Translations under genes and position numbers: made by a program | NCBI GenBank assembly: GCA_015486845.1 | Contig: WFQU01000108.1 | Span: forward strand, 1 to 32,694 | Direction: 5' to 3' | Length of the DNA stretch: 32,694 bases | From: Anaerolineae bacterium | Lineage (GTDB): Bacteria; Chloroflexota; Anaerolineae; JAADDB01 | Part shown: positions 1 to 32,694 of the stretch, in pieces | Layout: the number at the start of each line of letters is the position of its first letter | How positions within the stretch are numbered: the stretch's first letter is position 1 | The notes under the pieces: generated by a model | Told to the model about the DNA's origin: nothing | Database searches by the model: none | The model's input: the letters and a program-made list of their open reading frames with translations, nothing else

Positions 1-13
1 AAATCTACTTATT

Positions 14-42
14 TTGACAAAAAGACGGATATGCTTTAGACT
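14..42 (+). promoter_or_regulatory. Candidate sigma70-like promoter
   Basis: TTGACA at 14-19 and TAGACT at 37-42 are separated by 17 bp. The -35 is perfect and the -10 matches four of six consensus positions. It faces the MFS exporter gene 275 bp downstream. Found by eye only. Confidence 0.3.
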
Positions 43-165
43 TTTGTACTTCATAACGAAGTAAGATTTCACTCAGGCCATTTAACATTGACAGCATTTC
101 CTACTTGTAAAAAACCAAACGAACCGGAAATTGCCGGGCACATCATCGATAGCAAGCAATGAGTA

Positions 166-321
166 TTGCGTGATACAGATGCGACTGCCTATTTTGGTGG
201 TGAATCGCATGTGGACATCGATAGAATCAAGATCATACGACAATTGTCCGCGAACAGTGCAGGCACAATTCTGGATTTTTCAAGAAGCCGATATCCCGCG
301 GTCGAGGAGATGAAACGATGA
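166..321 (+). pseudogene. Possible gene remnant or tail overlapping the MFS gene
   Basis: One forward frame is open from the stop at 160-162 to a TGA at 319-321 and encodes about 51 residues from a possible TTG start. The peptide has ordinary protein composition and ends in PAVEEMKR. Its TGA overlaps the ATG of the following MFS gene (ATGA), the usual arrangement of translationally coupled genes. No ribosome site precedes the TTG, and the same frame is also open just upstream of the stop at 160-162. It could therefore be the 3' end of a decayed gene. I do not recognise the family. Confidence 0.25.
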
Positions 322-1514
322 GTCCCTCAAAACTCTGGAACCGGAACTTCACAATTCTCTGGGTAGGATTGTTGCAGTCCTATTTAGGCGATGCATTCCT
401 GAACATCGGAATCATGTGGCTGATGCTGGAACTTACCGGCTCGGCCGTTATCGTCAGCACCCTGATCATTCTGGAGAACACACCCAAAGTGTTCGGCCCC
501 CTTGCCGGCGTAGTGGTGGATCGTTCCGACAAGAAGACGCTCTTGATTTTCAGCGACCTGGTGCGAGGCGCTGTTCTGCTGGTGCTGTTTCTGCTTTACA
601 TTTCTCACAGGCTGACGGTTTGGGAAGTATATGTTGGGGTTGCGATTCTGGGGCTTTTCGCTGTTTTCTACGGGCCGGCGTTGCAAGTGGCTTTGCCCAA
701 GCTGGTGCCTCCCAAGTCTCTGACCCAGGCGAATTCACTGGTTCAAGGAGGACAACAGTTGGCCATGATCGTGGGAGCCAGCCTCGCAGGTGTAGTTCTG
801 GCTGCGTTCGGATCCGACATGGCCCTGCTGGTCGACGGGCTTTCCTTCGTAGCCTGTGGACTGATGCTCTTCGCCGTGGGGTTTCCGAAAGAATCCGGTG
901 CCACTGGCATGAACACAGAAGAGGTGCTGCAAGATCTCAAAGAAGGTTTACGCTATTTCGGCCAAGCCAGGGAGGTGCTGCTGATCACGATCATTGCCTT
1001 CGTCATCAACGCAGTTCTGGGCCCTGTAAACGTAGTTTTCCCGATATTTGCGAAGGACGTACTTGGCGGAGGCGTCGAGGCCTTCGGATTTTTGGCGTCC
1101 GCCGTAGGCGTCGGGATGCTATTGGGGAACGTTGTCGTGGCGGGCATCGGCGACAGGATATCGTATGCCCAGAGCATCGCCATTGGCTTGATCATGATGG
1201 TGCTCACGCTGGCGGCATTGGGCCTGTCCCGCTCAGTGGTCGAAGCGCTAATCGCTACGGGAACCTTAGGGCTCGCAACGCCATTTATCCAGGTCGCCTT
1301 GGTGTCCAGGCTGCAACGCAGCGTGCCGGATTCGATACAGGGACGCGTTTTCGCAACGTTGGGGTCGGTGGTGGCTCTCGCCTTCCCCGTATCGGCAGCC
1401 ATCGCCGGACAAATGCTGGAGTTGTTCCCAGTAGCCGTCTTTTTCTTCGCCAGCGCGTTTGGTATTCTCGTCGTTGCGGTGACATGGCTGGCTCGCTACG
1501 GTGTCAAAGCCTGA
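318..1514 (+). CDS. MFS transporter (drug/siderophore exporter type)
   Basis: A 398-residue polytopic membrane protein of the major facilitator superfamily, closest in style to the macrolide/enterobactin exporters (MefA/EntS group), which export small molecules using the proton gradient. Hydrophobic segments alternate with short loops along the whole length, consistent with about 12 helices. The loop after helix 2 carries the family signature GVVVDRSDKK (residues 64-73; Asp68-Arg69). The length is normal for the family. The ATG is supported by AGGAG at 305-309, 8 nt upstream. The start overlaps the stop of a short upstream frame, and a GH13 gene remnant follows within about 20 bp. The substrate cannot be inferred from sequence or neighbours. 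Confidence 0.9.
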   Translation: MSPSKLWNRNFTILWVGLLQSYLGDAFLNIGIMWLMLELTGSAVIVSTLIILENTPKVFGPLAGVVVDRSDKKTLLIFSDLVRGAVLLVLFLLYISHRLTVWEVYVGVAILGLFAVFYGPALQVALPKLVPPKSLTQANSLVQGGQQLAMIVGASLAGVVLAAFGSDMALLVDGLSFVACGLMLFAVGFPKESGATGMNTEEVLQDLKEGLRYFGQAREVLLITIIAFVINAVLGPVNVVFPIFAKDVLGGGVEAFGFLASAVGVGMLLGNVVVAGIGDRISYAQSIAIGLIMMVLTLAALGLSRSVVEALIATGTLGLATPFIQVALVSRLQRSVPDSIQGRVFATLGSVVALAFPVSAAIAGQMLELFPVAVFFFASAFGILVVAVTWLARYGVKA

Positions 1515-1534
1515 AACATGTTTGCAATGCGTCT

Positions 1535-1801
1535 CGTCCGGCGGGGGAACAACGCATTTTCTCGTGGCATTCGTCCGTTTTGGCGTTGCTCCGCCGGGCG
1601 CGGCAGAACGAAGACGCCGTGTTGTGCCTGACCAACGTTTCCCCGCGCCCTGTGACTGTCCCAGTCGATTTGCCCGCTGTGGGGCTGCGCGACGGCCAAT
1701 CCTGCCGGGATTTGCTGGATGACGGCGTGTATGCGCCTGCTGCCGGCCGGTTAGACATCACCTTAGCCCCTTATCAGAGCATCTGGTTAGTCACGGCTTG
1801 A
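1535..1801 (+). pseudogene. C-terminal remnant of a GH13 sucrose phosphorylase-like enzyme
   Basis: The frame ending in TGA at 1799-1801 encodes about 88 residues that read like the C-terminal beta-domain of GH13 subfamily 18 enzymes (sucrose or glucosylglycerate phosphorylase). Clues are RPAGEQRIF, then VLALLRRAR, VLCLTNVSPRPVTVPVDLP, RDLL and the closing PYQSIWLV. The catalytic barrel is absent: upstream lies the complete MFS gene in another frame, ending at 1514. No start codon or ribosome site fits this piece. It is read as a truncated gene left by a rearrangement. The family call rests on the C-terminal pattern alone. Confidence 0.6.
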
Positions 1802-1869
1802 TCGCAGTTACTCTTTTTCATTGTGAGGAGAAGAAAGAATACTTCGTAAAACAATTTCATCTTCCGAAT

Positions 1870-2067
1870 TGCGCTCCTCTGAAAATAGAACGCAGATTAA
1901 CGCTGATGCACGCTGATCTTAATTTTCATTCGCTGTGGTGTGCCGTAGGCTCATGATAACTCCTCTGAAAATAAAAATGGGACGCAGATCAACGCAGGCT
2001 GCGCACGCAGATAAAAAACAATCCCCTTTTAGAAGTTCAACTTCTTCAAGAAGTTGAACTTCTAATC
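1870..2067 (+). repeat. Composite dispersed repeat: GCAGAT-rich units plus double palindrome
   Basis: CCTCTGAAAATAGAACGCAG starts the block at about 1876, and related units follow at 1888-1920 and 1954-2017. The unit core GCTGCGCACGCAGATAAAAA lies at 1998-2017. The block ends in the double palindrome, with AGAAGTTCAACTTCT at 2031-2045, loop TCA, and its complement at 2049-2063. Positions 1984-2067 match 32397-32480 with two mismatches and no gaps. No gene is visible here. Confidence 0.85.
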
Positions 2068-2660
2068 AAAGATAATCTCACCTCCTTTTTCTCTTTCGAG
2101 GGCGCTGCCCTCGAGCTCCCGGCAGGGGAACCGTACGGTTCCCCTCCAACCCTTCCGAAATGCGTTCCCCCGGCTAAGCTGGTAAAACAAATTAAATAGG
2201 TCACTGATTGCTGCTTAGGCAAGCCGGTCGCGACGTTAATACGAATGATTTCTATTCTCGGGCCTGGTTCACACTATCGAATAGCATCAAACCGGTCCAA
2301 ACTCGAGCCGCCAACGATATGTCAGAACTGATTGCCGACAGGATAGCAGCGGATAGCAGCGTGGCGGTAGAAAATGATCGCCCAAAAAAACCAGCCACGG
2401 TGCAGCCGAGGACCTTTTTCAGGGAGTCTGGAGGGTGAAACGCCCCCAATAGGGGTTTGGAGGCTGGCCCCCAAGAGAGAAAATAAAATAGATTGTCAGC
2501 CGTCATCAACTAACCCAATCCCTATCGCCGTAGCATTACCTCTCAAGCCTGCGATCCCCAATCTTGTCAAGAGATTTTCAGCCGCTGTGGCGCGCCTGTC
2601 TGCGTGCCCGCACAGGCAGGCCGCAGGTTCCTCACGTCTCTGTACTTTGGCGTTAGCTTC
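2068..2660. other. Intergenic stretch with hairpins, no convincing gene
   Basis: It contains a perfect 20-bp palindrome (GGGGAACCGTACGGTTCCCC, 2125-2144), degenerate GGAGGG/CCCCC-rich text around 2405-2475 that looks like worn repeat, and a hairpin at 2594-2621 (9-bp stem with one wobble) 40 bp beyond the thpR stop. The hairpin has no T-run. Short open frames on both strands have repeat-derived sequence and are not credible genes. Confidence 0.6.
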
Positions 2661-3269
2661 TCATCCCGCCGGTAGCGATGTAAATGGAAAGCGACCTAAC
2701 GGCGTGTAAACAGCTCCGCCCGGGCGCAGCGTACTGCGGAAAAAGGTTACCGAATCCACCAGCCATTGTTCTATCGGTGGTGCCGGCGTGGTCCGGACGA
2801 TCTCGCCCACGGCAGCAATATCCCGGGCGGAAGTGTTACGGTTTAGCCGGCCCAACGTCAAATGCGGCGAGAATCCTCGCTTTTCCGTGGGCCAACCTAA
2901 CGGCGCAATATGTTGCTCCAACGCGTGCTGCAAAATTTGTAGTGCGGCGATATCTCCAGCGATGCCCAACCATACCACCCGGGGGCGGCGGCAATGAGGA
3001 AAACAGCCATATGCAGCACTGTGCAGGACGAATGGTGCCAAGGGACGTGCTGTTTGCGCCAGCGCTCCCCGCAACGCTGACAATTTAGAAGCCGGCGTCT
3101 CACCCAAAAACTTCAACGTGACGTGAATGCCGGCCGGTCGTGTCCAGCGCACCGCCCCGGCCGGCATACGACGTCGCAAATCAGCTTGCCAATCCTCCAA
3201 CAGCGCCGTCAGTGCCGGGGATAGCTCGACGGCAATGAACGTGCGCAAAGATTTCTCGTCCTTTACCAT
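2661..3269 (-). CDS. thpR: RNA 2',3'-cyclic phosphodiesterase (2'-5' RNA ligase family)
   Basis: A 202-residue 2H phosphoesterase of the ThpR/LigT family. Members hydrolyse 2',3'-cyclic phosphate RNA ends to 2'-phosphates and can ligate tRNA halves in vitro. Both catalytic HxT motifs are present: HVTLKFLG (His49, Thr51) and HLTLGRL (His136, Thr138), in the two symmetrical lobes. The N-terminal FIAVEL strand and the length are typical. The ATG is preceded by GGGAGAGG about 7 nt upstream. It is probably the last gene of a minus-strand unit behind the acyl-CoA synthetase gene, with a 25-codon ORF in the gap. The family has no obvious metabolic link to that upstream gene. Confidence 0.92.
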   Translation of the reverse strand: MVKDEKSLRTFIAVELSPALTALLEDWQADLRRRMPAGAVRWTRPAGIHVTLKFLGETPASKLSALRGALAQTARPLAPFVLHSAAYGCFPHCRRPRVVWLGIAGDIAALQILQHALEQHIAPLGWPTEKRGFSPHLTLGRLNRNTSARDIAAVGEIVRTTPAPPIEQWLVDSVTFFRSTLRPGGAVYTPLGRFPFTSLPAG

Positions 3270-3284
3270 ACCAGATCCTCTCCC

Positions 3285-3362
3285 TTACCAAGCATTGGCC
3301 CATTCAGAACGTCGCAGGTCGGTTTCGCCGCAGTCACCGCGCTTCCATTCGCCAGGCCGCAT
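3285..3362 (-). CDS. 25-residue ORF, degenerate RanBP2-type zinc finger-like peptide
   Basis: The ATG at 3360-3362 shares one base with the TGA of the upstream acyl-CoA synthetase gene (TGATG), allowing translational coupling. The peptide contains EWKRGDCGETDLRRSEW. Its spacing recalls RanBP2-type fingers (W-x-C-x2-C-x3-N-x6-C-x2-C), but only one of the four metal cysteines remains (Cys11); the others are Arg, Ala and Trp. It may be a decayed zinc-finger gene, a coupled micro-ORF, or chance. It ends 15 bp before the thpR start. Confidence 0.3.
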   Translation of the reverse strand: MRPGEWKRGDCGETDLRRSEWANAW

Positions 3363-5488
3363 CACGACCCATTGAGGATAATCCTCGGATCCACGGCGCG
3401 AACGCCCCGGCTGGCCGGCAGCACCAGCAACGGATTCAAATCCAGCTCGGCAATCTGCGGGATATCGGCCAAGAGCTGCCCGACGCGCACGATGGTTTGC
3501 CGCAACGCGTCCCGATCCGCCGGGGGAGCGCCACGCAGCCCGGCTAACAACTTCGCCGCGGCGGTATCGTCGATCATCCGCCCCGCCTCGGCGCTGGAAA
3601 GCGGCGCCAGCCGGAAAGTCACCTGCCCCAACAATTCCACCAGGACGCCGCCGACGCCGAACATGAGCAGCGGGCCGAAATGCGGGTCTCGCGTGCCACC
3701 GACGATGACTTCCTGCCCGCCGCTGACCATTTCTTGCACTAAGACGCCGTCGATGCGGGCTCGTGGTTTGGTTGCCCGGGCGTTAGCGATGATCCCGGCG
3801 AACGCTTCCCGCACAGCTTGATCGTCCGCCACCCCAACTTTCACGCCGCCAACGTCCGATTTATGCAGGATGTCCGGCGATTGCAATTTGAGCACTACCG
3901 GGTAGCCAAAAGCCTTTGCCCGAGCGACCGCTTCGTCTGCACGCTTGGCCAATGCGCTGCCGGGGGTGGGAATGCCGTAAGCGTGCAGAATCGCTTCGCT
4001 CTCCGCCGCGCTCAGGGCGGTGCGTTTCTCGGCCAACGCTTGTTGCACGATAGCCGCGGCGCACTGCCGGTCTGCCTCGGCGACCGACTCCGGCGGGACA
4101 TTGTCCACCGGCGGGCGGTTGTGCCACCGGTACAAAGTGCCCAGCGCAGCAGCCGCAGCGCTGGGAAAAGTGAAAGTGGGTATGCCGGCGGCCAGCGTGC
4201 GCTGCGCTGCTTCAGTCACCGCGTCGCCGCCCAAGAAACACGCTACCACCGGCTTGTCCGCCGGGACCGCTTGCACAGCGTCGATGATTTCCCGGCTTAC
4301 TTCGCGAGCGTCCACCACCGCTTGCGGCACGTGGATCACCAGGATACCGTCCGTCGAGTGATCTTGCAGCACCGCTTTGACGGCCAACCCGTAATGTTCC
4401 GGGAAAGCGCCGCCCAACATGTCGATGGGCGCGGTCAGCGCGGCGGCGGCCGGCAGATGCGGTTGCAGTGCGGCGATGGTCTCCGGCGCCGAGACGGCCA
4501 AATGCAGTCCGTGCCGCTCCAGCGCGTCCGCGGCCAGGGCGCCGGGGCCGCCGGCGTTGGTGATAATGGCGATGTTGCGGCCGGCCAGCGTTTGGTGTGC
4601 GGTGAGCAGCAGTGCGCTGTCGAATAGTTCATCCAGCGTGTCCACCTGCACGATGCCGGTCTGCCGGAAAAGCGCCTGGTAGGCGGCGTCGTTGCTGGCC
4701 AGCGCGCCGGTGTGCGAAGCGGTGGCCCGTTGACCACTGGCGGTACGCCCGGATTTCAGCGCCAGGACCGGTTTTTGGGCTGCAACCTCTTCGGCCACTT
4801 GCAGGAAACGGCGCGGGTTGTGAATTTCTTCGATGTACAGCGTGATGACGGTGCTGCCCGGGTCATCTTGCAGATAGGGCAGCAGGTCGCTCTCGGTGAC
4901 ATCCGCTTCGTTGCCGACGCTGAGAAAGACGGAGAAGCCGATCCCCCGCTGTTTGCTCCAGTCGATGACGCCGCCACAGAGCGCGCCGGACTGGGAGAGG
5001 AAAGCGATCTTGCCAGGTAGCGGCATCCCTTTGACGAAAGTCGTGTTCAGCGGCGTGTTGGTGTCAATGACGCCGATGCCGTTAGGCCCCATCAGGCGCA
5101 TGTCGTACTGTTTGGCGATGGCGACCAACCGGTCTTCCAGCGTTTTGCCGTCCGGGCCGGCTTCCCGGAAGCCGCCGGTGATGACGATGACCGCTTTGAC
5201 CCCGCGCCGGCCGCACGCTTCCATGGTGGCGGCAACGTAAGGCGCCGGGACAATAATGATGGCCAATTCGACCGGGTCCGGCACCTGGCTGATGTCCGGG
5301 TAACACGTTTTGCCGAGGATTTCGCTGGCTCTCGGGTTGACCGGGTAGACCGGGCCGGGGAAGCCGTATTCCGGGTGCAGTAAATTCTGCAGGATGCCGA
5401 AACTCAGTTTCTCCGGGTGCTGCGACGCGCCGATGAGCGCAATGCCGGTGGGACGGAAGAATGGTCGCAAAGAGTTGTCTTTGTTCAA
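3362..5488 (-). CDS. ADP-forming acetyl/acyl-CoA synthetase, alpha-beta fusion
   Basis: About 708 residues, the normal size for the fused form of ADP-forming acyl-CoA synthetase. The enzyme reversibly makes acid plus ATP from acyl-CoA, ADP and phosphate, conserving energy in fermentation. The order is an N-terminal CoA-binding Rossmann domain (IALIGAS, YPVNPR), succinyl-CoA ligase-like domains (LMGPNGIGVID, FLSQSGALCGG), the phosphorylated-histidine motif ASHTGALAS, then an ATP-grasp domain with ILHKSDVGGV and a C-terminal AELDLNPL. All key motifs are intact. The TTG at 5488 is preferred because AGGGGG lies 7-8 nt upstream; an in-frame TTG at 5509 lacks such a site. The aldehyde oxidoreductase and alcohol dehydrogenase genes lie upstream on the same strand, consistent with an aldehyde-to-acid-to-CoA route. 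The acid used cannot be told. Confidence 0.93.
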   Translation of the reverse strand: MNKDNSLRPFFRPTGIALIGASQHPEKLSFGILQNLLHPEYGFPGPVYPVNPRASEILGKTCYPDISQVPDPVELAIIIVPAPYVAATMEACGRRGVKAVIVITGGFREAGPDGKTLEDRLVAIAKQYDMRLMGPNGIGVIDTNTPLNTTFVKGMPLPGKIAFLSQSGALCGGVIDWSKQRGIGFSVFLSVGNEADVTESDLLPYLQDDPGSTVITLYIEEIHNPRRFLQVAEEVAAQKPVLALKSGRTASGQRATASHTGALASNDAAYQALFRQTGIVQVDTLDELFDSALLLTAHQTLAGRNIAIITNAGGPGALAADALERHGLHLAVSAPETIAALQPHLPAAAALTAPIDMLGGAFPEHYGLAVKAVLQDHSTDGILVIHVPQAVVDAREVSREIIDAVQAVPADKPVVACFLGGDAVTEAAQRTLAAGIPTFTFPSAAAAALGTLYRWHNRPPVDNVPPESVAEADRQCAAAIVQQALAEKRTALSAAESEAILHAYGIPTPGSALAKRADEAVARAKAFGYPVVLKLQSPDILHKSDVGGVKVGVADDQAVREAFAGIIANARATKPRARIDGVLVQEMVSGGQEVIVGGTRDPHFGPLLMFGVGGVLVELLGQVTFRLAPLSSAEAGRMIDDTAAAKLLAGLRGAPPADRDALRQTIVRVGQLLADIPQIAELDLNPLLVLPASRGVRAVDPRIILNGS

Positions 5489-5516
5489 TGTTGAACCCCC
5501 TGGAAACAAATCATAG

Positions 5517-5558
5517 AACGCAGATTAACGCAGGCTGCGCACGCAGATAAAAAACAAT
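5517..5558 (+). repeat. GCAGAT-rich dispersed repeat
   Basis: It carries an exact copy of GCTGCGCACGCAGATAAAAA at 5534-5553, preceded by AACGCAGATTAACGCAG. It sits directly upstream of the acyl-CoA synthetase start. Same family as the copies at 1998, 7850, 30883 and 32411. Confidence 0.8.
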
Positions 5559-5649
5559 GACCGATAATGATTCTAAGCTGGCCGCGGCCGCGACCGCGCC
5601 GGTGGAGAAGCCCCTATGTGCCTGCGTAGCTTCAGCCGCCCCGGACTAT

Positions 5650-5779
5650 GTGCCGGCTACAGCCCGCCCGGGGCTAAAGCCGCCGGGCTACATTTTAAGA
5701 AGCCCGCTAAACCGGGCTATGCATAGGCTCCTTCAGGAGCCTTTCCCTCACGTAGCCCGCAGATTTCACCTGCGGGCGC
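5650..5779 (+). repeat. GC-rich hairpin-pair repeat
   Basis: It holds the 20-mer CCCGCCCGGGGCTAAAGCCG at 5663-5682, which also occurs exactly at 8157 and 30940. A second hairpin follows (AGCCCGCTAAACCGGGCT, about 5701-5718), then GGCTCCTTCAGGAGCC and TAGCCCGCAGATTTCACCTG, each able to fold. Four short stems in about 130 bp, with no gene. Confidence 0.75.
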
Positions 5780-5860
5780 TCGACTGGATAATCCCCTTTC
5801 CACAGCGCATCCACATCTCTCGTTCATCGTTACCCGGGACTGAAAGCCGTCGGGCAAATC

Positions 5861-5893
5861 AGAAGTTCAACTTCTTTGAGAAGTTGAACTTCT
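5861..5893. repeat. 33-bp double palindrome
   Basis: AGAAGTTCAACTTCT (5861-5875), loop TTG, then the exact reverse complement (5879-5893). Each 15-nt arm is itself a palindrome around its central base. It lies 21 bp beyond the stop of the aldehyde oxidoreductase gene and could fold in its 3' end. Confidence 0.9.
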
Positions 5894-5914
5894 ACAGTCA
5901 CCTTTTGACTATCA

Positions 5915-7771
5915 TTATGCTGCAGGATACAGATCATCGGCAATTTCCGGCAGGCCTAATGCTGACAGTTTTTCCCGGGTTGGCTTGCCGCTTTCTGAAT
6001 CCCATTGCCTGGCCTGGTAGTATTCCCGGCGCAGCAGTTTTTCGTCCGGAACAAACCCCTCGGTGCCCCCCTCCGACAGCGGCTGCCGCAGCAGCTTGGG
6101 CAACCTTTCCCCGGCCGGCGTGTAACCCAGCCGGATATTCAGCGCCCGCTGCAGGTTAAAAATGCGTTCCCCGGCGGTCAGCGCTTCTTCCGGGCTGAAA
6201 TCGCGCCCGGTGGCCGCGTTGAGCAGCGCCAAATAGTCCGGCACCGGCGCGGTGGAGAAAATGCACGCCACCAGCGAATTGACCACGCTGTTCCAATTCT
6301 GATGCCGGGCCACGTAAGCCGCTTTGCCCTCGTCCACGTGGGCGCCGGGGGTCGTGATACCCAGCGCTTCGAAATCGCGGCCGTTCTCGACCCAATAATA
6401 GTCGGAATGGTTGTGGCTGCCGCCGATGGGGGAGGTCATGTAGGAAATGGCCATGCCGGAATACGCCCGCGGGTCATGCATGGCCGGCGACATGCCATTG
6501 AACTGCACCGCCAATTCGTCCGCGCCGAAATGCTCCGCAAACCGCTGCACGCCTAAAGCCAGCAGCGCGCCGAAACCGCGCCGGTAAGCGATGTCTTGCA
6601 CCAGTTTGATGGTGAGATCTGGATCGTTCCATTGCAGGGAGAGGCCGCCGGTATCCGCCGGGCTGATGATCCCCTCCTGGAAGAGGTAAATCGCCAGGGC
6701 GATGACATTGCCGGCGCTGATAGTGTCCAGCCCCAACCGGTCGCACAGATGGCCGGCGTAGGCGATGGCTTCCAGGTTGTCCACCAACAGAAGGCTGCCG
6801 AACGCGCCGATGGTCTCGTATTCCGGGCCTTTCACTTCGCCGCCGGTGGCGTATTTCCCGCCGGGAATAGTGACTTTGCGGCCGCAGGCGACCAGACAGC
6901 CGTAACATCCTTCCCGGCCGGTGAGGATCGTTTCGGTCATGCTGTTGCCGCTGATGTCGAAGGCACCGTCGAATTCTCCCTGGGTGAAGTAGCGCACCGG
7001 CAGGGCACCCAAGAGGTGTAAATAGTCCAAATTGCCGGCGGTGCCGCTGGTGCGCAAAATGTCGGAAAGGACATCGTCGCGGAAAGCTTTTTTCACGCGG
7101 CTGGCAATAGCGGCGAATCGCTCCGGGTACGCCACCGGCATGTCCGGCGCGTTTCTGCCCCGCACGGCGATGGCTTTGAGCCGCTTGGCGCCCATCACCG
7201 CGCCCAAGCCGGTGCGGGCAGCCATCCGCCCGTTGTCGTGGACGACCCCCGCGTAGAGCACGCCGTTTTCCCCGGCGGGGCCGATGCATCCCACCCGCAC
7301 TTTGTTATCGCTGAGGGCTTGCCGGATGTACGCCTGGGTCGCCGGCGCGTCCAGTCCCCACAGCGCCGAGGCATCGCGCAGGTCGGCGCCCTGGTTGTCG
7401 ATGTTCAGCCAGAGCGGCGTCGCGGCCTGGCCAGTAATGATGATCCCGTCGTAGCCGGCGTGGCGCAACGCCGCGCCGACGACCCCGCCCACGTTGGACT
7501 CACCCAGCCAGCCGGTAAGGGGAGAACGTCCCACCACCACGTGTCGGCCGGTCAGCGGCGAGGAACTGCCGGTGAGAGGGCCTGTCATGATGATGAGCGG
7601 GTTCTCCGGCGCCAGCGGATCGGCCGACTTGTCCAGCATGTCGTACAGATAGCGGGCTGCCACGCCGCTGCCGCCGATGAAATCCCGGGCGTAGTTTTCG
7701 TTCAGCGGTATATCTTCTGCTGTCCCCGCCGATAGATCTACTCTGAGCAATTTACCGTAATAACCTTGCAT
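5915..7771 (-). CDS. Aldehyde:ferredoxin oxidoreductase (tungsten/molybdopterin family)
   Basis: A 618-residue cytoplasmic enzyme of the AOR family, which oxidises aldehydes to acids (or reduces acids) with ferredoxin through a tungsto- or molybdo-bispterin and one Fe4S4 cluster. The N-terminus MQGYYGKLLRVDL and FIGGSGVAARYLYD is typical. The cluster ligands are Cys289, Cys292 and Cys296 (CYGCLVAC) and Cys503 (LVACIF). Pterin-binding landmarks include GPLTG, GAVMGAKRLKAIAV and CDRLGLDTIS. The length matches the family. The ATG is fixed by GGGAGGTGAT just upstream. Neighbouring acyl-CoA synthetase and alcohol dehydrogenase genes on the same strand suggest fermentative aldehyde turnover. The metal and the aldehyde are not readable from sequence. 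Confidence 0.95.
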   Translation of the reverse strand: MQGYYGKLLRVDLSAGTAEDIPLNENYARDFIGGSGVAARYLYDMLDKSADPLAPENPLIIMTGPLTGSSSPLTGRHVVVGRSPLTGWLGESNVGGVVGAALRHAGYDGIIITGQAATPLWLNIDNQGADLRDASALWGLDAPATQAYIRQALSDNKVRVGCIGPAGENGVLYAGVVHDNGRMAARTGLGAVMGAKRLKAIAVRGRNAPDMPVAYPERFAAIASRVKKAFRDDVLSDILRTSGTAGNLDYLHLLGALPVRYFTQGEFDGAFDISGNSMTETILTGREGCYGCLVACGRKVTIPGGKYATGGEVKGPEYETIGAFGSLLLVDNLEAIAYAGHLCDRLGLDTISAGNVIALAIYLFQEGIISPADTGGLSLQWNDPDLTIKLVQDIAYRRGFGALLALGVQRFAEHFGADELAVQFNGMSPAMHDPRAYSGMAISYMTSPIGGSHNHSDYYWVENGRDFEALGITTPGAHVDEGKAAYVARHQNWNSVVNSLVACIFSTAPVPDYLALLNAATGRDFSPEEALTAGERIFNLQRALNIRLGYTPAGERLPKLLRQPLSEGGTEGFVPDEKLLRREYYQARQWDSESGKPTREKLSALGLPEIADDLYPAA

Positions 7772-8323
7772 GCATCACCTCCCTGTAAATACTCGACGCG
7801 AAGCCGTTGAGGCACAGCGAAAAAATAGTCAGGACGCAGATTAACGCTGGCTGCGCACGCAGATCAAAAACAATGGTCAAAAAATTAGTAACAGATTCTC
7901 TCCTGAAAATAAACTTCTCTGGAGGGTGGCTGAGGGCATTACCCTCGGCTACCCTCTTCTCCGGAAGATAGAACGTCGATCAACACTGATGCCCTATTTC
8001 AGAAGTTCAACTTCTCGCAGAAGTTGAACTTCTAATCGACAGCGTTCTCCGCCCGAGCGCTGAAGATGCCGTCGTTGGAAAAGTGCGGCGCCTTTCCCAG
8101 CAATGGAAACCATTTCGGTGCGGCTTCAGCCATCCAAAACCAAGTATCGGCAACAGCCCGCCCGGGGCTAAAGCCGCCGGGCTACATTAAGCCCAAGCCC
8201 GCTAAAGCGGGACGAAGTTTGTTTTTCAAACTGTTCACTTTTGGCTCTGCTTTGCGTCTTAAGCCCCTTGGCGGCTTTGCGTTAGATTCGTGGATAGTGT
8301 ACAAGAATTTCGTTGGTAAAGTA
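7772..8323. repeat. Repeat-filled spacer between the AOR and ADH genes
   Basis: From left to right: a GCAGAT-rich unit (7832-7874, one mismatch to the core at 7850), a worn copy (about 7967-7990), the double palindrome (8001-8033, loop CGC), a 27-bp linker ending at 8060, and a GC-rich hairpin pair (8148-8213, with the exact 20-mer at 8157-8176). Positions 8001-8060 match 32444-32503 except in the loop. The open frame running through here on the plus strand is repeat plus antisense of the alcohol dehydrogenase gene. Confidence 0.85.
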
Positions 8324-9493
8324 CTAAAAATCCACTGGCCGGCCTTCGTACGCATAGCGGTAGAGCTTGTAGACTTCTTCTTCCTCCGGGAAACGGATGT
8401 TGATGACCAGGCTGCTATCGTTCAGTGCGTGATCAACCAGCAAATCCAATTTCGCCTCGAACTCGTCCCGGGGAATGCCTGCCTCTTGCAAATTGGTGGG
8501 CTGATCTATGCCCCGGGCCAAATCGCGCACCGCGTCGACCAAGCTGATGGTGCCGACCTCCACATCGTCCGCCGGCAAACCCAGGAAACGGGCGATTTCG
8601 GCAAAACGAGTGTGGGCATCACCCCGGAAGTTGAACTCGATGGTGTAGGGCAGGAACAGGCCAACCGCCCGGCCGTGGGGGATCGGGAAAAGCGCCCCCA
8701 GCGAATGCCCCATGGCGTGGGCCAGGGCAGCCATGGAATTGCCGAAGCCCAACCCGGCGATGGTCGCAGCGTTGTGCATTTTCTCGCGTGCCTCGGCATC
8801 GTCAGCACCGTTGAAATATGCCGAGGGCAGGTATTTGAACACCAACTCGATGGCTTTCAGGCAAAGCCCGTCGCTGAAATCGTTGGCCCATTGCGATGTG
8901 TACCCTTCGATGGCGTGGGTCAAAACGTCCATACCGGTGTCGGCGGTGATCTGCGCCGGCAAATTCCGCACGAACTGCGGATCGACGATAGCCATATCGG
9001 GGATGTTCTCCGGGTTACCTACCGAGATCTTGCGGTGCTCCGCCGTGTCGGTGAGCACAATGGGCCAAGTCGTCTCGGCGCCGGTACCGCTGGTGGTGGG
9101 GATAGCGATGAGGTGCGCTTTCTGCCGCAGGCCGAGGCTGCCGATGGGGGCGACTTCGTCCGGTGCTAAGTCCGGCCGCTCGTAAAGAATCCAAATTGAC
9201 TTGGCCGCGTCCATGGAAGAGCCGCCGCCCAGGCCGATGATCCAATCCGGTTGGTAAGAAAGTGCCAAATCCGCGCCGCACTGCACCGTTTCTAAGGATG
9301 GGTTGGGCTCGACATCGGCGAAATAGCGGCTTTCTAAGCCGGCCTGGGCTAATTTCTCCTGCACTTTGGCCACGAAACCCAAAGCGAGAATGTTGGCATC
9401 GGTGACGATGAGCGCTTTCCGCCCTTGAATCTCGGCCAAATAATCCAGGGCATCCTCGCCAAACACGATTTCCGGACTGCGGAAGAACCACAT
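8324..9493 (-). CDS. Iron-containing alcohol dehydrogenase
   Basis: A 389-residue group III (Fe-dependent) alcohol dehydrogenase interconverting alcohols and aldehydes with NAD(P)H. The nucleotide-binding motif GLGGGSSMDAAKSI lies at about residues 87-100, followed by IPTTSGTGAE (131-140). The metal ligands by family pattern are Asp189, His193, His259 and His273 (GMDVLTHAIEGY; HAMGHSLGALFPIPH), all present. The ATG at 9491-9493 is chosen over an upstream in-frame ATG because GAGGAGG lies 6 nt before it and the protein then begins at the conserved N-terminal strand. The aldehyde oxidoreductase gene follows on the same strand after a 550-bp repeat-filled gap, so the genes may be functionally linked without being one transcript. 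Confidence 0.94.
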   Translation of the reverse strand: MWFFRSPEIVFGEDALDYLAEIQGRKALIVTDANILALGFVAKVQEKLAQAGLESRYFADVEPNPSLETVQCGADLALSYQPDWIIGLGGGSSMDAAKSIWILYERPDLAPDEVAPIGSLGLRQKAHLIAIPTTSGTGAETTWPIVLTDTAEHRKISVGNPENIPDMAIVDPQFVRNLPAQITADTGMDVLTHAIEGYTSQWANDFSDGLCLKAIELVFKYLPSAYFNGADDAEAREKMHNAATIAGLGFGNSMAALAHAMGHSLGALFPIPHGRAVGLFLPYTIEFNFRGDAHTRFAEIARFLGLPADDVEVGTISLVDAVRDLARGIDQPTNLQEAGIPRDEFEAKLDLLVDHALNDSSLVINIRFPEEEEVYKLYRYAYEGRPVDF

Positions 9494-9516
9494 GATAACC
9501 TCCTCGTATAAGATAA

Positions 9517-9540
9517 CTAACGCAGAGCCACTAAGACGCA
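9517..9540 (-). repeat. CTCTGCGTTAG dispersed motif upstream of the ADH gene
   Basis: On the minus strand this reads GGCTCTGCGTTAG (9529-9517), preceded by TGCGTCTTAGT. The same 13-mer occurs, also sense-oriented, 30 bp before the glycosyltransferase start (30465-30477). A variant precedes the site-2 protease gene (25729-25740). Confidence 0.6.
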
Positions 9541-9659
9541 ATACCCCAAAACCGACTACTTACTCCCGGGCCAGCAGTCCCGGTTAAAATCGCATCTGTG
9601 AGGCTACAGCCGAACGATAACCTGCGCCGTCGCATCATTCCTCTGTTTAGCGGTTCAAT

Positions 9660-9832
9660 TCCTATAGGACTTACGCAGTTGAACGTCAAAGCCCACAAAA
9701 TATCATCGTGAGGCGGTCGAAGCGTGCCGAAGCGAACCCCCACACCGCCTTGGAGATTGCTTCGCTCCCCTATGGGGGCTCGCAATGACATTGGCCTGGC
9801 TAAACTGCGCAACGCCTATCCTAAAAGGATAG
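9660..9832. repeat. Dispersed intergenic repeats (TGCGAG/AAGCAATCTC type) and hairpin
   Basis: On the minus strand, about 9788-9750 reads as TGTCATTGCGAGC, a CCCCCATAGGGG insert and GAGCGAAGCAATCTCC. This resembles a repeat I recall from many unrelated bacterial genomes. GGACTTACGCAGTTGAA at about 9668 also resembles mobile-element end sequence, but no transposase is present. A perfect hairpin (CTATCCT, loop AAA, AGGATAG) lies at 9816-9832. No gene is supported between 9494 and 9900. Confidence 0.5.
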
Positions 9833-9900
9833 ACTGCACAGACAGACTGAAAAGGCCGGTCTGCATTATGAAAAGCTATCGAACAAACAGGCTAACGCTA

Positions 9901-10317
9901 TCAATGTGCCGGCGGAAACTCAGTGGGCACCTCAGCAGCGCAATTAACCAATTCCTGGGCCGCTTTGACGTAGCGCATGATAATAGCCATGTTGCCTTGT
10001 AGCTTGATTTTGCGCGTGACCATGCCCTTGATGGGATCGAGCTGTTTGTCGATGATCGCTTTCCAGTTAGCATCGGATGTGGACATGACAAACGCCGGCT
10101 TTTTCTCTTTTTCGTCCGCAACGACATAAGCGGCCCGGCATTTACCGTGCCAAAGGTCGATGTAATAAATTCTCTGCTCGTCGAAGAACTTTTGTGGAAC
10201 AATGACGAAATAGAAATCGCCTTCCCACTTAGCCGCCGCTTTGGCATAAGCCTCGCTTTTGTTGACAGCCTTCATAAATGCTTGCGCCCACGCATTCGAT
10301 CCGAATAGATAAGCCAT
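9901..10317 (-). CDS. SCP2 sterol-binding domain protein
   Basis: A 138-residue single-domain protein of the SCP2 family, which forms a hydrophobic tunnel binding lipids or acyl chains. The C-terminal half carries the recognisable run LDPIKGMVTRKIKLQGNMA followed by IIMRYVKAAQELV, and the N-terminal half has the mixed sheet (FYFVIVPQ, IYYIDLWHGKCRAAYVV). There is no signal peptide, so it is likely cytoplasmic. The ATG at 10315-10317 follows a perfect AAGGAGG with a 7-nt spacer, so an upstream in-frame extension is rejected. It lies 49 bp behind the membrane zinc-ribbon gene, probably in one transcript. The ligand is unknown. Confidence 0.85.
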   Translation of the reverse strand: MAYLFGSNAWAQAFMKAVNKSEAYAKAAAKWEGDFYFVIVPQKFFDEQRIYYIDLWHGKCRAAYVVADEKEKKPAFVMSTSDANWKAIIDKQLDPIKGMVTRKIKLQGNMAIIMRYVKAAQELVNCAAEVPTEFPPAH

Positions 10318-10366
10318 GAAATGCCTCCTTATATTAGCTAAACTGTGAACTGCGAGAGCCGATCGA

Positions 10367-11284
10367 CTAACGGCGCGGTGCGCCACACCGGGTACAATAA
10401 TGATCCCGCGGTCCAAACGGATGACCACATTGTCGGCAATACTTAATGCTCATGTCGAATTTCTCGACGTCTGATGTTTGTTTTTTTGTACGCTGCGGGT
10501 GGGAAAGTCGATAACGCCACATAGTATAGGCAATGAGCCCAAAGCTCATCAGCAAGGCCAGCAATATGCCCCAAAGCAAGATTATAGTACGTCCACGAGG
10601 CGGACTATAGGGCGCTATCGGTCGATTTGAGCTGCCAGTGGTCAGCGGCGTAGTCATACCCAGCAGAACCGCCGTCAAGTTCATGTCCGGCTTGTCGTAC
10701 ATAACTTTCTGTTCGATCGTTGCGCCGGCCGGCCGTGTGCCGAGCCTCCGATGGTAATAAGCCAGCTTGTACAAGCCAATGTCGGAATTGGCCATAGCCG
10801 GGCTGCCCCGCAAATTTTTAGCATGCGTCGGTTTCTGCACATTGATAGTCACCGCTTGGGCCGGATAGGGCAGCGGGCCAAAGGTGAAATCGAAGCCGTG
10901 CTGGTGGCCGGTCAACGTCATGGGCAGGTAAAACTCTATTTGCAATGCATTGCCACCGGCGCTAATAATCAGATACCGTCCATGATCACGCGCCTGTAAG
11001 TGGTATTGAGCTTGCAAAAGTCGATCATTATCGCCGCGAAAAGCCACTGTGTTGACCTTGGCGTCAGCAGGCAAAGGCAGCGTGATGGAAACAGGACCAC
11101 TGGCTTCGATTTTACTATGCAAAACGACTAACAGAGCCGAACGATCAAATTCTGGCCATAGGTCAATATCCAAAGCGGAGAAACGCATAGCAGGCCCAAC
11201 AGCAAAAGTGGGAACACGCGACAAGAGGCTGAACCACAAGAAAAACAGAATAATCAAGCTAACCACACGGTATTTTTTAGGCAC
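10367..11284 (-). CDS. Membrane protein: exported beta domain, one helix, cytoplasmic zinc ribbon
   Basis: A 305-residue protein of unknown function. Residues 1-29 look like a signal peptide or anchor (KKYR then VVSLIILFFLWFSLL). Residues 30-225 form an exported, beta-rich domain. A transmembrane helix spans about 232-254 (IILLWGILLALLMSFGLIAY), and a basic linker leads to a zinc ribbon (CRQC and CTRC; Cys283, 286, 297, 300). The topology suggests an outside sensor or scaffold domain tied to an inside metal-bound module. The start is GTG, with AAGGAG about 12 nt upstream, a long spacing. No later start keeps the signal sequence. The SCP2 gene follows after 49 bp. The extracellular domain is not recognised. 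Confidence 0.7.
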   Translation of the reverse strand: MPKKYRVVSLIILFFLWFSLLSRVPTFAVGPAMRFSALDIDLWPEFDRSALLVVLHSKIEASGPVSITLPLPADAKVNTVAFRGDNDRLLQAQYHLQARDHGRYLIISAGGNALQIEFYLPMTLTGHQHGFDFTFGPLPYPAQAVTINVQKPTHAKNLRGSPAMANSDIGLYKLAYYHRRLGTRPAGATIEQKVMYDKPDMNLTAVLLGMTTPLTTGSSNRPIAPYSPPRGRTIILLWGILLALLMSFGLIAYTMWRYRLSHPQRTKKQTSDVEKFDMSIKYCRQCGHPFGPRDHYCTRCGAPRR

Positions 11285-11390
11285 TGAATTCCACTTCTCC
11301 TTCGAGGTGGCATTTTCTATGATTGGCCTTTGGGCGAAACATCAGCATAAATTGCGACGACGCAGCTTTCCCAACAATAGGACACAAATG

Positions 11391-11460
11391 ACGCAGATAA
11401 ATGCCAACCTTTTCTGGTTTATCTGCGGGTGTCTACGTGCAATAATCTGCGTAACCAGCG
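11391..11460. repeat. Inverted repeat with GCAGAT/ATCTGCG arms
   Basis: CGCAGATAAA (11392-11401) pairs perfectly with TTTATCTGCG (11418-11427) across 16 nt. A third AATCTGCGT follows near 11454. The block lies between two minus-strand genes, 3' of the small secreted protein gene and upstream of the zinc-ribbon gene, and is related in wording to the other GCAGAT-rich repeats. No gene is seen from 11285 to 11533. Confidence 0.55.
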
Positions 11461-11533
11461 CTTGATTTGATCAGGGCTAAGCAGTTACCATAAATATATT
11501 TTAACCCCTGTCCTATAACTTTGGCCAACGTCA

Positions 11534-11980
11534 TCACCACGCGGCACGATGGAGCATTAAGGGGAAATAGCCAAAAGGCAATTTGGCCCGGTGTAAGTCT
11601 ATCCGGTCAATATGCCCACTGTGCCAGATCACTTTTTCCAGTAACGGATAGCCGCCGACAGTGAAATGGACCACCTCATTCTCGTGTGCGCCTTCCCGAC
11701 CCGGCGTCTGTGGATCATCAGCAGGAAGCGCCAGCCGGTAGACACTTTTACCACCGGCTGAGAAAACAGTGGTCTGGGCAATGGGCTCTACGTTCACGGC
11801 TGCAACGATAGTACTGCCGGGCAGCACGTTGATCTCGCCGTAGAGGTAATACGGCAAGGTGGGGGGCACTTTCTCGGCCGAAACATGGGTAGCTGCCGGC
11901 CATAGGAGCAAGACCGCCAACCAAAATGCCACACCCAAAGCCCGGCAGCTTTTTATAAACGCTTTCTTTCTTCCGTTCAT
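11534..11980 (-). CDS. Small secreted beta-sandwich protein, unknown function
   Basis: 148 residues from the ATG at 11978-11980. Residues 1-35 are a classic signal peptide: basic MNGRKKAFIK, hydrophobic LGVAFWLAVLLLW, and a likely VSA cleavage site. The mature part (YYLYGEINVLPGSTIVAAV, then YRLALPADDPQTPGREG and HFTVGG) resembles the small beta domains that accompany Chloroflexota surface proteins (a GDP.TPG.EGA style). I give no function. An in-frame ATG at 12059-12061 sits 3 nt after the stop of the giant secreted protein gene and would allow coupling, but it adds 27 residues before the signal peptide; neither start has a clear ribosome site. It is almost certainly co-transcribed with the giant gene. 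Confidence 0.7.
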   Translation of the reverse strand: MNGRKKAFIKSCRALGVAFWLAVLLLWPAATHVSAEKVPPTLPYYLYGEINVLPGSTIVAAVNVEPIAQTTVFSAGGKSVYRLALPADDPQTPGREGAHENEVVHFTVGGYPLLEKVIWHSGHIDRIDLHRAKLPFGYFPLMLHRAAW

Positions 11981-12064
11981 TGTCTTTGTATCGTGCGTCC
12001 CGGTTACATGGGCTGGGAAAGATTGAGAGACCGTGTTATCACGTACAATCTCTCTAATCATACT

Positions 12065-15000
12065 CTATTTTCGCACATCCACAAAGTGAATCCACTCATC
12101 TCCGTCGTTATTGCTGTCGATGTAGAAATCGGCGCCGCCTTGGCCCTGCGGCAAGCCGGCCACGAAACGGGCATCCGAGATAACGAAAGTTGCGATCTTC
12201 CAGGTGCGGCTGTTCTGTTTGCGCACAAAAGTCTGGCCGCCGGTTACTCGAGCGACCGCTTCATGTCCCTGGTCGTTCAAATAGTGCAGTGACCAGCTAT
12301 CATTGCCCACATCGGCATAGGTCACCCGAATCGTCACGCTGTGGTTACCGCTGAGGAATTGGCTGTCCACCTTGAAATACATGTAACGGTTGTCGTGTGC
12401 CGCATCGGTACGCCGCACCACCCAGCCTTCTGTGCCGGCGGGAATCGCCGGATTATATGGCTGGTAATTGCTGCTTAAATGATTGACCGTCCGGTCATTG
12501 GTCTCGGGAACGGTGCGGCCGCCTGGCAGCCCGTCTTCCTGATACAAGAAGAAGCTGTAATTGCCCCATTGTGGATGTTGGTGTGCCACCGGTCGATTGT
12601 CGCCCCGGCAACTGTTCGGCGTCCACGGATCGCGATGTTCCCGCAAAGCGACCCATGCGCTCGGTGCATCTTGTGGTGTGCGCCCCAAATAATTAGCAGC
12701 CCATTTGAACGCGTTGATATTGTCCCAGCGCGGGCGGGTACCACTGAAATAGAGGTCGATGCTCGGCCGTAAATAGACCGGGTGTTTATCCAGCACATTG
12801 GCCAAAGCCCACCAGAGCAATGTGCTGTTGCAAGTCATGTAATTGTACCCTTCCCAGGCCGTCGGCATTTGCCGCCAATATTGGATGGGATAATCGTACC
12901 AACTGCAATTGGGACAGCCGGAATCGCCGATATAGAGCACACCTTCACCATCTGGGTAAAGATTGTTCGTAGAAATGCCGATGCCAATATCCAAAGCGTG
13001 TTGGTTGAATTCCCGGCGTTCCCAGGCATGATAAGAAACGGGTGCGCTTTGCTGCAAGAGTGCTTTCAGGAGATGTCCGCTACCGTCACTGAACGCCGCT
13101 TTGTACCAATCGGCGATTTGATTGACCGTGTTGACCCAAACGGTAGAATTCAAGCCCGCAGCGGCCAGTGCGTTAAGCCCGGCACTATCCGTGGCCGCAC
13201 GCGTTTCACCGTAAGCCCCCGTACCGATCGCAACGAATTCGACTCGGCTATCATTTTTGTAGTGATTGCCCAGCGCGTTAATCAAAGCGTGGTAACGGCT
13301 CAGATAGCGTTCACTCCAATATTTGGGCAGAATAGCTGTGCCGCCGCCGCAACGGTATGTGACGGTGGCGCTGCGGTCGTTGCGCAGATAGTCGGGCATG
13401 GCACGGCTACCGCTGCAGCCACCTTCATAACTGGTGATGAAAAAGCTGCCTTTGCCACCTTGATTGTGCACTTTGGCTAAGAAGCTATCAATACTGTGGA
13501 AATCGTATCGTCCTTCGCTCGGCTCCAAAGTGGCCCAATGCACGGCAATCATGGATCCAGCGATGCCATAAGTGTTGCTATTGTGGCCGCTGTAATCGTA
13601 TGCCATGTAAATACCGGGCCGCTGCACCCCTTTCCAGGTAATGTGGTTACTGGGCGGTGTGGTCGGCCAGGGCGTCGGCTGCGGATTAGGCGGCGGGGGC
13701 GGGGGCAGTGTCGCGGTCGGCTGACCGGGGCGTGGCGTTGGCGTGACAGTCGGCGTCGGTGTGGCGGTTGGTCCGGTGGTTGCGGTGGGGGTCGGCGTCG
13801 GCTGGGGCTGGATCATGCCCGGCAAATAGTGTAAGCGCAAATGCGGCCGGTAAGTTGGATTCGGATAGTCGCCGGAGACAAAATGATGGCGCATGAAACG
13901 CGGCTCTTTGATGTGCAAGAGCAAACCGTGGTTGTGATTAGGATGGCTCACCCACTCCTGCACGGCGGCGGTGATGTCTAAGGTATACCAGCGATAGGGG
14001 CCGGTCAAAGTCGTCGTGGCAACGGGCATCGGCGCATAATCGGCATTACGGCCTTCTGCGCCGGGCGCAGCCCATTGCTGCCCGGCAAAAGGCCCATACC
14101 AGGTGGCTTCCGTTTGCGACCAACTGCGCAGCAGCGGCACAGCTTCCAATGTGCGTTGACCTCCACCCGCGCCGGCTCCGCTCCACAGCTTCAATTCAGC
14201 GCTGTAAATGGTCGAATCGGGCGGCAAGTAGCTCAAATCGACCCGCAAAAGCGTGTTTTCGCGCGCCCCGCTGTCATCCGGGCTAACTACCGACAGGTAA
14301 GTTGTGTTATGCGGGCGCGTTTTTTCCTCGAAACCATCTAAATAGGTATCGCTGTAACCGTGGTATCCATCCACGTTTTGCACCAATACGACCACCGTCG
14401 GCGTCGGTGGCGGCAAAGTCGGCGTGGGCGGCAACGGCGTGGGCGTGGGTTTGTAGCACTGATAAGTGATTTGAAGTTTAGGCCGCAAGCTGTCCCGGCG
14501 GTCATTGCTGCTGATAAAATGGTGGCTGACTGCCGGCTTCCCGGGCACGTTGAACGCCTGTATGATGAAACCAGGCACCTGTCTGCCAACCGCTGCCGCT
14601 GCGACAGGCTGAGAATACCAATCTTGCAGCGCTTTAGTGACATCGAAGTTAACCCAGTTGTACGTGTAATCAATCGTTTTGCTATCAAGCGGCGTAGTCA
14701 CGCGGTCCTGTGCGCCGGTAGCGCCGCTTTTCTGCCAGTTATCCTGTTTACTGGCCTGGTTGAAATTCACCTCATTCTCTTTCCAGAAGCGTTTAAGCTG
14801 ATAGACACGCAATTCAGTGGGCGCATTGTGATCGCGGGCACCCGAATAGAGGGAAAGCGTAGCCGAGATGATGTATGCGTCCGCCGGCAGCTTGTCCAAA
14901 TTGAAATTGACCAGCGCCTCTTGGGTGATGCCGAGGCGGTCCGAGCCGCGCACCACTAAATAGGTCTCTTTACCATAATTAGTATAGCCGCTGGGCCACC

Positions 15001-18000
15001 AGCGGTTGATATAGCTGTCCGCCGTGCCTTTATAACCGTTCCAATGATCATCGTTCTGCAGTGTGATCGTCGTGGGCGGTTCTAACACCGCGGTGGCCAT
15101 TGCGGTGGGGGTCGCCGTGGGCGTGACTGTTGATGTAGGTGTGACCGTGGGCGTTGGCGTCGGCAACACGGTCAACGGCGGCGTTGGGGTGGCCGTAAAG
15201 GTGGCCGTTAGTGTGGGCGTCGGCGAAAAAGTCGCGGTGGCAGTACAGGTGGGGGTCGGCGTTGCGGTAGCTTCCGGCCCTAACAAATAGTTGATGGTCA
15301 AATGCGGCCGGTAAATCGGATTCGGGTAATCGCTGGAGATGAAGTTGTGCTGCAACAAACTTTTGGCCGGCACGTGCAGCAACAAGCCATAATTGGATGC
15401 CGGATCGCGCACCCACGCTTGTACAGCATCGCGAATATCCAGATGATACCAACGGTAAGTCTCCGTGGTCAGGACCGTCGTGGCGGCCGGCATTGGTGCG
15501 TAATCCGCATTGCGGCCTTCTGCGCCGGCGACAGCCCAGCGCACGCCGCGTTGACTCTCTTCCCAGGTAGCTTCCCGTTCATCCCAACTGTGCAAAAGGG
15601 GCACAGCTACCAATGTCGCCTCGCCGCCGCTGCTGCGGCCACCGCTCCACAGGGAAAGCGTTGCCGCTTTAATAATCGCGTTGGCCGGGATGGCGCTGGT
15701 ATCCACCGACAAAAGCGCGTTATACCGGTGGCCACCATTATCCATACCGCGCACGGAAAAATAGGTTGCATCATGCGCCATCTTAGTCATCTTGATGCCA
15801 TCCAAACAGGTATCACGATAACCGTGATACCTGTTCACACCTTGCACCAGCGTCGTGACGACGGGCGTGCCGGTGATGACCGGCGTGGGCAAAGGCGTGG
15901 CCGGGATGCTGGTGGGGACAGCAGCCGTCGCCGGTGCACCTTGCTGGTAAGTGATGGCTAACTGCGGCCGCAATTGAGGATTGTGTTCGTTCTCGCTGCT
16001 GATGAAATTATGGCGCACAGCCGGCTTCCCCGGCAGGTTGAACGCCTGGATGATAACGCCGTGATTGCCGGCTGGGTCCTCGAGCCATTGCTGCACTGCG
16101 CTGGTTACATCGAACAGCACCCAATTGTGGCTGTAATCCACTGTCTGGCTGGCTATAACCTCAGGGAAACGGTCACTAACGCCCATGGCGCCCGGCGTTT
16201 CCCATTCATTTTGGACGTCAGCGCGCTGGAAAGTCACTTCGTTTCCGTTCCAGGTACGTTTCAACCGGAAAACGTCGAAACGGGTCGGGAAATTCCGGTC
16301 CCGATTACCGGAATAGACTTTGAGGAAAGCAGCTTGCACCTGTGCACCGCTTGGTAAAGCGCTCAGATCGAACTGTAGGATTCCTTCCATGGTGATGCCC
16401 CGACTATCCGGGCCGCGCACGGAAAAGAAAGTGTCGGAACCAAAGTTTTTATCGGCATTGGGCCACCAGCGGTTAAGATAGCTGTCCGTTGTGCCTTGAT
16501 AATCTCGGAACCCGTCTTGCAGGACGGTAGTTACCGGGCCGGTCACCAGTGTGGGCGTGGCGGTCGGTGTGGCCGTTGGAGTGGCCGTCGCCGTTGGGGT
16601 AGTGGTCGGCGTGGAAGTCGGCGTCCAGGTGGGTGTATTGGTGAAAACCGGGGTCGGCGTGGGCATGATAAACGTGATGACCAGCTTGGGATGCAGTTGC
16701 GGATGGCTGCGATCTTCCCGGCTAATGAAATTATGCCGGGGAGACGGATTGCCGGGGAGGTTGAATCCCTGGATGATCACGCCGTGGTTCGCAGTAGGAT
16801 CGCTCAGCCACTGGGCTACTGCTTCTGTGATATCGAAATTGATCCAGTTGTGCGCGTAGTCGACCGTTTTGCTGTCAAGGGGATGTTGAACCCGATCGGC
16901 CACGCCTAAAGCGCCGGCTTCCTGCCACCGAGTTTGGCTATCGGCGTTATTGAAAGTTGCTCCTGTTTCCCGCCACGCTTTTTTCAACTGGAAAATGTCG
17001 AAGCGCAGCGGGGCAGTGCGATCTCGATTACCGCTATAAATGGAAAGGGTCGCTTGCTGCACGCGCGCCCCGGCGGGCAATGAACTCAAATCGAAGTGCA
17101 ATAAGCCTTCCATGGTAATGCCCCGGTTATCCGGGCCGCGCACGGAGAAGAAGGCATCACTTCCAAAGTTTTGATCGGCGTGAGGCCACCAGCGATTGAT
17201 ATAGCTATCTGTCGCGCCGGCATAGCCATTTTGTCCGTCTTGCAAGATCAGTGTGACCGGCTGATCGCTGTACGGGATAGGCGTAATGGTAGGCGTCGCG
17301 GTCGGCTTAGGCGCGGTGGGCGTCGCAGTCGGCACCATCGGCGGCGGAGGCGCGTTGGTGGGCCACGGCGTGACTGCGCCATCATTATAAAACGTGACCA
17401 TGCCGTTGTGCCCGACAATCCAAATGTGCTGGTCGTCTAAAACCTCCAATCCGACAGGGGTATCTTGTCCGGGCAAAACAGTCTGGCTCCAGGTACGGCC
17501 GCCATCATTGCTCTCTAACAATCGCACGGAACGCAAGCCGGGGTTTTCGTACCAATAGTTCGGCGGAGCAGAGGATTGGGCAACTACCGCATAACCATGG
17601 TTAGCGTCTAAGAACTTAATGGCCATGACATGGAAATCGGCGGCCACGCGTGTTGTTTGCCAAGTGGCGCCACCATCCTCCGTGCGAAAAATATAGCCGT
17701 AATCGGCAGCAATCCAGCCGTGAAGCCTGTCAACGAAATCGACCCGGTGCACGGTCACGTCGGAAAGGTCGGGGCCGATCCGTTCCCAGGTCGTGCCGCC
17801 GTCCCGGCTGCGCACGAACAAACCGCCCGTCGAGACGGCCCCGATGGCAAAGCCATACCAGGTGCCGTCCGACTCGAGCCAGGAAACATCGTTGGGCGCA
17901 GCACCCCAAACAGGGCTGCCGGTGGCAGCGTGCATGCCAATTTGCCGCCAGTGTGCGCCGCCGTCCTCCGTTTTCAAAAGCGACCCGCCGTTCTGGCTGC

Positions 18001-18493
18001 ATCCGATCCAGCCGGCCCGGCCATCCGGCGCGGTGAAAACATTGAACAGCGGTTTCTGCGAGCCGGAAGCCTGAACACTATAATGCTGCCAGCCGTCCGT
18101 TGTGTAAAGAATGCGCCCTAAATCGCCTACAGCCCAGCCCACCTGGGCATCGATCATGTGCAGCCCGCGTAAAGCCCGAATCTCCGGCAGCGTCTCGGTG
18201 TACATTTGCCGCCAAGTGAAACCGCCGTCCATAGTCTTCAACAAGGAACCCCGAAAAGCACCTTCCCCATTCCAGTGGCGCACATTCGCTTCGCCCACGG
18301 CGAAACCAACCTGGTTATCGATAAACTGCACCTCTTTGAGCCAGTTTTGCCCGGGAACATGGATGCTTTGCCAACTGCTGGCCGGGGCCGCTTGGCTCGC
18401 CACCGGGGCAAATAACCAGGAAGTACCAGCAAAGATAAGCGCGAACAGCGTCATAATTGGCATGAAGAAGTAGTACATTGTCTTGCTTTTCAT
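12065..18493 (-). CDS. Giant secreted multidomain protein: beta-propeller, five DNRLRE modules, GH-like barrel
   Basis: 2142 residues. Order: signal peptide (1-36, ending ASQA); a Ycf48/BNR-type beta-propeller (about 40-375) with five clear Asp-boxes (such as LLKTMDGGFTW and IFRTEDGGATW); a Thr-Pro linker; then five DNRLRE/CBM96-like modules at about 413-609, 654-850, 878-1070, 1141-1345 and 1367-1559. Thr-Pro-rich linkers separate most of the modules. A linker leads to a TIM-barrel-like domain (1619-1960) resembling GH42/DUF4832-type glycoside hydrolases, with possible catalytic Glu1763 (GAYGETR) and Glu1881 (TAWEGYNY), and a final beta-sandwich (about 2013-2142). It is probably exported and bound to the cell surface or a polysaccharide. 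The enzyme activity is inferred and may be lost. AGGAG lies 12 nt before the ATG. A strong promoter match lies 155 bp upstream, and a small secreted protein gene follows directly. Confidence 0.88.
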   Translation of the reverse strand: MKSKTMYYFFMPIMTLFALIFAGTSWLFAPVASQAAPASSWQSIHVPGQNWLKEVQFIDNQVGFAVGEANVRHWNGEGAFRGSLLKTMDGGFTWRQMYTETLPEIRALRGLHMIDAQVGWAVGDLGRILYTTDGWQHYSVQASGSQKPLFNVFTAPDGRAGWIGCSQNGGSLLKTEDGGAHWRQIGMHAATGSPVWGAAPNDVSWLESDGTWYGFAIGAVSTGGLFVRSRDGGTTWERIGPDLSDVTVHRVDFVDRLHGWIAADYGYIFRTEDGGATWQTTRVAADFHVMAIKFLDANHGYAVVAQSSAPPNYWYENPGLRSVRLLESNDGGRTWSQTVLPGQDTPVGLEVLDDQHIWIVGHNGMVTFYNDGAVTPWPTNAPPPPMVPTATPTAPKPTATPTITPIPYSDQPVTLILQDGQNGYAGATDSYINRWWPHADQNFGSDAFFSVRGPDNRGITMEGLLHFDLSSLPAGARVQQATLSIYSGNRDRTAPLRFDIFQLKKAWRETGATFNNADSQTRWQEAGALGVADRVQHPLDSKTVDYAHNWINFDITEAVAQWLSDPTANHGVIIQGFNLPGNPSPRHNFISREDRSHPQLHPKLVITFIMPTPTPVFTNTPTWTPTSTPTTTPTATATPTATPTATPTLVTGPVTTVLQDGFRDYQGTTDSYLNRWWPNADKNFGSDTFFSVRGPDSRGITMEGILQFDLSALPSGAQVQAAFLKVYSGNRDRNFPTRFDVFRLKRTWNGNEVTFQRADVQNEWETPGAMGVSDRFPEVIASQTVDYSHNWVLFDVTSAVQQWLEDPAGNHGVIIQAFNLPGKPAVRHNFISSENEHNPQLRPQLAITYQQGAPATAAVPTSIPATPLPTPVITGTPVVTTLVQGVNRYHGYRDTCLDGIKMTKMAHDATYFSVRGMDNGGHRYNALLSVDTSAIPANAIIKAATLSLWSGGRSSGGEATLVAVPLLHSWDEREATWEESQRGVRWAVAGAEGRNADYAPMPAATTVLTTETYRWYHLDIRDAVQAWVRDPASNYGLLLHVPAKSLLQHNFISSDYPNPIYRPHLTINYLLGPEATATPTPTCTATATFSPTPTLTATFTATPTPPLTVLPTPTPTVTPTSTVTPTATPTAMATAVLEPPTTITLQNDDHWNGYKGTADSYINRWWPSGYTNYGKETYLVVRGSDRLGITQEALVNFNLDKLPADAYIISATLSLYSGARDHNAPTELRVYQLKRFWKENEVNFNQASKQDNWQKSGATGAQDRVTTPLDSKTIDYTYNWVNFDVTKALQDWYSQPVAAAAVGRQVPGFIIQAFNVPGKPAVSHHFISSNDRRDSLRPKLQITYQCYKPTPTPLPPTPTLPPPTPTVVVLVQNVDGYHGYSDTYLDGFEEKTRPHNTTYLSVVSPDDSGARENTLLRVDLSYLPPDSTIYSAELKLWSGAGAGGGQRTLEAVPLLRSWSQTEATWYGPFAGQQWAAPGAEGRNADYAPMPVATTTLTGPYRWYTLDITAAVQEWVSHPNHNHGLLLHIKEPRFMRHHFVSGDYPNPTYRPHLRLHYLPGMIQPQPTPTPTATTGPTATPTPTVTPTPRPGQPTATLPPPPPPNPQPTPWPTTPPSNHITWKGVQRPGIYMAYDYSGHNSNTYGIAGSMIAVHWATLEPSEGRYDFHSIDSFLAKVHNQGGKGSFFITSYEGGCSGSRAMPDYLRNDRSATVTYRCGGGTAILPKYWSERYLSRYHALINALGNHYKNDSRVEFVAIGTGAYGETRAATDSAGLNALAAAGLNSTVWVNTVNQIADWYKAAFSDGSGHLLKALLQQSAPVSYHAWERREFNQHALDIGIGISTNNLYPDGEGVLYIGDSGCPNCSWYDYPIQYWRQMPTAWEGYNYMTCNSTLLWWALANVLDKHPVYLRPSIDLYFSGTRPRWDNINAFKWAANYLGRTPQDAPSAWVALREHRDPWTPNSCRGDNRPVAHQHPQWGNYSFFLYQEDGLPGGRTVPETNDRTVNHLSSNYQPYNPAIPAGTEGWVVRRTDAAHDNRYMYFKVDSQFLSGNHSVTIRVTYADVGNDSWSLHYLNDQGHEAVARVTGGQTFVRKQNSRTWKIATFVISDARFVAGLPQGQGGADFYIDSNNDGDEWIHFVDVRK
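13817..17257 (-). repeat. Intragenic array of five DNRLRE-encoding repeats, order A-A-B-A-B
   Basis: Each unit is about 580-615 bp: 17257-16667 (A1), 16534-15944 (A2), 15862-15284 (B1), 15073-14459 (A3) and 14395-13817 (B2). A units share TDSYINRWWP- and SVRGPD-type text and end in ITYQ-like strands. B units share a TYLDG-like start, AEGRNADYAPMP and YPNPTYRPHL. The DNA of A1 and A2 is still visibly alike over long runs, pointing to duplication within the gene. The linkers are GC-rich runs of ACC/CCG-type codons. Confidence 0.85.
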
Positions 18494-18647
18494 GTCTGTC
18501 CCAATCTCCTAACCCGGACAAGTCAGAACTAAAAATACTCAAACGCCAAGCCACCAAGGTGCAAAGATTTCTTAATACCCTCGTCGGAGCCCCAGGGCAC
18601 GTTTTTCGGCTAAATGAACATCGCCAGCTTACATTTCCACAAGCTTA

Positions 18648-18676
18648 ATAATAGCGGATAAGATTTATTCGGTCAA
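18648..18676 (-). promoter_or_regulatory. Sigma70-like promoter for the giant secreted protein gene
   Basis: On the minus strand, TTGACC (18676-18671), a 17-nt spacer and TATTAT (18653-18648), each one mismatch from consensus. The implied start is near 18641, giving a 5' leader of about 150 nt. This leader contains a degenerate AACGCCAAGCCACCAAGGTG repeat (about 18541-18560). Confidence 0.6.
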
Positions 18677-19065
18677 TATGACTTTTTTACTATGGTTTCA
18701 TCTAAGTAGCACGTCCTTCTCGACCACGTGTACAACGGCACAAAGAGCATAAAACAGAGCACAAAGCAGTTACTGAGCCGAATGCTTATTATTACAGAGG
18801 CGCGATTTGCCAAAAGTATGCCTCCTTTGTTATACTGGGAACTAATAAGATTGTGTAGCACTATTAGGTGCTATAGAGTCGGCTGGCCTGTGTTCGGCAG
18901 TTGAAGCTATATCGACCCTTGCGAAGTCGCCCCCCCCACCAACAACACGAAATCGGACCTGCGAAGGTCAATTTCGCAAAGGTTGCCGCAAATTCATCCA
19001 CCAGGCACAGACTACAATGCTACAATTTTTACAAACATACAATGCTATGGTTGGGCCTGGTTGAA
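18677..19065. other. Divergent intergenic region with candidate gcv promoter
   Basis: No credible gene. The stretch 18905-18990 (CGACCCTTGCGAAGTCGCC, then GGACCTGCGAAGGTCAA) looks like a worn dispersed repeat related in wording to 28349-28415. A 10-bp direct repeat, TACAATGCTA, lies at 19013-19022 and 19038-19047. TGCTACAAT at 19018-19026 could be an extended -10 for the glycine operon, but no good -35 accompanies it. Confidence 0.4.
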
Positions 19066-19251
19066 CAACACGAGAGAGTATTGCTGATGGTGGTGATCGC
19101 CGAAGGGGCACGCCGGATCGGTAGGCCGTACTGGTTTGGCTAATCTCTCAGGCAAAGAAGATCGTGTTGGGACAGGACTCTGGAGAGCTGTCATGGAGAC
19201 ACGCCGACGGGGAAAAGTTACCGGATTGGTAACTAAACTCTCAGGCCAGAG
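19066..19251 (+). ncRNA. Tandem glycine riboswitch
   Basis: Two consecutive glycine aptamers precede gcvT. In the first, P1 pairs CAACACGA (19066-19073) with TCGTGTTG (19162-19169) around CGCCGAAGGGGCA and CTCTCAGGCAAAG. In the second, CTCTGG (19178-19183) pairs with CCAGAG (19246-19251) around CGCCGACGGGGAAA and CTCTCAGGCC. These are the family's conserved core words. A terminator follows at 19263-19292. By family precedent, glycine binding favours read-through, turning on the cleavage genes when glycine is plentiful. Confidence 0.93.
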
Positions 19252-19262
19252 GACAGAGTGAA

Positions 19263-19292
19263 GGCGGTCGCATAGGCGCGAGCGTCTTTTTT
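19263..19292 (+). terminator. Rho-independent terminator, riboswitch expression platform
   Basis: GGCGGTCGC (19263-19271), loop ATAGGC, GCGAGCGTC (19278-19286). The 9-bp stem has one G-T wobble and one G-G mismatch and is followed at once by six T residues. It lies 12 nt after the second aptamer and 18 nt before the gcvT start, the right place for glycine-controlled transcription termination. Confidence 0.75.
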
Positions 19293-19310
19293 ATTGCCAA
19301 GGAGGTCAAG

Positions 19311-20423
19311 ATGGAATTGAAGCGGACGAAGTTGTACGACACACACGTAGCACTAAGTGGACGCATGGTGGAATTTGCCGGCTGGGAGCTGCCGGTGCAG
19401 TATCCCACTGGGCCAACCGTCGAACATGAGGCCGTCCGTACCGCCGCCGGCCTGTTCGACATCGATCACATGGGGCAATTCATGGTGATTGGGGAAGAAG
19501 CAACGCCATTCCTCAACCACATGGTCACCTGGGATGTGAGCAACATGAAAGATGGCGAAGCACACTATTCATTGCTTTGCTATGAAGATGGCGGCATTGT
19601 GGATGATATTTTCATTTATCGGCGCGGCGATGGCTACATGGTCGTCGTCAATGCTTCCAACCGAGACAAAGATTTCAAATGGTTCAGTCTGCACACTGGC
19701 GGGTATAACGTGACGGTAACAGACGTTTCCGACGAGACTTACATGTTAGCACTGCAAGGACCCAAAGCGGAAACTGTCCTGAATAAACTGTTGCCCAACC
19801 ATGATGCAGCGACCATGGCTTTCCACACTAGCCGCTCCACCTCATTGAACGGCATTCCCACGTTAATTGGCCGCACTGGCTATACCGGCGAGGACGGCTT
19901 CGAGCTTTTCTTCTCGGCAGATGAAGCCGTGCGCATGTGGAACATGCTTCTGGAAGCCGGCAAAGAGGACGGGTTAATTCCTTGCGGATTAGCAGCCCGG
20001 GATTCGTTGCGCTTCGAACCCTGCCTGCCTCTCTACGGCGATGAAATCTTTTCCGAAATAGATCCCATCAGCGCCAGATTAGGTTTCTTTGTCAGTTTCG
20101 AGAAAGATTTTATAGCCAAAAATGCATTGTTGAAAATCAAGTTGGAGGGGCCCACACAGAAATTGATCGGCTTCGAGATGGTTGAGCGGGGCGTGCCGCG
20201 GCACGGCTACGCGATTCTATCGCCGGCCGGCGAGAAAATCGGTTTCGTGACCACCGGCATGAAAGCACCCACCGCGGGTAAATTCGTCGGCTTAGGTTAT
20301 GTGCAATCCAGTTACACGAAATACGGCACAGAAATTGCCATTGAAATCCGCGGCAAAGCGAAAAAAGCCGTGGTGCGCAAACGACCTTTTTACATTCCAG
20401 CATATCGTCGTGCCAAGAAATGA
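19311..20423 (+). CDS. gcvT: Aminomethyltransferase, glycine cleavage T protein
   Basis: 370 residues. The T protein transfers the methylene group from aminomethyl-lipoyl-H protein to tetrahydrofolate and releases ammonia. Family landmarks are LYDTHVALSGRMVEFAGWELPVQY at the N-terminus, the GGIVDDIFIYR segment with the folate-reacting Asp98/99 pair, LQGPKA, GRTGYTGEDGFEL and a C-terminal VTTGMKAPTAGKFVGLGYV. The length is standard. The ATG follows a perfect AAGGAGGT. It is the first gene of the operon, directly under the glycine riboswitch. A 198-bp gap before gcvH holds a small inverted repeat (TTATCCT/AGGATAA, 20535-20575). Confidence 0.97.
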   Translation: MELKRTKLYDTHVALSGRMVEFAGWELPVQYPTGPTVEHEAVRTAAGLFDIDHMGQFMVIGEEATPFLNHMVTWDVSNMKDGEAHYSLLCYEDGGIVDDIFIYRRGDGYMVVVNASNRDKDFKWFSLHTGGYNVTVTDVSDETYMLALQGPKAETVLNKLLPNHDAATMAFHTSRSTSLNGIPTLIGRTGYTGEDGFELFFSADEAVRMWNMLLEAGKEDGLIPCGLAARDSLRFEPCLPLYGDEIFSEIDPISARLGFFVSFEKDFIAKNALLKIKLEGPTQKLIGFEMVERGVPRHGYAILSPAGEKIGFVTTGMKAPTAGKFVGLGYVQSSYTKYGTEIAIEIRGKAKKAVVRKRPFYIPAYRRAKK

Positions 20424-20621
20424 CCTTGCCGAGGGAAAACGTAACCACTCAGCCCAGCGACTTAGCGTCACAGCAACATCTGCAAAATCGCCATGCAGCG
20501 CTTGGCAGGCAGGCTGCGTAGTTATCTGATTTCTTTATCCTGAATCCGTGCAATCGGTGCCAAAAAATAGGATAATCATCGTAGTTAAAGAAAACATTTT
20601 TGCGTAAAGGAGAAAAAAGAG

Positions 20622-21017
20622 ATGGCAAATTACAAATTTGATGCCAAGGCGAAGTACTTGGATACCCATGAGTGGGTACGTATCGAAGATGGCGTGGCGG
20701 TGATGGGCGTGAGCGATGTGGCGCAGGACCAATTGTCCGATGTAGTCTATGTCGATTTGCCGGCGGAAGGCGATAGTTTCAAACAGAAAGACACCATCGC
20801 TGTGGTGGAATCGGTCAAATCGGCGGAGGACGTTTTCGCTCCTATCAGCGGCAAAGTCATTGCCGCCAATGAAGCGTTGGAAGGAAGCCCTGAACTAGTC
20901 AACCAGGATCCATACGGCGCCGGGTGGTTCTTGAAAATGGAGCCGGCCGACCTGAGCGAACTGGATAACTTAATGGATGCGGAGGCGTACGAGAAATTCG
21001 TTGCCGAGGAGGTCTAA
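20622..21017 (+). CDS. gcvH: Glycine cleavage H protein (lipoyl carrier)
   Basis: 131 residues. The H protein carries the aminomethyl intermediate on a lipoyl arm between the P, T and L proteins. The lipoyl-lysine is Lys66 in VVESVKSAEDVFAPISG. The N-terminal YLDTHEWVRIEDGVAVMGVSD and the C-terminal GAGWFLKMEPAD are typical, as is the length. AAAGGAG lies 9 nt before the ATG. The stop is one base from the gcvPA start, so the two are tightly coupled. Confidence 0.97.
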   Translation: MANYKFDAKAKYLDTHEWVRIEDGVAVMGVSDVAQDQLSDVVYVDLPAEGDSFKQKDTIAVVESVKSAEDVFAPISGKVIAANEALEGSPELVNQDPYGAGWFLKMEPADLSELDNLMDAEAYEKFVAEEV

Positions 21018-21018
21018 G

Positions 21019-22383
21019 ATGGACTACGTTCCCAACACTGACGCGCAACGCGCCGAAATGTTGGCCACCATCGGCATCAAGGATATTAGCGAACTTTTCC
21101 AGGTCGTGCCTGAAAAAGCCCGTTATCCGCAACTGAATTTGCCACCGGCACTTTCGGAAGCGGAAATGATGGCAGAGCTTCGGGCCATGAGCGAGGAGAA
21201 TGCCGATTTAGAGCATTACACCTCTTTCTTAGGTGCCGGTGCTTATAATCACTTTATTCCTGCGGTGGTGGACTTCGTTCTCAGCCGTTCCGAGTTTTAC
21301 ACAGCCTATACGCCATACCAAGCAGAAATTTCACAGGGATGGCTGCAAGCCATCCACGAATATCAAAGCATGGTGCGTGCCCTGACCGGCATGGAGGTAG
21401 CCAACGCGTCCCATTACGACGGCGCAACGGCCACCGCCGAGGCTGTAATCATGGCACTAAATGTGACACGTCACAAAAAGCGCAAAGTGCTCCTTTCTCC
21501 GACTTTGCACCCGCAATATCGTCAAGTTGTGCGCACTTACACCCAAGGTGACCAGGTGGAAGTCATCGATGATGTTGCTTCTTGCTTTGATCTACCAGAT
21601 ATCAAAGCTCAAATCGACGATCAGACAGCTATTTTGGTGTGGCAGAACCCAGACTTTTTGGGGCACCTCTACAGTCCGGCAGAAATGCGTGCCTTAGCTG
21701 ACGCCGCCCACGCCCATGGCGCTCTTTTTGCCGTGGCCGCAGATCCAGTGTCGTTGGGCTTGTTCACACCGCCCGGCGCTTACGATGCCGATATCGTCAC
21801 AGCAGAAGGACAGGCCGCCGGCAACGCCATCAGCTTCGGCGGACCGTATTTAGGTATCTTCGCTTTCAAGAAGAAATACGTGCATAAGAGCTCCGGCCGC
21901 ATTGTCGGCGCCACCGAGGATGCTCAAGGCCGCAGGGGTTATGTATTGACGCTGAGCGGTCGCGAACAACACATTCGCCGGGAGCGAGCCAGTTCCAATA
22001 TTTGCTCCAACCAGGCGCTCAACGCGTTGGCCACAGCGGTCTATTTGGCAGCCATGGGCAAGCGCGGATTGCGCCGGGTCGCCGAGCTGTCCTATCAAAA
22101 AGCGCATTATGCGGCCAAAGTGTTAGCTGAACGGCCCGGCGTAGAGATCGCCACCCCGGATCCGTTCTTCTTAGAATTCGCTGTGCGCCTGCCCAAACCG
22201 GCTGCACAATTGAACCGTTTCCTCTGGGAAGAGTGGGGCATGATCGGCGGGTACGATTTAGAGCCGGAGTATCCCCAGCTCGGCCATGCTATGTTGCTCA
22301 GTTTCACCGAACTAACAGAACGAGGCGAAATCGATGAATTAGTGGATGCTGTGGACGAATTTCTCAGCGGGGAGCGTGGATGA
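21019..22383 (+). CDS. gcvPA: Glycine dehydrogenase (decarboxylating) subunit 1
   Basis: 454 residues. This is the alpha-like subunit of the two-subunit P protein, which with GcvPB decarboxylates glycine and loads the aminomethyl group onto H protein. It shows the family segment FLGAGAYNHFIPAVVDFV, then YTPYQAEISQGWLQAIHEYQ and ASHYDGATATAEA. It lacks the PLP lysine, as expected, since that sits in subunit 2. The ATG follows GAGGAGGT that overlaps the gcvH stop region; an upstream in-frame start would run into gcvH and is rejected. Its TGA overlaps the gcvPB ATG. Confidence 0.96.
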   Translation: MDYVPNTDAQRAEMLATIGIKDISELFQVVPEKARYPQLNLPPALSEAEMMAELRAMSEENADLEHYTSFLGAGAYNHFIPAVVDFVLSRSEFYTAYTPYQAEISQGWLQAIHEYQSMVRALTGMEVANASHYDGATATAEAVIMALNVTRHKKRKVLLSPTLHPQYRQVVRTYTQGDQVEVIDDVASCFDLPDIKAQIDDQTAILVWQNPDFLGHLYSPAEMRALADAAHAHGALFAVAADPVSLGLFTPPGAYDADIVTAEGQAAGNAISFGGPYLGIFAFKKKYVHKSSGRIVGATEDAQGRRGYVLTLSGREQHIRRERASSNICSNQALNALATAVYLAAMGKRGLRRVAELSYQKAHYAAKVLAERPGVEIATPDPFFLEFAVRLPKPAAQLNRFLWEEWGMIGGYDLEPEYPQLGHAMLLSFTELTERGEIDELVDAVDEFLSGERG

Positions 22384-23840
22384 TGACATTAGATTATGCC
22401 AACAGCTACATTTACGATCTATCGGAGCCGGGGCGTATAGGTGTGAGTCTGCCGCCAACGGACGTGCCGGAAAGCGATCTACCGCAAGGGTATTTGCGCA
22501 CAACGTTACCGTTGCCAGAGGTAGCGGAGGTGGAATTGGTACGCCATTACGTCCGCCTTTCACAAAAGAATTATTCGGTAGACAGCGGTTTTTACCCGTT
22601 AGGTTCTTGCACCATGAAATACAACCCCAAGGTGAACGACCAGGCTGCGCATTTGATCGGCTTCGCCCGCATTCACCCGTTGCAACCGGAAGAAACAGTC
22701 CAGGGCGCAATGGCGTTGATGTATGGTTTACAGCAAGCGTTAGCAGAAATCAGCGGGTTCGATGCTATTTCATTGCAGCCTTCGGCCGGCGCACATGGTG
22801 AATTCAGCGGCGTGCTCATCATGCGCAAATACCAGTTAGACCGGGGCGAGACGCAGCGGAATAAGATCATCGTTCCAGACTCCGCCCACGGCACGAATCC
22901 CGCTTCGACAGCTATGTCCGGGTTGAAAGCAGTCACCGTACCCAGCGACGACCGCGGCAATGTGGATTTGGAAGCGTTGCGAGCAGCGCTGGACGACACA
23001 GTAGTCGGCATGATGCTGACCAACCCCAATACGGTGGGCCTGTTCGACGAGCACGTAACAGAGATCTGCGATTTGGTGCACAGCGTCGGCGGCCTGATGT
23101 ACGGCGACGGGGCTAACCTCAATGCGGTGATGGGCATCGCTAAAATGGCCGATTTGGGCTTCGACGTGATGCACTTCAATTTGCACAAAACATTCAGCAC
23201 GCCGCACGGCGGCGGTGGTCCCGGTTCCGGACCAGTGGGTGTGACCAAAGCGTTAGAACCGTTTTTACCGGGGCCGATCGTGGGCCGCGAAGAAACGGAG
23301 GAGGTCGAATACCATTGGGTCTGGCCGGCCAAAAGCATCGGACGGGTCAAGTCTTTCTTCGGTAATTTCGGCGTGCTGGTGCGCGCGTATACCTACATCA
23401 GCATGTTAGGCGCCGAAGGTCTATTGCGCACCGCCGAAAACGCTGTGCTCAACGCTAACTATATTCAAGCACGGCTAAAAAATGTCTACCCGGTACCATT
23501 CGGGGACCGTTTCTGCATGCACGAATTCGTAGCGTCAGGGTTGCTACCTGGCACGAAAGACTTGCACACGCTGGACATCGCCAAGCGGCTCATTGACTAC
23601 GGATTCCACCCGCCGACGATCTATTTCCCGGGCATCGTGCACGAGTCTATTATGATCGAGCCGACGGAAACGGAAAGCAAAGCGACATTGGACGCGTTCA
23701 GCGAAGCAATGATTAAAATCGCGCAGGAAGCCAAAGAAAATCCGGAATTGTTGCACAGCGCACCGCACAAAGCGCCAGTGGGACGATTAGATGAAGTCTT
23801 GGCTGCGCGCAGGTTGGAACTAACTTCACTGCCGAAGTAG
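22380..23840 (+). CDS. gcvPB: Glycine dehydrogenase (decarboxylating) subunit 2
   Basis: 486 residues, the PLP-binding subunit of the split P protein. The Schiff-base lysine is Lys270 in FNLHKTFSTPHGGGGPGSG, and the conserved GSCTMKYNPK lies at 75-84. The first ATG overlaps the gcvPA stop (ATGA); a second ATG is three bases later. The split form is the usual one in Chloroflexota, Firmicutes and archaea. The operon closes with a strong terminator at 23860. The L protein (lipoamide dehydrogenase) and lipoate enzymes are not in the window. Confidence 0.97.
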   Translation: MMTLDYANSYIYDLSEPGRIGVSLPPTDVPESDLPQGYLRTTLPLPEVAEVELVRHYVRLSQKNYSVDSGFYPLGSCTMKYNPKVNDQAAHLIGFARIHPLQPEETVQGAMALMYGLQQALAEISGFDAISLQPSAGAHGEFSGVLIMRKYQLDRGETQRNKIIVPDSAHGTNPASTAMSGLKAVTVPSDDRGNVDLEALRAALDDTVVGMMLTNPNTVGLFDEHVTEICDLVHSVGGLMYGDGANLNAVMGIAKMADLGFDVMHFNLHKTFSTPHGGGGPGSGPVGVTKALEPFLPGPIVGREETEEVEYHWVWPAKSIGRVKSFFGNFGVLVRAYTYISMLGAEGLLRTAENAVLNANYIQARLKNVYPVPFGDRFCMHEFVASGLLPGTKDLHTLDIAKRLIDYGFHPPTIYFPGIVHESIMIEPTETESKATLDAFSEAMIKIAQEAKENPELLHSAPHKAPVGRLDEVLAARRLELTSLPK

Positions 23841-23859
23841 TTTCCTCATGACTATCAGT

Positions 23860-23905
23860 TATAACGAAAAAGCTGGAGCTCCAAGGCCCCGGCTTTTTCG
23901 TTATA
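23860..23905. terminator. Terminator of the gcv operon
   Basis: ATAACGAAAAAGC (23861-23873) pairs perfectly with GCTTTTTCGTTAT (23892-23904), and one more T-A pair extends the stem. The 5' arm gives an A-run and the 3' arm a T-run, so it could work on both strands. The loop holds the palindrome TGGAGCTCCA. Confidence 0.8.
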
Positions 23906-23921
23906 TGCGTTTTAACAGGCT

Positions 23922-23951
23922 GCTAAGGCGCGCCCGGGGGCGCCTTTTAGC
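23922..23951 (+). terminator. Second terminator-like hairpin
   Basis: GCTAAGGCGC (23922-23931) pairs with GCGCCTTTTAGC (ending 23951) around a CCCGGG-containing loop, with two unpaired T residues. The GC core is followed by TTTT. It backs up the preceding terminator and ends 38 bp before the next gene. Confidence 0.5.
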
Positions 23952-23989
23952 AAACCTGTGCATCACGTTAATCGATATGGAGATTCTCT

Positions 23990-25156
23990 GTGGCCGAGAA
24001 AAAGAAAATCAGTATGTTGGGTGCCGGATTAGTGGGCAATGCCATCGCGCGTGATTTAGCGCAAGAGCCAACGTTTCAAGTAACGGTGATAGACATGAAG
24101 CAGGAAAACCTGGATCGTCTGACGTCCACGGTGCCGGTGCACACATTGCAAGCGGATTTGTCCACGCCGGGGAAGATCAATGCCATCATCGCCGATAGCG
24201 ATCTGGTCGTTTCGGCCGTGCCAGGCTTCATGGGCTTCAACTTGTTGCGCTGGATCATTGCGGCCGGAAAAAATGTCGTCGATATTTCCTTTTTTGGGGA
24301 GGACCCTTTCTTGCTGGATGATCTGGCCCGGGGAAAAGGGGTTGCGGCAGTGGTCGATTGTGGAGTGGCGCCGGGATTAAGCAACATTCTCGGCGGTCAC
24401 GCCGTGACACAATTAGATCAAGCCAATAATTATCTTTGCTATGTGGGCGGTCTGCCGGCAGTGCGCCACTGGCCTTACCAATATCAGTCCGTTTTCTCAC
24501 CGGTGGATGTAATCGAGGAATACACGCGGCCGGCACGCTTGGTAGAGTGCGGACAGGAAATCGTGCGGCCCGCCCTCTCAGAAGTGGAGCTGGTCGAATT
24601 TCCCCAGATTGGCACCCTGGAAGCTTTCAACAGCGACGGCCTGCGGACAATGATCCGGACTTTAGACATTCCTTTCATGAAAGAGAAAACTTTACGCTAC
24701 CCTGGGCATGCGGAGTTGATGCGCGTTTTCCGGGAAAGTGGCTTTTTCCGCACTGATCCAGTAGAAATCAGAGGGCACGCCGTGCGCCCCATTGATTTGA
24801 CAACCAAATTGTTGTTCGATCAGTGGCAACGGCAGGAGGGTGAAGAGGACATTCTGGCAATGCGAGTTGTTGTAGAAGGTCGCCGGGCCGGAAAACAGGT
24901 ACGCTTGAGCTATGACTTGCTGGATCGTTATGACCGAGCCACCGGGACGACCGCCATGGCGCGCACTACTGGCTACACCTGTGCCATTGTCGCCCGGCAG
25001 GTCGTGACCGGACTTTTCACGCAGAAAGGGGTCATACCGCCAGAATTCGTCGGCCAGTCCATTGCTTGTTATGACAATTTATTGGCCGAATATGCCAAAC
25101 GAAACATCCACCTGCGAGAGAGCATCACAGAAAAGATCGGATTACCAATGTCTTAA
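23990..25156 (+). CDS. Saccharopine dehydrogenase-family oxidoreductase
   Basis: 388 residues. The N-terminal Rossmann fold has MLGAGLVGNAIA (Gly11, Gly13, Gly16), with an acidic VTVIDMKQENL end to strand 2 that suggests NAD use. The middle has VVDISFFGEDPFLLDD and DCGVAPGLSNIL, and the C-terminal half the usual saccharopine-dehydrogenase catalytic domain (YTRPARLVECG, YPGHAELMR). Length and motifs fit the short single-enzyme group that includes lysine 6-dehydrogenase and saccharopine reductases; the substrate is not certain. The start is GTG with GGAG 7 nt upstream. It stands alone between terminators and a 648-bp spacer. Confidence 0.85.
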   Translation: MAEKKKISMLGAGLVGNAIARDLAQEPTFQVTVIDMKQENLDRLTSTVPVHTLQADLSTPGKINAIIADSDLVVSAVPGFMGFNLLRWIIAAGKNVVDISFFGEDPFLLDDLARGKGVAAVVDCGVAPGLSNILGGHAVTQLDQANNYLCYVGGLPAVRHWPYQYQSVFSPVDVIEEYTRPARLVECGQEIVRPALSEVELVEFPQIGTLEAFNSDGLRTMIRTLDIPFMKEKTLRYPGHAELMRVFRESGFFRTDPVEIRGHAVRPIDLTTKLLFDQWQRQEGEEDILAMRVVVEGRRAGKQVRLSYDLLDRYDRATGTTAMARTTGYTCAIVARQVVTGLFTQKGVIPPEFVGQSIACYDNLLAEYAKRNIHLRESITEKIGLPMS

Positions 25157-25804
25157 CAGTCCGGATGGAGGGCATTTTCATTCACTTGGTTGCCCCATTA
25201 GCCCGCTTAGGTCCCCTTTTTATGAAAATAAACCATGCAGTGCTATAGGCCTTTGCCAGCATCTCCTTCACTGCACATGATCTCTAACTGCCAAGAATCA
25301 ACGCGGGGGCGAAACGATAAACCCGTTGAAGTGGGTTGCTCACGCGATCATCAATAGACAACGCGTTTCAACGGTTCCCTTTCGTCAGGCGATGGATTGA
25401 TCCACGACTGCGCCAGATTGGCACAGTTGGCTCACAGGACAGAATCTGTACAAGGAAAGCGATGTGTGCTAACATCTATCGCCATGTGTGGAGAGATGAC
25501 TTGCCTGACATGTAGCCGGCACTTACTTTACGAGAAGGACATATCTACTACACGCAGGTCTGCCGGAGAACGTTTTTATATCTCACCAGTGAAATGCTTG
25601 TGTACTGCGCAAAGCTCTGGCGCAAAGTTGCCAGGAGCGCTAAGACGCAAAAAACACGAATATATTGTCCGTTAGGAGCGGAAGTGCGAGGAGAAAATAT
25701 AAAAACCTTTGCGGATAGGCTTCTTTGCGCCTCTGCGTTGTCTTTTTTGCTTCTGGCTTGTCCGGGGCAGGTTAGCCAACAGCATCATCTATCAGGAGTG
25801 ACGT
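25157..25804. other. Long spacer without a gene; worn repeats
   Basis: It holds a complementary pair, AACCCGTTGAA near 25320 and TTTCAACGGTT near 25366, around a short AT-rich middle; worn text of the type CGCAAAGTTGCCAGGAGCGC and TAAGACGCAAAAA (about 25620-25655); and CTTTGCGCCTCTGCGTTG (25723-25740). The short open frames lack ribosome sites and read through these repeats. Confidence 0.5.
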
Positions 25805-26851
25805 GTGTTATACGATGATCCAAATATGATCTCGATGTATTTACAATCGGCCATACAAGATTTTTTCGAGATTCACCAGATTGGGAAAAACGAAGGGACA
25901 ATTCTCTTTCAAGGGCGGTTGTTGATGGATTCAGCACACGCCTACAGTTTAGCCGAGCAACGATTCAAAGAATACAATTATACGCCGTTGTTGCGTCGGG
26001 AAAACGGTATTGACATGCTCTATGCCATGCCCGGCTTAATCACCCCGCGGCCTATAAAGATACGTACCAATATCATTTTACTAATCCTGACCATCCTTTC
26101 GACCATTTGGGCAGGAAGCCACCTGTACGAGACGAATAGTTGGCAGGAAAGTTTGCAATTGGGATTGCTCTTCGCAGCAAGCTTATTGGCAATTCTCGGC
26201 ATACACGAAATGGGGCACTACCTAACCGGCCGCCATCACAAAGTAGATGTGACGCCGCCTTATTTCATCCCGGTGCCATTTGGTTTAGGCACATTCGGCG
26301 CTTTCATCCAGATGCGATCGCCGACCAAAAACAAACGGGCTTTGTTCGATGTCGCTGTCGCAGGGCCGTTTGCCGGCTTCCTTGTGGCTTTGCCTTTGTT
26401 GATCATCGGCCTCCTTTTGAGCCCGTTGGTGCCGTACTCCGGCCGAGAACTATCAACCTCACTTTTAGTGAGCGGCTTAGAACATTTGCTGCGACCCCAT
26501 CCGGCCGGCTATGCCGTTTCGCTGCACCCGGTGGCATTGGCTGCGTACGTGGGAATGTGGGTCACGGCGATGAACCTAATCCCGGGCGGGCAATTGGACG
26601 GTGGCCATTTGATGTATGCCATAGCCGGCAAATGGACCCGCTGGATCAATATGGTCATCATCGGCATTATGGTCATTTTAGGTGCCGTGGCTTGGAGCGG
26701 TTGGTACATTTGGGGGTTCTTCATTCTTTTGAGCGGCCTCAATCACCCGCCGCCACTGGACGAAGTGACAAGGTTAGATGGCAAACGCACGGTAGTAGCG
26801 ATTTTGGCTTTAGTAGTCTTCGCTCTAACTTTTTCTCCATCCATTTTTTAG
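25805..26851 (+). CDS. Site-2 protease family zinc metalloprotease (M50)
   Basis: 348 residues, an intramembrane protease that cleaves substrates within the lipid bilayer, often to release regulators. The zinc-binding motif is HEMGH (His134-Glu135-His138), and the third ligand is Asp265 in NLIPGGQLDGGH. Several hydrophobic segments lie from residue 88 onward. An N-terminal cytoplasmic part of about 85 residues precedes them, as in the EGY1-like group, and there is no PDZ domain. The start is GTG at 25805, with AGGAG 6 nt upstream. It stands before the fabH unit on the same strand after an 85-bp gap. The substrate is unknown. Confidence 0.9.
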   Translation: MLYDDPNMISMYLQSAIQDFFEIHQIGKNEGTILFQGRLLMDSAHAYSLAEQRFKEYNYTPLLRRENGIDMLYAMPGLITPRPIKIRTNIILLILTILSTIWAGSHLYETNSWQESLQLGLLFAASLLAILGIHEMGHYLTGRHHKVDVTPPYFIPVPFGLGTFGAFIQMRSPTKNKRALFDVAVAGPFAGFLVALPLLIIGLLLSPLVPYSGRELSTSLLVSGLEHLLRPHPAGYAVSLHPVALAAYVGMWVTAMNLIPGGQLDGGHLMYAIAGKWTRWINMVIIGIMVILGAVAWSGWYIWGFFILLSGLNHPPPLDEVTRLDGKRTVVAILALVVFALTFSPSIF

Positions 26852-26874
26852 GCGCGCCGTATCCTACACGTTTG

Positions 26875-26883
26875 TGTTATAAC
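26875..26883 (+). promoter_or_regulatory. Candidate extended -10 promoter for fabH
   Basis: TGTTATAAC is an extended -10 (TG-n-TATAAC). No good -35 is seen. The implied start near 26890 would give a 47-nt leader ahead of the small ORF at 26937. Confidence 0.3.
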
Positions 26884-26936
26884 CGCCAGAGCACTTTTGT
26901 TCGTCGCGTGACACTAACAATTCAGAAGGGGAATTT

Positions 26937-27020
26937 ATGAAAGACGAACCATATACACGCTCCGGTCGGCGCTTACAATGCCTTCTTACTGATTGGTTGA
27001 CGATGGAGGCAATTTCATGA
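26937..27020 (+). CDS. 27-residue leader ORF overlapping fabH
   Basis: The ATG is preceded by AGAAGGGG with a 5-nt spacer. The ORF encodes MKDEPYTRSG-type hydrophilic sequence ending MEAIS, and its TGA overlaps the fabH ATG (ATGA, 27017-27020). fabH has its own GGAGG, located inside this frame. The arrangement fits a translated upstream ORF coupling translation to fabH. No repeated regulatory codons are seen. It may be a leader peptide of no separate function. Confidence 0.4.
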   Translation: MKDEPYTRSGRRLQCLLTDWLTMEAIS

Positions 27021-28294
27021 CCGTTTACTCCCGCATTATCGGTTGGGGAAAATACGTTCCACAGCGCGTGTTGACTAACGCGGATTTAGAAAAGATGGTC
27101 GAGACCAGTGATGCCTGGATTCGTAGCCGCACCGGCATCCAGGAACGACGGATAGTAGACGATCCAGATGAAAGCACGGCAACTTTAGCAACAAGAGCTG
27201 CTCGCCGGGCTTTAGCTAAAGCAAATGTCGATCCGGACAACTTGGACTTGATTATCGTTGCTTCTTCAACGCCAGACTATTCGTTCCCAGCAACGGCATG
27301 TTTAGTGCAAGACGCTTTGGGCGCCAGCCATGCTGGCGCTTACGATCTGAGTGCGGCGTGTTCTGGCTTTGTTTATGGTCTGGCCATGGCACACGGCCAG
27401 ATTGTGGCCGGATTAGCCAAGACGATATTGGTCATTGGTGCTGAGACCCTTTCTCGCATCACAGACTGGAGCGACCGCAACACGTGTGTGCTGTTCGGGG
27501 ATGGCGCTGGAGCGGTTGTGGTACAAGCCAGCGATCAACCAGGCGGTTTGCTCTCAGCGGTGCTCGGCTCCGACGGTTCCGGCGCTGATTTACTGATCGT
27601 GCCGGCCAGTGGTACCCGTTATCCAACGACTATGAAAACTGTGGCCAACGGTGATCATTACATCAAAATGGCCGGTCGTGAAGTGTTCCGTTTCGCCGTG
27701 CGGGTGATGGCTAATGCCACGAGGGAAGTCGTGCAAAAAGCAGGACTCACTTTGGAAGATGTCGACTGGATTATTCCACACCAGGCTAACGTGCGCATTA
27801 TCCAGGCTTCGGTTGTCCGACAGCTCAAATTCCCGGCTGACCGTGTCTACATGAACCTGGATCGTTACGGCAACACATCCACAGCTTCCATTCCCATTGC
27901 TTTAGTGGAAGCCATCGAAGAAGGCAAACTGAAAGCAGGCGATCATATCGTTTTTGTTGGCTTCGGCGGTGGATTGACTTGGGCCGCCGCTTTGCTGCAA
28001 TGGGGCGTTAAGACACCAAAGCCACCTTTACCCTGGCAAAAACGTATAGGCCTCACAATGCACTATCAACTGGCATTGTTGCGTTCTTTCTTGCGGCGTT
28101 GGCGGCGCAAAGTGATCGGATTCCTCTTTGGCTCGCCGGACACGGAAACGACCACGGAGAAGGTGTCAGCCCATGTCGATAAACTCGGCGATAAAGTGGG
28201 CGATCATGTTGCCAAAGTAAGCAGCAAAGTCTACAAAAAAGTAGAGAGTGATAAAACGACAGATACGGAACAAGAGCGAAAATCGCAGCACTAA
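27017..28294 (+). CDS. fabH: Beta-ketoacyl-ACP synthase III with C-terminal tail
   Basis: 425 residues; usual FabH enzymes are about 330. The enzyme condenses acyl-CoA with malonyl-ACP to start fatty acid synthesis. The triad is complete: Cys115 (LSAACSGF), His255 (IIPHQANVR) and Asn286 (RYGNTSTAS). The FGGGLTWAA end is normal. About 95 extra residues follow: a basic, partly hydrophobic stretch (HYQLALLRSFLRRWRRKVIGFLF), then a charged amphipathic segment with repeating HVDKLGDKVGDHVAKV wording. The tail could bind membrane or partners. The ATG at 27017 has GGAGG 7 nt upstream. Its role as the fatty-acid initiator is likely, but without other fab genes nearby a thiolase-family relative cannot be excluded. 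Confidence 0.9.
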   Translation: MTVYSRIIGWGKYVPQRVLTNADLEKMVETSDAWIRSRTGIQERRIVDDPDESTATLATRAARRALAKANVDPDNLDLIIVASSTPDYSFPATACLVQDALGASHAGAYDLSAACSGFVYGLAMAHGQIVAGLAKTILVIGAETLSRITDWSDRNTCVLFGDGAGAVVVQASDQPGGLLSAVLGSDGSGADLLIVPASGTRYPTTMKTVANGDHYIKMAGREVFRFAVRVMANATREVVQKAGLTLEDVDWIIPHQANVRIIQASVVRQLKFPADRVYMNLDRYGNTSTASIPIALVEAIEEGKLKAGDHIVFVGFGGGLTWAAALLQWGVKTPKPPLPWQKRIGLTMHYQLALLRSFLRRWRRKVIGFLFGSPDTETTTEKVSAHVDKLGDKVGDHVAKVSSKVYKKVESDKTTDTEQERKSQH

Positions 28295-28340
28295 CGAACG
28301 ATGCTATTGCCCATTAGCCCACATTAATCTTGCTTGGCGC

Positions 28341-28415
28341 CTGCGTTCGCAGCAACCTCCGCAAAGTCGACCTGCGCCGATTCAATTTTAAGTCCGTGCA
28401 GACTGAGGTTGCTGC
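28341..28415. repeat. Inverted repeat between convergent genes
   Basis: GCAGCAACCTC (28349-28359) pairs perfectly with GAGGTTGCTGC (28405-28415) across 45 nt, and a small hairpin CTGCGTTCGCAG sits at 28341-28352. It lies between fabH and the HAD gene, which converge. It lacks a T-run, so termination is uncertain. The inner text recalls the worn repeat at 18905-18990. Confidence 0.5.
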
Positions 28416-28444
28416 AATGTCACGGCCGGAAGCTGATGGCACAA

Positions 28445-29248
28445 TTACGGCAATAGCACCGTCAAGTCGGGAATAATTAGATCCGGAGGGGAAACCATAG
28501 CCAGTGCAGCCTCACGGCTGCTCACGCCAGTTTCCACGAAAATAGTGTGCAGGCCAACTCCCTTGGCGCCCTCGATGTCCGTTTCGATGCGATCGCCCAA
28601 CATAAATGTGTACGCCGGCGGGGTGCCCAGCCGGCGGAGCGCCTGCCGGAAGATTTCCGGCTGCGGCTTGCCGATGGTCAACGGCTGTTCGCCCGTCGTA
28701 GCGATGATGGCGGCACCAATGGCCCCGGCGCCGGGATGCAACCCATCCGGCATAGGATAATTGAGATCAGGATTAGTTTGCACGAAAAAGGCGCCCCGCT
28801 CTATGGCCAGGCTAGCCTCTTTGAGCTTGGCGTAAGTAAACTGCCGGTCAAAAGAGGAGACAACGATCTGGGCATTGTGCCCCGCTTCGACGGGCAAAAG
28901 CGCAAAACCGGCCTGCTCCAACGCTGTGCTGATACCCGCTTCTCCCACCACAAACACGGTTTGGCCGGGGGCTGCTTTTCGCAAATAGGATGCCGTCGCC
29001 AACGCCGAAGTGAAAATCTGCGCCTCGTGCGCTTCGATGTTCATAGCGGCCAGATGTTCAACATACATAGCCGGCGTTTTGCTGGCATTGTTGGTCAAAT
29101 AAAGGTAAGGCAAACCCCTTTTTTGCAACGCGGCGATAAAATCAGCCGCACCGGGTAGTGCTATCTGCCCTCGATATAAAACGCCATCCATATCGATAAG
29201 CAAACCGGCCGCTTCATCCCAAAAAGTGCTAACGTCCACTTTTACCAT
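28445..29248 (-). CDS. HAD-IIA family phosphatase (NagD/AraL-like)
   Basis: 267 residues, a cytoplasmic phosphatase of the HAD superfamily with a C2 cap, usually acting on small sugar or nucleotide phosphates. Motif I is LLIDMDGVLYRG (Asp19 nucleophile, Asp21), motif II is YLTNNAS, and motifs III/IV are IGKPQPEIF and MLGDRIETDIEGAK. The length is typical. Its ATG overlaps the end of the glycosyltransferase gene (ATGGTAA), so the pair is translationally coupled. The neighbour suggests a sugar-phosphate role, but the substrate is not established. Confidence 0.92.
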   Translation of the reverse strand: MVKVDVSTFWDEAAGLLIDMDGVLYRGQIALPGAADFIAALQKRGLPYLYLTNNASKTPAMYVEHLAAMNIEAHEAQIFTSALATASYLRKAAPGQTVFVVGEAGISTALEQAGFALLPVEAGHNAQIVVSSFDRQFTYAKLKEASLAIERGAFFVQTNPDLNYPMPDGLHPGAGAIGAAIIATTGEQPLTIGKPQPEIFRQALRRLGTPPAYTFMLGDRIETDIEGAKGVGLHTIFVETGVSSREAALAMVSPPDLIIPDLTVLLP

Positions 29249-30435
29249 GCCGATTGTGCCCTCTCTGTAACGATGCGCTGGTAAATTTCGATAGTCTGTT
29301 TAGCAATGCGGTCCCAACTGTATACCGTGCGGACACGTTGTTCCGCTTTAACCGCTCGCATTCGCGCCCATTCCGGATGCTGCAAAGTGTGCACGATGCC
29401 CCAGGCCACAGAATGCGGATCGCCGGGGTATACTGTGATTCCTGTTTCACCGTGTTGTACCACATCTTTGAGGCCACCGACTTCGCTCACTACAACGGGG
29501 CAGCCAGCAGCCATCGCTTCCAAAGCGACGATGCCGAACGGTTCGTACAGGCTGGGGAAAACAGCGACATCGGCCACTAAGTAAAGCCGATTACGATCTT
29601 CATCGCTGATAAAGCCGGTAAATGTCACCTTGTCGTTAATGCCCAGTTCCAGAACCCGGTCGCGCATTGCTGGAACCATTGCGCCCTTACCAGCCACAAC
29701 GAGGTGCGCTCCCGGAACTTGGCTTAGCACCCGCGGCATAGCTTCCACCAATGTGTCGAACCCCTTTTCGTGCACAATGCGGCCCACGGAAAAGATCAAT
29801 TTTTCGTTCTGGCGCACAAAGCGGCGCCGGAATGCGCTTAGATCCTGTACCCGCAGCCGATCAAACGGCGCCGGGTCAACACCATTAGGCACAACATCCA
29901 CCTTGTCTAAAGGCAGATTAAAATAGTTGCACACTTGGTCGACCATATACGCGCTGCAAACAATAACTCGCCATGCTTCGTAAGTCAACCACCACTCAGC
30001 AGCATTGATGCGGGTGGAACCATCTCCAGACAGAAATCCCCGCCCGCGGCCACGTTCTGTAGCATGAATAGTCGCTAAGAGAGGACACCGGTATTCGTGT
30101 TTCATTTCGACAGCGGAGAATGAAACCAGCCAGTCGTGAGCATGAATAATATCGAAGCTATCTTGTCGCGCAATGTAGCGGGCGTGCGCGGCTAAGTTGA
30201 TATTGGCACGGGCAACGCCGCCGTAAAGGTCAAAGTCGGGAGGGCGTTGCACATAAACGCGGTGAATCCTAAGCCGTCCATTTTCCTCTATCTCAGTTGG
30301 CCCTTCAAAACGCGGCGTGATCAAATCGACTTCAACGCCTTGTTTTAGTAGTGCGGGAATGAGTTCCCCGACATGTTTACCCAAGCCCCCAACCACATGG
30401 GGAGGATATTCCCAAGAAAACATCAAAATACGCAT
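29242..30435 (-). CDS. GT4 family glycosyltransferase (glycogen synthase-like)
   Basis: 397 residues, a GT-B fold retaining transferase. The N-terminal domain opens with MRILMFSWEYPPHVVGGLGKH, the phosphate-binding glycine loop typical of starch/glycogen synthase-like GT4 enzymes. The C-terminal domain has FSVGRIVHEKGFDTLVEAM and the EPFGIVALEA nucleotide-sugar motif (E-x7-E). No membrane segment is seen, so it is likely cytoplasmic, making a glucan or other glycoside. A purine-rich AAAGGG lies about 9 nt before the ATG. The HAD phosphatase gene overlaps its 3' end, and a CTCTGCGTTAG dispersed motif lies 30 bp upstream. Confidence 0.92.
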   Translation of the reverse strand: MRILMFSWEYPPHVVGGLGKHVGELIPALLKQGVEVDLITPRFEGPTEIEENGRLRIHRVYVQRPPDFDLYGGVARANINLAAHARYIARQDSFDIIHAHDWLVSFSAVEMKHEYRCPLLATIHATERGRGRGFLSGDGSTRINAAEWWLTYEAWRVIVCSAYMVDQVCNYFNLPLDKVDVVPNGVDPAPFDRLRVQDLSAFRRRFVRQNEKLIFSVGRIVHEKGFDTLVEAMPRVLSQVPGAHLVVAGKGAMVPAMRDRVLELGINDKVTFTGFISDEDRNRLYLVADVAVFPSLYEPFGIVALEAMAAGCPVVVSEVGGLKDVVQHGETGITVYPGDPHSVAWGIVHTLQHPEWARMRAVKAEQRVRTVYSWDRIAKQTIEIYQRIVTERAQSAW

Positions 30436-30464
30436 TGTTTTTACCCTTTCGGCACTGAAAATCC

Positions 30465-30477
30465 CTAACGCAGAGCC
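30465..30477 (-). repeat. CTCTGCGTTAG motif upstream of the glycosyltransferase gene
   Basis: On the minus strand GGCTCTGCGTTAG is identical over 13 nt to the copy before the alcohol dehydrogenase gene and has the same orientation toward the gene. GCGCGCGTTAGCGCGTCC lies further upstream. Confidence 0.55.
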
Positions 30478-30552
30478 GCCGCCATAATAATAGAATTAAG
30501 CGGCGCGCGTTAGCGCGTCCGGCGACCAAAGGGAGCAAATTTGAATAATTTG

Positions 30553-30846
30553 TTATGTGTTATTTTCATACCCCCTCATAACCTCTGCAACTTGGATCTT
30601 ATACCAGCTATACCACTTGGACTTACCCAACTCCTGAGCAGCGATATGCTCAGCATCGTTTTTCCACGCTTTTATTTGCTCTTGAGTTTTCCAGTAGGAA
30701 ATAGAAATCTCCTCATTATCCTCAGTAACTGAGGTGAACTCAGAGCACCCATATTTTTCAATAGCAAGCTGTCTCGTTCGCTTCGCGATTAGACTATATT
30801 CTTCATCCACCTGTGCAACTTTCGCCCTAAAAATGACAGCGTACAT
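30553..30846 (-). CDS. ABM-domain (antibiotic biosynthesis monooxygenase-like) protein
   Basis: 97 residues forming a single ferredoxin-like ABM domain. It shows MYAVIFRAKV at the first strand and ISYWKTQEQIKAWKNDAEH, the usual W-containing segment, then a C-terminal strand WYSWYKIQVAEV. Members act as small monooxygenases or heme/quinone-handling proteins, and many are uncharacterised. AAAGGA lies 5 nt before the ATG. The gene is clearly more AT-rich than its neighbours, with different codon use, which suggests recent transfer. It stands alone among repeats. Confidence 0.8.
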   Translation of the reverse strand: MYAVIFRAKVAQVDEEYSLIAKRTRQLAIEKYGCSEFTSVTEDNEEISISYWKTQEQIKAWKNDAEHIAAQELGKSKWYSWYKIQVAEVMRGYENNT

Positions 30847-30879
30847 TTAATCCTTTTTCTTACAAATATCAATAGCTTA

Positions 30880-31057
30880 GACGCTGCGCACGTAGATAAC
30901 AAACCGCTTTTTCGAAAAATAACTTTGCGATGCCGCAGACCCGCCCGGGGCTAAAGCCGCCGAGCTACATCCAGCCCAAGCCCGCTGAAGCGGGCTACAC
31001 CTCGGCCTCTTTTAAGGGGCTCGCCATTAGCGTAGCACGGAGCTTTGAGCTCCGTGC
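30880..31057 (+). repeat. Repeat cluster 3' of mltG
   Basis: It contains a worn GCAGAT-rich unit (30883-30902), the GC-rich hairpin pair with the exact 20-mer CCCGCCCGGGGCTAAAGCCG at 30940-30959 and AAGCCCGCTGAAGCGGGCT after it, and a perfect hairpin GCACGGAGCT/AGCTCCGTGC (31035-31057, loop TTG). The hairpin is 38 bp past the mltG stop and could stabilise or end that transcript, though without a T-run. Confidence 0.75.
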
Positions 31058-31095
31058 ACTCAGCCGGCCAACGACTTTGCTACCGGCCCCGGCTA

Positions 31096-32343
31096 CTATT
31101 TCCCTTGATAAAGTTGAATATTCTTTTGTTGCTCGGCCAGCGTTACGGCAAAAACATGACCGCCATCTCCACGCGCCACAAAGAAACAATATTGAGTCGC
31201 CGCGGGCTGTATGGCAGCTACAATTGCCGAGAGCCCAGGGCTGCAAATAGGGCCGGGGGGCAAGCCCGGATGCAAATAGGTGTTGTACGGACTTTGCACG
31301 CTGCTATAGGCTTCGATGGAAGGGGGTTTCCACCACCAATCCCCCGGTTTGCCTTTCGCATATTGCACCGTTGGATCGGCCTGCAGATAGCCCCCCGTTT
31401 CCGGGCAGAAACCGTCCACGCGGTTCCAATAGACGCTGGCAATCAACGGCCGCTCATCGGCCCGCTGCGCTTCACGCTCCACGATAGAAGCAATAATAAT
31501 GGCATCATGCAGCGAACGCCGGCGCTGGGCTACCGCCATGCGCATTTGTGGCGTGACCCGGGCATCAAATGTCGCTAACATCCTTTTGATAACAGCCAAC
31601 GGTTTCGAGCCCACGGCAACTTTGTAAGTTTCTGGAAAAAGGTAGCCCTCCAACGTGGACTGTCCCGAAAGCGTTTGCAAAAAAGCGTAACGGGTGCGCA
31701 AATCAGGAGGCAATAATTGGGGGTGTGCCGCCACATTCAGGAAATCCTGTCGGTCAATATTGGCCTCTTTGGCGAAAGATGCCGCCGTTTCCTCCATGCG
31801 CCATCCTTCTTTGATCGTCACGCTGACCTGTTGTACCTCACCGTGCTGCAATGCCCGAGCCAGCTCGGGGATGGTCATATTGCGGCGCAAAGTGAAATTA
31901 CCTGCTTCGATTTTGCTACTCAGCCCGTAATAGCGCAAGTAAAGCTCGAACAGCTTAGTATCTTGAACCAGGCCAAGATTGTGCAGGCGCTCCACCACCT
32001 GGCGAGCCGGCTCGCCCCGATTGACGCGAAAAGATACACTTTCCGACGATGTAGAAGGACGCGCGTCCAATTTAGCAGCTTGTGAGCTCAAATACCAGCC
32101 GGTTAAAGTCGTTTCCAACGAATCAATGCTCAAATGTTTCAACGGCGAATCTTGCGGCACGAGGGTACGAGGTGGTTCCGCGACCGCTTTCATTTCCCCT
32201 GCGAGCTGGTCTTGCACGATCAAGAGCATCAAAGCAAGCAGGCCAACGGTGACCAACGCTCCGCCGGCACGCAGCAACCAAGTGACAATACGGGAACGCG
32301 ATGTCACCTGTTTTTTTCGCTCTGGTTTATTCTTTTTACGCAT
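31096..32343 (-). CDS. mltG: Endolytic murein transglycosylase MltG
   Basis: 415 residues. It cleaves nascent peptidoglycan strands at the membrane and so sets glycan length. A basic cytoplasmic N-terminus (MRKKNKPERKK) and one transmembrane helix (about 25-45) precede a LysM-like segment (about 102-170) and the YceG/MltG catalytic domain. EGYLFPETY (232-240), IASIVEREA with the catalytic Glu289, LQADPTVQY, and NTYLHPGLPPGPICSPG are all present. The start at 32343 follows GGAG with a 7-nt spacer. The frame is open 57 codons further upstream, but that part is dispersed repeat and is rejected. Confidence 0.95.
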   Translation of the reverse strand: MRKKNKPERKKQVTSRSRIVTWLLRAGGALVTVGLLALMLLIVQDQLAGEMKAVAEPPRTLVPQDSPLKHLSIDSLETTLTGWYLSSQAAKLDARPSTSSESVSFRVNRGEPARQVVERLHNLGLVQDTKLFELYLRYYGLSSKIEAGNFTLRRNMTIPELARALQHGEVQQVSVTIKEGWRMEETAASFAKEANIDRQDFLNVAAHPQLLPPDLRTRYAFLQTLSGQSTLEGYLFPETYKVAVGSKPLAVIKRMLATFDARVTPQMRMAVAQRRRSLHDAIIIASIVEREAQRADERPLIASVYWNRVDGFCPETGGYLQADPTVQYAKGKPGDWWWKPPSIEAYSSVQSPYNTYLHPGLPPGPICSPGLSAIVAAIQPAATQYCFFVARGDGGHVFAVTLAEQQKNIQLYQGK

Positions 32344-32365
32344 GGTCAAACTCCATTTTATTCCT

Positions 32366-32560
32366 CTGAAAACAGGACCTCCTCTGAAAATAGAACGCTG
32401 ATCAACGCAGGCTACGCACGCAGATAAAAAACAATCCCCTTTTAGAAGTTCAACTTCTTCAAGAAGTTGAACTTCTAATCGACAGCGTTCTCCGCCCGAG
32501 CGCACGGGGGTCAAATCCCCGTGCTACGTCGCCAAGAAGCCCCCTAAAAGGGGGCTGGTG
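32366..32560 (+). repeat. Composite dispersed repeat upstream of mltG
   Basis: CCTCTGAAAA occurs twice (about 32367 and 32384), followed by the GCAGAT-rich unit (core at 32411, one mismatch), the double palindrome (32444-32476, loop TCA), the 27-bp linker to 32503, and two hairpins (CACGGGGGTCAAATCCCCGTG and AGCCCCCTAAAAGGGGGCT). 32397-32480 matches 1984-2067, and 32444-32503 matches 8001-8060. Confidence 0.85.
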
Positions 32561-32694
32561 TTGAGCAGCCTCTTGGCAGCGGACGCAACCTTGACGTACC
32601 CTGCCGCCGTACCGGAATCGAGGCTTTAGCCGGGGGGAACGCTACAAAACCGCCTAAAGGCTCGAGTCCAGCCGTAGGTTTTCATCCGCTGTAG
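32561..32694. other. Window-end spacer
   Basis: No gene is seen. GAGGCTTTAGCCGGGG and CCGCCTAAAGGCTCGAG resemble more GC-rich hairpin repeat units. Confidence 0.4.

Follow-up and report, generated by a model that had tools for sequence, protein, structure and literature searches.

Several described systems share parts with the gene analysed here. EngU, which at first gave only a partial match to glycoside hydrolase family GH42 and carries the clan-A motifs INNEN and VTEYN, later became the founder of family GH148 (PMC5725463). The founder of the CBM96 modules binds alginate inside a giant characterised alginate lyase, and the Lys/Arg groove residues with which it does so are known (PMC9971899). 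In addition, a DUF4832 gene has been found contiguous with Pel clusters (PMC7112168). Here we compare these systems with P0001, a giant gene on a 32,694-nucleotide stretch of DNA from an Anaerolineae bacterium (contig WFQU01000108.1), the whole of which is referred to as the window. We suggest, with a probability of about 0.68, that its product is an exported multimodular carbohydrate-active enzyme with a barrel in which Glu1763 and Glu1881 act as catalytic carboxylates.

Organization of P0001

The features of P0001 are listed in Table 1. The gene is transcribed on the minus strand, a point on which the original prediction gave no information. A putative signal peptide is followed by a Ycf48/BNR-like propeller, five DNRLRE (CBM96-type) modules and a C-terminal unit of 520 amino acids, in which a glycosidase-like barrel, probably of (beta/alpha)8 type, is joined to a likely CBM35/CBM22-type jelly-roll; Thr/Pro-rich linkers lie between the modules. 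The open reading frame and the Pfam and NCBIfam matches together confirm the giant protein with propeller, five DNRLRE modules and GH-like barrel that had been proposed from the sequence. The reading frame is not a chance one, because orthologs with the same propeller-DNRLRE-barrel order, of 1666 and 1737 amino acids, occur in other genomes; in a third genome (locus L050) the barrel is 83% identical to that of P0001.

Table 1. Features of P0001 and the adjacent open reading frame (coordinates are those of the window).
Feature	Coordinates	Strand	Basis or remarks
Giant gene P0001, 2142 aa	12065..18493	-	Single unbroken ORF; ATG at 18493, stop ends at 12065
Signal-peptide-like N-terminus, residues 1-35	18389..18493	-	Basic start, hydrophobic core, Ala-rich end (by eye)
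Ycf48/BNR-like propeller, residues 36-380	17354..18388	-	Pfam/NCBIfam; six Asp-box-like motifs
DNRLRE/CBM96 module A1, residues 414-612	16658..17254	-	Profile match and module identities
DNRLRE/CBM96 module A2, residues 653-855	15929..16537	-	Profile match and module identities
DNRLRE/CBM96 module B1, residues 876-1072	15278..15868	-	Profile match and module identities
DNRLRE/CBM96 module A3, residues 1142-1350	14444..15070	-	Module identities
DNRLRE/CBM96 module B2, residues 1365-1561	13811..14401	-	Module identities
Glycosidase-like barrel, residues 1624-1999	12497..13624	-	Profile, hhalign, fold comparison
Glu1763 codon, candidate catalytic, after strand 4	13205..13207	-	Invariant 48/48
Glu1881 codon, candidate catalytic, on strand 7	12851..12853	-	Invariant 48/48
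C-terminal jelly-roll, residues 2022-2142, CBM35/CBM22-like fold	12068..12430	-	AF2 model fold comparison
175-aa ORF, secreted-looking, no family	11534..12061	-	Starts 3 bases past giant-gene stop; position-only association

The propeller matches Pfam PSII_BNR/Ycf48 (E 7e-14), in keeping with its earlier description as a Ycf48/BNR propeller. Against the Ycf48 model NF010237 P0001 scores 61.7 bits, far below the cut-off of 326, and the propeller is therefore Ycf48-like rather than Ycf48.

The DNRLRE array is recognised in five stretches both by Pfam CBM96 (PF24517; E 1.4e-60, 204 bits against a cut-off of 26) and by NCBIfam DNRLRE (NF033679; E 1.3e-116, 386 bits against a cut-off of 34). Amino acid identities are 49–62% among the A modules, 55% between the two B modules and 29–35% between A and B modules, which bears out the A-A-B-A-B order of two module types. 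When 51 DNRLRE modules are placed in a tree, those of P0001 and its orthologs form a single group, and thus the array grew via duplication in the gene lineage, as had also been suspected. The ortholog in L050 has the last A and B modules in common with P0001, and loci L051 and L052 contain three modules each. A PDB search with the DNRLRE modules returned only TGF-beta propeptides, a likeness known for the DNRLRE fold. The DNRLRE family as a whole is broad, and the putative P0001 binding modules should not be taken to bind alginate.

The barrel and its invariant glutamates

No Pfam or NCBIfam model covers the barrel family end to end. The match of P0001 to PF02449 (GH42) is above cut-off (E 2.5e-5), spanning only residues 1651–1756 (about 105 residues) and profile positions 32–134 of 376, well short of a full catalytic domain. 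This partial match, present in 27 of 48 homologs, is nearly all that Pfam reports for the family, and NCBIfam models find nothing in the 48 beyond trace GH35 matches. The hhalign comparison with GH42 (96.1%) extends over 100 columns only and ends before the active site. The Asn-Glu acid/base motif of GH42 and clan GH-A is absent from strand 4; in its place is Gly-Glu (YGE), both residues of which are invariant (48/48). Membership in GH42 is rejected on the half-domain match together with the missing Asn-Glu.

When searched against structures, a profile of the 48 barrel sequences finds GH42, GH35 and GH14 (E 4e-5 to 1e-3) through its first 100–150 residues; PDB searches with the single P0001 sequence and with a DUF4832 alignment (A5) gave nothing relevant and nothing, respectively. 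The GH14 alignment places IGTGxYGETR of the barrel on VGMGPAGELR without a gap; PF01373 (GH14) does not match P0001 at E 1 and matches one of the 48 homologs, at E 0.028. The hhalign probabilities are 99.9% with single-domain barrels and 99.1 and 98.4% with DUF4832-type proteins. The DUF4832 model itself (PF16116) has no match in P0001 up to E 1, none in the 48 homologs at E 0.1 and none in the P0001 genome, and as judged from these alignments the barrel is related to DUF4832, yet outside it.

The C-terminal unit contains 49 acidic residues, only three of which (E1763, E1881 and D2122) are identical in all 48 homologs, in an alignment with a mean column identity of 27%. Since D2122 lies in the C-terminal domain, the barrel itself has no acidic residues other than E1763 and E1881 that are invariant among these homologs. 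In the hhalign alignments E1763 coincides with a conserved Glu of the DUF4832-type and single-domain barrels, and E1881, within PTAWE, falls on the Glu of PLAVE, PIFFE and PMSGE (one single-domain and two DUF4832-type alignments). The two candidate glutamates named in the original prediction were numbered correctly. Of the active-site comparisons proposed with them, that with DUF4832 holds (hhalign 98–99%, both Glu aligned), and that with GH42 holds for the first half of the barrel and fails at the Asn-Glu motif.

AF2 models were built from six sequences. For residues 1610–2142 the pLDDT is 47.8 and the pTM 0.36; for the barrel alone the values are 54.4 and 0.59, with the second half, including the E1881 region, below 50. 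By strand counting on the model E1763 comes after strand 4, and E1881 is located, at low confidence, on strand 7. The better-modelled half resembles GH42 5xb7 (Z 12.8, 3.9 Å over 184 residues) and GH14 1vep (Z 11.7, 3.9 Å over 206 residues), the remaining half having a pLDDT below 50. The model of the C-terminal domain fits CBM35/CBM22-type jelly-rolls and Eph receptor domains equally well (Z 8.5); the domain is likely to have a jelly-roll fold, and the match implies no ligand.

Distribution and genomic context

With the profile of 48 copies, the barrel family is detected (E < 1e-20) in 56 of the 199 Anaerolineae genomes sampled. There are five copies of the barrel unit in the P0001 genome, and other members of the same taxonomic family have 11–15 match places each, some of these places being pieces of one gene. 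In the wider phylum sample full-length matches occur in few genomes only. A plasmid-borne Pseudanabaena protein of 608 amino acids aligns across the whole unit (hhalign 99.9%); no relative was found on viral contigs, and none among phage records.

Most homologs have the barrel first, followed by DNRLRE, CBM9 or SdrD_B modules. The order propeller, DNRLRE array, barrel is seen only in the P0001 clade, a six-row group with full support in a quick tree, one member of which (L059) carries CBM9 and SdrD_B modules behind the barrel. The combination of modules had been called unusual, and this holds for the presence of a propeller and for the reversal of the module order, but not for the pairing of barrels with DNRLRE arrays, which is common in the class. 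Giant multimodular glycosidase-like proteins are a known kind, and the module order is peculiar to the P0001 clade. The barrel family appears to be uncharacterised and is probably new as judged by Pfam and NCBIfam; CAZy may already have numbered it.

No exopolysaccharide gene adjoins P0001, the nearest glycosyltransferase in the window being about 11 kb away. Beyond the 175-aa ORF are genes for an aldehyde ferredoxin oxidoreductase, an Fe-alcohol dehydrogenase and an acyl-CoA ligase, neighbours that tell little about the role of P0001. The 175-aa ORF was also considered as a free form of the L059 N-terminal domain, which is not supported (1.5 bits). Elsewhere in the genome, the paralog on contig 82 is accompanied by genes for a sugar epimerase, a PMT-type transferase, a Wzx-type flippase and glycosyltransferases. 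Copies at L156, L150, L146 and L155 have exopolysaccharide-type genes nearby, the ortholog in L149 is near a UDP-glucose dehydrogenase, and the Pseudanabaena plasmid homolog is flanked by Wzy and glycosyltransferases. The neighbours at some loci thus hint at exopolysaccharide, as raw occurrences without a background count; one clear cluster in five loci is insufficient to make such a context the rule in the P0001 genome.

Proposed function

We propose that P0001, once exported, would probably act extracellularly on a polysaccharide, which may be an exopolysaccharide. The jelly-roll and the five DNRLRE/CBM96-type modules would hold the polysaccharide chain and the barrel would cut or transfer it, using Glu1763 at the end of strand 4 and Glu1881 on strand 7. 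The N-terminal propeller may be a docking or scaffold part, and the Thr/Pro-rich linkers would space the modules. The accessory modules recognised across the family (CBM96/DNRLRE, CBM9 and SdrD_B) are of binding or spacer types, and the GH42/GH35/GH14-like signals, together with the invariant Glu pair, support the polysaccharide-binding or -cutting role originally predicted. More tentatively, and at somewhat less than even odds, the barrel and jelly-roll would constitute an unrecognised GH family expanded in the Anaerolineae, intermediate between barrels of the GH42/GH35 and GH14 kinds and with DUF4832 branching off at a distance. Members of this family would process exopolysaccharides, and in the P0001 clade the enzyme would have been rebuilt by placing a propeller and a self-duplicating CBM96 array ahead of it.

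An alternative is that P0001 is an adhesin or scaffold that only binds glycans, its barrel being a dead binding platform. The many binding-type modules and the linker-rich surface architecture are consistent with this, as is the failure to detect the activity motif of a characterised family in the barrel. We nonetheless regard it as unlikely, because a dead barrel would not need two invariant Glu at strands 4 and 7, and these residues are retained by all 48 homologs at 27% mean identity and by distant barrels too. Somewhat more credible, though still on the doubtful side, is a role as an exopolysaccharide assembly factor, in which the barrel would trim, transfer or release the cell's own polymer rather than a foreign polysaccharide. 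This would agree with the homologs found beside glycosyltransferases, Wzx/Wzy and sugar-nucleotide genes, and with the DUF4832 gene contiguous with Pel clusters (PMC7112168), but three of the five copies in the genome, and the P0001 gene itself, are without such neighbours. It is in any case a sub-case of the carbohydrate-active enzyme that we favour, and not its exclusion. Finally, the above-cut-off PF02449 match over 105 residues could suggest a diverged GH42-type beta-galactosidase, which is highly improbable given that the rest of the domain is unmatched, Asn-Glu is absent and the hhalign alignment stops ahead of the active site.

The Anaerolineae are a widespread group of bacteria that are difficult to grow and are believed to live on polymers. 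If P0001 is a carbohydrate-active enzyme as proposed, a family found in more than a quarter of the Anaerolineae genomes sampled, frequently as several copies, would represent a large unassigned share of their carbohydrate-active toolkit. The two suspected active-site residues never change within the barrel family, which makes it a good prospect for a new enzyme family. The Glu pair would also provide a working hypothesis for the DUF4832 proteins.

Comparison with described families

P0001 resembles each of its described relatives in part. The photosystem II assembly factor Ycf48 has a related Asp-box propeller (PSII_BNR), whereas that of P0001 is fused to unrelated modules. The likeness of the five modules to CBM96/DNRLRE (PF24517, NF033679) is one of profile scores, which are far above both cut-offs. 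With the GH42 beta-galactosidases (PF02449) the barrel shares its first half, including the motif W-x-x-hEP-x-x-G-x-Y-D-F, but it lacks the Asn-Glu motif and a second-half match, and the C-terminal domain differs. The Glu of GxGPAGELR in GH14 beta-amylase aligns with Glu1763, in an alignment of only about 130 residues (E 1e-4), and the two Glu are 194 residues apart in the soybean enzyme (Glu186/Glu380, 1v3h title) compared to 118 in P0001. The DUF4832 proteins (PF16116) have a homologous barrel, with counterparts of the two candidate Glu in YGxWGE and in PIFFE or PMSGE, although their C-terminal domain and modules are unlike those of P0001. GH148 (EngU) is also modular, and is set apart, as judged by its motifs, from the P0001 family with its YGE and P-x-x-W/F-E-x-Y; EngU is a direct earlier example of a partial GH42 match that became a new family.

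Genes around the giant gene

The genes surrounding the giant gene are listed in the table below. The arrangement of the glycine riboswitch upstream of the glycine-cleavage genes is an ordinary one, and the grouping of aldehyde ferredoxin oxidoreductase, Fe-alcohol dehydrogenase and acyl-CoA ligase genes within a short distance suggests an aldehyde/alcohol fermentation module. The 175-residue ORF has an internal start that looks signal-peptide-like, and a Pfam search with it gave no match.

Features of the window near the giant gene
Feature	Position	Strand	Remark
Aldehyde ferredoxin oxidoreductase, Fe-alcohol dehydrogenase, acyl-CoA ligase (ADP-forming type)	3362-9541	-	clustered
175-aa ORF	11534-12061	-	begins 3 bases past the giant gene's stop
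Glycine riboswitch aptamer	19170-19266	+	Rfam RF00504
gcvT, gcvH, both gcvP subunits	19311-23840		glycine cleavage

Barrel-family relatives at other loci

A Pseudanabaena plasmid protein (L141:1831-3657) contains the full barrel and jelly-roll unit and is encoded within a Wzy/glycosyltransferase cluster. In an exopolysaccharide-type cluster barrel-family proteins flank a cohesin, DNRLRE and SdrD_B protein (L156:7857-19853), which may point to a cohesin-based complex in Anaerolineae. Another family gene adjoins that of a 1529-residue protein (L155:9055-13641) in which BTAD and nSTAND NTPase domains are combined with a WD40 propeller. The jelly-roll also lies N-terminally in right-handed beta-helix proteins (L007:1171-3225 and L010:1171-3189), whose Beta_helix matches are weak. 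Several copies on contig 1 of G427, a single-contig genome that is 77% complete, have in-frame stops, reflecting either decay or sequencing error.

Two copies (L073:5422-7536 and L073:9310-11457) carry about 150 extra residues inside the barrel; this insertion had no match in a Pfam search, and recalls the CBM4 insertion of EngU, the founder of GH148.
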